The notes below the pieces were generated by a model. That model did not search any database. It worked only from the letters and a program-made list of their open reading frames with translations, and had not been told where the DNA came from. The translations under genes and the position numbers were made by a program. This document shows positions 1 to 64,000 of a DNA stretch of 64,000 nt, one piece after another. Where the stretch lies: assembly GCF_016629525.1 (NCBI RefSeq), contig NZ_AP024269.1:992001-1056000 (forward strand). The letters run 5' to 3'. The stretch is from Kaistia sp. 32K. GTDB taxonomy: Bacteria > Pseudomonadota > Alphaproteobacteria > Rhizobiales > Kaistiaceae. Position 1 is the stretch's first letter, and the number at the start of each line of letters is the position of its first letter.

Positions 1-552
1 GACTGGGTGACGTCGATCACCTGCGACAACCAGCACGCCGCCGAGCTGGTCGGAAACCATCTTCTGGATCAGGGCTGCACCCGCATCGGTCTCGTCGCGG
101 GCAACAGCGATGCCTCGAGCGGAACTGATCGCGAGACCGGCTTCCTCCGGGCGCTGGCGAAAAGGGGCGTTGCGCCCGTTGTCGTCGAGAATGGGGACTA
201 TACGCATGACAGCGGCGTGGCGATCGCCCGGAAGCTGTTCGGAAGCGGCGCATCCATGGACGCGATCTTCTGCTGCAATGATCTCATGGCGATTGGCCTT
301 ATGGACGTGGCGCGCAGCGAATTCGGCCTTCGAGTTCCGGACGATCTTCTGGTCGCGGGCTTCGACAACTCCGTCGTCGGCGCGTGGCAATCCTACCGCC
401 TGACGTCGGTCGACCAGAACGTCGAGCAGATGGTCGAGCTCGCGGTCCACTACATCCAGCGGGCTCTCGAGGACGACGGCAAGGAAGCCGGTCAGTTCTT
501 CCAGGTCCAGGGCAAGCTCGTGGTGCGAGAGTCGACCGGGCGATCGCACTGA
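1..552 (+). CDS. LacI-family transcriptional regulator, 5' end outside window
   Basis: The reading frame is open from the first base and ends at TGA 550-552, so only the C-terminal ~183 residues are present. It is the periplasmic-binding-protein-like sensor half of a LacI/GalR repressor. Landmarks are HAAELVGNHLLDQGCTRIG, DAIFCCNDLMAIGLMD and the VPDDLLVAGFDNS motif, followed by the usual domain-closing segment with SVDQNVEQM. The helix-turn-helix lies upstream of the window. The ligand and target genes cannot be inferred. No gene follows in the same direction for about 500 bp, so any targets are probably upstream of the window. Confidence 0.9.
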   Translation, partial: DWVTSITCDNQHAAELVGNHLLDQGCTRIGLVAGNSDASSGTDRETGFLRALAKRGVAPVVVENGDYTHDSGVAIARKLFGSGASMDAIFCCNDLMAIGLMDVARSEFGLRVPDDLLVAGFDNSVVGAWQSYRLTSVDQNVEQMVELAVHYIQRALEDDGKEAGQFFQVQGKLVVRESTGRSH

Positions 553-670
553 GCCGATCATCGCCTCGGGCGCGGGCACTCTGACAGCCTCCCGGATTTG
601 CGCCATCCAGGAGGAGACCCTTACAGAACACCTAGGTCGCCATACGGTCCACGGCCTATGGGCAAGGCTC

Positions 671-778
671 CGTCGCCCCGGCGGAGGCCGGGGCCCATAA
701 ACACCGGCCAAGAAAGCTTGGCCCAGCCTATCGGCCACAGGGCTGTGTGTCTGGATCCCGGCCTTCGCCGGGATGACG
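671..778. repeat. Intergenic inverted-repeat element (rhizobial palindromic type)
   Basis: Two 27-bp arms, 671-697 and 752-778, are inverted copies of each other: 22 of 27 positions match and all five differences are transitions. Each arm is itself a near-hairpin (CCCGGC, short loop, GCCGGG). Between them lies another hairpin (GGCCAAG/CTTGGCC). The right arm matches the CCCGGCCTTCGCCGGGATGAC type of dispersed repeat that I know as common in Hyphomicrobiales intergenic DNA. It looks like a small non-coding mobile or RNA-structured element. The rest of the 553-1064 gap shows no convincing gene. Confidence 0.7.
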
Positions 779-1064
779 GTGGAGGGTGGCAAGACCCGAT
801 CAGCACGATGGACGCGGTGTTGCGCGAAGGTCTCCTAAGGAGAGGTCGGGGCAGCTCGCATCGGGCGGCTCGCTGGTTGAATTGCGGGCCACAAACCGAG
901 GCAGGAACCGGGTCATCCGGGGCAGTTTTTCCCCCGCCGGTGGCCGCCACGCAACATTTGGGTCGTAACCGTACGAGCGACGCCGGCGACGCAAGATTCG
1001 ATTGTTCTCCGACCGAATTGGGACTAGCAGTCAGGCCCCCGAATCCCCTGACGGCGTGCCCCCA

Positions 1065-4000
1065 ATGAACGAAATGAGCGCAATCGCGGAGATCGCCACG
1101 GCCTCCGCAAGGGATCAGATCCTGATCGGTGCGGACTTCGTCCAGAAGGGGGCGCCGGGGGAGCGGCTCGACCGCTATTTCGCCGGATTGGCGAGCCAGT
1201 TCGACGTCGCCCCCGCCGTGATTTCGGGCGGCCGGGTCTGGTCCTATCGCGAGATGGACACCTGCGCCAACCAGTTCGCCCGCCTGCTGATCGAGCGCGG
1301 CGTCAAGGCCGGCGACCGGATCGGCCTGCTGCTCGATCGTTCCGCCGAGACCTATATCGCTGTACTTGCCGTGATGAAGGCAGGCGCCGCCTTCGTGCCG
1401 CTCGCGACCGCCTTCCCGGAAGACCGGATGATCATGATCATCGAGGATGCCGGGATCAGCATGGTCATCAGCGTCTCCGACTATGCGGCGCGGGTGGCGC
1501 GGCTGCCGGTGCCGCATATCTCGATCGACGCGGCGCGGTCCGAGATCGAGCTGAAGTCCGCCGACGTGCCGACGCCGATCGGGCCGGACGACACCACCTG
1601 CTACATCCTCTACACCTCGGGGACGACCGGCAAGCCCAAGGGCGTCGTCGTCACCCATCAGAGCTTCTGCAATTTCATCCGCGTCGCCGCCGCCTCCTAC
1701 GGCTACCGGCCGGGTGACCGCATCTATCAGGGCATGACGATCGCCTTCGATTTCTCCTCGGAGGAGATCTGGGTGCCGTTCGCCGCCGGCGCCACCGTCG
1801 TGCCGGCGCCGGGGCAGCAGCCGCTGGTGGGCGAGGAGCTGGCCGATTTCCTGCGCCAGCACGAGATCACCTGCATGGCTTGCAGCCCGACGCTGCTGTC
1901 CTCGGTGGAAACCGACGTGCCGAGCCTGCGCGCCATTCTGGTCGGCGGCGAGGCCTGCTCGCCCAAGCTGGTCAAGCGCTGGGCGAAGCCGGGCCGGCAG
2001 ATCCTCAATACCTACGGCCCGACCGAGGCGACGGTCACGGCGACGATGGCGCTGCTGAGCCCGGACGAGCCGGTCACGATCGGCACGCCGCTGCCCACCT
2101 ATTCGATCGCGATCCTCGATCCGGCGAAGCCCGTCCTGCTGAAGGGCGAGGAGTTGGGCGAGGTCTGCATCGCCGGCATGGGCGTCGCGGTCGGCTATCT
2201 GAACCGGCCCGAGCTCACCGAGCAGAAGTTCATTCACGACTTCATCGGCATCCCGAACAATCCGAGCCAGCGCATCTACCGCACCGGCGATCTCGGCCGC
2301 ATCAACGCGAAGGGCGAGATCGAGTATCACGGCCGCATCGACACGCAGGTGAAGATCCGCGGCTATCGCATCGAGCTCGGTGAAATCGAAGCCGTGCTGC
2401 TCGACCATCCGTCGGTCGCCCAGGCCGCCGTCACCACCTGGGAGATCGAGCCCGAGCGCGTCGAGCTGGTCGCCTATTACGCGCCGAAATCCGGCGGCGA
2501 GCCGATCGACCGCGCCGACATTGTCAAGGAACTGAAGCGGCGACTGCCCGACTACATGGTGCCGTCCTATCTGGAAGAGTTGTCGGCGATCCCGATGACG
2601 GTGTCCAACAAGGCGGACCTGCGCAAGCTGCCCAAGCCGACCAGCGCCCGCGTCGCGGCCGGCCGAGCGATGGTCGAGCCGCGCAACGAGGACGAGACGT
2701 TCCTCGTCGAGACGCTGGTCGATGTTCTCAAGTTCGACAGCGTCTCGATCGAAGACCACTTCTTCGACGATCTCGGCGCCAACTCGCTCCTGATGGCACG
2801 CTTCTGCGCCCGCGTCCGCAAGCGCGCCAATTGGGCGACGACCTCGATGCGCGACATCTACACCTATCCGACCGTCGCGAGCCTCGCCCAGCACCTGCGC
2901 GCGCCGGAGGCGGTAGTCGTCGCCGCCAACGAGCCGATGCTGTCGCGCAAGGCGTCGAATTTCGCCTACTGGATGTGCGGCGCCGGGCAGATGCTGTTCT
3001 ACGCCGCCTACAGCTATCTGGCCGTCTGGGCGCTGAATGACGGCCTCAACTGGGTCTATGCCGTGCTCGACGAGCCGGCCAAGCTCTATTTCCGCTGCGT
3101 CGTTCTGTCGGCCGGGATGTTCTTCGGCCTGACGGGCTTCGCGGTCGTCATGAAGTGGTTGCTCGTCGGCCGCTGGAAGGCCGAAACCTTCCCGATTTGG
3201 GGCTGGCGCTACTATCGGTTCTGGGTGGTGAAGACCTTGATCCGCACGGCGCCGGTCGTGCTGTTCCGCGGCAGCCCGCTCTACAGCCTCTATCTGCGCC
3301 TGCTCGGCGCCCGGCTCGGCAACCGCACCGTCATCGAATGCCGGTCGGTGCCGGTCTGCACGGACCTGATCTCGATCGGCGACAACTCGATCCTGCGCAA
3401 GGAATCGATGATCCTCGGCTTCCGCGCGCAGTCGGGCTACATCCACACCGGCCCGATCAGCATCGGCAAGGGCTCGTTCGTCGGCGTCGGCTCGGCGCTC
3501 GATATCGACACCCGCATGGGCGACAATTCGCAGCTCGGCCACGCCTCGTCGCTGCAGCGCGGACAGTCCATCCCGTCCGGCGAGCATTGGCATGGTTCGC
3601 CCGCTATTCCCACGGACGCGGACTATTGCACCGTTCCCAACGTCTCGCTGTCGCGCGTCCGCCGCGTCGTCTTCGAGGTGGTGCAGCTGATCGTCCTGTT
3701 CGCGATCGTCACGCCGTTCCCGCTGCTCTTCCATACCTATTGGGAAAACGTCAGCGACGACTACCAGGAGACCATCGGCATCGTCGCCATCGGCACGACG
3801 GTCACGGTCTTCGGCTTCATCATCGGCGGCACGCTGCTGGCCGCGCTGGTGCCGCGCCTGTTCAGCCTGGTGCTCAAGCCGGGGCGGATCTACCCGCTCT
3901 ACGGATTCCACTACTGGCTGCAATCCATGTCGGAGATCGTCAGCAACATCCGCCTGCTCAACACGCTGTTCGGCGACAGCTCGGCGATCGTCTACTATCT

Positions 4001-5099
4001 GCGCGCGCTCGGCTGGAACCTGAACAAGGTCGAGCAGACCGGCTCCAATTTCGGCACCAACCAGCAGCACGAGAACCCGCTGCTGTGCGAAATCGGCTCC
4101 AAGACCATGGTCTCGGACGGCCTGTTCATGATCAACATGCAGAAGTCGGCCACCGCCTTCCGGCTCGAGCACACGAAGATCGGCGAGCGCAATTTCTTCG
4201 GCAACAACATCTTCTATTCGCCGGATGCGCGGGCCGGCGACAATTGCCTTCTCGGTACCAAGGTGCATGTCCCGGTCGACGGGCCGGTGCGGGAAAATGT
4301 CGGCCTGCTCGGCTCGCCGCCGTTCGAGATCCCGCGCATGGTCAACCGCGACAAGGAATTGCTCGGCCTGATCTCGGAGGCTGAGCGCAAGCAGCGTGTG
4401 CGGTTGAAGAACCTGCACAATCTCGGGACTGCCATCCTGTTCGTGTTCGCGCAGTGGCTGTTCCTGTTCGCGACGCTGGCGATCTGGGACCGGGCGCTCA
4501 ACTACTATACCGAATGGGGTGAGATCGCCTTGTTCACGGCCATCGTCCTGACCTCGGCCGTCGCCATTCCGTTCTACATCCTGCTCGAGCGGCTCAGCCT
4601 CGGCTTCCGGCGGCTGAAGCCGCGCATGAGCACCATCTACGATCCCGTCTTCTGGCGGCATGAGCGGCATTGGAAGCTCTCCGACTCGCCGATCATGAAC
4701 CTGTTCGCGGGGACGCCGTTCCGCCCGCTCATCCTGCGCCTGGTCGGCGTCAGGGTCGGCCGCCGCGTCTATGACGGCGGCTCGATCATGACCGAGCGCT
4801 CGCTGGTGGAGATCGGCGACGACGTGACGCTGAACGAGGGCTGCGTGATCCAGGCGCATTCGCTGGAGGAGGGCGCCTTCAAGTCGGACTATATCCGTAT
4901 CGGCAGGGGCTGCACGCTGGCTCCCTCGGCCTTCATCCACTACGGCGTCGTCATGGGCGAAGGATCCGTCGCCGACGTCGACTGCTTCGTCATGAAGGGC
5001 GAGACGCTGGAGCCGGATACGGTGTGGCGCGGCAACCCGGCCAAGCTGTTCGGCTATGTCACGCGCATCGAACCCGGTTCGCCGGCGGCGAGGCGCTGA
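1065..5099 (+). CDS. Pls/PosA-type non-ribosomal peptide synthetase
   Basis: A 1344-residue membrane-bound single-module NRPS-like protein. Order of domains: an adenylation domain with YTSGTTGKPKG (from residue 183), NTYGPTEAT, the GYRIELGEIE core (433) and the catalytic lysine of SNKADLRK (K516); a carrier domain with LGANSLL (Ser574, the phosphopantetheine site); then several membrane segments alternating with hexapeptide left-handed beta-helix stretches near residues 790-830, 1040-1090 and 1245-1330. This matches the Pls/PosA family, whose best-known member makes epsilon-poly-L-lysine. There is no condensation or thioesterase domain. Start chosen at ATG 1065; an upstream TTG at 1002 is open in frame but would add a low-complexity lead. 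The PPTase gene follows 20 bp downstream. Product unknown. Confidence 0.88.
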   Translation: MNEMSAIAEIATASARDQILIGADFVQKGAPGERLDRYFAGLASQFDVAPAVISGGRVWSYREMDTCANQFARLLIERGVKAGDRIGLLLDRSAETYIAVLAVMKAGAAFVPLATAFPEDRMIMIIEDAGISMVISVSDYAARVARLPVPHISIDAARSEIELKSADVPTPIGPDDTTCYILYTSGTTGKPKGVVVTHQSFCNFIRVAAASYGYRPGDRIYQGMTIAFDFSSEEIWVPFAAGATVVPAPGQQPLVGEELADFLRQHEITCMACSPTLLSSVETDVPSLRAILVGGEACSPKLVKRWAKPGRQILNTYGPTEATVTATMALLSPDEPVTIGTPLPTYSIAILDPAKPVLLKGEELGEVCIAGMGVAVGYLNRPELTEQKFIHDFIGIPNNPSQRIYRTGDLGRINAKGEIEYHGRIDTQVKIRGYRIELGEIEAVLLDHPSVAQAAVTTWEIEPERVELVAYYAPKSGGEPIDRADIVKELKRRLPDYMVPSYLEELSAIPMTVSNKADLRKLPKPTSARVAAGRAMVEPRNEDETFLVETLVDVLKFDSVSIEDHFFDDLGANSLLMARFCARVRKRANWATTSMRDIYTYPTVASLAQHLRAPEAVVVAANEPMLSRKASNFAYWMCGAGQMLFYAAYSYLAVWALNDGLNWVYAVLDEPAKLYFRCVVLSAGMFFGLTGFAVVMKWLLVGRWKAETFPIWGWRYYRFWVVKTLIRTAPVVLFRGSPLYSLYLRLLGARLGNRTVIECRSVPVCTDLISIGDNSILRKESMILGFRAQSGYIHTGPISIGKGSFVGVGSALDIDTRMGDNSQLGHASSLQRGQSIPSGEHWHGSPAIPTDADYCTVPNVSLSRVRRVVFEVVQLIVLFAIVTPFPLLFHTYWENVSDDYQETIGIVAIGTTVTVFGFIIGGTLLAALVPRLFSLVLKPGRIYPLYGFHYWLQSMSEIVSNIRLLNTLFGDSSAIVYYLRALGWNLNKVEQTGSNFGTNQQHENPLLCEIGSKTMVSDGLFMINMQKSATAFRLEHTKIGERNFFGNNIFYSPDARAGDNCLLGTKVHVPVDGPVRENVGLLGSPPFEIPRMVNRDKELLGLISEAERKQRVRLKNLHNLGTAILFVFAQWLFLFATLAIWDRALNYYTEWGEIALFTAIVLTSAVAIPFYILLERLSLGFRRLKPRMSTIYDPVFWRHERHWKLSDSPIMNLFAGTPFRPLILRLVGVRVGRRVYDGGSIMTERSLVEIGDDVTLNEGCVIQAHSLEEGAFKSDYIRIGRGCTLAPSAFIHYGVVMGEGSVADVDCFVMKGETLEPDTVWRGNPAKLFGYVTRIEPGSPAARR

Positions 5100-5119
5100 G
5101 AAGGCGCGAGGCAGCGTCG

Positions 5120-5770
5120 ATGAGCTGTATCTTCGAGGTGGAGGAGCGCGCGCTCGACGAGGCGCTGCGGGCGATCGTGCCGGAAGGCGTGTGGATCGGC
5201 TGCCGGCGGATCCGCCCGGGCGACGAGGACCGGCTGACGCCGATAGAACGGCTCACCCTCGGTGCGCGGCCTATGATCCGCCAGCGCGCCAGCGGAGCGG
5301 CCCGCCAGATCGCGCGCGATCTGTTCCGGCGCCTCGATCATGCCAACGCGGATATCGTCGGAGAACCTTCCGGCGCGCCCCGATGGCCGGAAGGGCTGAT
5401 CGGCTCGCTAGCGCATGACGACGAATTCGCCGTCGCCGTGGTCGCGCGAAGGGGGGCATTGGCAAATCTTGGCTTGGCAAGCCTCGGCGTCGATGTAGAG
5501 CCGGCGGAACCGCTGCCGCCGGAGGTCGAGGAACTCATCCGTGCCGAAGGCGACCAGCTCGCCGGCATCGATCCCGCGCTCGCGACCCGCATGCTCTTCA
5601 GCGCCAAGGAGGCAGTCTACAAGGCGGTGTTCCCGCTCGACGGGGTGATCCTGAACCATGACGACATCGCCGTCGATCTTCGCTCCGGCCTGGCCATAAC
5701 GACGAACGGACGGCGCGTCAGGCTTTCCTGTCTGCCGCGGCCGCGCGTGGTGACGCTTGCCTGGTGCTGA
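5120..5770 (+). CDS. 4'-phosphopantetheinyl transferase, EntD/Sfp-like
   Basis: A 216-residue protein that would move phosphopantetheine from CoA to the carrier serine of the NRPS immediately upstream. Family signatures seen: GEPSGAPRWPEGLIGSLAH (substrate/CoA region), LGVDVEP (Mg-binding Asp/Glu pair) and FSAKEAVYKA (the catalytic KEAxYK motif). The length fits the EntD branch. The ATG at 5120 begins 20 bp after the NRPS stop. The frame is open further upstream but only through NRPS coding sequence, so 5120 is preferred. The pairing suggests a dedicated activator, though it could also serve other carriers in the cell. Confidence 0.88.
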   Translation: MSCIFEVEERALDEALRAIVPEGVWIGCRRIRPGDEDRLTPIERLTLGARPMIRQRASGAARQIARDLFRRLDHANADIVGEPSGAPRWPEGLIGSLAHDDEFAVAVVARRGALANLGLASLGVDVEPAEPLPPEVEELIRAEGDQLAGIDPALATRMLFSAKEAVYKAVFPLDGVILNHDDIAVDLRSGLAITTNGRRVRLSCLPRPRVVTLAWC

Positions 5771-5969
5771 CCGGACGCTGAGCCCTGTCCGTGGCCGGCG
5801 ATTTCTGATGATCCGAGGCGCGCTTCAGCGCCGATTCCAGGCGGCCGAGGATGAGCGAGGAACGCTTCAGCGCCGTCTCGCCGGCTTCGAGGATTTTCCG
5901 ATCCCACGTCGGCGGCTGCGGCTCGGCAGCGTTGCGCTCGAGAATGCGCTTCATGGCAACGGCTTCCAT
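5718..5969 (-). CDS. Possible small hypothetical protein
   Basis: An 83-residue minus-strand frame from ATG 5969 (MEAVAMKRILERNAAEPQPP...), with another ATG at 5954 and an in-frame TTG at 6005. The first ~55 residues are charged and look helical; the end is low-complexity Arg/Ala/Ser. It overlaps the 3' end of the PPTase gene by 53 bp in antisense. No recognised domain and no clear ribosome binding site. I list it because nothing else explains 5771-6049, but it may be chance. Confidence 0.3.
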   Translation of the reverse strand: MEAVAMKRILERNAAEPQPPTWDRKILEAGETALKRSSLILGRLESALKRASDHQKSPATDRAQRPVSTRQASPRAAAADRKA

Positions 5970-6049
5970 TCCCTGAGACAGGTCGATCGGGATCGGCGGG
6001 CCCAACGGATATCGGGGCCGGGTATTTATTTCGACTGCTAAATCGATCG

Positions 6050-6070
6050 GTTGACAGCGATCTTGTCAAC
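6050..6070. promoter_or_regulatory. Perfect inverted repeat, candidate operator or promoter element
   Basis: GTTGACA, seven bases, TGTCAAC. Each arm contains TTGACA, so the site could supply a -35 hexamer in either direction or be a dimeric repressor site. It lies in the gap between the PPTase side and the end of the copper-type operon. No -10 hexamer is convincing at the right distance. Confidence 0.4.
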
Positions 6071-6161
6071 TACCTTGCCGTGTAGCCGCGAGCCCTGTCT
6101 GGAATGGCGGAAATCTGCGGACGGGACGAACCCGCATCGAGGGGGGATAAGGCGATGCCGC

Positions 6162-6563
6162 CTATTCCCCCTCCAGTTTCACCAGAATCGTGTTGTCGGG
6201 ACCGGTTCCCTGCAGCCAGAATCGCACGGTGTCGCCGACGTGGTAGGCGCTGAAGGCGGAAGCCTCGATCACGCGGAAGCCGGTGGTCCTGGCCGGAAGC
6301 AGGTCGGCGATCTCCTCGTGGCTGAGCAGGATCAGGCGCGGATGGATGGCCCGGATCACGCCGTGGCCTTCCCATTGCTGCTGGCCGGGTGCACCGCCGG
6401 CAAGCGACGCCTCGCGTTGCCGCTCGAGTTCTCCGACCTGCTTCTGGAGATCCCGGTAGTCGGTTTCGAGGGCACGGAGCGGACGGCCCCAGGCGCCATA
6501 GCCAACGAGCAGCCCGATCGCCAGCGCGAGATTGAGAAGCAGAACCACGTGCCACGCGCGCAT
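6162..6563 (-). CDS. Membrane-anchored CusF-like protein with altered copper ligands
   Basis: 133 residues: an N-terminal membrane anchor (residues ~5-25, VVLLLNLALAIGLLVGYGAW), a short coiled-coil stretch (LETDYRDLQKQVGELERQRE), then a small beta-barrel domain resembling the CusF/copper-binding family (GVIRAIHPRLILLSHEEIADLLPARTTGFRV read in pieces). The histidine of the family motif is kept (SHEEI). The usual MPAMTM-type methionines and the neighbouring Trp are replaced by LPARTTGF. The domain is therefore probably not a normal Cu(I) chaperone. Starts 17 bp after the CopD-fusion stop and is the last gene of the operon. Confidence 0.6.
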   Translation of the reverse strand: MRAWHVVLLLNLALAIGLLVGYGAWGRPLRALETDYRDLQKQVGELERQREASLAGGAPGQQQWEGHGVIRAIHPRLILLSHEEIADLLPARTTGFRVIEASAFSAYHVGDTVRFWLQGTGPDNTILVKLEGE

Positions 6564-6580
6564 TTTGTTGGATGCCTTTG

Positions 6581-8494
6581 TCAATGAATGTGCAGTTCCG
6601 GGAGCGGCGGCGGCGTCTTCTCCTCGTTGAGCTTTTCCACCTGCGCCTGCACGCTGGAAGCCTCGGGCATGCCGGTCTCGCTGCCGCGCCAGATGGCGCG
6701 GATATAGCCCTGGCGGTCGATCAGGATTTCCGTGTGCGTGTCGGCCGGCGCGAACAGGCGGTACGCGGCGGTGATGTCCTCGTTGCCTTCGGTGACCACC
6801 GGGAAGAGGGCGGGGGGCGACGCACCAAGCTCCGCCACTCGCTCCGGCGAACCGGTGGGCGCGACGGCGACGACCTCGACGCCCAGCACGGATAGGGCGC
6901 CGTAGCGTCGCGCGAGCTCGGTCATGCGCTCGCGGGAGTCGGGCAGGCTGTAGAGCACCAGCAGAACCATCTTCCTGTTGCGATAGTCGCGCAGCAGTCC
7001 CGGTGTCAGCGTGCCCATGGCAATCGGAAAATCGGGGGCAGCCAGCCAGGCGCCGTCCGGCACCACCTCGGGCCCGATCCGCCGTTCGTCCTGCGCCGCT
7101 TCGGCGGTTCGCAGATAGTTCACGACGCTCCAGCGCTGTTCGTCGCTGAGCTCTCCGGCCTCTGCCTTCAGCAGCCCGAATTCGTCGCCCGGTGTCCGCC
7201 GCTCGCTTGATGCGGACGGATAGCCCTGGGGCGATGGCGAAGCGGGGCTGTCTGTCTTCGCTGCCTGCGAGAGGTTCATGCCTTCGACGATGGAACCGAC
7301 CTGATAGGGGATCGGCGGCGAGACGAAGGAGGTGGGATAGGCCTGGACGACAAAGGGCCATAGCCCGAGCGCGGATCCAAAAGAGGCGAGGACTGCGATC
7401 GCCCCCGCCGTGATCATCGCGCGTCGCCGCCCGGGATAGACGAGGGAGGCGAGGACGAAGGCCAATCCAGCCAGAAGCAGCAGGATCACCGGCAGAAGGA
7501 AAAGCTGGCTGGTCGTGCCGTCGGTGATCGCGTCGAAGGACAGCCTGAACGGCAGCGGCCATGCCGGGTCTTCGTGCCGGGCCGGCGCCGTCACCGTCAT
7601 GGCGGAGGCGAAGCCGACCAGCAGGATGACCAGGCCGGCCTCCACCGCGATGTACCAGGCCATGGCCCGCGCCGTCTGGCTGGATGTGGCCTCGTCCGAG
7701 CCGGCGAGGGATGCCAGCCGCGCGCGGCTGGCGGCGGCGAGAAGCAGGGCGAAGAAAAGCAGCGCGAACTTGGCGAGCAGGAGATGTCCGTGAAGCGTTC
7801 CGAGCAGCCCGGGCACGCCCTCCAGCAATAGCCACGCCGATACGCTGCCCGATCCGGCGAGGATGAGCACCGCGACCAGGGCAATTCGCGAAAACCGCTG
7901 CATCGTCCGTATGGCGTAGGGATCGGGCCTCGCGCCGCTTCGGCTCGCGGCATGGAGCAGCAGCGCAAGCGCCGGCAGGCCGCCGACCCAGACCCCGGCG
8001 CTGAGCAGATGCGCCATGTCGTTGACCTGCGGCCAGAGGCTGTCGGAGATCGCCGCCGAATGGCCGGAAGCCGCGAACAGCACGAGGGCGACGGCGGCGA
8101 GGGCAAACGCCTCGCCGCGCACCGCATACCAGTCCCGTTTGGCAGTGACGTCGGCGCGAAGCTGGAGAAGGACTGCGAGGACGAGGAGGAGCCCCAGCCG
8201 CGCCATCAGGACGAGGCCGGGCCAGGTGTCCAGCATCGCATGCAGGATCGCATCGGGATCGAAAGCGGCCTCGGCACGGCCCTCAAACGACGCCGTGCGC
8301 GCCGCCAGCCAGACGACGCCCGAAAGGAGGGCGGCGATGGCGAGCCAGCGCGCGCTGGCGAGAACGCCGCCTTCCCATCTGCGAAAGATCGGATTTGGCG
8401 GCGGTCCGGCCAGCAGCAGCAGCGAGAACGAGCCCGTCAGAAGGACGCATGCCGCAACATGAATCCACAGGGCCGATAGAAGAACGATGCTCAT
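6581..8494 (-). CDS. CopD-family membrane protein fused to redoxin-like domain
   Basis: 637 residues. Residues ~1-385 are a polytopic CopD/PcoD-type copper-import membrane domain (GHSAAISDSLWPQVNDMAH, HLLSAGVWVGGL, LHGHLLLAKFALLFFALLL). Residues ~400-470 resemble the ends of a cytochrome c domain (PYQVGSIVEGMNL; DEQRWSVVNYLRTA) but the middle, where CxxCH would be, is a Pro/Ser-rich linker. Residues ~485-635 have a thioredoxin/SCO-like pattern (KMVLLVLYSL, GVEVVAVAPTG, THTEILIDRQGYIRAIW) with no cysteine; the only Cys of the whole protein is C16. The ATG overlaps the copC stop by 4 bp (ATGA), so the two are translationally coupled. Role inferred: copper handling at the inner membrane. Confidence 0.8.
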   Translation of the reverse strand: MSIVLLSALWIHVAACVLLTGSFSLLLLAGPPPNPIFRRWEGGVLASARWLAIAALLSGVVWLAARTASFEGRAEAAFDPDAILHAMLDTWPGLVLMARLGLLLVLAVLLQLRADVTAKRDWYAVRGEAFALAAVALVLFAASGHSAAISDSLWPQVNDMAHLLSAGVWVGGLPALALLLHAASRSGARPDPYAIRTMQRFSRIALVAVLILAGSGSVSAWLLLEGVPGLLGTLHGHLLLAKFALLFFALLLAAASRARLASLAGSDEATSSQTARAMAWYIAVEAGLVILLVGFASAMTVTAPARHEDPAWPLPFRLSFDAITDGTTSQLFLLPVILLLLAGLAFVLASLVYPGRRRAMITAGAIAVLASFGSALGLWPFVVQAYPTSFVSPPIPYQVGSIVEGMNLSQAAKTDSPASPSPQGYPSASSERRTPGDEFGLLKAEAGELSDEQRWSVVNYLRTAEAAQDERRIGPEVVPDGAWLAAPDFPIAMGTLTPGLLRDYRNRKMVLLVLYSLPDSRERMTELARRYGALSVLGVEVVAVAPTGSPERVAELGASPPALFPVVTEGNEDITAAYRLFAPADTHTEILIDRQGYIRAIWRGSETGMPEASSVQAQVEKLNEEKTPPPLPELHIH

Positions 8495-8862
8495 TCAACC
8501 TGAAACTTGAAGCGCCCCTGCGTCACATGGGAGTCGACGGAGAGAACGCGCCAGATGACGGTATAGGTGCCCGGTTCGAGCGGCGGCAACGTCGCCCGCA
8601 ACAGCTTGGGGTTGGCGCGATCGACACGACTGTCCTTCCGGTCAGCCTTTTCGCCCTTCTCGCTCTCGACCTGGACGCTGCTATAGGCGGGCTCCAGCTG
8701 TTCGGAGAAATAGAGCTTCACCTCGGCCGGCGGACGCTTGAGCTTGCTGTCCGCCTGCGGCTCGGAGCGCTGCAGTCCGCTATGGGCGAAGGCGCCGCCC
8801 GTCGTCACGAATAGGGCGGTGAGTGCGAGGAAAGCTCCTCGCACCAACTTGCTGGTCGTCAT
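8491..8862 (-). CDS. copC: Periplasmic copper-binding protein CopC
   Basis: 123 residues with a cleavable signal peptide ending GGAFA, so the mature protein begins HSGLQRSEP. The N-terminal histidine required for the Cu(II) site is in place. The second conserved site is DSHVTQGRFKF near the C-terminus, and the rest is the short beta-sandwich of the family (LYFSEQLEP, PPLEPGTYTVIWRVLSVDSH). It hands copper to, or stores it for, CopD. Start at ATG 8862, 10 bp after the preceding gene; the stop overlaps the CopD-fusion start. Confidence 0.92.
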   Translation of the reverse strand: MTTSKLVRGAFLALTALFVTTGGAFAHSGLQRSEPQADSKLKRPPAEVKLYFSEQLEPAYSSVQVESEKGEKADRKDSRVDRANPKLLRATLPPLEPGTYTVIWRVLSVDSHVTQGRFKFQVE

Positions 8863-8872
8863 CGGGCAATCC

Positions 8873-9940
8873 TCAGGCGAGACCGGCGTTTGCCTTGTAG
8901 AAGGCGATGATCTCGCTGGTCGGGAGCCAGAACAGGTCGTAGACGCCCGCGGCTCCGTCGCTCCGGCCGGAGATGAGGTCCGGGCCGCGATCATAGCCGG
9001 CCGACCAGATCATCCGCTCGCCATTGTGCTGGAAGTTCGGGCAGGCGCCGTCGATGTTCCAGTCGTTGAACGGGGCCTCGACGACCGGTCCCTTCCACTC
9101 CTGCGTGGTGGGATCGTAGTGCACGAACAGCAGGGTGTGGAACTTGCCGAAATCGTGGACCGAGACGACGCCGAGCGTGAAATCGTCCTGGGTGACGACA
9201 TTCAGGCGACACTTGAGCGCGATCGAATCCAGGAGGCGGCTCTCGTAGCGCTTGGCGGGCTGCCAGGCGCCGTCGACGAACTGCGTCGTATAGATGTCCG
9301 CGCCCGACGGGCCGCCGTCTTCACGCGGGCGGCCGGAAATGAACGACTTCTGCGCCACCTGACCGGGGAGATCGAACGGCATGAAGCAGTGATTGCCGTG
9401 CTCGGTGTTGATGTTGCCGCCGGCAACCAGCTGCGCCTTCGTCCAGCCGCCGTCCGCCTGCTTGTGCGTTTCCCAGATCGAGGACTTGCCGCCGCCTTCC
9501 GGGCGCGAGCTCATGAAATAGAGCGTGTTGCCGTCTTCCGAGATCCACGGCTCCAGATCGGTGGAGGCGCTGTTGACCTCATCGGGCAGGCGCTCCGGCG
9601 CAGACCAATCCTCGCCATTGCCCGGCCATTCCCGCGACGTGTTGGTGCGGTGGGTGACGAAGATATCCGACGGTCCCGTCACGCGCTTGTCGCCCGGGCT
9701 CGCCCAGCGGGCGAAGTAGATCGTGTTTCCGTCCGCAGAAATCGTTGGTTCGTAATTGCCGAACTCGTCGTTGGGGAGGAACGGAAATTTGCGCGGCACA
9801 AGCGTTGCCTTCGACGATCCGGCCGTTGCCTTCGACGTTTCGGCCCGGACCTGCGTGGCCGCGCCGCCCGACAAGGTCGCCGCCGTCACAGCCGTCGCAG
9901 CGACGGAGCCAAAGAACTTCCTTCGAGACAGATTAGCCAT
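8873..9940 (-). CDS. Tat-exported PD40/TolB-like beta-propeller protein
   Basis: 355 residues, first gene of the copper-type operon. The N-terminus NLSRRKFFGSVAAT is a twin-arginine signal, cleaved near QVRAE, so the protein is folded before export. The body has repeated propeller blades of the PD40 type: YEPTISADGNTIYFARW, LEPWISEDGNTLYFMSSRP, FQHNGERMIWSAG. No catalytic motif is recognised. Tat export suggests a bound cofactor or metal. Position directly before copC-copD suggests a periplasmic role in copper or redox work, but that is inference. Start at ATG 9940 just after the SRR-bearing leader begins. Confidence 0.75.
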   Translation of the reverse strand: MANLSRRKFFGSVAATAVTAATLSGGAATQVRAETSKATAGSSKATLVPRKFPFLPNDEFGNYEPTISADGNTIYFARWASPGDKRVTGPSDIFVTHRTNTSREWPGNGEDWSAPERLPDEVNSASTDLEPWISEDGNTLYFMSSRPEGGGKSSIWETHKQADGGWTKAQLVAGGNINTEHGNHCFMPFDLPGQVAQKSFISGRPREDGGPSGADIYTTQFVDGAWQPAKRYESRLLDSIALKCRLNVVTQDDFTLGVVSVHDFGKFHTLLFVHYDPTTQEWKGPVVEAPFNDWNIDGACPNFQHNGERMIWSAGYDRGPDLISGRSDGAAGVYDLFWLPTSEIIAFYKANAGLA

Positions 9941-9961
9941 ATTTTCCTCTTTTACGGCAGA

Positions 9962-9977
9962 GATACGATAACGTATC
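9962..9977. promoter_or_regulatory. Perfect palindrome upstream of the copper-type operon
   Basis: GATACG-ATAA-CGTATC, two perfect 6-bp arms, 21 bp upstream of the propeller gene start. It sits at the edge of an AT-rich patch (9978-10080) that is unlike the surrounding GC-rich DNA and is the likely promoter. A repressor binding here would block the operon. No regulator gene is adjacent. Confidence 0.5.
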
Positions 9978-10283
9978 CATGAAATTTAAACTTGAATTGG
10001 CAATCCTTGTTATTTGATTTTAGGGTTTCGGATGAGGATGAAGAAGGTCACAAATTTCATTTCATCTGCGTAATTTGAAACTTTCCGCCTTGGAGTGGGT
10101 GGTCGGTTATTACGTGACTATTGGGAAGTCGAGTTCCGCAGCGAAGCAGGCGTACGAAAACGTCCGCGCGCCTGGGGGTGACGGGCTTGCGGGTGGTGAT
10201 TCAAGGGGAGGGGGGCGGCGCGTCGGTCCCGGCGGGGCCGTGATCAGGGCGGCCGAAGCGGCTCTCGAACGATATGCGTGACG

Positions 10284-10312
10284 GCGGCGCGAGACGGAGA
10301 GCCTCGCGCCGC
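10284..10312 (-). terminator. Hairpin downstream of dipZ
   Basis: A 10-bp perfect stem (GCGGCGCGAG / CTCGCGCCGC) with a 9-base loop, just after the dipZ stop on the minus strand. No strong T-run follows. The remaining gap 9978-10283 holds the AT-rich patch and an unconvincing plus-strand frame. Confidence 0.5.
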
Positions 10313-10322
10313 AGACAAAGCC

Positions 10323-12137
10323 TTATCCGAAGGTGAAGGCGAAGGCCTGGACGCCGGGATCGAGGAACTCGATCTCGAAATCGCGGTCCATGACCGGCCC
10401 GGCCTGCCGCACCAGCTGGTAGAGCCGCTGGCCGGTCACGGTGCCGTTGCCCTCGTTATCGACGTCGACGCCATGGTCCGCGCCGGGCGCCTTGCCGTCG
10501 ATCCGGACGCGGTAGCGCACCGGCTTGCCATCGGCCGAGGGGCCCAGCACCAGATGCAGGTCGCGGGCGTGGAAGCGGTATTTTATGCCGCCGCCGGCCT
10601 GGTTGAGCGTGGCGCGCTCGCCGCCGACCGACCAGGTGCCCACCAGGCCCCAATCGTTCAGCCGCAGCGGCCGGCCGATCGCATAGGCGCGCGCCTCGTC
10701 CGGCAGCATGCCGCCGTCGGACGCGAAGTTGGCGGCCCGCTCGAAGCCGACATAGGTCTCGGGCGAGGCGACATTGTTCATATCGGCGGCCGCTTCCGCC
10801 CCGTCCGCCTTGACGTCGACCAGCGTCTTGGAGACGCCGGCATGACCGGCTTCGGCCAGCAATTGCTGGATCACCCGCTCCGACTCGTCATATTCGCCCT
10901 CGCCGAAATGGTGGTGGCGAATCCTGCCCTTGGCGTCGATGAAGTAGTGCGCCGGCCAGTACTGGTTCTGGAACGCCCGCCAGATCGCGTAGTCATTGTC
11001 GACGGCGACCGGATAGGTCACCTGCAGGTCGCGGGTCGCCTTGCGGACATTGTCCACGTTCTTTTCGAAGGCGAATTCCGGCGCGTGCACGCCGATGACG
11101 ACCAGCCCCTGATCTTTGTATTTTTCGGCCCAGGCGCGGACATAGGGGATCGAGCGCAGGCAGTTGATGCAGGAATAGGTCCAGAAATCGACCAGCACGA
11201 CCTTGCCGCGCAACCCTTCCGCCGTTAGCGGCGGCGAGTTCAGCCAGGTGACGGCGCCGTCGAGCGAGGGGAATTCTCCCTCGATCGGCAGGCTCGGACC
11301 TGACGCCTCGGCGTTGGCCGACAGCATCATCGCCGGCTCGCCGATCATCACGACGCTGGAGGGATTGGTGTCGCCGGCAGGCTTGGCGTCCTTGGTGTCC
11401 TCCTGCGGCATCGGCCGCACCTTGTCGATCAGCGCCTGCTCGATCCTCGACGTGCTGGCGAGCGAGACCTGGGTCAGGAGTCCGGTATCGAGGCCGAGCG
11501 CGATCGCGCCGACGCCGACCAGCACGGCGACGCCGAGGCCGCGCCGGATCCATTCGCCGGCGCCGAGCGAGCGCTTCATCAGCGCGAAGACGCGTCCGCC
11601 GATCAGCAGCGCCAGCGCCAGCGACGTCGCCGCGCCGGCGGCATAGGCGAGAAGCAGCAGCGAGGTCTGGGCATTGGCGCCGTTGAGCGCCGCCCCGGTC
11701 AGGAGCAGGCCGAGGATCGGTCCGGCGCAGGGCGCCCAGAGCAGGCCGGTGGCGACGCCGAGCAGGAAGGACGGCGCCACCGAGGAGCCGGTCCGTGATC
11801 CCGCGTCGGCGGCCTGCGACAGTCGTGCGCCGAACGCCACCAGCGGCCGGGTCAGCCGGTCGGCCAGCGACGGGAACAGCAGCGTGACGCCGAAGAGCGC
11901 CAGCAGAACGATGGCGGCGATCCGGCCATATTCGTTGGCCTGCACCGCCCAACTGCCGCCGACGGCGGCCAGCGTCGCCACCGCCGCGAAGGTCAGCGCC
12001 ATGCCGGCCAGGAGCGGCAGGCCGCTGCGGATGAAGGGCTGGTCGGCGCGGGCGAAGACGAAGGGCAGCACCGGCAGGATGCAGGGGCTGAGGATGGTGA
12101 ACGCGCCACCGAGATAGGCGAGGATGAACAGAAGCAT
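10323..12137 (-). CDS. dipZ: DipZ-type thiol:disulfide transporter (CcdA + thioredoxin + C-terminal domain)
   Basis: 604 residues in three parts. Residues ~1-240 are a CcdA-like six-helix membrane domain with its cysteine pair in FTILSPCILPVLP and LLWAPCAGPILG. Residues ~285-430 are a TlpA-like thioredoxin domain with the active site FWTYSCINCLRSIPY. The last ~150 residues are the beta-sandwich typical of DipZ proteins. It carries reducing power from the cytoplasm to the periplasm. It starts 22 bp after exported MsrB, so the two form an operon in which DipZ plausibly re-reduces MsrB or other periplasmic thiols. Confidence 0.88.
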   Translation of the reverse strand: MLLFILAYLGGAFTILSPCILPVLPFVFARADQPFIRSGLPLLAGMALTFAAVATLAAVGGSWAVQANEYGRIAAIVLLALFGVTLLFPSLADRLTRPLVAFGARLSQAADAGSRTGSSVAPSFLLGVATGLLWAPCAGPILGLLLTGAALNGANAQTSLLLLAYAAGAATSLALALLIGGRVFALMKRSLGAGEWIRRGLGVAVLVGVGAIALGLDTGLLTQVSLASTSRIEQALIDKVRPMPQEDTKDAKPAGDTNPSSVVMIGEPAMMLSANAEASGPSLPIEGEFPSLDGAVTWLNSPPLTAEGLRGKVVLVDFWTYSCINCLRSIPYVRAWAEKYKDQGLVVIGVHAPEFAFEKNVDNVRKATRDLQVTYPVAVDNDYAIWRAFQNQYWPAHYFIDAKGRIRHHHFGEGEYDESERVIQQLLAEAGHAGVSKTLVDVKADGAEAAADMNNVASPETYVGFERAANFASDGGMLPDEARAYAIGRPLRLNDWGLVGTWSVGGERATLNQAGGGIKYRFHARDLHLVLGPSADGKPVRYRVRIDGKAPGADHGVDVDNEGNGTVTGQRLYQLVRQAGPVMDRDFEIEFLDPGVQAFAFTFG

Positions 12138-12159
12138 CAGAACGTTCCCGGGCTGGCGG

Positions 12160-12654
12160 TCAGGCGGCGGTGAAGGTCAGGGCGACGCCATTCATGCAGT
12201 AGCGCAGCCCGGTCGGCGCCGGCCCGTCCTTGAAGACATGACCGAGATGGCCGCCGCAGCGATGGCAGCTGACGGCGGTTCGGGTCACGCCGTAGGATTT
12301 GTCGGTGGTCTCGTTGACGGCGCGCGGCAGGGGTTGCCAGAAGCTCGGCCAGCCGGTGCCGCTGTCGAATTTGGTTTCCGACGAGAACAGCGGCAGCTGG
12401 CAGCCGGCGCAGTCGAACCGGCCCTTGCGCTCCTCATGCAGCAGCGCGCTGGTGAAGGGCCGCTCGGTGCCTTCCTGGCGCAGCACGGCGAACTGGCCCG
12501 GCGTCAGCAGCTTGCGCCATTCCGCCTCGCTGTGCGTCACCTCGAAATCAGCCATTGCCGCGGCGCGGGCAAGGCCCGACGACGCGAGCCCGGGAATGAG
12601 GGTGGCGGCGAACCCGGCGGCACCCGCCTGAAGCATATGTCGACGTGTCAGCAT
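12160..12654 (-). CDS. msrB: Exported peptide-methionine (R)-S-oxide reductase MsrB
   Basis: 164 residues. The catalytic cysteine lies in GLRYCMNG (normally GLRYCINS), and the structural zinc site is made by CAGC and CHRC. FDSGTGWPSFW and GGHLGHVF are the family landmarks. The N-terminus MLTRRHMLQAGAAGF is a twin-arginine-like leader, so the enzyme probably repairs oxidised methionines in the periplasm, unlike the usual cytoplasmic MsrB. First gene of the msrB-dipZ pair. Confidence 0.93.
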   Translation of the reverse strand: MLTRRHMLQAGAAGFAATLIPGLASSGLARAAAMADFEVTHSEAEWRKLLTPGQFAVLRQEGTERPFTSALLHEERKGRFDCAGCQLPLFSSETKFDSGTGWPSFWQPLPRAVNETTDKSYGVTRTAVSCHRCGGHLGHVFKDGPAPTGLRYCMNGVALTFTAA

Positions 12655-12805
12655 GTCTCGAAACTCTGCAAGGCGGGGGCCTATCCCTCACCTCAGAGCT
12701 TGTACGGACGCGACCGTCATATTGTTTCGGAAGGGGCGAGACTCACATCGAATTGATCGATCGCCGGCGGCGTGGGTGGCGCCGGCGGAGCCTCGGGGAG
12801 GGGAG

Positions 12806-12825
12806 GCGCACGCGATCGCGTGCGC
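12806..12825. terminator. 20-bp perfect palindrome after lsrG
   Basis: GCGCACGCGATCGCGTGCGC is perfectly self-complementary and lies 22 bp past the lsrG stop on the minus strand, in the 193-bp gap before msrB. It is best read as the 3' hairpin of the lsrR-lsrK-lsrG transcript. Protein binding is also possible because the palindrome has no loop. Confidence 0.5.
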
Positions 12826-12847
12826 TCGAGGATCGCGTCGCCGCCGA

Positions 12848-13168
12848 TCAATTTCCGGCGACGGCGTCCGTCAGGAAGTCGGCCATCTCGGCGTGGTAGA
12901 AGGTCTTGGAGCGCGGGCCGATCTGGATCGGTTCGAGCATGCTGACGCATTTGCGGTAATGCGGCGTATGGCGGTGCTCCTCGAGCGCGGCGGCGGACGT
13001 GAACACCTCGTAGATCAGGAACTTGTGGTCGTCGTCGGGGTCGCGCAGGACATCGAAGCGCAGATTGCCGGGCTCGCGGCGCGTGCCTTCATAGTTGATG
13101 CGAAAAGCTTCGAGAAACGTGTGGGCATGGCCCGGCTTGACCGAAATGGTCACCATCTGGATGAACAT
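12848..13168 (-). CDS. lsrG: LsrG-like (4S)-4-hydroxy-5-phosphonooxypentane-2,3-dione isomerase
   Basis: 106 residues of the antibiotic-biosynthesis-monooxygenase fold (dimeric alpha-beta barrel): VTISVKPGHAHTFLEAF, REPGNLRFDVLRDPDD, FLIYEVFTSAAALEEHRHTPHY. In the Lsr pathway LsrG isomerises phospho-AI-2. The start at ATG 13168 is supported by AAGGAG seven bases upstream; a longer frame is open but lacks such a site. Placed after lsrR and lsrK on the same strand, which supports the assignment over a generic monooxygenase. Confidence 0.85.
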   Translation of the reverse strand: MFIQMVTISVKPGHAHTFLEAFRINYEGTRREPGNLRFDVLRDPDDDHKFLIYEVFTSAAALEEHRHTPHYRKCVSMLEPIQIGPRSKTFYHAEMADFLTDAVAGN

Positions 13169-13226
13169 AACAACTCCTTTGCAAATGGATCGAGATCGCG
13201 CGCGGGGCGCGCGACGCTTCGTGAAA

Positions 13227-14789
13227 TCAGAGGCCGGGCGCCTTCCACATCGACGTGGTGACGCCCTCGTCGACGAGCTGCCGCTGCAGCGCATAGGCGC
13301 GCGCCCAGCGCTCGCCGGCCTCGTCGTAGATCGCCTTGTGCGCGGGCTCCGGCTCGAAATGCCGGTCCCAGCGCACCCAGTTTTCGGCGGTGGAGACGAA
13401 GTCCCGCTGCAGCCCGGCGCCGATCGCGGCCGCCGCGGCGCAGCCGAGCGCGGTTGCTTCCTTCACCACAGGCGTCACCACGGGTAGCCCGGTGGCGCTC
13501 GACAGGATCTGGGCCCAGTGCGCGGACTTGGCCGCACCCGCCGCGAAGACGATCCGCTTCGGCGTCACGCCGGAGAGCTGGAAGATCGCGGCGAGATTGC
13601 GCGCCGCGACGATGGCCGCGTTCTCCTGCAGCGCCCGGAAGATCGCCGCCTTGCCGGATTTTTCCGGATCGATCGAGAGGTTCAGGAGCGACGGCGCCGC
13701 GTGGTACCACTTGCCGTAGCGCATCACGTCGGAGAACACCGGAATGATGCCATAGGCGCCGGGCGGGATATGCGCCGACTGCGCCTCGAGCCGCGCATAG
13801 GCATCGCCGTCGGCGCCGGCCGCGGCCACCTCCGCCGCGCCAAAGCTGTCGCGGAACCAGCGCATGACCACGCCGACGAAGAAGCTGATCGCCTCCGCCT
13901 GGTTGAGGCCGGCGACGACATGCGGGTTGATGCGCAGGTTCATCGACGGATCGGTCAGCGTCTGGTCGACATTGACGATCTGCTGCCAGAACGTGCCGCC
14001 AAGCACCGCGCAATCGCCCTTGTTGACGACGCCGAGCCCGGCCGAGCCGATTTGGCAGTCGCCGCCGCCGGCGACGACGCGGGTGCCGGCCCGCAGCCCG
14101 GTCGCTTCGGCGGCGGCTGCGGTCACGTTGCCGATCACCACGCCGGGTTCGACCGTCTCCGGGAAGATGTCGTCGCGCATGTCGGCCCAGCGCATCGCCT
14201 CCGGCAACCATTTGCGCTCGCGAAGATCGAACAGGCCCGTCGTGCCGGCATTGGAGGGCTCGCTGACGAGAACGCCCGAGAGCCGCGCCAGCACCCAGTC
14301 CGACAGCATGCTGATCCGGTGCATGCGGTCATAGATTTCAGGCAGGTTGCGCTTCAGCCAGAGCAGGCGCGGCAGCGCGCCGAGCGCGAAGGTCTGGCCG
14401 GTGTGCTGGTAGAGGCGGGCCTCGAGCTCGGGAAAGGCGAGCTTCAGCTCGCGCACTTCGCTGTTCGAGCGGCTGTCGACATTGGCGCAGGCCCAGATTT
14501 CCCGGCCCCCGGCGTCGTAGACGACCAGCGCCTCGCGCATGCTGGTGGCGCTGACGGCGGCGATGTCGCCGGCCGAAATGCCGGCGCTGGCGATCGCCTG
14601 GCGGATGGCGCGGGCGAGATGGGCCCAGTTGCCCTCGATGTCGAAATCCATCGAGCCCTCAAAGCGCGGGTCGGGCTTGTGCCACCATTCGTGCTGGGCC
14701 GCCGCGATCTGGTTGCCTGCCGCATCGAAGACGACCGCACGGCCGCTCCCGGTTCCGGCGTCGACCGCCAGAAGATACGTCCCCGCCAT
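13227..14789 (-). CDS. lsrK: Autoinducer-2 kinase LsrK
   Basis: 520-residue FGGY-family carbohydrate kinase with both actin-like halves: LLAVDAGTGSGRAVVFD (phosphate loop 1), ATSMREALVVYD, the NAGTTGLFDL region, VVAGGGDCQIGSAGLGVV and the second ATP-binding element RIVFAAGAAKSAHWAQILS. It phosphorylates AI-2 once inside the cell, trapping it and making the inducer of LsrR. ATG 14789 is preceded by GGGAGAG. Starts 10 bp after lsrR. Confidence 0.92.
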   Translation of the reverse strand: MAGTYLLAVDAGTGSGRAVVFDAAGNQIAAAQHEWWHKPDPRFEGSMDFDIEGNWAHLARAIRQAIASAGISAGDIAAVSATSMREALVVYDAGGREIWACANVDSRSNSEVRELKLAFPELEARLYQHTGQTFALGALPRLLWLKRNLPEIYDRMHRISMLSDWVLARLSGVLVSEPSNAGTTGLFDLRERKWLPEAMRWADMRDDIFPETVEPGVVIGNVTAAAAEATGLRAGTRVVAGGGDCQIGSAGLGVVNKGDCAVLGGTFWQQIVNVDQTLTDPSMNLRINPHVVAGLNQAEAISFFVGVVMRWFRDSFGAAEVAAAGADGDAYARLEAQSAHIPPGAYGIIPVFSDVMRYGKWYHAAPSLLNLSIDPEKSGKAAIFRALQENAAIVAARNLAAIFQLSGVTPKRIVFAAGAAKSAHWAQILSSATGLPVVTPVVKEATALGCAAAAAIGAGLQRDFVSTAENWVRWDRHFEPEPAHKAIYDEAGERWARAYALQRQLVDEGVTTSMWKAPGL

Positions 14790-14799
14790 TACTCTCTCC

Positions 14800-15747
14800 C
14801 TAGTCCTTGAGGTCCATCAGACCCAGCGCCGTCGTTTCATCCGTGATCAGGATGCCGACGAACTTCCCCTTGAGCGCGGCATGGATGGCCGGCACCTTTT
14901 CCAGGCCGCCGGCCGCCGCGACGACCTTCTCGGCGCGCGAAAGCGCCGCGAGCTTCACGCCGATGACGCGGTCATGCAGCTGCAGATCGAGCACTTCGCC
15001 CTTGTCGTTGAAGAACTGGCAGAGGATGTCGCCGGCGGCGCCCTTGCGGCGCAGCGGCTCGATCTCGTCCGGCCTCACATAGCCGGAGCGCACCACGGTC
15101 GACGTGCCGGAGAGCTCGCCGATGCCGACCAGCTGGTAGGAAGCGTTCAGCGCCATGTCGAGCAGGTTGGCGACGGCGGGCTCGGACGAAAGGTTTTTCG
15201 CAACATCCGGATCGCGCACGACCAGCGGGGCCGGCACCAGGTGGACGCTGCTGCCCCAGTTCGCCGTGCGCATGCCGTCGACATAGGTGCCGACGCCGCC
15301 GGTCAGGCTGACCAGGCCGATATTGCGCTCGTTGGCGAGATGGCCGAGGCGCTGGATGGCGTTGCTGACAGTGGCGCCCCAGCCGACGGCGAGAAGATCG
15401 TCGGGCTGCAGGCGCTGCATGAGGAACTGCGCCGCCGCCTGGCCGAGCCGGTCGCTGGCGCTCTGTTCCGGCAGCTCCGGCACGACATAGGCCTCGAGCA
15501 GGCCGTAGCGGCTCTTGATCTCGCGCTCGAGCGACAGGCAACCCTGATAGCGCGAGTTGATGCGGACCTGGATGATGCCGGAACGGCGGCCGCTCTCGAG
15601 CAGGCGCGACACCTTGATGCGCGACATGCTCAGCTTTTCGCCGATCTCGTTCTGGGTCAGGCCGTCATTGTAATAGTACCAGGCGATGCGCGTGAGGATC
15701 TCCTCGTCGGCATCGCCATAGCTCCACTCGTTGCTTTCGATGGCCAT
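14800..15747 (-). CDS. lsrR: LsrR-type SorC-family transcriptional regulator
   Basis: 315 residues. An N-terminal helix-turn-helix (YYNDGLTQNEIGEKLSMSR, IKVSRLLESG) is followed by the sugar-isomerase-like effector domain (VGWGATVSNAIQRL, VSLTGGVGTYVDG). In characterised systems LsrR represses the lsr operons until phospho-AI-2 binds. Head of the minus-strand operon lsrR-lsrK-lsrG and divergent from lsrA, so it very likely controls both promoters in the 242-bp gap. Confidence 0.9.
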   Translation of the reverse strand: MAIESNEWSYGDADEEILTRIAWYYYNDGLTQNEIGEKLSMSRIKVSRLLESGRRSGIIQVRINSRYQGCLSLEREIKSRYGLLEAYVVPELPEQSASDRLGQAAAQFLMQRLQPDDLLAVGWGATVSNAIQRLGHLANERNIGLVSLTGGVGTYVDGMRTANWGSSVHLVPAPLVVRDPDVAKNLSSEPAVANLLDMALNASYQLVGIGELSGTSTVVRSGYVRPDEIEPLRRKGAAGDILCQFFNDKGEVLDLQLHDRVIGVKLAALSRAEKVVAAAGGLEKVPAIHAALKGKFVGILITDETTALGLMDLKD

Positions 15748-15773
15748 ACGCCGAGCTTCCCTTCTCGCGACTT

Positions 15774-15953
15774 GTGATCACATCGATAACGCAAAAACAT
15801 TTGATACGTCAACAGAGCGACTTTCGCCGGCTCGCCAGCTCGTCTGGAGCTGCCATAAATCCAGCAAAACCGCGATATTGCAGCGCAATATGCCAGATGC
15901 GCCACGGCGACTCCCAGTTTGACCATATTGACGCCCTCCGATTCTTATGATCA
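15774..15953. promoter_or_regulatory. lsrR/lsrA divergent control region with symmetric motifs
   Basis: Three symmetric elements are seen. GTGATCAC at 15774-15781 lies near lsrR. ATGATCAC, nearly the same sequence, lies at 15947-15954 near lsrA. ATATTGC-AGC-GCAATAT is a perfect 7-bp inverted repeat at 15875-15891 between them. The paired TGATCAC elements flanking a central palindrome would suit a tetrameric SorC-type repressor acting on both promoters. Binding is inferred only. Confidence 0.45.
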
Positions 15954-15989
15954 CTTGAAAGGAACAAGAGACATCTGAACAGGTGCGGA

Positions 15990-17489
15990 ATGACTGCGGA
16001 TATGGCGGCCGGGAGGGCTGCTCAGCTCACCGGCATATGGAAATCCTACGGTCCCGTTCCGGTCCTGAAGGGGGTTTCGCTGGCGTTGCGGCAGGGCGAG
16101 GTGCATGCGCTTCTGGGCGGCAACGGCGCCGGCAAATCCACGCTGATGAAGATCATGTCCGGCCTCGTGCCGGCGAATGCCGGCTCGATCGAGATCAACG
16201 GCGAGACACTGACCCACGCGTCGCCGGCCCTCGCGCAGCAGCTCGGCCTCTATCTGGTGCCGCAAGAAGCGCACATCCTCGGCAACCAGTCGGTGCTGGA
16301 GAATATCTGCCTCGGCCTGCGCCCTTCGCCGCGCGCGCTGCGCAAGCGGGTCGAGCAGCTTGTCGAAGACCTCGGCGTCACACTCGACCTCGATGCGCAG
16401 GCGGCGACGCTGGAGATCGCCGAACGGCAGATCGTCGAGATCCTGCGCGGCCTGATCCGCGAAGCGCGCGTCCTGATCCTCGACGAGCCGACCTCCGCGC
16501 TGACGCCCTTCGAGGTGCATGCGCTCTTCCAGCGCGTCCGCAAGCTCCAGGCCCAGGGCGTCGGCATCTTCTTCATCTCGCACAAGCTGCGCGAAATCCG
16601 CGAGATCTGCGGCACGATCAGCGTGCTTCGTGACGGCGCCGTCGTGCTCAGCGGCCCGCTCGACAGCTATACCGACGCGGAGATCATCGATGCGATGAGC
16701 CGCGTCGCCACCGGCGCCGCGCCGGTCGCGGCTCCCGCAAAGCGGGGCGCCGACAGCGGCGCCGTGCGCCTTTCGGTGCGCAAGCTGAGCGGGGAGGGGT
16801 TTCGCGACATCAGCCTGCAGGTCCGCGCCGGTGAGGTGCTGGGGCTCGCCGGCGTCGTCGGCGCCGGCCGCACGGAATTCTCCGAAACCCTGTTCGGCCT
16901 GCGCCGCCAGAGCGCCGGCTCGGTCACGCTCGACGGCGTCGAGCTCGCCAATCGCTCGCCGCGCCGCTGCATCGATGCCGGCCTTGTCTACCTGCCGGAA
17001 GACCGCCAGCAGAACGGCCTGTTCCTCGACGCGCCGCTCTACTGGAACACGTCGTCCTACCTGATCCACCGCCTGCCTTTCTTCCTGCGGCCGGGCCGCG
17101 AGCGCGGCCTCTTCAACGGTTTCCGCCAGAGCATGGGCATCAAGTGCACCGGCCCCGGCCAATCGGCGAAGGCGCTCTCCGGCGGCAACCAGCAGAAGGT
17201 GCTGATGTCGAAGTGCCTGTCGGCCAAGCCCAAGGTGCTGGTGCTCGACGAACCGACCCGGGGCGTCGACGTGGCGGCGCGCAACGACATCTACGCCCTG
17301 ATCCGCCAGCTCGCGGCCGACGGCGTCGCCGTCATCCTGATCTCGTCCGATTTCGACGAGATCGAGCTGCTCGCCGACCGCGTCACGGTCATGGCCTTCG
17401 GCCAGCTCGGCGGCGAACTCACCGAGAACATCAGCGTCGACGCGATTGCCCGCCTGGCATTCGGCGCGGGGGAGCAGGCCCATGCTTAA
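15990..17489 (+). CDS. lsrA: AI-2 importer ATPase LsrA
   Basis: 499-residue ATPase with two nucleotide-binding halves, as in RbsA/LsrA. Half one has GGNGAGKST (Walker A), ILDEPTSAL (Walker B) and FFISHKLREI (switch His). Half two has a degenerate Walker A (GVVGAGRTE) but a good signature LSGGNQQKVLMSK and LVLDEPTRGVD. That asymmetry is normal for the family. Powers AI-2 uptake with LsrC, LsrD and LsrB. Overlaps lsrC by 8 bp. Confidence 0.9.
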   Translation: MTADMAAGRAAQLTGIWKSYGPVPVLKGVSLALRQGEVHALLGGNGAGKSTLMKIMSGLVPANAGSIEINGETLTHASPALAQQLGLYLVPQEAHILGNQSVLENICLGLRPSPRALRKRVEQLVEDLGVTLDLDAQAATLEIAERQIVEILRGLIREARVLILDEPTSALTPFEVHALFQRVRKLQAQGVGIFFISHKLREIREICGTISVLRDGAVVLSGPLDSYTDAEIIDAMSRVATGAAPVAAPAKRGADSGAVRLSVRKLSGEGFRDISLQVRAGEVLGLAGVVGAGRTEFSETLFGLRRQSAGSVTLDGVELANRSPRRCIDAGLVYLPEDRQQNGLFLDAPLYWNTSSYLIHRLPFFLRPGRERGLFNGFRQSMGIKCTGPGQSAKALSGGNQQKVLMSKCLSAKPKVLVLDEPTRGVDVAARNDIYALIRQLAADGVAVILISSDFDEIELLADRVTVMAFGQLGGELTENISVDAIARLAFGAGEQAHA

Positions 17490-18519
17490 TCTCGTCGCGC
17501 GCAACCGCGTCATCATGCTGGTGCTGGTCATGGCGGTCGCCTGCCTGGCGCTCGGCTTCGCGGCGCCCGGCTACCTGTCTGCCGCGACCGCCTCGGTGAT
17601 CCTGTCGAACAGCCTCGTGCTGCTGCTGATCTCGCTCGGCACCATGCTGGTGATCCTGACCCGCAACATCGACGTCTCCAGCGGCTCCATCCTCGGCCTG
17701 AGCGCCGCGACGCTCGGCCTGTCGCTGAATGCCGGCGTCAGCCTGCCGCTCGCGATCGCGCTCTGCATCCTGACCGGCATCGTCGCCGGCGCCGTCAACG
17801 GCCTGCTCGTCGCCTATCTCCGCATCCCCTCGATCGTCGCGACGCTCGGCACGCTCGGCCTCTATCGCGGCATCATGCTGATCCAGACCGGCGGCCGCTG
17901 GATCGAGGGTCTGCCGCAGGATCTGAAGGCGCTGGCGGGGAGCATCGGCTTCGGCGTCTCGGTCCTGACCGTCACCGTGCTGGCGCTCTTCGTTCTCGCC
18001 TGGATCTTTCTGCGCCGAACCCGGTTTGGCCGCTATTTCTACGCCGTCGGCGACAATCGCGACGCCGCCCACCATCTCGGCGTGCCGGTCCGGCGCGTGC
18101 AGTTCACCGCCTTCGTGGCGTCTGGCGCTTGTGCTGCGATCGCCGGACTGATCTTCGCGGCGCAGATCGGCTTCATCCCGAACCAGGCCGGCAACGGTGT
18201 CGAGCTGAAGGCGATCGCCGTCAACGTGCTCGGCGGCGTCAGCCTGCTCGGCGGAAGCGGCTCGGTCGCCGGCGTCTTCACCGCCGCGATCTTCCTGACC
18301 TCGATCGACAGCGCGCTGGTGTTCCTGAAGATCCCGGCCTTCTGGAACGACTTCATCGCCGGCGCGATCCTCCTGATCGTGCTGCTGCTCGACGGACGCA
18401 TCCGCCTGCTGATCGACCGGCGCATCCGCGCCCGCCGCTACGCCGTGCATGCCCGCTCGCCGCAGGGCGGGGCCGACAAGACTGCCGAAAAGACCCTGCT
18501 GGCGGAGGCAAGCCGATGA
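17482..18519 (+). CDS. lsrC: AI-2 importer permease LsrC
   Basis: 345-residue CUT2-type (RbsC-like) permease with about ten membrane helices. Family motifs: ILTRNIDVSSGSILGLSA, VATLGTLGLYRGIMLIQTGG, AVGDNRDAAHHLGVPVRR and NVLGGVSLLGGSGSVAG. ATG 17482 lies inside the lsrA coding end; its own end overlaps lsrD by 4 bp (ATGA). With LsrD it forms the heteromeric membrane channel. Confidence 0.88.
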   Translation: MLNLVARNRVIMLVLVMAVACLALGFAAPGYLSAATASVILSNSLVLLLISLGTMLVILTRNIDVSSGSILGLSAATLGLSLNAGVSLPLAIALCILTGIVAGAVNGLLVAYLRIPSIVATLGTLGLYRGIMLIQTGGRWIEGLPQDLKALAGSIGFGVSVLTVTVLALFVLAWIFLRRTRFGRYFYAVGDNRDAAHHLGVPVRRVQFTAFVASGACAAIAGLIFAAQIGFIPNQAGNGVELKAIAVNVLGGVSLLGGSGSVAGVFTAAIFLTSIDSALVFLKIPAFWNDFIAGAILLIVLLLDGRIRLLIDRRIRARRYAVHARSPQGGADKTAEKTLLAEASR

Positions 18520-19517
18520 AAAACGTGTTCTTCCGCTGGGAAGCGGCGCTCTTCCTGATGCTCGTCGCCGAGCTCGCCGTGTTCGGCTTCATCAATCCGC
18601 GCTTCCTGAATGTCGGCAACCTCGTCTACGGCACGTCGGACTTCGTCCAGATCGGCATCGTGGCGCTGCCGCTGACGCTGGTCATCATCGCCGGCGGCAT
18701 CGACGTCTCCTTCGCCTCGGCGATCGGCCTCTGCGCCATCGTCTTCGGCGTCTCCAACTTCTTCGGGCTGCCGCTGCCGCTGGCGATCGGGCTCTCGCTC
18801 CTCGCCGGCGCGCTCGCCGGTCTCCTGAACGCCACCGTCATCCACCTGTCGAAGATCCAGCCGCTCGTGGTGACGCTCGGCAGCCTCTATCTGTTCCAGG
18901 GCGCGGCGACCGTGCTCTCCGGCGTCGTCGGCGCCGGTGGCTATGAGGGCATCGGCAATTTCCCGCCGAGCTTCACGTCGTTCGGCTATGCCGAGTTCCT
19001 CGGCCTGCCGGCGCCGCTCGCCGTCTTCCTCGGCCTCGCCGCCGTCCTCGTCGTACTGCTGCACTTCACCCGCTTCGGCCGCGCCGTGTTCCTGATCGGC
19101 CAGTCGGCGGAAGCCGCGCGCTATTCCGGCCTTTCGGTCGCCACGACCCAGACGATCACCTACGTCATCACCGGCGTCTGCGCCGCGATCGCCGGCCTCG
19201 TCATGTCGGCCTATTTCGGCTCCGCCCGCGTCGATCTCGGCGCCTCGACGCTGCTGCCGGCGGTGACGGCGGCCGTGCTCGGCGGCGCGTCGATCTATGG
19301 CGGCCAGGGCTCGATCCTCGGCACGCTGCTCGCGACGTTCGTCATCGGCTACCTGCAGCAGGGCCTGCAGGCGAGCGGGGTTCCAAGCCAGATTTCCAGC
19401 GCACTTTCGGGAGGTTTGCTGGTTGCGGCGGTCGCATTGCGCCACGGGAGCGCATTGCTGGCCGATTTCATCGCTGTCACCCGACAGAAGCGAAACGATC
19501 GGGCGGCGGCATTTTGA
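18516..19517 (+). CDS. lsrD: AI-2 importer permease LsrD
   Basis: 333-residue CUT2-type permease, paralogue of LsrC next door: [52 protein letters not shown] and [21 protein letters not shown] 18516 overlaps the lsrC stop. Presence of two separate permease genes matches the Lsr layout rather than the single-permease ribose layout. Confidence 0.88.
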
Positions 19518-19530
19518 GGAGGAAACGACA

Positions 19531-20562
19531 ATGACGATGAAATTCCTGAAGTCCGGTCTGATGGCGGCGACGCTGCTGGCGGGCACGATGTTCGCCTCGG
19601 GCGCGGCGCAGGCCGAATCCCAGATCGCCTTCATTCCGAAGCTGGTCGGCGTCGGCTTCTTCACCAGCGGCGGCGCCGGCGCGGTCAAGGCCGGCGAGGA
19701 AGTCGGCGCCAAGGTGACCTATGACGGCCCGACGGAGCCGAGCGTCTCGGCGCAGGTGCAGTTCATCAACAACTACGTCAACCAGGGCTACAACGCGATC
19801 GTCGTGTCGTCCGTGTCGCCCGACGGCCTCTGCCCGGCCCTGAAGCGCGCCATGGATCGCGGCGTGCTGGTCATGACCTGGGACAGCGACGTCAATCCGG
19901 ATTGCCGCAGCTACTACATCAACCAGGGCACGCCGGATCAGCTCGGCGGCCTGCTGGTCGACATGGCGGCGGAGGGCGTGACCAAGGAGAAGGCCAAGGT
20001 GGCGTTCTTCTATTCGAGCCCGACCGTGACCGACCAGAACGCCTGGGCCGAAGCCGCCAAGGCGAAGATCGCCAAGGAGCATCCGGGCTGGGAGATCGTC
20101 ACCACCCAGTATGGCTACAATGATGCGCAGAAGTCGCTGCAGACGGCCGAGAGCATCCTGCAGACCTACCCCGACCTCGACATCATCATCGCACCTGATG
20201 CCAACGCCCTGCCGGCCGCCGCCCAGGCCGCCGAAAACCTGAAGCGCGCCGACGGCGTCAACATCGTCGGCTTCTCGACGCCGAACGTGATGCGCCCCTA
20301 TGTCGAGCGCGGCACGATCAAGCGCTTCGGCCTCTGGGACGTCACCCAGCAGGGCAAGATCTCGGTCCATGTCGCCGAGCACGTGCTGAAGAACGGCAAG
20401 ATGAAGGTCGGCGACAAGCTCGACATCCCGGGCATCGGCACCATCGAGGTCTCGCCGAACAGCGTCCAGGGTTATGAATTCGAAGCCGACGGCAACGGCA
20501 TCATCCTGCTGCCGGAGCGGACCGTGTTCACCAAGGACAACATCGGCAACTTCGACTTCTGA
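19531..20562 (+). CDS. lsrB: AI-2-binding periplasmic protein LsrB
   Basis: 343 residues with a signal peptide cleaved after GAAQA. The six residues known to hold AI-2 in Salmonella LsrB (K35, D116, D166, Q167, P220, A222) are all present at a constant offset of two: K37 in FIPK, D118 in TWDSD, D168-Q169 in VTDQN, P222 and A224 in APDANA. This is strong support for true AI-2 binding rather than ribose. GAGGAGG lies 10-16 bases before ATG 19531. A hairpin follows the stop. Confidence 0.94.
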
Positions 20563-20577
20563 TCGCGCACTCCATGC

Positions 20578-20601
20578 GGGCGGCTCCACCTGGAGCCGCC
20601 C
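20578..20601 (+). terminator. Hairpin between lsrB and the aldolase gene
   Basis: A perfect 11-bp stem (GGGCGGCTCCA / TGGAGCCGCCC) starts 15 bp after the lsrB stop. No T-run follows, so it may stabilise the 3' end of the binding-protein message or reduce read-through into the next gene rather than stop transcription fully. Confidence 0.6.
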
Positions 20602-20635
20602 GATCCACTTCTCCAGAACAGACGGATCCTGACCC

Positions 20636-21889
20636 ATGCAAAGCCGCTGGAACGGCGACGAGGCCAATCGTTTCATTGAGGCAGCCCTTGCCGCCGGCCA
20701 GAGCGAGGCGCTCGGGCTTCGCATCTACACGTCGCGCATCATCGGCCAGGATCCGGATCTCGTGCTGCATGGCGGCGGCAATACCTCGGCCAAGGTGACG
20801 GGCGAGGACGGCCAGGAGATCATGCACATCAAGGGCAGCGGCTGGGACCTCGACACGATCGAGGCGCCGGGCCTGCCGGCGGTACGGATGGAGCCGCTTC
20901 TCGCCGCGCGCGACGGCGGCAAGCTTTCGGATCCCGAGATGGTGGCGCTGCTGCGCTCAGCCCTGCTCGATCCGGCCTCGCCCAACCCCTCGGTCGAGGC
21001 GCTGCTGCACGCCTTCCTGCCCTTCCGTTTCGTCGACCATACGCATGCGACCGCGGCGCTGGCGCTCGCCAACCAGCCCGACATGCGCGAGACGGTGAAG
21101 CGCATCTATGGCGACCGGCTCGCCTGGGTCCCTTATGTCATGCCCGGCTTCGACCTCTCGATCGAGGGCGACAAGGTCTATCGCGACCATCCCGGCTGCG
21201 AGGGCCTCTGGCTCGAGAACCACGGCCTGTTCAGCTTCGCCGATACGGCTGAGGGCGCCTATGAGCTGATGATCGAATTCACCACCCTAGCCGAACAGGA
21301 ACTCGCCCGCGCCGGCGTGACGCTCGAAGGTCCGCAGCCAAGCGACCGCGACGCCGATCCGGCGCTGGTCGAGCGATTGACCGCAGCGCTGACCCGCGCC
21401 GGATCGCCCTTCGCCAAGGGCCTTTCGCTCGACTACCGCTCGACGCCGGCGATCCGCAAGCACGCAGCGAAGCCCGATGTCGAGGATATCGCGCTGCGCG
21501 GCACGGTCACGCCCGACCACGTCATCCGCATCAAGCCGTTCCCGCTGATCCTCGATGCCGATGCCTCGGAGGTAGACATCGACGCGGCGCTCGCCGGCTT
21601 CATCGAGCGCTACACCGCCTATTTCGAGCGCAACGCCGCCAAGGCCGCCGAGCCGAAGACCATGCTCGACGCCTATCCGCGCGTCGTGCTCATCCGGGGC
21701 GAGGGCATGTTCGGACTCGGCGCCAATGCCAAGGCGGCGAAGATCGCCGGCGACCTGATCGAGCAGTCGACCCGCGTCATGAACGCCGCGGAGGCCTATG
21801 GCCGCTTCACGCCGATCTCGGAGCCGGACCTCTTCGACATGGAGTACTGGTCGCTCGAGCAGGCGAAGCTGAAGCCGGCCTCCGCCTGA
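20636..21889 (+). CDS. Class II aldolase (RhaD-like, aldolase half only)
   Basis: 417 residues. The N-terminal half is a class II aldolase/adducin fold with zinc-ligand histidines in FVDHTHATAAL and ENHGLFSF and the substrate-side KGSGWDL motif. It resembles the aldolase half of the bifunctional rhamnulose-phosphate aldolase/alcohol dehydrogenase. The C-terminal part (IRGEGMFGLGANAKAAKIAGDL) is only the start of what follows there; the dehydrogenase Rossmann domain is missing. Last gene of the lsr plus-strand operon, 73 bp after lsrB. There is no lsrF-like thiolase in the window, so this enzyme may take over C-C cleavage of the AI-2-derived phosphate. Confidence 0.82.
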   Translation: MQSRWNGDEANRFIEAALAAGQSEALGLRIYTSRIIGQDPDLVLHGGGNTSAKVTGEDGQEIMHIKGSGWDLDTIEAPGLPAVRMEPLLAARDGGKLSDPEMVALLRSALLDPASPNPSVEALLHAFLPFRFVDHTHATAALALANQPDMRETVKRIYGDRLAWVPYVMPGFDLSIEGDKVYRDHPGCEGLWLENHGLFSFADTAEGAYELMIEFTTLAEQELARAGVTLEGPQPSDRDADPALVERLTAALTRAGSPFAKGLSLDYRSTPAIRKHAAKPDVEDIALRGTVTPDHVIRIKPFPLILDADASEVDIDAALAGFIERYTAYFERNAAKAAEPKTMLDAYPRVVLIRGEGMFGLGANAKAAKIAGDLIEQSTRVMNAAEAYGRFTPISEPDLFDMEYWSLEQAKLKPASA

Positions 21890-21927
21890 GCTCCTTCGGG
21901 CGCAGGTCGTCCCTCTGATGCGCGGAG

Positions 21928-21953
21928 AACGGCTCCCCCGAGGGGGAGCCGTT
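21928..21953. terminator. Strong bidirectional hairpin between lsr and cus operons
   Basis: AACGGCTCCCCC / GGGGGAGCCGTT, a perfect 12-bp stem with a GA turn, between the convergent aldolase gene and cusA. It could serve transcripts from both sides. No long T-run on either side. Confidence 0.75.
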
Positions 21954-21996
21954 CCTGCCGCTGCCGGTCGTCATGGGGTCGTTCCGGCAGTTGCCT

Positions 21997-24900
21997 TCAT
22001 TCTGCTGCCGCCCCAAGCGCCGCTGCGGTGGGCTCTGCCGCCACCGGCTCGGCGGCGGACGTCGCCGGCAGCCGCCATCCCTTGATCAGCGCATAGATCG
22101 CCGGGATCACCACCAGCGTCAGGGCCGTCGACGAGATCATGCCGCCGATCATGGGGACGGCGATGCGCTGCATCATCTCGGAACCGGTCCCCGTGCTCCA
22201 CAGGATCGGCACCAGCCCGGCCATGATGGCGACGACCGTCATCATCTTGGGCCGAACCCGCTCCACCGCCCCGAGCATCACCGCCTCATAGAGGTCGGCG
22301 CGGCTGAAGGTGCGCCCTTCTGCGGCGCGTTCCCGCTTCACCTCGGCCATCGCCTGGTCGAGGTAGATGAGCATGACGACACCGGTCTCAGCGGCGACGC
22401 CGGCGAGCGCGATGAAGCCGACGGCAACGGCGACCGACATGTTGAAGCCGAGCCACCACATCAGCCAGACCCCGCCGACCAGCGCGAACGGCAGGGACAG
22501 CATGACGATCAGCGTCTCGGTCAGGGCGCGGAAGTTCAGGTAGAGCAGCAGGAAGATGATCATCAGCGTGACCGGCACGACGATCTTCATGCGCGCCTCG
22601 GCCCGCTGAAGATATTCGAACTGGCCGCTCCAGCCGACCGTATAGCCGGGCGGCAGCGTCACCCGCTCCGCGACGGCCTTCTGCGCGTCCGCGACATAGC
22701 CGCCGAGATCCCTCCCATTGATGTCGACGAAGATATAGGTCGCGAGCTGGCCATTCTCGGTGCGGATCGAGGTGGCGCCGCGGGTGCGCTCGACCTTGGC
22801 GACCGCGCCGAGCGGCACCGCGCCGCCGCCGGGCAGGGGCACCTGCACATCCGCCTCGATTGCCCCGGGGTTCGAGCGCAGATCGCGTGGATAGCGGATG
22901 TTGACCCCGTAGCGCTCGCGGCCTTCGACCGTCGTCGTGACCGTCTCGCCGCCGAGCGCGGTGGCGATGACGTCCTGGACGTCGCTGACGGCGAGCCCGT
23001 AGCGGCCGAGCGCCTCGCGGTCGGGCACGATGTCGAGATAGTAGCCGCCGATGACGCGCTCGGCATAGGCGCTGGAGGTCCCCGGCACGGTCTTCAGCGC
23101 CGCCTCGATCTCGCGCGCGATCTTCTCCATCTCGCGGAGATCCGGGCCGAACACCTTGACTCCGACCGGCGTGCGTATGCCTGTCGACAGCATGTCGATG
23201 CGGGCGCGGATCGGCATGGTCCAGGCGTTCGAGACGCCCGGAAACTGCAGCGCCTTGTCCATCTCGGCCTTGAGGCTGTCGATGGTCACGCCCGCTCGCC
23301 ATTGCGCCTTGGGCTTCAGGTTGATGATCGTCTCGAACATCTCCGTCGGAGCCGGGTCGGTCGCCGTCTCGGCCCGCCCTGCCTTGCCATAGACGCTCTC
23401 GACCTCCGGGAACGACTTGATGATGCGGTCCTGCATCTGCAGCAGTTCCGTCGCCCGGGTGACCGAGATCCCCGGCAGGGTCGTCGGCATGTACATCAGC
23501 GTGCCTTCGTTGAGGCTCGGCATGAACTCGGAGCCGAGCTGGCGCGCCGGCCAGACGGAAATGCCGAGCACGACCAGCGCCAGCACGATGGTCAGCGTCT
23601 TGGCCCGCAGCACGCCCCGGATCACCGGGCGATAGATCCAGATCAGGAGGCGGTTGATCGGGTTCCTGTGTTCCGGAACGATTTTCCCGCGCACGAAGAT
23701 CACCATCAGCGCCGGCACGAGCGTCACCGAAAGCAGCGCCGAGGCGGCCATGGCGAAGGTCTTGGTGAAGGCAAGCGGGCCGAACAGCCGCCCCTCCTGC
23801 GATTCCAGCGTGAAGATCGGCAGGAAGGACACCGTGATGATCAGCAGGCTGAAGAACAGCGCCGGCCCGACCTCGCTCGCCGCCTCGATCAGGATCTGCA
23901 CGCGCGATTGGCCGGGCTCGGCCCGCTCGAGATGCTTGTGCGCGTTCTCGATCATGACGATGGCGGCGTCGATCATGGCGCCGACCGCGATCGCGATGCC
24001 GCCGAGGCTCATGATGTTGGAGCCGAGCCCGATCGCCCGCATCGCGGCAAAGGCGATCAGGATGCCGACCGGCAGCATCAGGATGGCGACCAGCGCGCTC
24101 CGCAGATGCAGCAGGAAGACGACGCAGACGAGCGCGACGATGATGCTTTCCTCGAAGAGCGTTCCTTTCAGCGTTTCGATCGCCGCCTCGATCAGATGCG
24201 AGCGGTCATAGACGGGCACGATCTCGACGCCCTTCGGCAGGCTGCCGGCGATGTCGGCGAGGCGCTGCTTGACGTTGTCGATCACCGTGAGGGCGTTGGC
24301 GCCGAAGCGTTGCAGCACGATGCCGCTCGCCACCTCGCCTTCGCCGTTCAGCTCGGTGATGCCGCGCCGCTCGTCCGGCCCGATCTCGACGCGGGCGACG
24401 TCGCGCAGCCGCAACGGCACACCCTCGGCGGTCTTGAGCACGATGTTCTCGATGTCGGCCTGCGATCGGATATAGCCACGGCCGCGCACCATGAATTCGA
24501 ACTCGGAGAGCTCGAGCGTGCGGCCGCCGACGTCGCGGTTGCTGGCCCGGACCGCGTCGCGGACCATGGCGAGCGAGATGCCCTGGGCGCGCAGCCGCAG
24601 CGGATCGACGACGATGTTGTACTGCTTCACGAAGCCGCCGACGCTGGCGACCTCCGCGACGCCCTCCGCCTTGGACGCGCCATAGCGCACGACCCAGTCC
24701 TGCAGCGACCGCAGCTCGGCCAGCGTCATTTCCTTGGCGACGACGGCATATTGATAGACCCAGCCGACGCCGGTCGCATCCGGCCCGAGGACGGGCGCCA
24801 CGCCCTGCGGCAGGCGCTGTGCCGCGGCGTTCAGGTATTCGAGCACGCGGCTCCGGGCCCAGTAGGGATCCGTGCCGTCCTCGAAGATCACATAGACGAA

Positions 24901-25173
24901 GGAGACGCCGAAGAAGGAGAAACCACGCACCACCTTCGATTTCGGCACGGTCAGCATCGCCGTCGACAACGGGTAAGTGACCTGGTCCTCGACAACCTGC
25001 GGCGCCTGGCCGGGATAGTCGGTGTAGACGATGACCTGCACGTCCGAGAGATCGGGGATGGCGTCGAGCGGCAGCGTCTTCAGGGCATAGAGCCCGGCGG
25101 CGACGGCGAAGGCCGTGCCGACGAAGATCAGGACGAGGTTGCGTGCGGACCACGCGATCAGCCGGGCGATCAT
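21997..25173 (-). CDS. cusA: Copper/silver efflux RND pump CusA
   Basis: 1058-residue heavy-metal RND transporter with 12 membrane helices and two periplasmic loops. The helix-4 signature AVGAMIDAAIVMIENAHKH is the CusA type (monovalent Cu/Ag), not the CzcA type. The three methionines of the CusA metal site are all present in context: LMYMPTT, TEMFETIINL and RIDMLSTGI. Acts with CusB to expel Cu(I)/Ag(I) across both membranes; no CusC-type outer-membrane gene is in the window. ATG overlaps the cusB stop by 4 bp. Confidence 0.95.
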   Translation of the reverse strand: MIARLIAWSARNLVLIFVGTAFAVAAGLYALKTLPLDAIPDLSDVQVIVYTDYPGQAPQVVEDQVTYPLSTAMLTVPKSKVVRGFSFFGVSFVYVIFEDGTDPYWARSRVLEYLNAAAQRLPQGVAPVLGPDATGVGWVYQYAVVAKEMTLAELRSLQDWVVRYGASKAEGVAEVASVGGFVKQYNIVVDPLRLRAQGISLAMVRDAVRASNRDVGGRTLELSEFEFMVRGRGYIRSQADIENIVLKTAEGVPLRLRDVARVEIGPDERRGITELNGEGEVASGIVLQRFGANALTVIDNVKQRLADIAGSLPKGVEIVPVYDRSHLIEAAIETLKGTLFEESIIVALVCVVFLLHLRSALVAILMLPVGILIAFAAMRAIGLGSNIMSLGGIAIAVGAMIDAAIVMIENAHKHLERAEPGQSRVQILIEAASEVGPALFFSLLIITVSFLPIFTLESQEGRLFGPLAFTKTFAMAASALLSVTLVPALMVIFVRGKIVPEHRNPINRLLIWIYRPVIRGVLRAKTLTIVLALVVLGISVWPARQLGSEFMPSLNEGTLMYMPTTLPGISVTRATELLQMQDRIIKSFPEVESVYGKAGRAETATDPAPTEMFETIINLKPKAQWRAGVTIDSLKAEMDKALQFPGVSNAWTMPIRARIDMLSTGIRTPVGVKVFGPDLREMEKIAREIEAALKTVPGTSSAYAERVIGGYYLDIVPDREALGRYGLAVSDVQDVIATALGGETVTTTVEGRERYGVNIRYPRDLRSNPGAIEADVQVPLPGGGAVPLGAVAKVERTRGATSIRTENGQLATYIFVDINGRDLGGYVADAQKAVAERVTLPPGYTVGWSGQFEYLQRAEARMKIVVPVTLMIIFLLLYLNFRALTETLIVMLSLPFALVGGVWLMWWLGFNMSVAVAVGFIALAGVAAETGVVMLIYLDQAMAEVKRERAAEGRTFSRADLYEAVMLGAVERVRPKMMTVVAIMAGLVPILWSTGTGSEMMQRIAVPMIGGMISSTALTLVVIPAIYALIKGWRLPATSAAEPVAAEPTAAALGAAAE

Positions 25174-26612
25174 GGCGTTGCCTCCGCGCTTGTCATGCCG
25201 TTCAGCGCGGCCTTCAGATTGCTCTCGGCGTCGATCAGGAAGTTCGCCGCGACGACGACCTTATCGGCGGCGGCGATCCCGGAGCGGATTTCGACGAGGC
25301 CGCCGCCCTGCTGGCCGATCCGGACCTCGCGCGGCTCGAAGCGGCCGTCGCCCTTGTCCACGATGACGATCTGCCGGTCGCCGGTGTCGATCACCGCGTT
25401 GTCGGGCACGGAGACGACCTTCCTGCCGCTGCCGCTGGCGATCTCGACATCGGCATACATGTCCGGCAGCAGGACGCCGTCCGGGTTCGGGATTTCGATA
25501 CGCACCTTGGTCGTGCGGGTATCGGCTGCCACCTGCGGATAGATCAGCGCGACCCGGCCGCTGAAGCTTTCGCCCGGCCGGCTGCGCAGCCGGATCGTGG
25601 CTGTAGCCCCGACCTCGACGGCGCCGAGCTGGTACTCGGGCACGTCGGCGACGACCCAGACCGTCGAGACGTCGGCGAGGCGGAAGAGGACATCGCCGGG
25701 CGCCGCCTTCATGCCTTCGACGGCGCTGCGCTGAAGCACGATGCCGTCGCGTGGCGCCGGCCAGGTGATCGAGAGCGGCAGTTTCCGTGTCCGCTCGATC
25801 TCGGCGATCGCTTCGGCGGGAACGCCGAGATTTTCGAGCCGCTGGCGGGCGCCACCGAGGGCCCGGTCCCGCCCGCCGCTGCTGAGGTCGGTCAGGAACT
25901 GCGCCCCGGCCGCCGCGACCTCGGGCGAATAGAGCTGGAGCAGGGCCTGGCCCCTGGTGATGCGGTCGCCGGTCGTGACGTTCGCGACCGCGTTGATGAA
26001 GGCGTCCGAGCGCGTCGAGACCACCGTCACCCGCCGTTCGTCGAGCTGCACCACGCCCGGTACGCGCACCGGATTGACGATCACCCGTTCGGCGGCCGCC
26101 TCCGTCCTCACCCCCGTCCGCTGCAGCCGGCCCGGCGAGACCTTGACCGACGAGCCGTCGTCATTGTCGCCCTCATAAACAGGGATGTAGTCCATCCCCA
26201 TCGAATCCTTCTTCGGCGTCGCCGAGGTGTCCGGCAGGCCCATCGGGTTGCGGTAATAGAGCACGCGCTTGGCGTCGCTGTCGGCCGGCGCCACCGCGAC
26301 CTTCGGGGGCGCCGGTTGTTCGTCGAAGTTCGCATCCTGGCCGGCATGGATGGCCAGGAAGTCCCGGCCATCCGCCGTCTTTTTCCGTGCGGCGGAATAG
26401 GCGGGCTTTCCGTCGGGATCGCGGTAGTAGAGGACAGGCCCGGATGGCGCCGGTTCGGCTTTCGCCGGGGGCACGGCTCTTTCGAGCCAGGGGACGGCGC
26501 GGAGCCACGAAGGGTCAGGCAGCGCGAGATCGCGATGCCCAGCCCAATAGCCGCCAGCCCCCGCCGCCAGAATGGCGGCGAGGGTGAGGCCGGTTCGGCC
26601 AGCGCGGCTCAC
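25170..26612 (-). CDS. cusB: Copper/silver efflux periplasmic adaptor CusB
   Basis: 480 residues: a membrane-anchor-like leader (LTLAAILAAGAGGYWAG), then two heavy-metal-binding-type repeats (LYYRDPDGKPAYSAARKK, degenerate; LYYRNPMGLPDTSATPKKDS plus MGMDYIPVYEGD, canonical), and the membrane-fusion body with lipoyl and beta-barrel parts (VQLDERRVTVVSTRSDAF, VPDNAVIDTGDRQIVIV). Start chosen at GTG 26612, which overlaps the previous gene stop as GTGA; longer frames run into that gene. The duplicated metal-binding repeat is unusual in that the first copy has lost its methionines. Confidence 0.92.
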   Translation of the reverse strand: MSRAGRTGLTLAAILAAGAGGYWAGHRDLALPDPSWLRAVPWLERAVPPAKAEPAPSGPVLYYRDPDGKPAYSAARKKTADGRDFLAIHAGQDANFDEQPAPPKVAVAPADSDAKRVLYYRNPMGLPDTSATPKKDSMGMDYIPVYEGDNDDGSSVKVSPGRLQRTGVRTEAAAERVIVNPVRVPGVVQLDERRVTVVSTRSDAFINAVANVTTGDRITRGQALLQLYSPEVAAAGAQFLTDLSSGGRDRALGGARQRLENLGVPAEAIAEIERTRKLPLSITWPAPRDGIVLQRSAVEGMKAAPGDVLFRLADVSTVWVVADVPEYQLGAVEVGATATIRLRSRPGESFSGRVALIYPQVAADTRTTKVRIEIPNPDGVLLPDMYADVEIASGSGRKVVSVPDNAVIDTGDRQIVIVDKGDGRFEPREVRIGQQGGGLVEIRSGIAAADKVVVAANFLIDAESNLKAALNGMTSAEATP

Positions 26613-27007
26613 GGGACAGCCTTGAACACGAGCTTGCTGTTGACGGTGCCGGTCTCGCCCTGCACCTTGGCGCCGAGCGACAGGCGCCATCCGCCTGCCA
26701 TCGAGATCTCAGCCTTGAAGCGATAGATGCCGGGCTCGGTCGAAGGCAGCGCTTCGATCGGCATGGCCATCATCTCCATTCCGTCGGGCGCCATATCCAC
26801 GCGCTGCGCGAAGATCACCGCGTCCGGCACGGTCTTGCCGGACCGCTTGTCGATCAGGCGGACATCGATCTCGGCCGCGTTGCCCTGCTTGATTTCGGGC
26901 TGGACGAGCTGGAACTCGTAGTCCTCGATCCCGGCCCACGCGCTGGTGGAAAAAGCCGCAAGACCGATCACCGCCGCGGCGGCGGCGTGCTTCATGGAAA
27001 ACGTCAT
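26609..27007 (-). CDS. Small exported FixH/YtkA-like protein
   Basis: 132 residues with a signal peptide (AAVIGLAAFSTSAWA) and an immunoglobulin-like domain resembling the FixH/YtkA family: VQPEIKQGNAAEIDVRLIDK, VIFAQRVDMAPDGMEMMAMP, GIYRFKAEISMAGGWRLSL. The Met cluster (residues ~71-82) could bind copper. Coupled to cusB by a 4-bp overlap, so it is part of the cus operon. Start at ATG 27007; ATG 26995 is an alternative. Function not established. Confidence 0.72.
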   Translation of the reverse strand: MTFSMKHAAAAAVIGLAAFSTSAWAGIEDYEFQLVQPEIKQGNAAEIDVRLIDKRSGKTVPDAVIFAQRVDMAPDGMEMMAMPIEALPSTEPGIYRFKAEISMAGGWRLSLGAKVQGETGTVNSKLVFKAVP

Positions 27008-27137
27008 GGTTCAATACCCAGGTTCATCGTGATCCGCGCAGGCGCGCGGCTGGGCCATGGCGACAAGCCACGGCGCTTCTCCGCGCGGCGGTCGGCCGCG
27101 CGGCGACAGGCGGCTCAAAATCGAGCCGACGATGAAC

Positions 27138-27539
27138 TCAGGTTCTGGGCGGTCGTGGCGGGGGCGGTTCGGCCCAGGGATCGCGCGCGGCGTCATTCGA
27201 CGGCACGAGCACGGCGACCGGCATAGGGATCGCCGGCGTCGATGCGCCGACCACCGGCGCGTTCGGGAAACATTTGGCGAGGCAAAGGATCGCCAGCGGG
27301 CACGCCTTCTGGCAATCCGGCAGCGACTGCTTCTGCTCAGGACAGCACGGCATGCCGTCCGTCATGCCGGCCATCGCTTCCATAGCCGGCATGTCCTCCA
27401 TCGCCGCCATCGGCTCGGCGGTCGTCATGGTCTCGACAGCCGTCATCGCCGCGGCCGAGGGCACAGCGATCGGAGCGGTCAGAAGGCCGAGGACCGCCAG
27501 GATCGAGAGCAGCCGGGGGAGGAGGGACCGAAGTTTCAC
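27138..27539 (-). CDS. Met/Cys-rich exported protein of the cus operon
   Basis: 133 residues from GTG 27539, with GAGAGG about nine bases upstream. A signal peptide (LLSILAVLGLLTAPIAVPSAAA) precedes a stretch with nine methionines within ~38 residues (MTAVETMTTAEPMAAMEDMP and on) and then five or more cysteines (MPCCPEQK, DCQKACPLAILCLAKC). The end is proline-rich. I do not recognise a family. Composition and position ahead of the FixH-like and cusBA genes suggest a periplasmic Cu(I) buffer or chaperone. Confidence 0.6.
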   Translation of the reverse strand: MKLRSLLPRLLSILAVLGLLTAPIAVPSAAAMTAVETMTTAEPMAAMEDMPAMEAMAGMTDGMPCCPEQKQSLPDCQKACPLAILCLAKCFPNAPVVGASTPAIPMPVAVLVPSNDAARDPWAEPPPPRPPRT

Positions 27540-27644
27540 GCGCGCAACCTCTCACATCGCGCAGAGCCGGCAAAGGTGGTCGCGATCACATAAGTGTCAG
27601 GGCGGTGAGGCTGTTTGCCGCGAGGCGCGTTGGCCGGAGCATTG

Positions 27645-27674
27645 CGGGACGGCCGCCATAGGCGGGCCGTCCCG
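27645..27674 (-). terminator. Hairpin after the reductase gene
   Basis: CGGGACGGCC-GCC-ATA-GGC-G-GGCCGTCCCG, a 13-bp stem with one bulged G, lies 46 bp past the stop of the minus-strand reductase and ahead of the cus operon. Likely separates the two transcripts. Nothing else is seen in 27540-27720 apart from the cus promoter region. Confidence 0.6.
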
Positions 27675-27720
27675 GATGTTCCCGAGGCGCGTCCTGAACA
27701 GACGCCCCCGGCTAGCCGGC

Positions 27721-28473
27721 CTAGGCCGTGATCGGGGTTTCCCGGCGCGCGAGGGCGACCCGCTCGTCGTTCGTCGGGTTCTCCGCGAAGATCTTCTGAA
27801 TGTTGGCGACGAATTCGGCTCGCTTCGCGGGCGCCGCGCCCTCGACCGCCGAAGCGAGCGCGCGGCGCAGATCGCTCAGGCCATAGTCCGTGCAATAGGC
27901 CGGGGTATTGGGCTGCTGACGCCAGGAGTCCTGCAGGCTGCCCGCATCGAGCGGATCGAAGCCGACCTGGTCCACCAGCCCCATGGCAACCCGCTTCTCC
28001 TCGGGAGTGTCCCCCGCGACGGCGAGCGCCACGCGGTTTCTGGCGCCGGCGGGCTTTCCCTTTTCGGCGAGGGAGGCGGCGAAGATGCTGTTGAAAGCCT
28101 TGATGATGGGGCGGCCGAGCTGTTCCGCCACCCACACGCTTTCGGTCTTCCCGGCTTCGATCTCCTCCACCGGGGGATCGCGCAGGACGGGATAGTAGTT
28201 GCCGGTATCGATCACCGGCACGCCCTCCCGGAGATTGGCGAACAACCCTCGCGGCAGTTTCGCAATGGCCGAGAATGGAATGGAAATGATGACCGCATCG
28301 ACGCCGTCGACGGCGCCGGAGACATCGGTCGCGCTGGCTCCGGCCGCCTTGGCGAATTCCCGGACCGCATCCGCGCCACGCGAGTTGGCAACCCTGACCT
28401 CATGCCCTTTCGCGGCCAGGGAGCGCGCCAAATGCCCGCCGATTGCGCCGACGCCGATAATGCCGATTTTCAT
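27721..28473 (-). CDS. NAD(P)-binding oxidoreductase, F420-dependent NADP reductase-like
   Basis: 250 residues with an N-terminal Rossmann fold (KIGIIGVGAIGGHLARSLAAKGHEV read in parts; VANSRG after strand two suits NADPH) and the family motifs VIISIPFSAI and VIDTGNYY, with IKAFNSIFAASLAEKG further on. Proteins of this class are often annotated as F420-NADP reductases, but related bacterial enzymes work without F420, and the window holds no F420 gene. Substrate unknown. Separated from the LacI gene by 179 bp containing only G-rich GCGACGG-type runs, so it probably has its own promoter. Confidence 0.75.
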   Translation of the reverse strand: MKIGIIGVGAIGGHLARSLAAKGHEVRVANSRGADAVREFAKAAGASATDVSGAVDGVDAVIISIPFSAIAKLPRGLFANLREGVPVIDTGNYYPVLRDPPVEEIEAGKTESVWVAEQLGRPIIKAFNSIFAASLAEKGKPAGARNRVALAVAGDTPEEKRVAMGLVDQVGFDPLDAGSLQDSWRQQPNTPAYCTDYGLSDLRRALASAVEGAAPAKRAEFVANIQKIFAENPTNDERVALARRETPITA

Positions 28474-28652
28474 GAGAACACCTTGTAGGTTGACCGCGCT
28501 GTTCCCGGACGTAGGTCTGCGCTACCACAACGACAAGAACACATCGAAAAGTTGAGTGCCGACATAGGCGGCAGCGGCGACCGGAGCAGGGGGCGCGGGG
28601 AAGGGCGACGGCAGGAGAGGCGACGGCGAATGGGGCGAAGGCGACAGCACTT

Positions 28653-29642
28653 CTAGGCTGTCGAGCCCCAGCGGGCGGTGCACTCCAGAAGGATACTGTG
28701 CGAGGCGTCGGCGTCCTTCTCGTGGCGTTCGATCAGCGCCACGATCGCATCGACGAAGGCGACGTGGTCCTGGCTGAGCGTCGTCAGATCATGGCTTTCC
28801 CAGGCGGCCATGGCGATGCCGTCTTGGCCAACGACCGCGAGATCCTCCGGAACCCGGCGGCCCAGGACCTTGCGGGCGGCGTCGGCGGCGCCGATCGCCA
28901 TCACGTCATTGCCGCAGATGATGGCATCCACCTTGGCGCGGTGCAGCAGCAGCACCGCTTCCTTGAAGCCCGCGTCATAGGAATAATCGCCGGAGGCTTC
29001 CGCCACGAAGGCGAGGTCGCGCTTCTCCAGCGCGTCCGCGAACCAGGCCCTGCGCTTCTTGTCGATCCAGCTGGTCGCTGTCCCCGAGATGTAGCCAAAG
29101 CGCCGGCGACCGTCCCGGACGATCTTGTCGATGAGCTGGTCGGCCGCCTCCGAACCGTCGATACGGATATGCGAGACGTCGGCGTTGTCGAGCGGCTCGG
29201 ACGAAACGATGATCGGCCGGGTCGTATGGAAGATGTCGACCGCGTCCTGCATCGAAACCGTATCGGAAAAGACGACGACATGATCGACCTGATAGGTCGA
29301 GGCGAGCCGGATCAGCTGCAGCCGGTCCTCGTGATCGGCGCAGCACAAAAGGATCGGCAGAAGCTGCCGATCCTGGAGACGATGGACGAGGAGCTGCAGG
29401 TCCTCGGCCTCGCAGGGATTGCCGATCGCATTGACGACCAGCGCGACGAGACGCGAGCGCTGGTTGTTGAGCGACCGTGCAATCGCATTCGGCTGGTAGC
29501 CGTGCTCCCGAGCGACGCTGAGAATGCGATCGCGCGTGGCGCTGCCAATGCGGGAATCCGGCGAGAAAGCGCGGGAGATCGTTGCCGACGAAACGCCGGC
29601 AAGCTTGGCCAATTCCCTCGACGTGATGCGCTTCTTGTTCAT
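28653..29642 (-). CDS. LacI-family regulator of the sugar (Thu-like) locus
   Basis: 329 residues. Helix-turn-helix ITSRELAKLAGVSSATISRAF with the hinge region YQPNAIARSLNNQRS, then the sugar-sensing domain (VDAIICGNDVMAIGAAD, VPEDLAVVGQDG). Start at ATG 29642, the usual few residues before the helix-turn-helix. It lies 19 bp downstream of the Gfo/Idh/MocA gene in the same operon and is presumably the repressor of the divergent importer, by analogy with ThuR. Confidence 0.9.
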   Translation of the reverse strand: MNKKRITSRELAKLAGVSSATISRAFSPDSRIGSATRDRILSVAREHGYQPNAIARSLNNQRSRLVALVVNAIGNPCEAEDLQLLVHRLQDRQLLPILLCCADHEDRLQLIRLASTYQVDHVVVFSDTVSMQDAVDIFHTTRPIIVSSEPLDNADVSHIRIDGSEAADQLIDKIVRDGRRRFGYISGTATSWIDKKRRAWFADALEKRDLAFVAEASGDYSYDAGFKEAVLLLHRAKVDAIICGNDVMAIGAADAARKVLGRRVPEDLAVVGQDGIAMAAWESHDLTTLSQDHVAFVDAIVALIERHEKDADASHSILLECTARWGSTA

Positions 29643-29661
29643 CGGAACCCGCGGATTGGTT

Positions 29662-30675
29662 TCATCCGGCTGTAGCACCAATCCGGATCGATTCTCCATC
29701 GCGCGCCGCCGACGCCTTGATCGCGTCCCAGAGCTGCGCAAAGCGGAGGCCGTTCTCGACCGTGGAGGAGTTGGGCGCCGTGCCCTCGCGGATGGCGAGG
29801 AAGCTCTTCATCGGATTGTCGAGGATTTCCGCCGTCTCGCGCTGGGCGGTCTCGCCGGGCAGGCTGATCTCGCGCCACCCGCCCCACGCGTCGATGCGGA
29901 TGATCGCGCCGGTATAGAAGAGCGTGATGTAGGAGGCGCAGCCGGGCGGTCCTTCGCCCGCCGCGTTGAACGTGACGAGCGCGCCGCTGTCGAGCCGGGC
30001 GGAGACCGCGCACAGGATATCGATCGGCTTGCCGCGGTTGTTCATATAGGCGGAAACGCGGGCAAATCCGGAATCGGCGAGCAGGCACACCGTGTTCATC
30101 ATGTGCGCGCCGGTGTCGAACATGAAGCCGCCGCCGGAAATCTCCGGCTGCTGCTTCCAGTGGCCGTTGTAGCTTTCCGACCAGCCTTCCCAGATCGTCG
30201 CCGCGACGTTGACGAGTTCGCCGAACTCTCCCGCCTGGGCGCGCCGCTTCGTGTCCAGCACCAGCGGCGACAGGCCGCCCTGGAAGGCGATGACGATGGT
30301 GACGCCCGTCTGCTTCTGGGCGGCGATCAGCCGTTCGGCTTCCTCGACCGTCGTCACCATCGGCTTCTCGAGCAGGAGGTCGAGCCCGGCCTCGGCAACG
30401 GCGATCGCCTGCTCGGCATGGAAGGCGTGCGGGGTCGAGACATAGACCGCGTCCAGCTGGTCCCGGCAGGCCGCGAGCATGTCGCGGTAGTCGTCGAATT
30501 CCTGCGGTTCCGGCTTGCCGGCGGCGGTGCATATATCGGCGAGGCGGCGGCGCGACGGCACGTTCACGTCGGCTGAGGCGACGAAGGTCACCTCCGGCAT
30601 ATGCACCCAGCCGCGCGCATAGTCGGCCGCCTTCAGGCCCGCGCCAATGATCCCAAGCCGCAATGGGTTGGACAT
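29662..30675 (-). CDS. Gfo/Idh/MocA-family sugar dehydrogenase (ThuB-like)
   Basis: 337 residues. N-terminal Rossmann motif LGIIGAGLKAADYARGW, the EKP motif (LLLEKPMVTTVEEAERLI) typical of the family, and the catalytic-domain stretch GGGFMFDTGAHMMNTV with the expected Asp and His. ATG 30675 has GGGAGAG upstream. With ThuA encoded at the far end of the divergent operon, a role in oxidising a disaccharide or its 3-keto form is plausible, as for ThuB in Sinorhizobium; sequence alone does not settle the substrate. Confidence 0.85.
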   Translation of the reverse strand: MSNPLRLGIIGAGLKAADYARGWVHMPEVTFVASADVNVPSRRRLADICTAAGKPEPQEFDDYRDMLAACRDQLDAVYVSTPHAFHAEQAIAVAEAGLDLLLEKPMVTTVEEAERLIAAQKQTGVTIVIAFQGGLSPLVLDTKRRAQAGEFGELVNVAATIWEGWSESYNGHWKQQPEISGGGFMFDTGAHMMNTVCLLADSGFARVSAYMNNRGKPIDILCAVSARLDSGALVTFNAAGEGPPGCASYITLFYTGAIIRIDAWGGWREISLPGETAQRETAEILDNPMKSFLAIREGTAPNSSTVENGLRFAQLWDAIKASAARDGESIRIGATAG

Positions 30676-30698
30676 GTCTCTCTCCCGAGTGATGGTGT

Positions 30699-30716
30699 TG
30701 TGTATACGGTTACACA
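30699..30716. promoter_or_regulatory. Candidate LacI-type operator
   Basis: TGTGTA-TACGGT-TACACA, perfect 6-bp arms with a six-base centre, 24 bp upstream of the dehydrogenase start. The length and symmetry fit a LacI-family dimer. A second symmetric element, ACACGTGT at 30815-30822, lies 48 bp before the importer start and could be a partner site. Confidence 0.6.
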
Positions 30717-30870
30717 GAATTGCATTTCCCTGCAATGACGAAATAATTACGCTATTTCAATGGCTTGATGATTTGACGCGGGAGCGCTTGATTCACGTCT
30801 TGCCGATTTGAAAAACACGTGTACAGTTTTGTGTGACCGCTGGAGGGCGGCCGTTACCAGGGAGGAAACT

Positions 30871-32163
30871 ATGAGGAAAGTGCTCTTGGCGGGCCTTTGG
30901 GCCGCCGGGCTGAGCGTGGCTGTCGCGCCCGTTCACGCCGAAACCATCCGCATCGCCAATCACGGTCAGGCCGGCATCGACGCGATGAAGGGGACCGTCG
31001 CGGAAATCGAGAAGAAATACGGCGTCACCGTCGAGGTCGTCGAATATCCCGCGCCCGACAAGGACTATGTGACGAAGCTGCTCACCGAGTTGGCCGCCGG
31101 CAACGGGCCGGACATCTTCTCGGTTCCGAGCGCAAGCTATGTCGCCGACATGGTGGCCGCGGGCTATCTCGCGCCGATCACCGCCGAGCTGAAGGCCTGG
31201 GACGGCTATGACCAGCTCTACGACGTCGCCAAGCAGCTGGCGGTCAGCCCGGATGGCGAGACCTACGTTCTCCCGTCGATGCTCGGCATCAACCAGATCT
31301 ATTTCCGTCGCGACGTGATGGAGAAGGCCGGCATCTCGACCGAGCAGCCGAAGACCTGGGCCGAACTCATCGATCGGGCCAAGGAGATCAAGGCCAAGAC
31401 CGGCCAGTACGGCCTGCTGTTCCCGGCCGGCGTTGCCTGGGGCGGCGGTGCGTTCGAGGAAGGCTTCCAGCATCTCCTCGTCGGCTCGAAGACGCCGCAG
31501 ATCGCGGCCGCCGACGGCAAGCTCAGCCTGACCGGCGAGGGCGTCAAGGACGTGTTCGGCGTCTACAAGGAGCTGATCGACAACGACCTGATGCCCGTCC
31601 AGCCGCTGCTCGGACCGGAGCCCTGGGTGATCCCCAAATATGAGATGTTCCCGGCCGGCAAGCTGGTGGCCACGACCTGCGGATCCTGGTGCTACATCTA
31701 CGACTGGGGTCGCGAGAGCAAGAACCCCATCCCGAATGTCGAGAAGGTCGTCGGCACCTGGACGATCCCCGGCCAGTCCAGCGGGCAATACGTGCTCGCC
31801 GGCCTCGCCGCGCCCTGGGCCGTCAACTCGAAGGCCGCGAATGTCGAGCTGGCCAAGAAGGCGCTGCTCGAAATCGGTTCGGTCAAGACCGAGGTCGCCT
31901 ATGCCGGCCTGATCGGCAATATCCCGGCCCGCAAGGATGCCGGCTCCGATCCCGACTTCCAGAAGCTGGTCGAGCTCGTGCCGATCCATGCCGCCGCTGA
32001 AAACGGCGTCTACCTCAAGCAGGCGGCAGGCTTCTCGGCCGTGTCGGAAGGCGTGGCCCGCGCCACCGAGGCGCTGCTGCGCAAGGAAACGGACGCCGCC
32101 GGCGCCCAGAAGATCCTGGTTGATTACGTCAAGGAAGTCCTCGGCGACGACGCGGTCGAATAG
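30871..32163 (+). CDS. Sugar ABC transporter substrate-binding protein (CUT1)
   Basis: 430 residues. Signal peptide cleaved near VHAE, then a cluster-B type binding protein: ETIRIANHGQAGIDAMKGTV, AGNGPDIFSVPSASYVADM, YVLPSMLGINQIYFRRDVME. GGAGG precedes ATG 30871. First gene of the importer operon and therefore the best candidate for the sensor of substrate identity. Thu-type (trehalose/maltose/sucrose) specificity is suggested only by the thuA gene in the operon. A hairpin follows. Confidence 0.88.
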   Translation: MRKVLLAGLWAAGLSVAVAPVHAETIRIANHGQAGIDAMKGTVAEIEKKYGVTVEVVEYPAPDKDYVTKLLTELAAGNGPDIFSVPSASYVADMVAAGYLAPITAELKAWDGYDQLYDVAKQLAVSPDGETYVLPSMLGINQIYFRRDVMEKAGISTEQPKTWAELIDRAKEIKAKTGQYGLLFPAGVAWGGGAFEEGFQHLLVGSKTPQIAAADGKLSLTGEGVKDVFGVYKELIDNDLMPVQPLLGPEPWVIPKYEMFPAGKLVATTCGSWCYIYDWGRESKNPIPNVEKVVGTWTIPGQSSGQYVLAGLAAPWAVNSKAANVELAKKALLEIGSVKTEVAYAGLIGNIPARKDAGSDPDFQKLVELVPIHAAAENGVYLKQAAGFSAVSEGVARATEALLRKETDAAGAQKILVDYVKEVLGDDAVE

Positions 32164-32192
32164 CCTCCCTCGGCCGTAGATCGTCCAGCCAG

Positions 32193-32224
32193 GGGGAGAG
32201 GCGGAGCCTTGTCCGCTTCTCCCC
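32193..32224 (+). terminator. Intercistronic hairpin after the binding-protein gene
   Basis: Thirteen-base arms (32193-32205 and 32212-32224), complementary except one G-U pair, with a six-base loop. In the 125-bp gap before the permease genes. Probably an mRNA-stabilising or attenuating hairpin that leaves the binding protein in excess. Confidence 0.6.
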
Positions 32225-32288
32225 TCGGCCGCAATTGGCGGCCCGCCGGACGATGTCGCTGACCCGATCCTGAAGCCCGGATGTTTCC

Positions 32289-33167
32289 ATGACTTATGAG
32301 AAACGTGTTTCCTGGCAGCTCCGGCTGATCTTGCTGCCATCCGTTCTGCTGCTCTTCGCCTTCGTCATCTATCCGGCGATCTATTCCGTCTATCTGAGCC
32401 TCACCAACGAGGCCCTGACCGGCGCCGCCGCGCTCAATCCGCGCTTCGTCGGCGCTCGGAACTATATCCGCCTGTTCAACGACCCGAAGTTCTGGAATTC
32501 GCTGCTCGTCACGCTCCTCTTCGTGATCGGCTCGGCCATCATCGGCCAGTTCATACTGGGCCTGGTTTCGGCGATCCTGCTGCGCCGGCCGCTCAGGATG
32601 AAGTCGATCTTCAATTCGATCATCCTGCTGCCGAACGCCGTGCCCGAGGTGGTCGCCGGCTTCATGTGGATCTCGATGCTGGCCGGCGGCGAGCGCGCCA
32701 CGCTGTCGCGCATCGTCGCCTTCTTCGGCCTGGAGCCGACGGACTGGCTGCAGACCTTTCCGCTCACCATGATCATCATCGTCAATACGTGGCGCGGCAT
32801 CGCGACCGCGATGATCCTGCTGACCGCCGGTCTGAGCGCCGTTTCCGAGGAGGTCTATGAGGCCGCGCGCATGGATGGGGCGACCCCGCGCCAGATGTTC
32901 ACGCGCATCACGCTGCCGCTGATCGCGCCGACGATCCTGCTCTACATGCTCGTCTCGACCGTTTCGACGATCGCCATCTTCGGCTTCGTCTATGCGCTGA
33001 CGCGCGGCGGCCCGGGGGGCGCGACCGAGCTGATCAGCATCTACATCTACAACCAGTCCTTCACGGCCTTCCAGCTCGGCTACGGCTCCGCGGTGGCGGT
33101 GGTTGCGCTCGTCTTCTCGCTCGCGATCGGCGTGATCTACGTCCGTGCGCTCAAGGTGGAGGTCTGA
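32289..33167 (+). CDS. Sugar ABC transporter permease (MalF/UgpA type)
   Basis: 292 residues, about six membrane helices. The cytoplasmic EAA loop reads YEAARMDGATPRQMFTRITL, the contact point for the ATPase. NPRFVGARNYIRLFNDPKFW is the typical pre-helix-2 segment. Ends one base before the next permease gene. Confidence 0.9.
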   Translation: MTYEKRVSWQLRLILLPSVLLLFAFVIYPAIYSVYLSLTNEALTGAAALNPRFVGARNYIRLFNDPKFWNSLLVTLLFVIGSAIIGQFILGLVSAILLRRPLRMKSIFNSIILLPNAVPEVVAGFMWISMLAGGERATLSRIVAFFGLEPTDWLQTFPLTMIIIVNTWRGIATAMILLTAGLSAVSEEVYEAARMDGATPRQMFTRITLPLIAPTILLYMLVSTVSTIAIFGFVYALTRGGPGGATELISIYIYNQSFTAFQLGYGSAVAVVALVFSLAIGVIYVRALKVEV

Positions 33168-33168
33168 G

Positions 33169-34083
33169 ATGGCGATCCATCATGCCCACAATCCTTCAAA
33201 GCGACGCGGCGCCGAATTGGGCGCGTACGCGACGCTGTCGCTGATCTCGATCTTCTGCGCCATCCCGTTCTTCTGGGTGCTGCTGGCCTCGATCGACGGC
33301 AACGCGTCATTGTTCCTGCAATGGCCGCGCGAACTGACGATCAACAACTATGTCCGCATCTTCGCGCAGGAGGACGGCACGCGCTGGCTGCTGAATTCGC
33401 TCTTCGTGGTCGGCACCGCGACGTTGATCGTCATGGTGCTGGCGGGGCTCGGCGGCTATGCGCTGTCGCGCACCCGCGCCTGGTGGAAGCGGCCGTTCCT
33501 CTACACCATCCTGCTGATCCGTGTCCTGCCGACGACGGCGCTGGTCGTGCCGCTCTACAAGGTCCTTCTGACCGCCAATAACGGCCTCGGGACGGTGCTT
33601 CGCGAGCTGTTCGGCAATGGTCCGGCGCGGCAGATCCTGCGTTATGTCGGCTTCATCGACGGCTATCTCGGCCTGATCCTCGTGCTGGCGACGATGCAAT
33701 TGCCGCTGGCACTCTGGATCATGAAGACCTTCTTCGACACCGTCCCGCGCGACTATGAGGAGGCGGCGCTGATGGACGGCGCAACCCTTCTGCAGCGCAT
33801 CCGCCGGGTCCTGATCCCGCTCGCCCTGCCGGGCCTCGGCGCCGCCGGCCTCTTCGCCTTCATCTCTGCCTGGGGCGATTTCCTGCTGCCGCTGATCCTG
33901 CTTTCCTCGCCGGATCTGCAGACGCTGCCGCTCGGGCTCTTCCGTGCCTTCCTGCGCGTCAACACCATCGACTACGGTTTTCTGGCAGCCCTCGCCTTCG
34001 TCTACCTGCTGCCGGCCGTCGTCGCCTTCGGCTTTGCCCGTCGCTTTCTGGTCCAGACCTTCTCAGGCGGGGTCAAGGGCTGA
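33169..34083 (+). CDS. Sugar ABC transporter permease (MalG/UgpE type)
   Basis: 304 residues, six membrane helices; EAA loop YEEAALMDGATLLQRIRRVL and the RVLPTTALVVPLYKVL stretch of the family. ATG 33169 comes one base after the previous stop. Partner of the upstream permease. The insertion around residues 140-165 (NNGLGTVLRELFGNGPARQ) is longer than in most members I know. Confidence 0.9.
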   Translation: MAIHHAHNPSKRRGAELGAYATLSLISIFCAIPFFWVLLASIDGNASLFLQWPRELTINNYVRIFAQEDGTRWLLNSLFVVGTATLIVMVLAGLGGYALSRTRAWWKRPFLYTILLIRVLPTTALVVPLYKVLLTANNGLGTVLRELFGNGPARQILRYVGFIDGYLGLILVLATMQLPLALWIMKTFFDTVPRDYEEAALMDGATLLQRIRRVLIPLALPGLGAAGLFAFISAWGDFLLPLILLSSPDLQTLPLGLFRAFLRVNTIDYGFLAALAFVYLLPAVVAFGFARRFLVQTFSGGVKG

Positions 34084-34108
34084 TGCCTCTCATGATGGAT
34101 ACATATTC

Positions 34109-35191
34109 ATGGCCGTGATCGAACTCAGGAACGTCCGGAAATTCTACGGCTCCCTCGAAGTCATCAAGGGCGTCGACCTCAAGGTCGAGGATGGCGAATT
34201 CGCTGTTTTCGTCGGCCCGAGCGGCTGCGGGAAGTCGACGCTGCTGCGGATGATCGCCGGGCTCGAAGGCATCGACAGCGGCGAATTTCTGCTGGACGGC
34301 AAGCGCATGAACGAGATCGCGCCCGACAAGCGCGGCATCGCCATGGTGTTTCAGTCCTATGCGCTCTACCCGCATATGAGCGTCGCCGAGAACATCGGCT
34401 TCTCGCTTGATCTGAAGAAGGTGCCGAAGCCGGAGATCCGCCGCCAGGTCGAGGCGATCGCCGAGATCCTGCAGCTGACGGAGTATCTCGATCGCCGGCC
34501 GGCCGCCCTGTCGGGAGGCCAGCGCCAGCGCGTCGCGATCGGGCGCGCCATCATCAAGAAGCCGTCGGTGATCCTGTTCGACGAACCGCTCTCCAACCTC
34601 GACGCGGCGCTCAGGGTGCAGATGCGGGCCGAGCTGCAGCGCCTGCATCGCGATATCGGCGCCACCGCGGTCTATGTCACGCATGATCAGGTCGAGGCGA
34701 TGACCATGGCCGACCGGATCGTCGTCCTGAATGGCGGCAAGGTGGCGCAGGAAGCAGCCCCGATCACGCTCTACCACCACCCGGAAAATGCCTTCGTCGC
34801 CACCTTCATCGGGTCGCCGCGCATGAACCTGATCCCGGTCGAGCTCAGCCGTCCCGGCAACGGCCAGATACGACTCGCCACGCCGGCGGGATGGTCGATC
34901 GATCTGCCGGATCCGGGGCCGGCCCTGCCGGCGGGGCCTGCGCGCCTCGGCATCCGGCCGGAGCATCTGAGGCTCGCCGAGGGATCGGATCGCGATTTCG
35001 AGGCCGAGATCGCCGTCGTCGAGCGCCTCGGCGTCGAGACCTATCTGGCGGTCGGCTCGCTGGCTGATCCCATCATGGCCCGGGTCGAGGGCGACGTCTC
35101 GATCCGGCCCGGCGACCGGGTCGGATTCTCCATCGACCGCACGGCCTGCCACCTGTTTGGCGCGGACGGCCAGGCCGTCCATCGCTCCTGA
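34109..35191 (+). CDS. Sugar ABC transporter ATPase (UgpC/MsmK type)
   Basis: 360 residues: Walker A GPSGCGKST, Q-loop [11 protein letters not shown], signature [15 protein letters not shown], Walker [12 protein letters not shown], switch VTHDQVEAM, then the C-terminal regulatory OB domain with RPEHLRLAEGS. Energises the two permeases upstream. 25-bp gap to the permease and 28 bp to thuA. Confidence 0.92.
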   Translation: MAVIELRNVRKFYGSLEVIKGVDLKVEDGEFAVFVGPSGCGKSTLLRMIAGLEGIDSGEFLLDGKRMNEIAPDKRGIAMVFQSYALYPHMSVAENIGFSLDLKKVPKPEIRRQVEAIAEILQLTEYLDRRPAALSGGQRQRVAIGRAIIKKPSVILFDEPLSNLDAALRVQMRAELQRLHRDIGATAVYVTHDQVEAMTMADRIVVLNGGKVAQEAAPITLYHHPENAFVATFIGSPRMNLIPVELSRPGNGQIRLATPAGWSIDLPDPGPALPAGPARLGIRPEHLRLAEGSDRDFEAEIAVVERLGVETYLAVGSLADPIMARVEGDVSIRPGDRVGFSIDRTACHLFGADGQAVHRS

Positions 35192-35219
35192 CTGAAGCTC
35201 CCTGGAAACTGAGGACAGC

Positions 35220-35957
35220 ATGACGATCAAGGTTACAATCTGGAATGAAGGCCGCCACGAGCAGCTTCATCCGGAGGTCCAGAAGATCTATCCGGATCGC
35301 ATCGACGGTGCGATCGCCGCCGGGCTCGCGCATGAGGATTTCGAAATCCGTCGCGGCACGCTCGACGATCCCGACGAGGGCCTGCCCGATGCGCTTCTCG
35401 ACGATACGGACGTCCTGCTCTGGTGGGGCCACATGGCGCATGACGAGGTCAGCGACGGGCTGATCGACCGGGTGCAGCAGCGCGTCCTGAAGGGCATGGG
35501 TCTCGTCGTGCTGCATTCCGGCCATCACTCGAAGCTCTTCCGCCGTCTGATGGGCACCAACGCCAATCTTTCCTGGCGCGAAATGCCCGAGGGCGACCTC
35601 GAGCGCGTCTGGGTCCTGAACCCGTCGCATCCGATCGCCGAGGGCCTGCCGCCCTTCTTCGAGATCGAAGCGTCGGAGATGTATGGCGAGCCCTTCGACA
35701 TCCCGCAGCCCGACGAGCTGATCTTCGTTTCCTGGTATTCGGGCGGCGAAGTCTTCCGCAGCGGCTGCACGTTCCAGCGCGGGCGCGGGCGGATCTTCTA
35801 TTTCGGCCCCGGCCACGAGACCTTCCCGATCTATCACAACGAGATGGTCCACAAGGTGATCGGCAACGGCATCCGCTGGGCGAAGCAGGCGCACACTGAC
35901 GGCCGCATCCTCGCCAACTGGCACCGCGCCGAGCCGATCCACAAGCGGCCTGTCTAA
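35220..35957 (+). CDS. thuA: ThuA-family trehalose-utilisation protein
   Basis: 245 residues of the ThuA glutamine-amidotransferase-like fold without a signal peptide: VTIWNEGRHEQLHPEVQKIYP, DVLLWWGHMAHDEVSDGL, GLVVLHSGHHSKLFRRLMG, GRIFYFGPGHETFPIYHN. Known members act in cytoplasmic trehalose/disaccharide breakdown through 3-keto intermediates, together with the dehydrogenase ThuB. Here the ThuB-like gene lies in the divergent operon instead of following thuA. A strong terminator follows. Confidence 0.88.
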   Translation: MTIKVTIWNEGRHEQLHPEVQKIYPDRIDGAIAAGLAHEDFEIRRGTLDDPDEGLPDALLDDTDVLLWWGHMAHDEVSDGLIDRVQQRVLKGMGLVVLHSGHHSKLFRRLMGTNANLSWREMPEGDLERVWVLNPSHPIAEGLPPFFEIEASEMYGEPFDIPQPDELIFVSWYSGGEVFRSGCTFQRGRGRIFYFGPGHETFPIYHNEMVHKVIGNGIRWAKQAHTDGRILANWHRAEPIHKRPV

Positions 35958-36004
35958 GGCCGGCTCGCTTCCATCTTCGGTTCCCCGGTCGAGGGGAAAC
36001 GGCT

Positions 36005-36040
36005 TGCAGCCCTCGAGCGATCCGTCGTTCGAGGGCTGCA
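36005..36040. terminator. Bidirectional terminator between thuA and deoR-type gene
   Basis: Twelve-bp perfect stem TGCAGCCCTCGA / TCGAGGGCTGCA, extended by four more inner pairs (one G-U) to a TCCG tetraloop. CGTTT follows on the plus strand. Placed between two convergent genes. Confidence 0.8.
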
Positions 36041-36064
36041 TCGTTTCGGGAGACTGGACGGCGT

Positions 36065-36850
36065 TCAGGCGATGACGATCTCTAGGCCAGAGGCGGAGAA
36101 CATCTCGACCAGCCGGTCGGGCGGCGCCGCATCGCTGACCAGTTTGGCGAAGGCGCGCGGCGGCGCGATCTGGGCGATGGCGTGCCGTTCGTACTTCGAC
36201 TGGTCGCCGAGCAGGATGGCGTTGTTCGTCCGGCGCATCGCCGCCTGCTTCACGGCGATCTTTTCGAGATCGTAGTCCATCACGGCCCCGTCGTCGTCGA
36301 AGCCGGAAAAGCCGATGAAGGCGAAATCGAACCGGATCGTCGACAGGGTGGCGACCGTGCCGGCGCCGGCCAGCGAGCCGTCCGCGCCGCGGGAGGTGCC
36401 GCCGATGACGTGAAGCTCGATATCCGGCTCGCCCGCCACGACCATGGCCGTGGCGAGGCAGGTCGTGAAGATGCGGAGCCCCGTCCTGCGGCCGCGCAAC
36501 TGCTGAGCCAGCGCTTCGATGGTCGTGCCGGAATCGAGGAAGAGCGTCGCGCCGTCCGGCACGAACTCGGCCGCCTTACTGGCGATCCGCGTCTTTGCTT
36601 CCGCCGAGCGGGACCGCTTCTCCTGGTAGCCGAGCCGGACCGTGTTGTCCGAAGGGCCGGCGCCGCCGTGGAAGCGCTGGAGAAGGCGCATCTGGTCGAG
36701 CTGGATGATATCGCGGCGCACCGACTGCATCGACACCGAGAACCGGCTCGCAAGCGACTCCAGCGTCGTGTAGCCCTGTTCGGCGACGATCGCGACAATC
36801 TCGGCCTGGCGGGCGGTGATGCCGTCGCTCTGCCGATCCCCGTATGTCAT
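36065..36850 (-). CDS. DeoR/GlpR-family transcriptional regulator
   Basis: 261 residues. N-terminal DeoR helix-turn-helix (ARQAEIVAIVAEQGYTTLES, ASRFSVSMQSVRRDI) and a phosphosugar-sensing domain (LFLDSGTTIEALAQQL, FIGFSGFDDDGAVMD, ILLGDQSKYER). GlpR-like members sense phosphorylated compounds, which suits the downstream phosphodiesterase/phosphatase genes. Divergent from the LOG gene and the long transporter operon; tandem motif copies lie over its start codon. Confidence 0.9.
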   Translation of the reverse strand: MTYGDRQSDGITARQAEIVAIVAEQGYTTLESLASRFSVSMQSVRRDIIQLDQMRLLQRFHGGAGPSDNTVRLGYQEKRSRSAEAKTRIASKAAEFVPDGATLFLDSGTTIEALAQQLRGRRTGLRIFTTCLATAMVVAGEPDIELHVIGGTSRGADGSLAGAGTVATLSTIRFDFAFIGFSGFDDDGAVMDYDLEKIAVKQAAMRRTNNAILLGDQSKYERHAIAQIAPPRAFAKLVSDAAPPDRLVEMFSASGLEIVIA

Positions 36851-36881
36851 CTAACTTCCTTGATTGTCACAAATCTTACGT
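36845..36881. promoter_or_regulatory. Tandem motif pair, candidate DeoR-family boxes
   Basis: The pattern TGTCAnnnAnCTTACnT occurs at 36865-36881 (TGTCACAAATCTTACGT) and, with one change, at 36845-36861 (TGTCATCTAACTTCCTT), 20 bp apart, that is about two helical turns. DeoR-family repressors often use direct tandem boxes. The first copy covers the start codon of the regulator, consistent with self-repression. Confidence 0.6.
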
Positions 36882-36939
36882 CAGATGGGAGAATAGAAGG
36901 CCCGCGGCAAGGCGCAAGCGGAAAAGGTCGAGGCAGCGA

Positions 36940-37566
36940 GTGACAGTGTTGCATTGGGTGGAAGACAGCCGGAAGTTGCTTTGCGGGGATCGGGTCTTCG
37001 ATCCCTCGCGTCTGGAGTGGGTCGAGACCGAGGCGTCGCAGCGTCCGGGGGAAGTCCTGTCGCCGACCGAGGCGCTCCTCCGCTTCGCCGAGCGAAGCGC
37101 GCTCCGCCGCGTCCCGATCGGCATCATCGGCCCGCGCGAGGCGACCTCCGGCCAATGCGAATTGGCGGAAAAGCTCGGCGCGGCGCTCGCACAGCACGGC
37201 CTGCAAATGCTGTGCGGCGGCAAGAACGGCGTCATGGAAGCCGCCTGCCGGGGGCACGCATCGGCGGGCGGGCTGCCGATCGGCATTCTGCCTGATGACG
37301 AGTGGCAAGCCGCCAACCCCTATGTCGCCATTCCCATCGCCACCGGGATCGGCCCCGCGCGCAACGCCATCATCGCCCGCGCGTGCCTCGCGCTCGTGGC
37401 GATCGGCGGCGGCGTCGGCACGCTGTCGGAAATGGCGCTGGGCCTGCAGTTCAACCGTCTCGTGCTCGCCACGAGCGAGGCGCCGCCCGTCGCCGGCGTG
37501 CCTGTTGTCGACACGGTCGAGGCGATCCTCGACCGGATTGCCAGGCGGATCTTCCAGATTCCGTAA
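36940..37566 (+). CDS. LOG-family (TIGR00725-like) nucleotide-binding protein
   Basis: 208 residues with a LOG/lysine-decarboxylase-like Rossmann fold: VPIGIIGPREATSGQCELAE, LQMLCGGKNGVMEAACRGH, and VAIGGGVGTLSEMALGLQ corresponding to the GGxGTxxE motif. Relatives include phosphoribohydrolases that release cytokinin bases and Moco-carrier-like proteins; this subgroup is uncharacterised. GTG 36940 is chosen because the frame upstream is Arg/Lys-rich non-family sequence. The short N-terminal 55 residues are not part of the fold. Sits between the DeoR gene and the importer operon and shares the same control motifs. Confidence 0.75.
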   Translation: MTVLHWVEDSRKLLCGDRVFDPSRLEWVETEASQRPGEVLSPTEALLRFAERSALRRVPIGIIGPREATSGQCELAEKLGAALAQHGLQMLCGGKNGVMEAACRGHASAGGLPIGILPDDEWQAANPYVAIPIATGIGPARNAIIARACLALVAIGGGVGTLSEMALGLQFNRLVLATSEAPPVAGVPVVDTVEAILDRIARRIFQIP

Positions 37567-37596
37567 TATACCTTACGACTGTCATTTAGCTTACAT
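37562..37596. promoter_or_regulatory. Second DeoR-box-like motif pair, upstream of importer operon
   Basis: TGTCATTTAGCTTACAT at 37580-37596 matches the pattern TGTCAnnnAnCTTACnT fully, and a weaker copy (9 of 12 fixed positions) lies at 37562-37578, 18 bp before it. The pair falls in the only sizeable gap between the LOG gene and the first permease, 57 bp ahead of its TTG start. Confidence 0.55.
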
Positions 37597-37652
37597 ACGC
37601 GGACGGTAGAAAGCAGGGGTAACCGGGCGCCTCGACAGCAAGGAGGGCCGAC

Positions 37653-38438
37653 TTGCCTATCGTTGCGATTGCCTATCTGATTTTTCTGGCGGCGCCCGTG
37701 CTGCTGCTGGGGCTTGGATCCTTCGGCGAAAGCTGGAGCAACACGCTCCTGCCGAGCGGATTTACCGTCCGCTGGTTCCAGGAAGTTGCTGGAGACCCGA
37801 GCTTCCGCCGCGCCTTCTTCACCAGCCTGCAGATCGTCGGCACCACCTGTGTTTTGAACCTCGTCGTCGGCCTGCCGCTCGCCTATGCGATCCAGGCGGG
37901 TGCGAAGGGCGGCGTACGGTTTGCCGCCCGGCTGGTCACGCTGCTGCCCGTGGCCGTGCCGGAGCTGGTGCTCGCCTTCGGCTTCATCCTGGTGTTTTCA
38001 TCCGACGCGCTGCCGTGGCTCGGCAGTTTCTGGCTGCTTGCGGCGGGTCATCTGGTGCTGACGCTGCCCTACACCGTGACCGCGCTCGTCGCCGACATGG
38101 AGCAGCTCAACCTCGAGGAATACGAGCACGCCGCCGCGACGCTAGGCGCTTCCTTTCCGGCGCGGCTGCGCGACGTCACCTTTCCGCTGCTCCGGACCAG
38201 CCTGCTCTCCGCGATGCTGACCGTCGCCGGCCTCTCGATCGGCGAGTTCCAGCTTTCGAACCTCGTCTCGGGCTTCCTGTCGCGAACCTATCCGGTCGTC
38301 CTCCTGCAGGCCTTCTATGGCGCAACCGGCTTCGCCTGCGCGGCGACCCTCGTTCTCCTGTTCCTTGCCGTCCTCGCCGCGCTCACCAGCAGCCTGACGG
38401 CCCAGTTCGCTCAAGCCAACAAGACGAAATCCGCATGA
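37653..38438 (+). CDS. ABC transporter permease (PotC/PhnV type), system 1
   Basis: 261 residues, six membrane helices, EAA loop EYEHAAATLGASFPARLRDV. It belongs to the iron(III)/polyamine/2-aminoethylphosphonate import class. Start is TTG 37653, supported by AAGGAGGG centred about ten bases upstream; no nearer ATG is in frame. Stop overlaps the ATPase start (ATGA). Confidence 0.87.
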   Translation: MPIVAIAYLIFLAAPVLLLGLGSFGESWSNTLLPSGFTVRWFQEVAGDPSFRRAFFTSLQIVGTTCVLNLVVGLPLAYAIQAGAKGGVRFAARLVTLLPVAVPELVLAFGFILVFSSDALPWLGSFWLLAAGHLVLTLPYTVTALVADMEQLNLEEYEHAAATLGASFPARLRDVTFPLLRTSLLSAMLTVAGLSIGEFQLSNLVSGFLSRTYPVVLLQAFYGATGFACAATLVLLFLAVLAALTSSLTAQFAQANKTKSA

Positions 38439-39472
38439 CGCTCCGCTATGAAGCCGTCAACTACACCTATCCGGGAACGACGACCGGCGTGTTCGACATC
38501 TCACTGGAGATCGGCCGGGGCGAATTGCTGGCGATCATTGGCGCGTCGGGTTCGGGCAAGTCGACGCTTTTGAAGCTGCTCGCCGGTTTCGTCATGCCTG
38601 CCAGCGGGCGGGTGCTCGTCGAGGGGAGGGATGTCAGCTCTCTCCCGCCGGAAGCGCGCCGGCTCGGCGTGGTGTTTCAGAACTACGCCCTTTTCCCGCA
38701 TATGCGGCTCTGGGAGAACGTCGCCTATCCGCTCAAGGTGCGGGGAATGGCCAAGGCCGAACGCCGCGCCCGGGCCGTCGACGTGCTGGGGCGCGTCGGC
38801 ATGGGCAGTCGCAGCGACGATCTGCCGGCGGCACTCTCGGGCGGGCAGCAACAGCGCGTGGCGCTGGCGCGCGCGCTTGTCTTCGAGCCGCGCGGTCTTC
38901 TGCTCGACGAACCGCTTTCGGCGCTCGATGCGGGTCTGCGGGTCGAGATGCGGGACGAGATCCTTCGGGTCCAGCGCGCCTCCGGCATCGCCACGCTGCT
39001 CGTCACCCACGATCAGGAAGAGGCGCTGTCGATCGCGGACAAGGTCGCCGTCATGCGCGATGGCCGCCTCGTCCAGCTGGGCACGCCGCGCGAGCTCTAC
39101 GAGACGCCCGCCAACGCCTATGTCGCAGGCTTCGTCGGCCAGTCCAATCTCTGGAAGGGCAGGGTCGCGGCTGCGGGGCTGGTCGAAACGGATATTGGCC
39201 CGCTTCGCTGCGACACGAGCGGCCACCAGCCGGGCGACGCCGTCACCGTATTCGTCCGTCCGGAACGGATCGTTCCCGCGTTCGACAGCAACCCGTCGGA
39301 TACCGCCAGCCATTTCTCCGGCTCCGTCGCGGCCGATCGCTACCTCGGCCCGATCCGCCGGATCGACCTCACTGTTCCAGGCGGACTGGTTCGCCTCGAA
39401 ACCCATCTGCGCGACGCCGTGACTTCCGTGCGGGTTCCAGCAGATGCCGTGCGTCTCCTCCCAGCGAACTGA
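38435..39472 (+). CDS. ABC transporter ATPase (PotA/PhnT type), system 1
   Basis: 345 residues: Walker A GASGSGKST, Q-loop VFQNYALFPHM, signature [15 protein letters not shown], Walker B LLLDEPLSALD, switch VTHDQEEAL, and a C-terminal TOBE domain (VFVRPERIVPAF). Energises the permeases of system 1. Coupled to the upstream permease by a 4-bp overlap. Confidence 0.9.
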   Translation: MTLRYEAVNYTYPGTTTGVFDISLEIGRGELLAIIGASGSGKSTLLKLLAGFVMPASGRVLVEGRDVSSLPPEARRLGVVFQNYALFPHMRLWENVAYPLKVRGMAKAERRARAVDVLGRVGMGSRSDDLPAALSGGQQQRVALARALVFEPRGLLLDEPLSALDAGLRVEMRDEILRVQRASGIATLLVTHDQEEALSIADKVAVMRDGRLVQLGTPRELYETPANAYVAGFVGQSNLWKGRVAAAGLVETDIGPLRCDTSGHQPGDAVTVFVRPERIVPAFDSNPSDTASHFSGSVAADRYLGPIRRIDLTVPGGLVRLETHLRDAVTSVRVPADAVRLLPAN

Positions 39473-39494
39473 CTTCAGCAACAGGGGTATTTCC

Positions 39495-40574
39495 ATGAAC
39501 AGACGGCAATTCATGACGACCGTGACCGCCGGCGTCATGGCGCTGAGCCTTGGCAGCAGCGCTTTCGCCTTCGAAGGCCCGGAGCTCTACAAGGGCGAGC
39601 AGGCGCTCTACGACGCCGCCCTCAAGGAAGGCATCGTCGTCTCCTTCGACACCGGACCGACCTGGGCCAACTGGGCCGGTCAGTTCAAGGCGTTCCAGAA
39701 GCGCTATCCGGGCATCGAGATGGTCTACAACGACATCGGCTCGGCCGCGACCGTCGTCACCCTCGACAAGTCGCGCAACCGCCCGCAGGCCGACACCGCC
39801 TATTATTTCGCGGCTTCCGCGCTCGATGCCGTCAAGGCCGGCGTCGTCGAGGGATACGAGCCGGTCAATTTCGATCGCCTGCCGGAAGCGCTGCGCGCCA
39901 AGGACGGCCAGTGGTTCACCGTCCACACCCTCAGCGTCGCGTTCCTGGTGAACACCAAGCTGGTCAAGAACGTCCCGAAGAGCTGGGCCGATCTGCTGAA
40001 GCCCGAATACAAGAACGCGATCGTCTATCAGGATCCGCGCTCCACGGGCCAGGGCCAGGTCGTCACCTTCGCGGCGAGCTTCGGCAATGGCGGCGACATG
40101 GAAAACGTCCAGCCCGGCATCGATTATCTCGGCAAGCTCAGCAAGGCCGGCAACGTCCTGCGCACCGTCGGCACGACGCCCTACGCGCAGTTCCTGAAGG
40201 GCGAGATCCCGATCTGGATCGGCTATGAAAACGACGGCCTGAAGGCGAAATTCGTCGACGGCATGAAGGACGATATCGCCGTCATCATCCCGCAGGAGGC
40301 TTCGGCCGCCGCGCCCTATGCGATCTCGCTGGTCAAGAACGGCCCCAACCCGAACGCCGGCAAGCTCTGGCTCAACTTCATCATGAGCGAAGCCGGCCAG
40401 AACATCTTCGCCGAAGGTTATGTCCGCCCCGCCGTCGCGGACATCAAGCTGCCGGAAGCGATCGCCGCGAAGATGCCGGTGGCAGCCCAGATCAAGCCGC
40501 TCGATATCGCCAAGGCGACCGCCAAGAAGGCGGAAATCGACGCCGGCTGGGCGAAGGCCGTCCTCGGCCAGTGA
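39495..40574 (+). CDS. ABC transporter substrate-binding protein, system 1
   Basis: 359 residues. Leader NRRQFMTTVTAGVMALSLGSS looks Tat-like (two Arg) and is cleaved near AFA. The mature protein is of the ferric/2-AEP-like type: EGIVVSFDTGPTWANWAGQF, RYPGIEMVYNDIGSAATV, YKNAIVYQDPRSTGQG, GNPKAG-like NPNAGKLWLNFIMS. No Tyr pair typical of ferric-ion binders is obvious, so an organic phosphate-like ligand is more likely. A 12-bp hairpin follows. Confidence 0.85.
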   Translation: MNRRQFMTTVTAGVMALSLGSSAFAFEGPELYKGEQALYDAALKEGIVVSFDTGPTWANWAGQFKAFQKRYPGIEMVYNDIGSAATVVTLDKSRNRPQADTAYYFAASALDAVKAGVVEGYEPVNFDRLPEALRAKDGQWFTVHTLSVAFLVNTKLVKNVPKSWADLLKPEYKNAIVYQDPRSTGQGQVVTFAASFGNGGDMENVQPGIDYLGKLSKAGNVLRTVGTTPYAQFLKGEIPIWIGYENDGLKAKFVDGMKDDIAVIIPQEASAAAPYAISLVKNGPNPNAGKLWLNFIMSEAGQNIFAEGYVRPAVADIKLPEAIAAKMPVAAQIKPLDIAKATAKKAEIDAGWAKAVLGQ

Positions 40575-40586
40575 TCTTCCCAACCC

Positions 40587-40616
40587 GCCGTCCGCGCCGG
40601 TATGGGCGCGGACGGC
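40587..40616 (+). terminator. Intercistronic hairpin after system 1 binding protein
   Basis: GCCGTCCGCGCC / GGCGCGGACGGC, a perfect 12-bp stem with a six-base loop, in the 78-bp gap before the second permease. Same arrangement as the hairpins after the other binding-protein genes of the window. Confidence 0.65.
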
Positions 40617-40652
40617 GTCCCTTCGTGCCGACGTCGTGAGAGGAGAGTTCCG

Positions 40653-41477
40653 ATGGGCGCCCGTGCTTCCAGGCCGATGCTGGCCGCCTTCGCGCTTCCC
40701 GGGCTTGTCGTGCTCGCCCTGTTCTTCCTCCTGCCAGTGAGCTCGGTCCTGGTCGGCGCCTTTTCGGATGGCGGCAGTGCCTTCGGACGCCTCGCGGCCG
40801 ATCCGGTGTTCTGGAACGGCCTCAAGGGAACGCTTGTCATCGGCACCGCCGCCCCGTTGTTTTCGCTCGCGGTCGGTTTCTGCGTCGCCCTGGCGATTTC
40901 GCGCATGGCGCAGGGTCTGCGGACGGCCGTCCTCATCGCCATCTCGCTGCCGCTGACCTTTTCCGGCCTGATCGTCGCCTACGGCTTCATCCTGCTTCTG
41001 GGGCGATCGGGCTTCATCACGCTGCTTCTCGCCGAGCTCGGCTTCGATCCGGCGGTGACGGGCGGGTTCATCTTCTCGCCGTTCGGTTTGGGCCTCGCCT
41101 ACAGCTACTATCTCGTCCCCCGCGTCATCCTGATCGTCCTTCCCGCGATCGCCAATTTTGATCGCAACCAGATCGTGGCGGCGCGTTCGCTCGGCGCGAA
41201 AGGGGGGAGGGCGCTGGTCGACGTCATGCTGCCGCAGATCCTGCCGAGCCTCGTCGCCGCCTTCTGCCTGACCTCCGCTGTCGCCGTCGGCGCCTATGGC
41301 ACCGCGCTGGCGCTCGTGGGGACACAGGTCAACATCCTGCCGCTCGTGCTCTACAGCAAGGTCTCCGAAACCGGCACCGACCTGCCTGCCGCGTCTGCCG
41401 CCTCCCTCGTGCTCGTCGCGATCTGCGCGACGGTCGTCACGATCGGCGAGGTCATTCGAAGCGCGCGCAAAGGCTGA
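40653..41477 (+). CDS. ABC transporter permease (PotB/PhnU type), system 1
   Basis: 274 residues, six membrane helices, EAA loop IVAARSLGAKGGRALVDVML. AGGAGAG precedes ATG 40653. Pairs with the permease at 37653. The gene order permease-ATPase-binding protein-permease is less common than the order in system 2. Confidence 0.87.
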   Translation: MGARASRPMLAAFALPGLVVLALFFLLPVSSVLVGAFSDGGSAFGRLAADPVFWNGLKGTLVIGTAAPLFSLAVGFCVALAISRMAQGLRTAVLIAISLPLTFSGLIVAYGFILLLGRSGFITLLLAELGFDPAVTGGFIFSPFGLGLAYSYYLVPRVILIVLPAIANFDRNQIVAARSLGAKGGRALVDVMLPQILPSLVAAFCLTSAVAVGAYGTALALVGTQVNILPLVLYSKVSETGTDLPAASAASLVLVAICATVVTIGEVIRSARKG

Positions 41478-41527
41478 CGCAGGGGCTGCCGAAGGCGGTC
41501 ACGAAACCGTGCGCGGCCTTGGTTCCT

Positions 41528-41629
41528 GCGCCGGTGAACAAGCCGGCTGGTGTCATGAAAGCATTATGAGCCGGCACTAGAAACGCGGCCGGTTTGGCGA
41601 ATGCGCTTGTGAACAGGCCGGCCAGCGTC
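41528..41629 (+). repeat. Imperfect 27-bp direct repeat between the two importers
   Basis: Positions 41528-41554 and 41603-41629 match at 21 of 27 bases (core TGAACAnGCCGGC). They lie in the 221-bp gap between system 1 and system 2. This gap holds no gene that I can support; the repeats may be remnants of a small duplication. Confidence 0.4.
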
Positions 41630-41698
41630 GGCTTTCGGTTCGTCTGCGACCGGGTCGCGCTTTGCATCTTCACCGCACCGACGAAATCGGAGACAACG

Positions 41699-42850
41699 AT
41701 GGACCGCCGCACTTTCCTGATGTCCGCCGCCGGCGCCGCTGCCGGCCTGGCCCTGATGCCCCGCATGGCCTTTGCCGCCAAGGGTACGATCGACTGGTAC
41801 ACGGGCTCGGACGCCAACGTCCTCGACTTCTGGGCCAACACCATCAAGCCCGCCTTTGAAGCCGCCAATCCGGGCATCAAGCTCAACCTCGTCGACGCCG
41901 GCGACAATGCGGGCATTCAGGCCATCGCCGAGCGCGCCATCGCCGCCAAGCAGACCGGCACCGACCCGCAGGCCGACTATTTCGAGCACGCCGATCCCAA
42001 CCTGCCGGCCGGCGCCCTCGATGCCGGCATCTATGTGAACCTGGCCGAGGCCGGCCTCTCCAACTATTCGCGCGTCAACCCGCTCGCCATCACCAGCCCG
42101 TTCAGCCTGCCGTATCGCGGTTCGCAGGTCCTGCTCGCCTATGACAGCTCCAAGCTCAAGGCCGCCGACGCGCCGAAGAGCTGGGAAGCGCTGGTCGCCT
42201 GGATCAAGGCCAATCCCGGCCAGTTCATCTACAATCGCCCCGACAAGGGCGGCTCGGGCGGCAATTTCGTCCGCCGCGCCATCCATCAGGCGAACGGCCT
42301 CGATCCCAAGGCGTTCACCATCGACAACTACAGCGACGACTACGCCGCCAAGACGCTCGGCCGCGCCTGGGAGATCCTGACCGACCTCGCGCCGTCGCTC
42401 TACGACAAGGGCGCCTATTCGTCGGGCAACACCCAGTCGCTGCAGCTGCTCTCCCAGGGCGTCGTGACCATGATCCCGGTCTGGTCCGACCAGGTGCTGC
42501 AGGCCATTCACCAGGGCGTGCTGCCGGCCGATACCGGTCTCGTCCAGCTTCAGGATCTCGCGCTCTGCGGCGGTTTTTCGCGCGGCGTCGTGCTCTCGAA
42601 CGGCGTCAACCGCGAAGCAGCCCTGCGGCTCGCCGATTTCATCCTGTCGGAAGAGATCCAGGGCGCCATCCTGACCGAGCTCGGCGGCTTCCCCGGCGTT
42701 TCCTGGGACTATATCTCGACCGATCTGCGCAAGCGCTTCGCCGACATCGTCCCGCAGTCCATCCCGACCTTCCCCGAGGGCAAGTGGGAAGCGGCCGTCA
42801 ATGACGGCTGGTATCGCAACGTCGCTCCGAACGTCGACCGCAAGTCGTGA
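41699..42850 (+). CDS. ABC transporter substrate-binding protein, system 2
   Basis: 383 residues. Twin-arginine-like leader MDRRTFLMSAAGAAAGLAL ending FAA; mature protein of the spermidine/iron/2-AEP-like class: GTIDWYTGSDANVLDFWANT, DPQADYFEHADPNLPAG, FIYNRPDKGGSGGNFVRR, GVVTMIPVWSDQVLQA. Delivers the substrate for the phosphodiesterase and phosphatase encoded at the end of the operon, in my reading. Stop overlaps the permease GTG by 4 bp. Confidence 0.85.
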   Translation: MDRRTFLMSAAGAAAGLALMPRMAFAAKGTIDWYTGSDANVLDFWANTIKPAFEAANPGIKLNLVDAGDNAGIQAIAERAIAAKQTGTDPQADYFEHADPNLPAGALDAGIYVNLAEAGLSNYSRVNPLAITSPFSLPYRGSQVLLAYDSSKLKAADAPKSWEALVAWIKANPGQFIYNRPDKGGSGGNFVRRAIHQANGLDPKAFTIDNYSDDYAAKTLGRAWEILTDLAPSLYDKGAYSSGNTQSLQLLSQGVVTMIPVWSDQVLQAIHQGVLPADTGLVQLQDLALCGGFSRGVVLSNGVNREAALRLADFILSEEIQGAILTELGGFPGVSWDYISTDLRKRFADIVPQSIPTFPEGKWEAAVNDGWYRNVAPNVDRKS

Positions 42851-43731
42851 CAGAGGTCGCCCAAGGGGTGGCCCGCCCACGCGTCGATTCCGCAGCGAGC
42901 AGGAGGCCGGTAGGCCTCCTGCTCGTCGCCGTTCCGGTTCTCCTGATGATCTGGCTGGTCATCTGGCCGGCCATCAACGCCATCGCCAGCACCATCTGGC
43001 GCCCGGACGCCAGTGGCGCATCCCGCTTCGATCTTTCGAGCTATGCCTTCTTCTTTTCGGATCGCTACAGCCTCGACAATCTCGCCGTCACGCTCTGGAC
43101 GACGCTGATCTCCGCCGTGCTTCTGCTGCTGATCTGCCTGCCGATCGCGCTCTATCTGCGCTTTTCGCGCGGCCGGCTGCCGGCCTATGTCCAGGCGCTC
43201 GCCATCCTGCCGATGTTCGTGCCCTCGATCATCCTGGCCTTCGCCTTCATCCGCGTTCTGGGTCCGAACGGCATGGTCGACATCCTGCTGAACGCCGTTG
43301 GCCTCCCCAAGATCCGGACGCCCTATCTCACGCCCTGGGGACCCGTCATCGGCCTGGTCTGGGACAATATTCCGCTGACCGTGCTGATCCTGCTCGCCGG
43401 TCTCGGCAGTGTCGCCAACCAGTCGATCGAGGCCGCGCGGGATGTGGGGGCGAATGCCCTGCAGGTCTTCTGGCACATCATCCTGCCGCGCATTTCCAAT
43501 TCCGTCCTCGTGGCGCTTTCCTTCTCGATCCTCGGCATCTTCTCGTCCTTCACGCTTCCCTATCTGCTGGGGCCCGCGTCGCCGGAAATGCTCGGCCCCT
43601 TCATGCAGCGCACGCTCCGCGACGTGCACGACCCGGTCGGCGCCATGACCCAGGCGGTCGTCGCCTTCGGCTTCTGCATCGTGTTCGGGCTCTTCTATGT
43701 GCGTTCGGTCGCGCGCAACCGGGGCAAGTGA
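42847..43731 (+). CDS. ABC transporter permease, system 2 (first)
   Basis: 294 residues, six membrane helices, EAA loop IEAARDVGANALQVFWHIIL. Starts with GTG 42847 in a GTGA overlap with the binding-protein stop. N-terminal ~20 residues are a charged cytoplasmic extension (VARPRVDSAASRRP). Confidence 0.87.
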   Translation: MTEVAQGVARPRVDSAASRRPVGLLLVAVPVLLMIWLVIWPAINAIASTIWRPDASGASRFDLSSYAFFFSDRYSLDNLAVTLWTTLISAVLLLLICLPIALYLRFSRGRLPAYVQALAILPMFVPSIILAFAFIRVLGPNGMVDILLNAVGLPKIRTPYLTPWGPVIGLVWDNIPLTVLILLAGLGSVANQSIEAARDVGANALQVFWHIILPRISNSVLVALSFSILGIFSSFTLPYLLGPASPEMLGPFMQRTLRDVHDPVGAMTQAVVAFGFCIVFGLFYVRSVARNRGK

Positions 43732-43732
43732 G

Positions 43733-44557
43733 ATGAAGACGCTTGTTTCCCCGCGGCCGCGCATCGACGGGCTCGGCGTCCTGTTCGCAGCCGTCCTCAC
43801 GCTCGCCATCATCGGTCCTCTGCTCGTCGTCGGCACCTGGGCCTTCACCGAGGTCTGGCGCTATCCCAGCATCATCCCGCAACAGTTCGGGCTCCGGTTC
43901 TGGGGCCAGACGCTCGGGCGCGCCGATGTCTGGAGCGCGCTGACGCTGAGCCTCCAGCTCTCGACGGTCGTGACGCTGCTTTCGGCGCTGATCTGTCTTC
44001 CGGCTGCCTATGCGTTCGCCCGGATGAAGTTCCCGGGGCGGGACATTCTGTTCTTCTCGTTCCTGGCCGGCCATGCCTTTCCGAAATTCGGGCTGCTGGT
44101 CGCGATCGCCGCGATCTTCCTGCAGCTGAACCTCATCGGCTCCTTCTGGGGCGTCGTGCTCATCCAGCTCGTTGGCACGCTGATGTTCATGATCTGGATC
44201 CCCGTGGCCGCCTTCCAGGCCGTGGACCGTCGCATGGAGGAGGCCGCCCGCGACGTCGGCGCCAGCCCGTTGCGGGTGTTCTGGTCCATCACGCTTCCCC
44301 AGGCCGGGCCGACCATTGCCGCGGCCGTGCTTCTGACCTTCGTCAGCACCTTCTACGAGACCGAGGGCGCCTGGCTCGTCGGCGCGCCGAGCATCCGCAC
44401 CATGCCCGTGCTGATGATCAGTTTCATCAACAACCAGATGGTCATCCAGTTCGGCGCGGTCCTCTCCGTCCTGCTCTGGGTGCCCTCGTTCATCGCTCTC
44501 ATGTTCGCCCGTCGCGTCATCGGCGGCGGCGCGTTCGCGCGTGGTTTCGGCGGCTAG
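43733..44557 (+). CDS. ABC transporter permease, system 2 (second)
   Basis: 274 residues, six membrane helices, EAA loop MEEAARDVGASPLRVFWSIT. Begins one base after the previous stop. MPVLMISFINNQMVIQFGAVLS is the final-helix region of MalG-like permeases. Its EAA loop nearly copies that of its partner, as expected of a heterodimer. Confidence 0.87.
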   Translation: MKTLVSPRPRIDGLGVLFAAVLTLAIIGPLLVVGTWAFTEVWRYPSIIPQQFGLRFWGQTLGRADVWSALTLSLQLSTVVTLLSALICLPAAYAFARMKFPGRDILFFSFLAGHAFPKFGLLVAIAAIFLQLNLIGSFWGVVLIQLVGTLMFMIWIPVAAFQAVDRRMEEAARDVGASPLRVFWSITLPQAGPTIAAAVLLTFVSTFYETEGAWLVGAPSIRTMPVLMISFINNQMVIQFGAVLSVLLWVPSFIALMFARRVIGGGAFARGFGG

Positions 44558-44565
44558 GAATTCGC

Positions 44566-45600
44566 ATGTCCGTACTCAACATCGCCCAGATCACGAAGAC
44601 CTATTCCGGCGGCACCCGGGCCGTCGACAGCTTCTCGCTCGACGTCGCGGATGGCGAGCTCGTCTGCCTCCTCGGCCCCTCCGGTTCGGGCAAGTCGACG
44701 CTTCTGCGCATGGTCGGCGGCTTCGAGCAGCCGACCGGCGGTCGCATCACCATCGACGGCGAAGACGTCACCCGTCTGCCGCCGGAGCGCCGGCCGACCG
44801 GCATGGTGTTCCAGAGCCACGCGCTCTGGACCCATATGAACGTGTTCCGCAACCTCGCCTTCGGCCTCAAGCTGCGCCGGATGCCGGCGCCCCGGATCCA
44901 GGAGAAGGTCGAGGCCGTGCTCGAGCTGGTGGGGCTCGCCGGCTATGGCAACCGCATGACCAGCCAGCTTTCGGGCGGCCAGCAGCAACGCGTGGCGCTG
45001 GCCCGTTCGCTGGTGCTCGAGCCCAAGATCCTTCTGCTCGACGAGCCCTTCGCCAGCCTCGACCAGCATCTTCGCGAGCGGCTGCGCGAAGAGGTGCGCG
45101 ATATCCAGCAGCGCCTCGGCATCACCACCCTGTTCGTCACCCACGGCCAGGACGAGGCCCTTTCCATGGCCGATCGCATCGTCGTCATGGCAGATGGCAA
45201 GACCGAGCAGATCGACCGCCCCGATGTCGTCTATCGCGATCCGCAGACACCGTTCGTCGCCGGCTTTATCGGCACCATGAACCTAATCGAAGGCGAGGTT
45301 CTGGACGGAAGCTTCGTCCGCGCCGACCTTGTCGTGCCGCTTCCGGTTTCCGACGGTCCTGCTACGCTTGCGATCCGCCCCGAAGCGCTCGACCTCGCGG
45401 CCTCGGAGACGCCGAAGGCCAGCGTGCATCGGGTCACCGACTATGGCTCGCATGGCCTTGTCGATCTCGATCTCCGCGACGGGACGCGGCTCAAATCCAT
45501 GGTGGCCCATCCCGATCTGTTCCGGGCCGGGCAGGGGGTCGAGCTTCTGCCGCGCGCCGTCGCTCTCTACCGCAACAACCAGCAGATCTACCGGAGCTGA
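44566..45600 (+). CDS. ABC transporter ATPase, system 2
   Basis: 344 residues: Walker A GPSGSGKST, Q-loop VFQSHALWTHM, signature [15 protein letters not shown], Walker B LLLDEPFASLD, switch VTHGQDEAL, and a TOBE regulatory domain (LAIRPEALDLAAS). Eight bases after the permease and two before the phosphodiesterase gene, so transport and hydrolysis are made from one message. Confidence 0.9.
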   Translation: MSVLNIAQITKTYSGGTRAVDSFSLDVADGELVCLLGPSGSGKSTLLRMVGGFEQPTGGRITIDGEDVTRLPPERRPTGMVFQSHALWTHMNVFRNLAFGLKLRRMPAPRIQEKVEAVLELVGLAGYGNRMTSQLSGGQQQRVALARSLVLEPKILLLDEPFASLDQHLRERLREEVRDIQQRLGITTLFVTHGQDEALSMADRIVVMADGKTEQIDRPDVVYRDPQTPFVAGFIGTMNLIEGEVLDGSFVRADLVVPLPVSDGPATLAIRPEALDLAASETPKASVHRVTDYGSHGLVDLDLRDGTRLKSMVAHPDLFRAGQGVELLPRAVALYRNNQQIYRS

Positions 45601-45602
45601 AC

Positions 45603-46439
45603 GTGACCGTGCCCATCCTGATCGAGCGCGAAGGCCACCGCACCTGGCTCAAATGGCATCGCGGCCGCCGCCGCGCCTCTGATCCGGCCTTTACCGGAGA
45701 GCGCATCCTCGAGGCCATGCGCCTCGGCGCCAGCGTCGAGGTCGACCTCGTCATTCATGCCGAGGGCGGCTGCGCGATCCTGCACGATTTGACGCTCGAG
45801 CGGGAAACCACCGGTTCCGGGAAGGTGCGCGATATAGGCGCCACCGCTCTGCGCGAACTCCACCTGCGCGACAATGACGGCAACCCCATCGCGGAAAAGG
45901 TGAGGCTACTCGAGGATCTCTGCGCCCTGCTGGCTCGGGAAGGCATCCATCCCGACGCGCTTCTCCAGCTCGACTTCAAGGAGGACCGGCAGGCGCTCAC
46001 CCCGGAGGTCGTCGAAAGCTTCGGCGCCAGCGCCACGCCGATCGCCGGATCGCTGATCCTGTCGGGCGGCGATTTCGAGGCCATCGCCATGCTGGCCGCA
46101 GCCGCCCCCGGCATCGCGACCGGTTTTGATCCCTGCTACGACGGCGCGCTCGCCGACCTTCAGGCACGCGGAAACTATCTCGATTTCATCCGAGAGGCGC
46201 TCGCCACGGCGCCGGACGCAGGGATGATCTATCTCGACTACGAGATTGTCCTGGCCGCCGAGGATGCCGGTGTCGATATCATCGCGCCGATCCACGCCGC
46301 CGGCCGCCGCGTCGACGCCTGGACGATCGGGGGGACCGACCCGCTCGCGATTGCCCAGGTCGAGCGTCTGCTGCGGCTCCGCGTCGACCAGATCACCACA
46401 GACGACCCGGAAGGGCTTGCTGAGGCCTTCCGCTCATGA
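45603..46439 (+). CDS. Cytoplasmic glycerophosphodiester phosphodiesterase
   Basis: 278 residues of the GDPD TIM-barrel family, with the catalytic set in order: H19 in WHRG, E46 and D48 in VEVD, H61 in ILHD. Later DALLQLDFKED and GRRVDAWTIGG are also typical; the usual PENT motif after HRG is absent. It would cut a glycerophosphodiester into glycerol phosphate plus alcohol, or glycerol plus a phosphoalcohol. There is no signal peptide, so its substrate must be imported first, fitting the importer two bases upstream. GTG 45603 is the first start after the ATPase stop; its stop overlaps the next ATG. Confidence 0.87.
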   Translation: MTVPILIEREGHRTWLKWHRGRRRASDPAFTGERILEAMRLGASVEVDLVIHAEGGCAILHDLTLERETTGSGKVRDIGATALRELHLRDNDGNPIAEKVRLLEDLCALLAREGIHPDALLQLDFKEDRQALTPEVVESFGASATPIAGSLILSGGDFEAIAMLAAAAPGIATGFDPCYDGALADLQARGNYLDFIREALATAPDAGMIYLDYEIVLAAEDAGVDIIAPIHAAGRRVDAWTIGGTDPLAIAQVERLLRLRVDQITTDDPEGLAEAFRS

Positions 46440-47245
46440 CCGTCGATTACGCCACCGTCCTCGACCACATGGTCGCCACCGCCCGCGAGGCGGGCGCGTT
46501 GACGCTGGAGCATTTCCAGCGCTTCCGCGATATCGAGATCGGCATCAAGGGCCCCGGCGACTTCGTTTCCGATGCGGACCGGGACTCCGAGACGCTGATC
46601 CGCGAGCGCCTGCTCGGCCGCTATCCCTGGGGTCTCACCGGCGAGGAATTCGCGCCTGTCGAGGGTTCGGACGACGACCACCGTTGGCTGGTCGACCCGA
46701 TCGACGGCACCACCAATTTCCTCTTCGGCCAGCACTACACCATCACGATCGCGCTGCGTCGCGGCAACGAGACGATCTGCGGGCTGGTCTACAATCCCGT
46801 CGCCGACGAGATGTTCACGGCGATGAAAGGCGAGGGCGCCTATCTCAACCGCGTGCGCCAGCGGGTCAGCGCCAGCACCGATGTCGCCCTGATGTGCGTC
46901 GGCACGGGCCTGCCCACGCCCAACCTCTCGCTGTATCCGGGCGCCTATCAGCGCCTCGACGAAATCCGCGCGCCCATCGGCGCGGTCCGCGTCGTCGGCA
47001 GCGCCGCCAATTCCTGCGCCTATGTCGCCTGCGGCCGGCTCACCGGCTATTACGAGGAAACCGGCTTCATCGACACGGCGGCCGGCATTCTCCTCGTCCA
47101 GGAGGCGGGCGGCATCGTCACCGACTGGTGGGGTCGCGGACCGGAAGTGTACGAGAAGACCGGCACGCTGATCGTCGCCAATCCCGCCACCCACGCCTAC
47201 CTCCTCGAACGCCTGCGCGACGTTCCGCCGAAGGATCCCGCGTAG
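46436..47245 (+). CDS. Inositol-monophosphatase-family phosphatase
   Basis: 269 residues with the Mg-site motifs of the family: GEEFAPVE (Glu), WLVDPIDGTTNF (Asp-x-x-Asp-Gly-Thr) and GFIDTAAGILLVQEAGG (Asp of the usual WDxAAG, Trp replaced). GSAANSCAYVACGRLTGYYE is the substrate-side region. Coupled to the phosphodiesterase by a 4-bp ATGA overlap, which suggests consecutive reactions: the phosphodiesterase releases a phosphoalcohol, and this enzyme removes the phosphate. Inositol phosphate is the simplest substrate, but sugar phosphates are possible. Confidence 0.88.
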   Translation: MTVDYATVLDHMVATAREAGALTLEHFQRFRDIEIGIKGPGDFVSDADRDSETLIRERLLGRYPWGLTGEEFAPVEGSDDDHRWLVDPIDGTTNFLFGQHYTITIALRRGNETICGLVYNPVADEMFTAMKGEGAYLNRVRQRVSASTDVALMCVGTGLPTPNLSLYPGAYQRLDEIRAPIGAVRVVGSAANSCAYVACGRLTGYYEETGFIDTAAGILLVQEAGGIVTDWWGRGPEVYEKTGTLIVANPATHAYLLERLRDVPPKDPA

Positions 47246-47273
47246 ACCCACATGAAAGGTCGCCGGCGAGACA

Positions 47274-48278
47274 TCAAATCTGCCGGCAGCTTTCGCGGAT
47301 GATCAGTTCCGGCTGGAAGACCTCGACGGCGCCGCTCGGCTGCGCCTTGCTGGTGATCTCGTTCAGCAATTGCTTGATGGCGCTCTGCGCCATGTCCGCG
47401 ATCGGCGCCGCGATCACGGTCGGCGGCGGGTTCATGATGTTGGCGAAGTAGAAATCGTCGATGCCGATCACCGAGACGTCGGCCGGCACCCGGAGCTGCA
47501 ATTCGCGGAGCGCGTTCAATACGCCCAGCATCATCATGTTGGAGAGCGCAAAGATCGCGGTCGGCGGCTCGGGCGCGCGCATCAGGGCCAGCGTGCTGTC
47601 ATGCGCGACGGCCTGGTCGAACTGGCCGTCGATCAGCAGGCGCTGTTCGACTGGCACGCCATGGGCGGCGTGGGCGTCGAGATAGCCCTGAAGCCGGTCC
47701 TCGCCTGTGACGACATTGGGGCGGCCGGTGGTGACGGCGATGCGGCGGTGGCCGAGTTCGAACAGATAGTCGATGGCGAGGCGCGCGGCACGCACGTTGT
47801 CGAGCTTCACCACGTCATAGGGCAGACCGGCGATGAAGCTGTCGAGCAGGATCGTCGGCACGTGGATCTGCTCGGCGAGGCTGGCGCCGTGCTCTGCGTC
47901 CGAGCGGGTGGGGATGATGATCAGGCCGGCGACGCGCTGGGCCCGCATCATGGTGAGGATTTGACGCTCCCGGTCGAAATCCTCGTTGGTCGAATAGACG
48001 GCGGCCATGTATCCGGCCTGCAGGCAGGCGGATTCGACCACGCGCGCGACATTGGCGAAGTGCGGATTGGTGATATCGGGCAGGATGAGGCCGACCAGTC
48101 GCGACTGGCCGATCCGGAGGCTCTGCGCCGCGCCATGCGGCACGTAGCCGATCTCGCGCACCGCCTTCCGGACCTTCTCGATAACCTCGTCGCTCACCGG
48201 CGCCGACCGGTTGATGGCCGCCGATGCGGTCGAAATGGCGACGCCAGCCCGCCGCGCAACATCCTTGATGGTAGCCAA
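47274..48278 (-). CDS. LacI-family regulator of the GH116 sugar operon
   Basis: 334 residues: helix-turn-helix LATIKDVARRAGVAISTASA, hinge YVPHGAAQSLRIGQSR, effector domain with PTAIFALSNMMMLGVLNAL and VPADVSVIGIDDFYF. Start taken at TTG 48278 (GGAGGA three bases before it, and the usual two residues ahead of TIKDVA); GTG 48305 is an in-frame alternative without a binding site. Divergent from the importer and followed on that side by two perfect palindromic operators. Confidence 0.9.
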   Translation of the reverse strand: MATIKDVARRAGVAISTASAAINRSAPVSDEVIEKVRKAVREIGYVPHGAAQSLRIGQSRLVGLILPDITNPHFANVARVVESACLQAGYMAAVYSTNEDFDRERQILTMMRAQRVAGLIIIPTRSDAEHGASLAEQIHVPTILLDSFIAGLPYDVVKLDNVRAARLAIDYLFELGHRRIAVTTGRPNVVTGEDRLQGYLDAHAAHGVPVEQRLLIDGQFDQAVAHDSTLALMRAPEPPTAIFALSNMMMLGVLNALRELQLRVPADVSVIGIDDFYFANIMNPPPTVIAAPIADMAQSAIKQLLNEITSKAQPSGAVEVFQPELIIRESCRQI

Positions 48279-48333
48279 GCTTCCTCCAGCCCCGTCGTCG
48301 CCCACTTGTCAAACGGGCCACGACATGCACTAT

Positions 48334-48347
48334 ACGAAACGTTTCGT
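48334..48347. promoter_or_regulatory. LacI-family operator 1
   Basis: ACGAAACGTTTCGT, a perfect 14-bp palindrome with the central CG pair typical of LacI/GalR operators, 56 bp upstream of the regulator start. It shares its 12-bp core CGAAACGTTTCG with operator 2. Confidence 0.85.
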
Positions 48348-48410
48348 GCAGGCAAATTTCTAGGACGCGGTTTGGGGAGGAGCCCATCCGCGTTTTTTCG
48401 GGGAGGGCAC

Positions 48411-48424
48411 ACGAAACGTTTCGA
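48411..48424. promoter_or_regulatory. LacI-family operator 2
   Basis: ACGAAACGTTTCGA; the inner 12 bases (48412-48423) are perfectly palindromic and identical to operator 1. Centres are 77 bp apart, and this copy is 56 bp before the binding-protein start, mirroring the distance of operator 1 from the regulator. Suits coordinate repression, possibly by looping. Confidence 0.85.
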
Positions 48425-48480
48425 CCGGAAATCCGGCGAGACAACAACGACGCTGGGGACGGCGCAAAGGGAGGACATCC

Positions 48481-49761
48481 ATGCATATGCTTTCACGGCG
48501 CAGCCTGCTGCTGTCGACGGCGGCTGTGGCCGTCGGCGCGAGCCTCGGTTTCGGACCGGCTTTCGCTCAGTCGGACGTGACGGCGACGCTCAAGCTCCAG
48601 GGCTTTGGCGGCGATGCGGAGCTGAGCGCCATCACCAACGCGATCGCGCGCTTCAACAAGAAATATCCGAACGTCACGGTCGAGCTGGAGATGGACGCCA
48701 TCGCCAATGGCTGGGGCGACTATGTGACCAAGGTGCTCGGCCAGTTCAACGCCGGCGCCGCCGCCGATGTCTACGGCACCGCCATCGAGACCTTCCAGGC
48801 GTTCTCGTCGCGCAATCTCTGGATGGGGCTGGACGACTTCGTCCAAGCCAATTCCGGATTCTCGGACTTTGCGCCGAGCCTGTTCAAGCAGGGTTCCTAC
48901 AACGGGGTGATCCACTACATCCCGATTGGCTGGAACAACATCATGATCAACTACAACCGGGACCTGTTCGACAAGGCCGGCGTCGCCTATCCGGCCGACG
49001 GCAAATGGACCTGGGACGAGTTCCGCAAGGTCGCCAAGGCGCTGACCGTCAAGGACGCGTCCGGGACGGTTGTCCAGTTCGGCTATGAAGTACCGAACCA
49101 GAACTTCTTCGTGCAGCCCTGGTTCTTCTCCAACGGCACCGCCATCCTCAACGATGACTGGTCCGCCTCGAACATGCTGGACCCCAAGGTCTCGGAAACG
49201 CTGCAGTTCCTCTACGACCTGATCCATGTCGACGGCGTCTCGCCCATTCCGGGCAGCGGCGCGCCGATGGACAGCCAGTTCTTCGCCGGCCAGGTCGCCA
49301 TGATCAGCCGTGGCCACTGGATCGTGCAGGGCGCCAAGAACAACAAGGTCAACATGGACATCGCCATTCCGCCGAGCAAGGAAAGCGATACCACCGTGAT
49401 CGGCTTCGGCGGCTACGCCATCAACAAGAATACCGCCAATGCGGACCTTGCCAAGGCGCTGGTGCTCGAGCTGACGAGCGAAGAGACGCAGAAGGAAGAG
49501 GGCGAGAAGGGCGGCGGCGTGCCGGGCCGCAAGTCCGCCGCCTCGACCGAGGCGTTCCTGAGCTTCCCGCCCTCGGCCGCGCTCTACTACCAGACCCTGC
49601 CGCATACCAAGGCCGTGCCTTCGCCGGCTAACTTCCAGGAAGTCGAGAAGATCTTCATCCGCCACTACACCGCGATGATGGCGGGCGAGATCTCGATCGC
49701 CGACGGCGTCAAGGCGGCCGATGCCGAGCTGGCCGCTTCGTTCGCCCGGCTGAAACAGTAG
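48481..49761 (+). CDS. Sugar ABC transporter substrate-binding protein (CUT1), GH116 operon
   Basis: 426 residues. Tat-like leader LSRRSLLLSTAAVAVGASLGF cleaved near AFAQ. Cluster-B sugar-binding features: LKLQGFGGDAELSAITNAI, YPNVTVELEMDAIANGWG, ADVYGTAIETFQAF, FAGQVAMISRGHWIVQGA. Sugar identity is not readable; the glycosidase in the operon suggests a beta-glucoside. Start at ATG 48481 (GGGAGG eight bases upstream); ATG 48487 is also in frame. Confidence 0.88.
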   Translation: MHMLSRRSLLLSTAAVAVGASLGFGPAFAQSDVTATLKLQGFGGDAELSAITNAIARFNKKYPNVTVELEMDAIANGWGDYVTKVLGQFNAGAAADVYGTAIETFQAFSSRNLWMGLDDFVQANSGFSDFAPSLFKQGSYNGVIHYIPIGWNNIMINYNRDLFDKAGVAYPADGKWTWDEFRKVAKALTVKDASGTVVQFGYEVPNQNFFVQPWFFSNGTAILNDDWSASNMLDPKVSETLQFLYDLIHVDGVSPIPGSGAPMDSQFFAGQVAMISRGHWIVQGAKNNKVNMDIAIPPSKESDTTVIGFGGYAINKNTANADLAKALVLELTSEETQKEEGEKGGGVPGRKSAASTEAFLSFPPSAALYYQTLPHTKAVPSPANFQEVEKIFIRHYTAMMAGEISIADGVKAADAELAASFARLKQ

Positions 49762-49793
49762 CGGCGGGCTCCGCCTCCGACATCCTCCGACCG

Positions 49794-49828
49794 GTCCGGG
49801 CGCGCCTCTCCACGGGCGCAGCCCGGAC
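49794..49828 (+). terminator. Intercistronic hairpin after the binding-protein gene
   Basis: GTCCGGGC / GCCCGGAC plus an inner GCGCC / GGCGC stem with one bulged A, in the 141-bp gap before the permease genes. Same placement as the hairpins in three other importer operons of the window. Confidence 0.55.
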
Positions 49829-49902
49829 ACCCATCACGGAACGCCGCCCCCGGGGTCATCCCCGTGCGGGAGGCTGCCCTATAGCCTTGCTTGGAACTCT
49901 CC

Positions 49903-50814
49903 ATGGCCGCCAGTCTCGCCGCCCGCCGTTCCTCCTCCGACCTCCGCCGGGCGCAGGCGCGCACCGCCTATCTGTTCGTGCTGCCCACGACGGTCCTCTA
50001 TGTGACCTTCGTGCTGGCGCCGGTGGTGGTTACCTGCATCCTCGCCTTCGCCCATTTCGACCCCATGATGGGATCGCGCTGGGTCGGCTTCGACAATTTC
50101 GTGCGCTTCTTCTCCGATCGCCGCTCGCTGCAGATCCTCTGGAACACGCTGCGCTTCACCTTCTTCGCGGTGACCTTCAACGTGTCGATCGGGCTGATGC
50201 TGGCGATCGCGCTCAACCGGGCGATGCCGGGCTGGCTGCTCTATTTCTTCCGCCTGTCGTTCTTCCTGCCGGTGATCATCGCGGCGGCCTTCGTCTCGAT
50301 CGTCTGGAGCTATCTCTACGGCGATGATCTCGGCGTCATAAACTACTACCTCCGCGTCATCGGATTGCCGGGTGTGCGCTGGCTGACCGACGCCAATCAG
50401 GCGATGACGTCGATCATCATCATGGATGTCTGGAAGAACACCGGCTTCTTCATGATCATCTTCATCGCCGCGCTGCAGGGCGTTCCGAAGACGATCCTCG
50501 AGGCGGCGGTGATGGACGGGACGCCGGCATGGCGGCAGTTCTTCCGCATTACCCTGCCTTACATCTCGCCGGTCGTGTTCTTCTGCATCGTCTACGCCTC
50601 GATCGGCGCGCTGCAGGTGTTCGAGTCGATCGTCATCCTGACCCATGGCGGGCCGGGCGACGCCACGCGCTCGCTGTCCATCCTCATCGTCGAGGAAGGC
50701 TTCGGCAGCTTCCAGATCGGCTACGCCGCCGCGATCTCGGTCGTCATGACGGTGCTGATCCTTGTCATCACCGCCGCGCAGCAGATCCTCTCCCGCCGCT
50801 GGGTGCAGCAATGA
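49903..50814 (+). CDS. Sugar ABC transporter permease (first), GH116 operon
   Basis: 303 residues, six membrane helices, EAA loop LEAAVMDGTPAWRQFFRITL; MMGSRWVGFDNFVRFFSDRR is the usual loop before helix two. ATG 49903 preferred to TTG 49891. Stop overlaps the next start (ATGA). Confidence 0.9.
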   Translation: MAASLAARRSSSDLRRAQARTAYLFVLPTTVLYVTFVLAPVVVTCILAFAHFDPMMGSRWVGFDNFVRFFSDRRSLQILWNTLRFTFFAVTFNVSIGLMLAIALNRAMPGWLLYFFRLSFFLPVIIAAAFVSIVWSYLYGDDLGVINYYLRVIGLPGVRWLTDANQAMTSIIIMDVWKNTGFFMIIFIAALQGVPKTILEAAVMDGTPAWRQFFRITLPYISPVVFFCIVYASIGALQVFESIVILTHGGPGDATRSLSILIVEEGFGSFQIGYAAAISVVMTVLILVITAAQQILSRRWVQQ

Positions 50815-51662
50815 ATTCGATGATGCAGACGCGCGCCGCCAAGCGCTGGATCGACTGGGCCATCATCGCCAGCATGGTGCTGCTCGCCTTCTTCATGCTG
50901 CTGCCGTTCCTGTGGCTGTTCTCGATGTCGTTCCGCTCGGTCGCGGACGCCTACAAGATGCCGCCGAGCTTCCTGCCGCCCAGCCTCGATTTTTCCAACT
51001 ATTGGGCGGTGATGACGTCGAAGGTGCCGTTCCTGAAGATCTACGCCAATTCGGTGATGATCGCGCTGATCGTCACCGTCGGCCAGATGATCACCTGCAC
51101 GCTCGCCGCCTTCGCCTTCGCCCGCCTCCAGTTCCGCGGCCGCAATGCGCTGTTCTTCGCGCTTTTGGTCGGGCTGATGTTCCCGGCCCAGGTGACGATC
51201 CTGCCGATCTATCTCGGCTATGCCCGCATCGGCTTGATCAACAAGCCGATCGGCCTCGCGCTCATGTATCTCACCTCGAGCTTCGGGGTGTTCCTGATGC
51301 GCCAGTTCATGATCAGCCAGCCGAAGGCGCTGGAGGAGGCGGCGCTGATGGACGGCGCCGGCTATCTGAAGATCTTCTGGCGCATTTCGCTGCCCCAGTT
51401 GCGGCCGGCCCTCTCGGCGCTCGGCATCATCACCTTCACCCAGACCTGGAACTATTACTTCCAGGCCAAGGTACTGCTCGGCAAGCAGGACCAGATGACG
51501 CTGCCGCTCGCGATGGATGTCCTGCGCGGCTACATGGGCGCCGGCAATCTCGCTGTTGTCATGGCGGCCATGAGCATGTCGATCCTGCCGGTCGTGCTGC
51601 TTTTCCTCATTGCCCAGAAATTCGTGATCGAAGGCATCACGATGAGCGGCATCAAGAACTAG
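50811..51662 (+). CDS. Sugar ABC transporter permease (second), GH116 operon
   Basis: 283 residues, six membrane helices, EAA loop LEEAALMDGAGYLKIFWRIS; FPAQVTILPIYLGYARIGL is a MalG/UgpE-type landmark. Forms the channel with the upstream permease. Followed 13 bp later by the glycosidase gene. Confidence 0.9.
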   Translation: MNSMMQTRAAKRWIDWAIIASMVLLAFFMLLPFLWLFSMSFRSVADAYKMPPSFLPPSLDFSNYWAVMTSKVPFLKIYANSVMIALIVTVGQMITCTLAAFAFARLQFRGRNALFFALLVGLMFPAQVTILPIYLGYARIGLINKPIGLALMYLTSSFGVFLMRQFMISQPKALEEAALMDGAGYLKIFWRISLPQLRPALSALGIITFTQTWNYYFQAKVLLGKQDQMTLPLAMDVLRGYMGAGNLAVVMAAMSMSILPVVLLFLIAQKFVIEGITMSGIKN

Positions 51663-51675
51663 AACCTCCAGGGAA

Positions 51676-54266
51676 ATGAACCGAATGTGGGAAGATCTCG
51701 CTTCCATCGATACGCGTTTTCACTATGCCGGCGAACGTAGCCGCTATCTGGCCTTTCCGCTCGGCGGCATCGGCTCGGGAGGCCTCTCCATCTCCGGCAG
51801 CGGCCGGCTGGTCGACTGGTCGATCCGCAATCGTCCGGCCCTGCAGGGCTATAACGGCTACTCGCATTTCGCCATCAAGGCGGAGAGGGCGGGCGAACTG
51901 GTCGATGCCCGCGTGCTCAACGGCCCCTATGATCTCAATCCGTCGGGCGCGCCGGGAATCCGCAAGATGTTCGACGGCTTCGGTCATGGCGCCAATCGGC
52001 AGACCCTGGTCGGCGTGCCGCATTTCAAATCCGTCGATTTCTATGGCCGCTTTCCGACCGCCGACCTGGTCTTTACCGATGAGCAGTTTCCCGGCGGCGT
52101 CCGCCTGACGGCGCTCTCGCCGTTCATTCCGCATGAGGATCGCGATTCCTCGATGCCGGTGGCGATGTTCGCCTTCGAGATCGTCAACGATACGGCCGAC
52201 GAGCTGACCTACACGCTCGCCGGAACGCTCGGCAATCATGGCTCGAACAGCGGCCGGCACACCTTCCGCCAGCAGGACGGCATCAGCTCGATGCATCTGA
52301 CCTCGACCGACGAGGATCTGCCGGAGACGGCGCGGGGCGATCTCACCATCGCGACCGATGCCCTCGACGTCGACCATACCGACCACCACTATCGCGGCCA
52401 GTGGTTCGACGATCTCGCCGTCTACTGGAAGGAGTTCGCCCGTCCCGGCCGGTTGCCGAAACGGCATTATGACGAGCCGCGGACGAGCCGGCATATGAGC
52501 CAGCAACCCGAGCACGCGACGCTCGGCGCGCGGGTCACGATCCCCGCCGGCGGCCGCGAGACCGTGCGCTTCGTCATCTCGTGGAGCTTCCCCAAGGGCG
52601 ACGTCTACTGGGCGTTCCGCGCCAAGCCCGATGGCGTGATCCCCGATCGCCCGACGCCGAGCTGGACCAATTATTACGCGACCCAGTGGGCGGATTCGAC
52701 GGCGAGCGCCACCGATGCGCTGAAGCGCTGGGACGAACTCGCCGATGCGACGATCGCGTTTCGCGATGCGCTATTCGGCACCACGCTGCCGGCCGAGGTG
52801 AAGGACGCGGCCAGCGCGACGCTGGCCCTGCTGCGCACCGCCACCGTCATCCGCCTCGAGCATGGCGAGCTCTGGGCCTGGGAGGGCCAGCATACACATG
52901 ACGGATCCTGCGAGGGGAGCTGCACCCACGTGTGGAACTACCAGCAGGCGCTGCCGCATCTCTTTCCGGCCATCGAGCGCACGCTGCGCGAGACCGAGCT
53001 TGCCTACAACATGCTGCCGACCGGCGGCCTGACCTTCCGCCAGAAGCTGCCGCTCGGCTCCGGCTTCGACATCATCGGCCCCTGCGCCGACGGCCATTTC
53101 GGCGCCGTCATCAAGACCTATCGCGAGTGGAAGCTCGCCGGCGACACCGAGTGGCTGCGTCGGCAATGGCCGCGATTGAAGCGCGCCGTCGAATATGCGT
53201 GGAGCCCGGAAAACCCGGACCGCTGGGATCCGGACGAGACCGGCATTCTTTCGGGTCGCCAGCACCAGACGCTCGACATGGAATTGTTCGGACCCAATTC
53301 CTGGCTCGGCTCCATGTATGTCGCGGCGCTGCTCGCGGCGGCCGAGATGGCGGCGTCCATGGGCGATGCGGAATTCTCCGAGAAGACCGCGCGCCTCGGC
53401 AAAGCCGGCGCCGACTACATCAACGACGAATTGTTCAACGGCCGCTGGTTCATCCAGAAGGTCGATCTCTCCGACCAGTCCGTCCTCGTGCCGTTCGATG
53501 TCGGCCGCACGGCCGGCGTGCTCGCCGACGGGTTCATGGAAACCTACTGGTCCGAGGAATTCTCCGAGCTCAAATACCAGATGGGCGAGGGCTGCATCTC
53601 CGACCAGATCCTCGGCCAGTGGCATGCCGAAGTCGCCGGCCTTGGGGCGTTCCTCGACGGCGACAAGGTCCGGACGGCGCTGCGCTCCGTGCACGCCAAC
53701 AATTTCCTGCCGTCGCTCGACGACCATTTCAATCCCTGTCGCAACTATGCCTATGAGGACGAGGCCGGGCTCTTGATCGCCACCTATCCGGAGGGCATCC
53801 GCCAGCCGATGGTCGCGGCCCCCTATGCCGAGGAGGTCTGGACCGGCATCGAATACATGTCGGCCTCGCACCTGATCATGCACGGCCTCGTCGAGGAGGG
53901 CCTCGACATCGTCCGCGCAGCCCGCAACCGCCATGACGGCGCCCGTCGCAACCCGTGGAACGACATCGAATGCGGCTCCTACTACGCGCGCTCGATGTCG
54001 GCCTGGCAGCTCGTCAATGCCTTTTCGGGTCTTGCCGCCGATTTCGTCGCGGGAACGCTCGGCTTCGCGCCGAAGGGAAGCGGCGACTACCGCCTGTTCT
54101 GGTCCGCCGGCAAGGGCTTCGGAACCTTGACGAAGACGGGCGAGACGCTCACGCTTTCGGTCGAAGGCGGCTCGCTCGATGCCCGGGAGGTCCAGGTCGA
54201 CGGGCGCCGGCATTCCGGGCCCGTAGCGCTCGGAGCGGGGGAGAGCCTCGTGCTGCAGGTGTCCTG

Positions 54267-54267
<1 letters not shown>
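51676..54267 (+). CDS. GH116-family beta-glycosidase (GBA2-like)
   Basis: 863 residues. N-terminal beta-sandwich with YLAFPLGGIGSGGLSISGSG and VDWSIRNRP, C-terminal (alpha/alpha)6 domain with CTHVWNYQQALPHLFPAIER, DGHFGAVIKTYREWKLAGD, LDMELFGPNSWLGSMYVAAL, ISDQILGQWHAEVAGLG and NPWNDIECGSYYARSM. These are family GH116 landmarks (beta-glucosidase, beta-xylosidase, glucosylceramidase activities). No signal peptide, so it should act on substrate already imported by the surrounding ABC system. I do not assign catalytic residues by number. Embedded between permease and ATPase genes; the stop shares one base with the next ATG. Confidence 0.88.
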
Positions 54268-55370
<1,103 letters not shown>

Positions 55371-55395
55371 GCCACGGCCCAAAAGCGGCCGATCG

Positions 55396-56142
55396 CTATA
55401 GCTCGACGCGGAAGCGGTAGCGGTCGGCCCGATAGGTCACCACGGCGAACTCGACCGGCATGCCGGCGGCGGATTTCGCGATGCGGGTGACCACCAGCAC
55501 GGCCGAGGCGGGCTCGACGTCGAGCAGGCGCGCGATCTCGTCGCTTGCCAGATTGGCCTCGATGAACTCGACGCCGCCCGAGATCTCGACCTCGAGATTC
55601 TCGCGCAGCCACGCATAGAGCGATCCGCCGGCCAGTTGCCCCTCGGTCGGCGGCTCGACGCTGCCGAAGAGATCCGGACGGATCCACGAGACCGAATAGC
55701 CCATCAGCCGGTCGTTCGCCCGGAGCAGGCGGTCCGAGCGGAACGGCTTGTCGGACGAGGCGAGGCCCAACGCATGCGCGACCTCGCCGCTGGCCTGCTC
55801 CCAGCCGGCCGAAAGGACGGCGAAGGAAGGCTTCAGCCCGCGCAGCAGCATGTCTTCGGTGAAGCCGCGGATCTGGTTGACCGGCTGGTCGACCCGGCCG
55901 CCGAGCACGATCGACCCGACGCCGGAGCGGCGCGTGATCAACCCTTCCTGCACCAGCTTGTTCAGCGCCGAGCGCGCGGTGGTGCGGCTGACGTCGAACA
56001 CATCGTTCAGATGCGCCTCGGTCGGCATGACGTCGCCGGCCTGGAATTCGCCCTCGACGATCGACTGCCTGAGGATGTTGGCGATCTGAAACCACTTCGG
56101 CGCGCCGTCGTCCGAAAGTCGTGTCGCGTCCCAGCCCATCAT
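55396..56142 (-). CDS. GntR-family regulator, HutC/UTRA type
   Basis: 248 residues. Winged helix at the N-terminus (PKWFQIANILRQSIVEGEFQ, LNDVFDVSRTTARSALNKL, TRRSGVGSIVLGG) and a UTRA ligand domain (VLVVTRIAKSAAGMPVEFAV, ADRYRFRVEL). Divergent from the PfkB gene. TGTCATGACA-type sites on both sides of the gap make it the likely regulator of the PfkB-BtpA-importer operon and of itself. Confidence 0.9.
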   Translation of the reverse strand: MMGWDATRLSDDGAPKWFQIANILRQSIVEGEFQAGDVMPTEAHLNDVFDVSRTTARSALNKLVQEGLITRRSGVGSIVLGGRVDQPVNQIRGFTEDMLLRGLKPSFAVLSAGWEQASGEVAHALGLASSDKPFRSDRLLRANDRLMGYSVSWIRPDLFGSVEPPTEGQLAGGSLYAWLRENLEVEISGGVEFIEANLASDEIARLLDVEPASAVLVVTRIAKSAAGMPVEFAVVTYRADRYRFRVEL

Positions 56143-56153
56143 ATCCCGCCAAA

Positions 56154-56163
56154 TGTCATGACA
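56154..56163. promoter_or_regulatory. GntR-type operator, regulator side
   Basis: TGTCATGACA, a perfect 10-bp palindrome 12 bp upstream of the GntR start codon. Its shape (TGT-n4-ACA) is the HutC-subfamily pattern. Confidence 0.6.
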
Positions 56164-56342
56164 ATTGCCTGATTTATCATCCCGGACAGCGGGACGGCAA
56201 GGGCATCGCGGCCGCTCATTCCGCGACGTGGCAAAATGAGAGACCTCCCGGACGCAGCGTTGCCCTGGATTTAGTCCAAATGATCAAATTATAGCCAATT
56301 CATTCTTCAGCGCATTTTTTGCGCAATACCCGCTTGCTCAAA

Positions 56343-56352
56343 TGTAATGACA
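56343..56352. promoter_or_regulatory. GntR-type operator, kinase side
   Basis: TGTAATGACA differs from the regulator-side site by one base and lies 39 bp before the kinase start. The region 56240-56370 is AT-rich (for example CAAATTATAGCCAATT) and is the likely promoter. Confidence 0.55.
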
Positions 56353-56390
56353 AAGTTACAAATCAAACCATCGCATGGGAGGACGCCTTG

Positions 56391-57275
56391 GTGCACTACC
56401 TTTTTGTCGGCGATATCAGCCTGGATCTGAGCCTGCAGGCGCCGCACATGCCGGCGCCGGACGAGAAGGTGCACTGCACCGCCTCGACCGAGGGCATGGG
56501 TGGCGTCGTCACCAACACGGCCGTCGCCTTCTCCCGCGCCGGCGGCGACGCGGCGCTCGCCATCCAGCTCGGCGACGACCACGCCTCCGTCCAGGTGCGC
56601 CACGAGCTCGAGGCGATGCGCCTCGATCTCAGGCCGGCGATCGTGCCGGGCGGGCTCTGCCGCGTCGTGACGATGATCGAGCCGCATGGCGAGAAGCGGC
56701 TGCTGCTCTATCCGGGCGTCTCGATCTATCCCGACGACGCCGCGGTTCAGGCGCTCCGCCTCGACGACGTCGCCCATCTCCACACCGCCTGCTTCGGCCC
56801 GGCCGCCCCGGCGCTGGTCGCGCGGGCGCGGCAGGCCGGCATCCGCTGGTCGATCGACCTGGAGCCGGCGAGTTTTCAGGGCGGCATCGCCACTCTGGCT
56901 CCGGTTCTGGACGGCGCCCGTGTCGTCTTCGTCAACGACCGCGCCGCCGATGTGATCGGCCGCGATCCGATCGCCCGCCTGCGTGATCTTGGTGTCGGCG
57001 ATGTGGTGCGGACGCGCGGCCCCCTCGGCGCCGAGCTCTACCTTGAGACGGGCGAGATGCTGTACGCGCCGCCGCCCAAGGGCCTCGACATCGTCGACAC
57101 GACCGGCGCGGGCGATTGCCTCGCCGGCTGGTTCCTCGCCGGCCTCGCCGCCGGCTGGCGCATCGACATCGTGCTGGCGCGCGCCGTGCGCGCCGCGTCG
57201 ATCGCCTGCACCCGGGTCGGCGCGCAGACCGCCTACCCGACGCTTTCCGAACTCGAAATTCACGAACAGGACTGA
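56391..57275 (+). CDS. PfkB-family sugar kinase
   Basis: 294 residues. Ribokinase fold with GMGGVVTNTAVAFSRAGGDA (the Gly-rich substrate motif) and the C-terminal signature DTTGAGDCLAGWFLAGLA carrying the catalytic Asp. Start at GTG 56391, eight bases after GGGAGG; TTG 56388 is just possible. Phosphorylates an imported sugar or related compound, probably the ligand of the CUT2 importer encoded downstream. Nine bases from the BtpA gene. Confidence 0.88.
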   Translation: MHYLFVGDISLDLSLQAPHMPAPDEKVHCTASTEGMGGVVTNTAVAFSRAGGDAALAIQLGDDHASVQVRHELEAMRLDLRPAIVPGGLCRVVTMIEPHGEKRLLLYPGVSIYPDDAAVQALRLDDVAHLHTACFGPAAPALVARARQAGIRWSIDLEPASFQGGIATLAPVLDGARVVFVNDRAADVIGRDPIARLRDLGVGDVVRTRGPLGAELYLETGEMLYAPPPKGLDIVDTTGAGDCLAGWFLAGLAAGWRIDIVLARAVRAASIACTRVGAQTAYPTLSELEIHEQD

Positions 57276-57284
57276 AGAGGTAAA

Positions 57285-58130
57285 ATGTCTCCCCCCATCG
57301 TGATGCCGGCCAAGCCGAGCGCCCTCGAAACCCATTTCGACAAGAAGAAGCCGATCATCGGCGTCGTGCATCTGCGCGCGCTCCCCGGCGCGCCCCGCTA
57401 TGAGGGCGAGGCGATGCGCGACATCATCGCCGCGGCGCTGCGCGACGCGCGCACGCTCGCCGATGGCGGCATCGACGGCATCATGGTCGAGAACGCCAGC
57501 GACATGCCGTTCTCCCGCCCCGAGCATATCGGCTTCGAGACCGTGGCCGCGCTCTCGGTCGTCTGCCAGGAGATCCGCAACGCCGTCAGCGCGCCGATCG
57601 GCATCACCTGCGTGGCGAACGGCGCCATTCCCGGCCTCGCCGTCGCCAAGGCGGTCGGTGCGCGATGGGTACGCGTCAACCAGTGGGTCAATGCCTATGT
57701 CGCCAATGAGGGCTTCCTGAACGGCCCGGCCGCCGAGGCGCTGCGCTACCGCGCGCAGATCGGCGCCAAGGATGTTTCCATCTTCGCCGACGTGCATGTG
57801 AAGTTCGGCGCCCACGCCATCACCGGCGACCGCTCGATCACCGAGCAGGCGACCGATGCCGAATGGTTTGACGCCGACGTGCTGATCGCCACCGGCACCC
57901 GCACCGGCTCGCCGACCCAGCCCGAAGAAGTGGCCGAAGTCCGCGCCGGCACCAATTTGCCTGTCATCGTCGGCTCCGGCCTGTCGCCCGAGCAGGTGCC
58001 GAGCCTGATGCCGGTCGCCGACGGCGCCATCGTCGGGCAATGGCTGAAAGTGGATTCGCGCTGGTGGAACCCGGTCGACCCCGTCCGCGTCGAGCGACTG
58101 ATGAACGCGGTCGAAAAGGCGCGGACATGA
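57285..58130 (+). CDS. BtpA/SgcQ-family TIM-barrel protein
   Basis: 281 residues: PIIGVVHLRALPGAPRYEG, GIDGIMVENASDMPFSRPE, WVRVNQWVNAYVANEGFLNG, DVHVKFGAHAITGDRS, LIATGTRTGSPTQPEEV, PVIVGSGLSPEQV. The last two segments form a phosphate-binding site as in other TIM barrels. Family members include cyanobacterial BtpA and E. coli SgcQ, neither with a settled reaction. Placed after a PfkB kinase, it may act on the phosphorylated product. The stop overlaps the next start by 4 bp. Confidence 0.88.
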   Translation: MSPPIVMPAKPSALETHFDKKKPIIGVVHLRALPGAPRYEGEAMRDIIAAALRDARTLADGGIDGIMVENASDMPFSRPEHIGFETVAALSVVCQEIRNAVSAPIGITCVANGAIPGLAVAKAVGARWVRVNQWVNAYVANEGFLNGPAAEALRYRAQIGAKDVSIFADVHVKFGAHAITGDRSITEQATDAEWFDADVLIATGTRTGSPTQPEEVAEVRAGTNLPVIVGSGLSPEQVPSLMPVADGAIVGQWLKVDSRWWNPVDPVRVERLMNAVEKART

Positions 58131-58861
58131 CCAGCCTCACCGGAGATACCGACGTCTTCGCGTCGGCGTCGTCAGGCGCGTCGCCCAGGGCCTCGGTGAT
58201 GTTCGTCGCGACGCGTCAGGACGAGCTGCCCGGCGTCTATGGCGAAGAGCACCGCCGCGCCATCCTGGCCGTGCTCGACGAACTCGCCGCCGAGGGCTGG
58301 ACGCTGTCGCTGCGCCGCGTCTTCGATCCAGAGGCCCCCAACGTGGCGCGGGCGCTCGACACCGGCTTCACCCACACGCACGACATCGCCGGCGTGTTCG
58401 AGGCGCCCGACCTCGAGAGCGCGCTCGCCGGGACCATCCGGCTCGAAAAGGCCGGCTGGGCGCGGGCCTTCCGGACGGAATGGCTGATGGGCGTCAAGGA
58501 ATTCGCGCCCGTCCTGGGCAAGGGCGCGCTTACCGATCACGGCTGGTCCTTCCTGGCGCTCTGGGAATGGAACGACCAGTGGTGCGAGGCGACGCCGGAC
58601 GAGCGCACCGAATACGACTTCGAGTGCGACATCGCCTTCAAGGGCGACCTGGCGCTCGGCGTCAACATCGCCGGCCGCCACCGCATGGACTGGTCGCATT
58701 CCTGGCACCATCTCGGCGCCTGGGAGATCGACGGCCCCGACACCGCCGACGCCGCCATCCGCGGCCACGAGCGCGTGGCCGACTTCAAGTTCACCACATC
58801 GCGTCACATCGTGGGCCGCCTCGCGCCGCTCGCGGACCTGATCGCTCCGAGGCACGGCTGA
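58127..58861 (+). CDS. Unrecognised protein of the PfkB-BtpA cluster (long)
   Basis: 244 residues, no signal peptide or membrane segment. I do not recognise a named family. Visible features: SVMFVATRQDELPGVYGEEH, LDELAAEGWTLSLRRVFDPE, WSFLALWEWNDQWCEATPDE, and a His/Trp-rich stretch GRHRMDWSHSWHHLGAWEID that could bind metal. ATG 58127 overlaps the BtpA stop (ATGA), and the next gene begins one base after its end, so it is a firm operon member and probably a pathway enzyme or sensor. Confidence 0.7.
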   Translation: MTSLTGDTDVFASASSGASPRASVMFVATRQDELPGVYGEEHRRAILAVLDELAAEGWTLSLRRVFDPEAPNVARALDTGFTHTHDIAGVFEAPDLESALAGTIRLEKAGWARAFRTEWLMGVKEFAPVLGKGALTDHGWSFLALWEWNDQWCEATPDERTEYDFECDIAFKGDLALGVNIAGRHRMDWSHSWHHLGAWEIDGPDTADAAIRGHERVADFKFTTSRHIVGRLAPLADLIAPRHG

Positions 58862-58862
58862 C

Positions 58863-59162
58863 ATGACCCAATCCGTCTGGATCCACTATTCCCGCCCGCG
58901 TCCGCACTGGTACCTGCTGGACGACCAGGAGAAGCAGGCGCTCGCCGACGCCTGGCAGGCCGTCCGCGATGGCGCGAAGGCCGGCGGCGCCGAGTTCCAC
59001 GGCCGCTTCCACATCCGCGGCCAGCACGACTTCCAGGAAGTCGAGATCTGGAAGTTCGCCGGCACCACCGAGGCGTTCAACCATTGGCAGGCGCTCTGCG
59101 CAGCGCGCTACAACGAGTTCTACGCCTTCTCGAACAATATCGGCCTGGAAACGGGCACATGA
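58863..59162 (+). CDS. Unrecognised small protein, possibly dimeric alpha-beta barrel
   Basis: 99 residues, predicted by eye as strand-helix-strand-helix: [71 protein letters not shown]. This resembles the ferredoxin-like fold of antibiotic-biosynthesis-monooxygenase or darcynin-like proteins, but I have no family match. One base after the previous gene, and its stop overlaps the ATPase start. Conserved-looking His, Trp and Tyr residues suggest a small enzyme. Confidence 0.7.
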
Positions 59163-59923
59163 GCGCGCCGCTGCTGGAAGCGACCGGCATCCGGCGCACA
59201 TTCGGCCATGTGCAGGCCCTGAAAGGCGCCGATTTCCGGGTCATGCCGGGCGAGATCGTCGCGCTGATCGGCGACAACGGCGCTGGCAAGTCGACCCTCG
59301 TCAAGATCCTCTCCGGCGCCGACAGGCCGGACGAGGGCACGCTCCGGGTCGAGGGAAGGGCGGTGACCTTCACCTCGCCGCTCGACGCGCAGGCATGCGG
59401 CATCGCCACGGTCTACCAGGACCTGGCGCTCGCCCCCGACCTGACGCCGGCCGACAATCTCTTCCTCGGCCGGGAGCTCACCCGCAGCGGCCTTCTCGGC
59501 AAACTCGGCTTCCTCGACCGTCGCACCATGCAGCGTCAGGCGGTCGACCAGTTCGCCAAGCTCGGCGTCCAGCTGAAGTCGCAGCGCGTGTCGATCGCCT
59601 CGCTCTCGGGTGGCCAGCAGCAATCCGTCGCCATCGCCCGCGCGGCGATGTGGGCGAGCAAGCTCGTCATCCTCGACGAGCCGACCGCCGCGCTCGGCGT
59701 GGTCCAGACGCAGCGCGTGCTCGACCTCTGCCGCCGCGTCCGCGACGCCGGAACCTCCGTCGTCCTGATCAGCCACAACATGCCCCAGGTTCTGGAGGTC
59801 GCCGACCGCGTGCACGTGCTGCGCCTCGGCCAGACGGTCGCCGACCTCCGCGCCGCCGAGGCGAGCGTCGAGGACCTGGTGCGCGAAATGACCAGCGGGC
59901 AAGCCAAGGAGCTGGCAGCATGA
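59159..59923 (+). CDS. CUT2 sugar ABC transporter ATPase (single-domain, FrcA-like)
   Basis: 254 residues with one nucleotide-binding domain: Walker [11 protein letters not shown]-loop [11 protein letters not shown], signature [15 protein letters not shown], Walker [12 protein letters not shown], switch LISHNMPQV. Most CUT2 ATPases (RbsA, LsrA) are two-domain; one-domain forms such as FrcA of Sinorhizobium act as dimers. Overlaps both neighbours by 4 bp. Confidence 0.9.
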
Positions 59924-60954
59924 GCAACGAACTCGCCATCTCCCCCGTCGAGACCACGGAGGACCGCCTGCTGCGGCTGGTCGCCGGCGGCTGGATCTTC
60001 CTCCTGCTGCTGGCCCTGATCGCGATCTTCCTGGTGCTGAAGCCGGCCCAGTTCGGCTCCGGCTACAATGTGCAGCAGCTCTTCATCAACGCGGCCATCC
60101 TGCTGGTGCTGGCCGTCGGCCAGACCTATGTCGTGATCACGTCGGGCATCGACCTCTCGGTCGGCTCGGTGCTGGTCTTCGCCTCGGTCGTCTCGGCCAA
60201 GCTGATGCTGCTCCTTTCCGGCGCCGGCGGCACCACTTACGGCACCACCGCCGCCGGCTGGGACATCATCGCGATCGGCACGGTCGCGGCGCTGCTGGTC
60301 GGCGCTGCCTGGGGCGCCTTCAACGGCATCCTGATCGCCGTGACCAAGATCCCGCCGCTCATCGTCACGCTCGGCACCATGGGCATGGCGCTCGGCGGGG
60401 CGCAGATCCTGTCCGGCGGCGTCGACGTCCGCGCCATGCCGGAACTGCTGGTCACCCATGTCGGCTCCGGCCGCATCCTCGGCATCCCGGTGCTGGTCGT
60501 GATCGCCGCCGTCACCGTCATCATCGCCGGCATCGTGCTGCACCTGACCCGCTTCGGCATGCATGTCTTCGCGGTCGGCTCCAACGCCGAGGCGAGCCGC
60601 CGCAGCGGCATCCCGACGACGGCGCGGCTGATCCAGGTCTACGCGATCTCGGGGCTCATGGCCGGCATCGCCGCCGTCATGTCCAACGCCCGCTTCTCGA
60701 CCACCACCATCAATGGCCACGCCATGGACAACCTCGCCACCATCTCGGCGGTGGTGCTCGGCGGCACCAGCCTTTTCGGCGGCGTCGGCAGCGTGTTCGG
60801 CACGGTCGTGGGCGTCTTCATTCCCATCATCCTGCTCAATGGCTTCGTCATCCTCGGCATTCCGCCGTTCTGGCAGACGGTCGCCATGGGTGGCGTGCTG
60901 ATCCTCGCCGTCTGGATCGACCAACTGAAGCGACGGCTTCGCAAACGGGGCTAG
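59920..60954 (+). CDS. CUT2 sugar ABC transporter permease (FrcC-like)
   Basis: 344 residues, about ten membrane helices: [78 protein letters not shown]. Single permease gene, so the channel is a homodimer as in Rbs and Frc systems. ATG 59920 overlaps the ATPase stop. Confidence 0.9.
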
Positions 60955-60992
60955 CGCCACGCACGCTCCGCAATACCAAAGGGGAATAAACA

Positions 60993-61946
60993 ATGACAAA
61001 GACGATCGTTTCGGCGGCGGTAGGCCTCGTGCTGACCTCGCTCTCGGCCTCAGGCGCCTTCGCCCAGGATGCCAACACCGTGGCCCTCGTGCTCGGCTCG
61101 AGCGGTAGCCCGTTCTACCAGGCCATGCAGTGCGGCGCGCAGGCCCGCGCCAAGGAACTCGGCCTGTCTCTCACGGTCTCGGCGGCCGACCAGTTCGCCG
61201 CCGACGCGCAGATTCCGGTGGTCAACGCCGTGACGGCGAGCGCCCCCAAGGTCGCCGCCATCGTGCCGACCGACATGCAGGCGCTGATCCCGCCGATGCG
61301 TGAGCTGGCCGGGCGCGGCACGCAGGTGATCACGGTCGACCAGACCATCTCCGACCCCTCGATCCTGAAGACCCAGGTTCTGACCGACAACAAGGCCGGC
61401 GGCGGCATGGCGGCCGACGCGCTGGCGGCGCTGATCGGCAAGAAGGGCAAGGTGCTTGTGATCACCCAGCCGCCGGGCTCGCTGGCCCAGGACGCGCGCG
61501 AGGCCGGCTTCGCCGCGACGCTCGCCGCGAAGTATCCGGACATCCAGTATCTCGGCCCGCAGTACCAGTCGAACGATCCGCAGCGCGCCGCCGAGATCGT
61601 CACCTCGACGCTCTCCGCGCATCCGGACCTCGCCGGCGTGTTCTCGACCAACGACCAGGGCGCAATCGGCGCGATCACGGGCCTCCGCCAGGCCGGCGCG
61701 GTCGGCAAGGTGAAGATGGTGGCCTATGACGCCGCCAGCGCCGAGGTCGCCGCGCTGAAGAACGGAGAGCTGCAGGGCCTGATCGCCCAGAGCCCGAGCC
61801 AGCAGGGCGCCGTCGCGATGGACATCGCCGCGAAGCTGATCGCCGGCCAGGCCGTCGAGCCGGTCACCATGGCCGAGATCGTCGCCATCGGCGCCGACCA
61901 GCCGGAACTCGCCGACAAGTACGAATACGTCGCCGGCTGCATGTAG
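60993..61946 (+). CDS. CUT2 sugar ABC transporter substrate-binding protein
   Basis: 317 residues. Signal peptide cleaved near GAFAQ; ribose-binding-protein fold with ALVLGSSGSPFYQAMQCGAQ, AAIVPTDMQALIPPM, VITVDQTISDP, GVFSTNDQGAIGAITGL. The cysteine in MQCGAQ and one at the C-terminus (AGCM) could form a disulfide. GGGGA lies before ATG 60993. The gene is last in the operon, whereas the binding protein usually comes first. A terminator follows. Confidence 0.9.
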   Translation: MTKTIVSAAVGLVLTSLSASGAFAQDANTVALVLGSSGSPFYQAMQCGAQARAKELGLSLTVSAADQFAADAQIPVVNAVTASAPKVAAIVPTDMQALIPPMRELAGRGTQVITVDQTISDPSILKTQVLTDNKAGGGMAADALAALIGKKGKVLVITQPPGSLAQDAREAGFAATLAAKYPDIQYLGPQYQSNDPQRAAEIVTSTLSAHPDLAGVFSTNDQGAIGAITGLRQAGAVGKVKMVAYDAASAEVAALKNGELQGLIAQSPSQQGAVAMDIAAKLIAGQAVEPVTMAEIVAIGADQPELADKYEYVAGCM

Positions 61947-61953
61947 CCTCTCC

Positions 61954-61981
61954 GTGGCCGCCCAACTCCCGGGGCGGCCAC
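61954..61981. terminator. Terminator between convergent importer operons
   Basis: GTGGCCGCCC / GGGCGGCCAC, a perfect 10-bp stem with an eight-base loop, followed on the plus strand by CTTTCTCT. Eight bases after the binding-protein stop; the minus-strand peptide-importer gene ends at 62000. Confidence 0.8.
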
Positions 61982-61999
61982 CTTTCTCTCCGCGATTGG

Positions 62000-62815
62000 T
62001 CAGGCCGTTTGGCGACCCATATGCGGCACCGCGTCCAGCAGCTGTTTCGTGTAGGGGTGGAAGGGCGGCGCGTAGACGTCTTCCGTCGCGCCGATCTCGC
62101 AGAGCGCGCCATGCCGCAGGACGGCGACGCGGTCCGCCAGCCACCGCACCACGGCGAGATCGTGCGAAATGAAGAGGATCGCGATGCCCTGGTCGCGTTG
62201 CAGCGAGCGCAGCAATTCGATGATTTCCGCCTGCACGGAGACATCGAGCGCCGACAGGATTTCGTCGCAGACGAGAACCTTCGGCTGAGCCGCCAGCGCG
62301 CGCGCGATCGCCACGCGCTGGCGCTCGCCGCCCGATAGCTGGCGCGGGTAGCGCGATGCATAGTCACCGCTCAAACGCACGTCGGCGAGCAGCGCATCGA
62401 CTTTCGAACGCACGGTCGCGCTATCGAGACGGTGGAAGGCCCGGATCGCCCGGCTGAGGATGAAGCCGACCGAATGCCGGGGGTTCAAGGAAGCGTCCGG
62501 ATTCTGGAATACGATCTGGATGTCGCGCTTGAGATCCTGGCTTCGCCTCTCGATCGGGATGTTGATGTCCCGCCCGCCAAATCGGATCGTTCCCTTGCGG
62601 GCCGTCACAAGGCCGCTGATGGCGCGGGCGATCGTCGACTTGCCGCTGCCGCTTTCACCCACCAGCGCCAGCGTCTCGCCTCTGACCAGGTCGAAGGAGA
62701 TGTCGCGCACGGAGGCCGCTGGCTCGCGCCGGCCGAGCGCCGCGAGCCAGCCGCGGCCCGGATAGGCGATCTCGACGCCGCACAGGGCAAGCAGTGGTTC
62801 CGCTTCTGCGCTCAT
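62000..62815 (-). CDS. Dipeptide/oligopeptide-type ABC transporter ATPase (DppF-like)
   Basis: 271 residues: Walker [11 protein letters not shown]-loop VFQNPDASLNPRHSV, signature LSGGERQRVAIARAL, Walker B LVCDEILSALD (the usual Pro after Glu is Ile), switch FISHDLAVV. It stops soon after PFHPYTKQLL, so the C-terminal peptide-transporter extension is nearly absent. Overlaps the DppD-like gene by 4 bp. Substrate may be peptides, nickel or opine-like compounds. Confidence 0.9.
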   Translation of the reverse strand: MSAEAEPLLALCGVEIAYPGRGWLAALGRREPAASVRDISFDLVRGETLALVGESGSGKSTIARAISGLVTARKGTIRFGGRDINIPIERRSQDLKRDIQIVFQNPDASLNPRHSVGFILSRAIRAFHRLDSATVRSKVDALLADVRLSGDYASRYPRQLSGGERQRVAIARALAAQPKVLVCDEILSALDVSVQAEIIELLRSLQRDQGIAILFISHDLAVVRWLADRVAVLRHGALCEIGATEDVYAPPFHPYTKQLLDAVPHMGRQTA

Positions 62816-63798
62816 GCGCTCGCTCCAAGCTCGCGCCAGCGGGAGCAGGCGACCGAATGGTCCGGCGCTACGGTCTCGAGGTGCTGGACGATCGCTGCGC
62901 AGGCATCGACTGCGGAGGGGCAGCGCGGCGCGAACCGGCAGCCTTCGCCCAGCGCGTCGCGCCGCAAGATGCCTTTCAGCGCCGCGCGCCTGTCCGGCGG
63001 ACGGTCGAGGCGCGGTACCGACGCCATCAGCCCGCGCGTATAGGGGCTTCGCGCTCCGTTCAGAAGCTGTTCGCTCGTGCCGATCTCGACCAGTTCGCCC
63101 GCATACATGATGCCGACGCGGTCGCAGAGGCTGAAGAGCGCGCCGAGATCATGGCTGATGTAGAGGAGGGCCGAACCGATCCGCGTGCGCAGATCGGCGA
63201 GCAGGCGGAGGATCCGCGCCTGCGTCGTGACGTCGAGGCCGGTCGTCGGCTCGTCGAGGATGATCAGGCTGGGCTCGCAGGCGATCGCCATGGCGATGAC
63301 GACGCGCTGCTGCTGGCCGCCGCTCAACTGGTGCGGAAACCGCTCGGCGATCACGGCGGGATCCGGTAGGCCGACGGAGTCGAGAAGCTCCACGACGCGG
63401 GCCTGCACGCCGTTCGGCGGACGAATGCCATGAAAGCGCAGAACTTCCGCCACCTGGCGCCCGACCGACATCGCCGGAGAGAGGCTGGTGGTGGGGTTCT
63501 GCGGGACGAAGCCGATCTCCCTGCCGCGCAGGGCGCGCAGCTCGGAAGGCGGAAGGTCGAGAATGTTCCGGCCCGCGAAGGTTACGCGACCGGCGCGGAT
63601 ACGGCTTCCCGCGCGCAGATAGGCGAGCAGCGCGTAGCCGACGGTCGACTTGCCCGAGCCGGACTCGCCCGCGAGCCCGAGGATCTCGCCGCGCCGGATC
63701 TCGAAGCTCACGCCGGTCACCGCGTTCGACCAGCGCGACTTCGACCCGTAGTCGACGGCGAGGCCGTCCACCTGCAACAACGAACGATCCTGGGTCAC
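62812..63798 (-). CDS. Dipeptide/oligopeptide-type ABC transporter ATPase (DppD-like)
   Basis: 328 residues: Walker [11 protein letters not shown]-loop [15 protein letters not shown], signature [15 protein letters not shown], Walker [12 protein letters not shown], switch YISHDLGAL, and the oligopeptide-transporter C-terminal region with [14 protein letters not shown]. Start is GTG 63798 in a GTGA overlap with the permease stop. Forms the ATPase pair with the DppF-like protein. Confidence 0.9.
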
Positions 63799-64000
63799 AC
63801 GCGTGGCCTCGAGGAGAGGCCGGTGCCGATCCGGCCGGCGATCGCGTCGGTCACCAGGTTCAGGGAGACGACGAGGATTGCCATCGCCGCGGCCGGCGCC
63901 AGCACCGGCCAGAGCGATACGCTGATGGTGCTGCGGCCCTCATTGATCATCACGCCCCATTCCGGCGTCGGCGGCGGCGCGCCGAAGCCCAGGAAGCCGA
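63795..64000 (-). CDS. DppC-like ABC transporter permease, 3' end only
   Basis: The minus-strand frame is open from the window edge to TGA 63797-63795 and gives ~68 residues: FLGFGAPPPTPEWGVMINEG, then a final membrane helix (VLAPAAAMAILVVSLNLV) and [17 protein letters not shown]. FLGxGxPPPTPxWG is the C-terminal landmark of DppC/OppC permeases. The rest of the gene and, presumably, the DppB and binding-protein genes lie beyond 64000. Confidence 0.88.
   Translation of the reverse strand, partial: GFLGFGAPPPTPEWGVMINEGRSTISVSLWPVLAPAAAMAILVVSLNLVTDAIAGRIGTGLSSRPRV

Follow-up and report, generated by a model that had tools for sequence, protein, structure and literature searches.

The window, meaning the whole stretch of 64,000 nucleotides analysed here, carries on its plus strand a compact series of six genes between positions 41699 and 47245. 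The series opens with the gene of a binding protein (41699-42850, an unbroken ORF of 383 aa), which overlaps by 4 bp an unbroken ORF of 294 aa for ABC permease 1 (42847-43731). The gene of ABC permease 2 (43733-44557) encodes 274 aa when read from the ATG at 43733, which leaves a 1-bp gap before it; its longest ORF begins at 43697. After 8 bp comes the ABC ATPase gene (44566-45600, unbroken, 344 aa) and, 2 bp further on, a GDPD-family gene starting with GTG (45603-46439, unbroken, 278 aa), which in turn overlaps by 4 bp the unbroken IMPase-family gene (46436-47245, 269 aa). The sequence-only reading had described importer, GDPD and IMPase genes tightly packed together, the catalytic motifs HRG, ExD, HD and DPIDGT, and enzymes devoid of signal peptides. 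The six intact plus-strand ORFs bear out this picture, the motifs (with EVD as the ExD) have all been located, and by hydropathy, the only measure used, neither enzyme has a signal-like hydrophobic start.

The importer is of a recognizable type. Its binding protein scores above the cut-offs of two Pfam families, SBP_bac_8 and SBP_bac_1, and has a single NCBIfam match, PRK11622, at 78.7 bits against a cut-off of 203. The N-terminus reads MDRRTFL, with R3 and R4 invariant in 30 aligned homologues, and is predicted to be a Tat-type signal. The structural model (pLDDT 81) has the general periplasmic-binding-protein fold, with numerous close matches: the best in Foldseek are STM0429, which we take to be PhnS, and ferric-ion-binding proteins, and PotD, UgpB and P5PA (6wce) are also found among them. 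Both permeases exceed the Pfam cut-off for BPD_transp_1 and contain an EAA-type loop, while the ATPase exceeds those for ABC_tran and TOBE_2 and has Walker A, LSGGQ and Walker B. The equivalog models PhnU, PhnU2, PhnV, PhnT and PhnT2 all remain below cut-off for this importer, as do UgpA, UgpE and UgpC for the permeases and ATPase, and each polyamine, iron or phosphonate model listed for the importer proteins stays below its own cut-off. A PhnS-like importer lying upstream (37653-41477) was considered as part of the system and dropped: relatives of its binding protein and permeases, at 26-32%, turned up in just two loci, L007 and L093.

The GDPD protein matches PF03009 with 42 bits (gathering cut-off 23.6), and its model (pLDDT 94.6) finds the GDPD 2pz0 as top Foldseek match, with D124 at the position of a Glu in that structure. 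Its motifs are HRG at 19, EVD at 46 and HD at 61; HR, ExD and HD are presumably the catalytic and metal residues of the family. H19, E46, D48 and H61 are invariant across 37 aligned sequences, AccF included, whereas some relatives have other residues in place of R20 and D62. The PENT motif that usually follows HRG in the family, without defining it, is present in AccF and absent from the window's enzyme, which has DPAFT there instead. The enzyme is predicted to be cytoplasmic, and it scores 36.8 bits with the UgpQ equivalog NF006989, far under the cut-off of 264. Its partner reaches 166.8 bits with PF00459 (Inositol_P, cut-off 27) and has GEE at 69 and DPIDGT at 87. The nearest solved relatives of this phosphatase by sequence are SuhB/IMPase, yet the SuhB equivalog NF008027 gives 149.1 bits, far under its cut-off of 332.

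The six-gene set recurs patchily in Alphaproteobacteria. The comparison of gene neighbourhoods proposed in the sequence-only reading found the identical order in Rhizobiaceae, Devosia, Pannonibacter and Ketogulonicigenium, so that the operon arrangement is not a matter of chance. Out of 125 loci read, 113 remained once 5 without a picked GDPD ORF and 7 duplicates had been removed. Eight of these, with a GDPD below 40% identity, were counted apart (full importer in 0/8, IMPase in 5/8), and 4 of the other 105 ended at a contig end. The IMPase gene lies at most two genes from the GDPD gene in 97 of the 101 scorable loci, which are not independent, many of them belonging to Devosia or Rhizobiaceae, against 0 of 43 GDPD places in control genomes, some of which are near contig ends where an IMPase neighbour could be missed. 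The controls, genomes without the family, were 30 of 397, chosen by their numbers, mostly even ones no higher than G060, and leaving out G056, which contains the family; their 43 GDPD places were compared by eye with 130 IMPase-family matches, and the 10 that share a contig with such a match have none closer than about 100 kb. Importer and enzymes are kept together across many genera, and the GDPD-IMPase adjacency is kept in either orientation. In a tree of the phosphatases, AccG groups with the enzyme of another locus of the same genome, L080 (support 100/100), and the window's IMPase falls in a different clade (100/99). A non-orthologous replacement of the IMPase was considered and abandoned: the two main clades, joined at 91/67, may be sisters, and the claim is therefore limited to the kept adjacency. 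A Na/Pi transporter accompanies importer, GDPD and IMPase at some loci, and sugar enzymes (GH4, PfkB and MurQ-like) adjoin some. To judge from identities, the window's own copy looks laterally acquired.

Conservation among upstream regions reveals a PhoB-box-like element, TGTCATGAAAGCATTA, on the plus strand at 41551-41566, with 11 bp between it and a downstream -10-like TAGAAA (41578-41583, plus strand). With at most one mismatch, TGTCATNAAAGCGTTA occurs in 29/92 upstream regions and in none of the shuffles, and TAGAA is found in 16 of the 17 printed Rhizobiaceae-type regions, the window's among them. A sigma-70 scan of 41300-47400 returned no promoter-like site. The conserved PhoB-like element suggests that the operon is under phosphate control. 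PhoB may bind the TGTCATNAAAGCGTTA element, although the window's best score against the full two-repeat PhoB consensus is 10/14 and the genome holds no second copy of the 16-mer (TGTCATNAAAGCNTTA, at one mismatch or fewer, is found at this place only). A LacI-family regulator lies at most five genes upstream in 35/113 loci, and a presumed LacI operator, TGCAC-N4-GTGCA, accompanies 34 of 36 loci with such a regulator and 17 of 55 without; it is not found in the window's upstream region, where the best candidate has 3 mismatches, the usual value for shuffles. The LacI gene downstream (47274-48305) was rejected as a regulator of the operon: its neighbour is an importer/GH116 cluster, and its product is only 24-31% identical to the LacI conserved with the operon in other genomes.

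What, then, would such an operon do? Judging by families and fold, the Tat-exported binding protein would capture in the periplasm an intact diester, which the ABC importer would carry uncut into the cytoplasm. There the GDPD-family enzyme would hydrolyse one P-O bond, and the IMPase-family enzyme would take the phosphate off the phosphorylated half, probably inositol phosphate, giving phosphate and a polyol; released inositol could enter the iol pathway, encoded elsewhere in the same genome. Phosphate starvation would probably raise transcription through the PhoB-like element. This scheme of import, cutting and dephosphorylation, already put forward in the sequence-only reading, is well supported by the conserved order and the adjacency counts, as well as by its likeness to the acc operon described below, and that the operon handles some phosphodiester in this way is very probable.

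The substrate is a harder question. Glycerophosphoinositol had been proposed from family names, and that argument is weak, since IMPases have broad specificity and the UgpQ and SuhB models are far from being reached. The proposal gains support from close relatives, where iol genes adjoin the operon: in 4/5 same-genus carriers the GDPD-IMPase pair lies beside myo-inositol catabolic genes, the GDPD being 7.5-14 kb from a true iolE, and in two the importer is there too. One carrier has the order iolG, binding protein, permeases, ATPase, GDPD, with iolC, D, E and B alongside. The window's copy does not adjoin iol genes, its own iol locus being at 3.37 Mb. The iol-linked binding proteins are about 56-57% identical to the window's; compared with two of them, only 2 of 8 blocks are much above the 53% average, at 91-93%, and three presumed pocket blocks are at 46-53%. 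When the same-genus iol proteins served as BLAST queries against the Devosia and Rhizobiaceae loci that were read, no true iolG, C, D or E turned up, and the Devosia IolG-like and IolE-like proteins that were scored fall far under curated cut-offs. With iolE widespread in these genomes in any case, a count of 38/41 carries little weight, and the link may go back to one ancestral event within one genus. There is also a chemical objection: a canonical GDPD yields glycerol-3-phosphate and free inositol, which would make an inositol phosphatase superfluous. The LacI regulators seen at many loci, for their part, fit sugars equally. An inositol diester such as glycerophosphoinositol is the leading candidate, not proven, and has about an even chance of being the substrate.

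The same mechanism could instead serve an agrocinopine-like sugar phosphodiester (sugar-P-sugar or sugar-P-polyol); cutting would then leave the phosphate on the sugar, which the IMPase-family enzyme would free. The model here is the acc operon of pTiC58 (gene names assigned by order and from literature passages), in which an ABC importer is likewise followed by genes for GDPD-family AccF and IMPase-family AccG. According to a review, phosphate limitation activates this agrocinopine catabolic operon. Its AccF sets free a sugar 2-phosphate, and AccG acts as the phosphatase. The Na/Pi cotransporter adjoining acc shares 45% identity with its counterpart next to L118 of the window's family, and the LacI regulators with their operators, together with the neighbouring sugar enzymes, would suit such a substrate. 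Against it, the acc importer belongs to a different class, AccF and AccG are not orthologues of the window's enzymes (31% over 112 aa and 32% over 198 aa), AccA has no similarity to the window's binding protein, the acc ATPases are of the oligopeptide type and its regulator is the DeoR-type AccR. Moreover, a closer AccG relative lies in the same genome at about 4.492 Mb (L080), where a second GDPD-IMPase pair, overlapping and behind ABC permeases as in the window, has an IMPase 66% identical to AccG and a GDPD 33% identical to AccF; its permeases are sugar-type (CUT1-like, by eye), and its enzymes are distant from the window's (GDPD 29% over 80 aa, IMPase 31%). With the iol linkage pointing elsewhere, an agrocinopine-kind substrate appears less likely than an inositol diester.

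A general scavenger of glycerophosphocholine, -ethanolamine or -glycerol, in which the GDPD would give sn-glycerol-3-phosphate and the IMPase glycerol, is improbable. UgpBAEC-UgpQ, which handles glycerol-3-phosphate and glycerophosphodiesters, does pair an ABC importer with a cytoplasmic GDPD, and the family and fold of the GDPD, UgpB among the fold matches and the phosphate-type promoter element are all in keeping with it; but Ugp is a CUT1 importer not known to have an IMPase partner, its UgpQ, UgpA, UgpE and UgpC models are unreached by the window's proteins, a dedicated phosphatase would waste glycerol-3-phosphate, and glpD and glpK are absent from those neighbour clusters that were typed (some only). 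Least probable is an unrelated ligand (iron, a polyamine or 2-aminoethylphosphonate) with the enzymes as mere operon companions, which the fold matches to STM0429, ferric-ion-binding proteins and PotD and the frequent database label 'putative spermidine/putrescine' for homologues would favour, and which the conservation of importer and enzymes over many genera, the GDPD-IMPase pairing in either orientation, the lack of the adjacent Tyr pair that FbpA has and the listed polyamine, iron and phosphonate models, all below cut-off, speak against. The ligands of AfuABC and P5PA are phosphomonoesters, and their operons differ from the window's. As FbpA-like importers, the two give, according to literature passages, a precedent for phosphorylated ligands in this fold class.

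Taking the inositol reading in its full form, the locus would be a dedicated operon for the import and catabolism of glycerophosphoinositol or a kindred inositol phosphodiester, phosphate-controlled and moving laterally among plant- and soil-associated Alphaproteobacteria, through which they salvage inositol as well as phosphate from deacylated phosphatidylinositol; we put this forward tentatively, at somewhat less than an even chance. The parts of the open-licence literature that were seen hold no description of a bacterial system of this kind, and as far as they show, it would be the first such bacterial operon. If true, a function would be assigned to a widespread orphan importer labelled 'spermidine/putrescine' or 'extracellular solute-binding', and the agrocinopine system of crown gall would take its place as one specialised case in a wider family of phosphodiester pathways of the ABC-GDPD-IMPase type, which is largely chromosomal. 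Rhizosphere bacteria would thereby be able to draw phosphorus and inositol from the phosphoinositides of plants or microbes.

Six genes on the forward strand, from 41699 to 47245, encode a binding protein, two permeases, an ATPase, a GDPD-family diesterase (45603-46439) and an inositol-monophosphatase (IMPase)-family phosphatase (46436-47245). The first and last junctions are 4-bp overlaps; between them, in gene order, lie gaps of 1 bp (counted from the ATG at 43733), 8 bp and 2 bp. All six proteins reach their Pfam cut-offs and carry the expected motifs, which confirms the set of importer, GDPD and IMPase noticed in the sequence-only reading. At its N-terminus the binding protein carries a twin-arginine motif, and inspection of the GDPD and IMPase sequences found no hydrophobic start on either enzyme. 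The structure model of the GDPD (pLDDT 94.6) has the T. tengcongensis GDPD 2pz0 as its top Foldseek match; on sequence comparison, the usual PENT motif is missing from the operon's GDPD family, which carries Asp124 where 2pz0 has Glu. Directly 5' of the operon stands a separate PhnS-like ABC importer set (permease, ATPase, binding protein, permease; 36065-41477); upstream of these importer genes, a DeoR regulator and a LOG/SLOG-type protein are encoded. A LacI regulator, a sugar-type importer with its ATPase and a ThuA-family gene occupy 28653-35957, and a separate sugar cluster with a LacI regulator, importer genes including an ATPase and a GH116-family glycosidase occupies 47274-55370.

How constant is this gene set? 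Around GDPD homologues, 125 loci were sampled (5 from plasmids, 40 from numbered genomes and 80 from genomes of named species, these being the best 80 of 194 confirmed), and 113 were kept once five without a kept GDPD ORF and seven duplicates had been dropped. Where GDPD identity is at least 40%, homologues of all four importer genes are present in 94 of 105 loci, and an IMPase gene lies at most two genes from the GDPD, on the same or opposite strand, in 97 of 101 (contig-end loci left out). The control took 43 Pfam GDPD places from 30 further genomes of the order, of which 26 have a GDPD. Compared, by reading the two match tables, with 130 IMPase-family matches, none of these places had such a match within 3 kb. 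Variants also occur: the enzyme pair is found without the importer at loci L087 and L091, in the latter directly 3' of thiC, an FAD oxidoreductase gene, thiG and a thiamine-phosphate-synthase gene. Beside the GDPD gene of L065 and L074 lies one for a Tat-signal 5'-nucleotidase-type phosphoesterase, and no IMPase turned up within three genes downstream. On a Rhizobium leguminosarum plasmid (L006:7968-16521), a distant GDPD (38%) lies near an IMPase-LacI-GDPD-sugar-importer cluster, where the enzyme pair is combined with a different class of importer.

The GDPD family is patchy in the order, since at 1e-20 only 41 of 397 genomes, in 12 of 142 genera, hold it. The nearest Agrobacterium and Rhizobium copies have GDPDs 78-79% identical to the window's (81-90% for the other five proteins), far closer than the 47-48% of same-genus relatives, and the window copy was therefore probably acquired laterally, to judge by these identities. 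Of the six proteins, it is the GDPD that has changed most in 68 of the 73 loci that allow comparison, as if the substrate of the diesterase were being retuned.

The same plan of importer, GDPD and IMPase is found, as consecutive genes, in acc, the agrocinopine catabolism operon of pTiC58. AccF splits agrocinopine, giving sucrose and arabinose-2-phosphate, and the phosphatase is named as AccG (PMC4526662). A Na/Pi cotransporter adjoins acc, and a relative is present in 10 of the 113 loci of the window operon's family (45% identity over 543 aa in the one pair compared); one such locus, L046, has a CUT1-type importer. We take YjbB to be a protein of the same kind. Because YjbB can export phosphate when overexpressed (PMC11850910), the cotransporter may by analogy vent phosphate freed from imported diesters. 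By sequence, the window operon nevertheless falls outside the acc system: its binding protein has no similarity to AccA, and its GDPD and IMPase are only 31-32% identical to AccF and AccG, over part of their length. Closer to acc is a second GDPD-IMPase pair of the same genome, behind sugar-type permeases at about 4.492 Mb (L080:8023-9650), with 66% identity to AccG for the IMPase and 33% to AccF for the GDPD. This IMPase and AccG form one fully supported clade, separate from that of the window IMPase. Given the likeness to AccG, the genome may hold a chromosomal agrocinopine-like pathway.

Regulation was approached through the regions 5' of 92 binding-protein genes, window included, set against dinucleotide shuffles. 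The element TGTCATNAAAGCGTTA is present, with one mismatch at most, in 29 of them and in none of the shuffles. The window has it at 41551-41566, with an 11-bp spacer between it and TAGAAA; the element looks like a PhoB box whose second half is weak. Full PhoB boxes at up to 3 mismatches occur in 38 of the 92 regions, from loci related to one another, versus 1 in shuffles; the window does not rank with the good matches. The region 5' of accR has a PhoB box at 2 mismatches, and phosphate limitation activates acc (PMC4086400). A second motif, TGCAC-N4-GTGCA, is present with at most one mismatch in 51 of the 92 regions versus 1 in shuffles, and in 34 of 36 loci with a LacI-family gene versus 17 of 55 without. 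Since neither this motif nor its LacI-family gene stands beside the window operon, substrate control may have been lost there. At 987-992.5 kb of the genome, overlapping the window start (L184:3104-8553), genes that by eye resemble those of an importer are flanked by two LacI genes, whose products share 42% and 40% identity with the L116 LacI conserved with the operon elsewhere; the operator TGCACATGTGTGCA is at L184:4301.

Nothing in the window itself names the substrate. This was the weakest point of the earlier interpretation, import and splitting of a glycerophosphodiester, which is partly supported; its substrate is strengthened by myo-inositol catabolic (iol) neighbours in same-genus relatives. 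Among the 41 genomes holding the GDPD family, iolE lies 7.5 to 14 kb from the GDPD in four of five same-genus carriers (G225, G099, G130, G278) and on other contigs in the fifth (G293); in the remaining genomes iolE is either unlinked or, where distances were compared, over 20 kb away. In G130, iolG is separated by 120 bp from a run of genes for the binding protein, the two permeases, the ATPase and the GDPD, in that order; the IMPase gene is convergent, and iolC, iolD, iolE and iolB are divergent. The G130 iolG, C, D, E and B score above curated cut-offs. The set in G278 is the same, plus a 689-aa ORF between iolG and the binding protein that has no NCBIfam match at 1e-40; its permease 2, missed by the gene picker, is visible in locus L040. 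In G099 and G225, iolG is followed by the GDPD and a convergent IMPase, the importer being absent. Six Devosia loci have IolE-like and IolG-like genes directly 5' of the binding protein, those proteins scored falling below curated cut-offs. A single ancestral event within one genus may account for the iol link. Between the window binding protein and two iol-linked ones (53% identical overall), identity rises to 91-93% in blocks 136-150 and 172-194 but is 46-53% in three other presumed pocket blocks; going by the fold class, these blocks may line the pocket. Ligand, cleaved bond and regulation are all deduced from genomic context. The usual GDPD would leave glycerol-3-phosphate, but a dedicated IMPase makes better sense if the product is inositol phosphate. 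Because GDPD-IMPase sets adjoin iol genes in same-genus relatives, an inositol phosphodiester, of which glycerophosphoinositol is the commonest in nature, ranks as the likeliest ligand of the importer, with about an even chance of being the right one.
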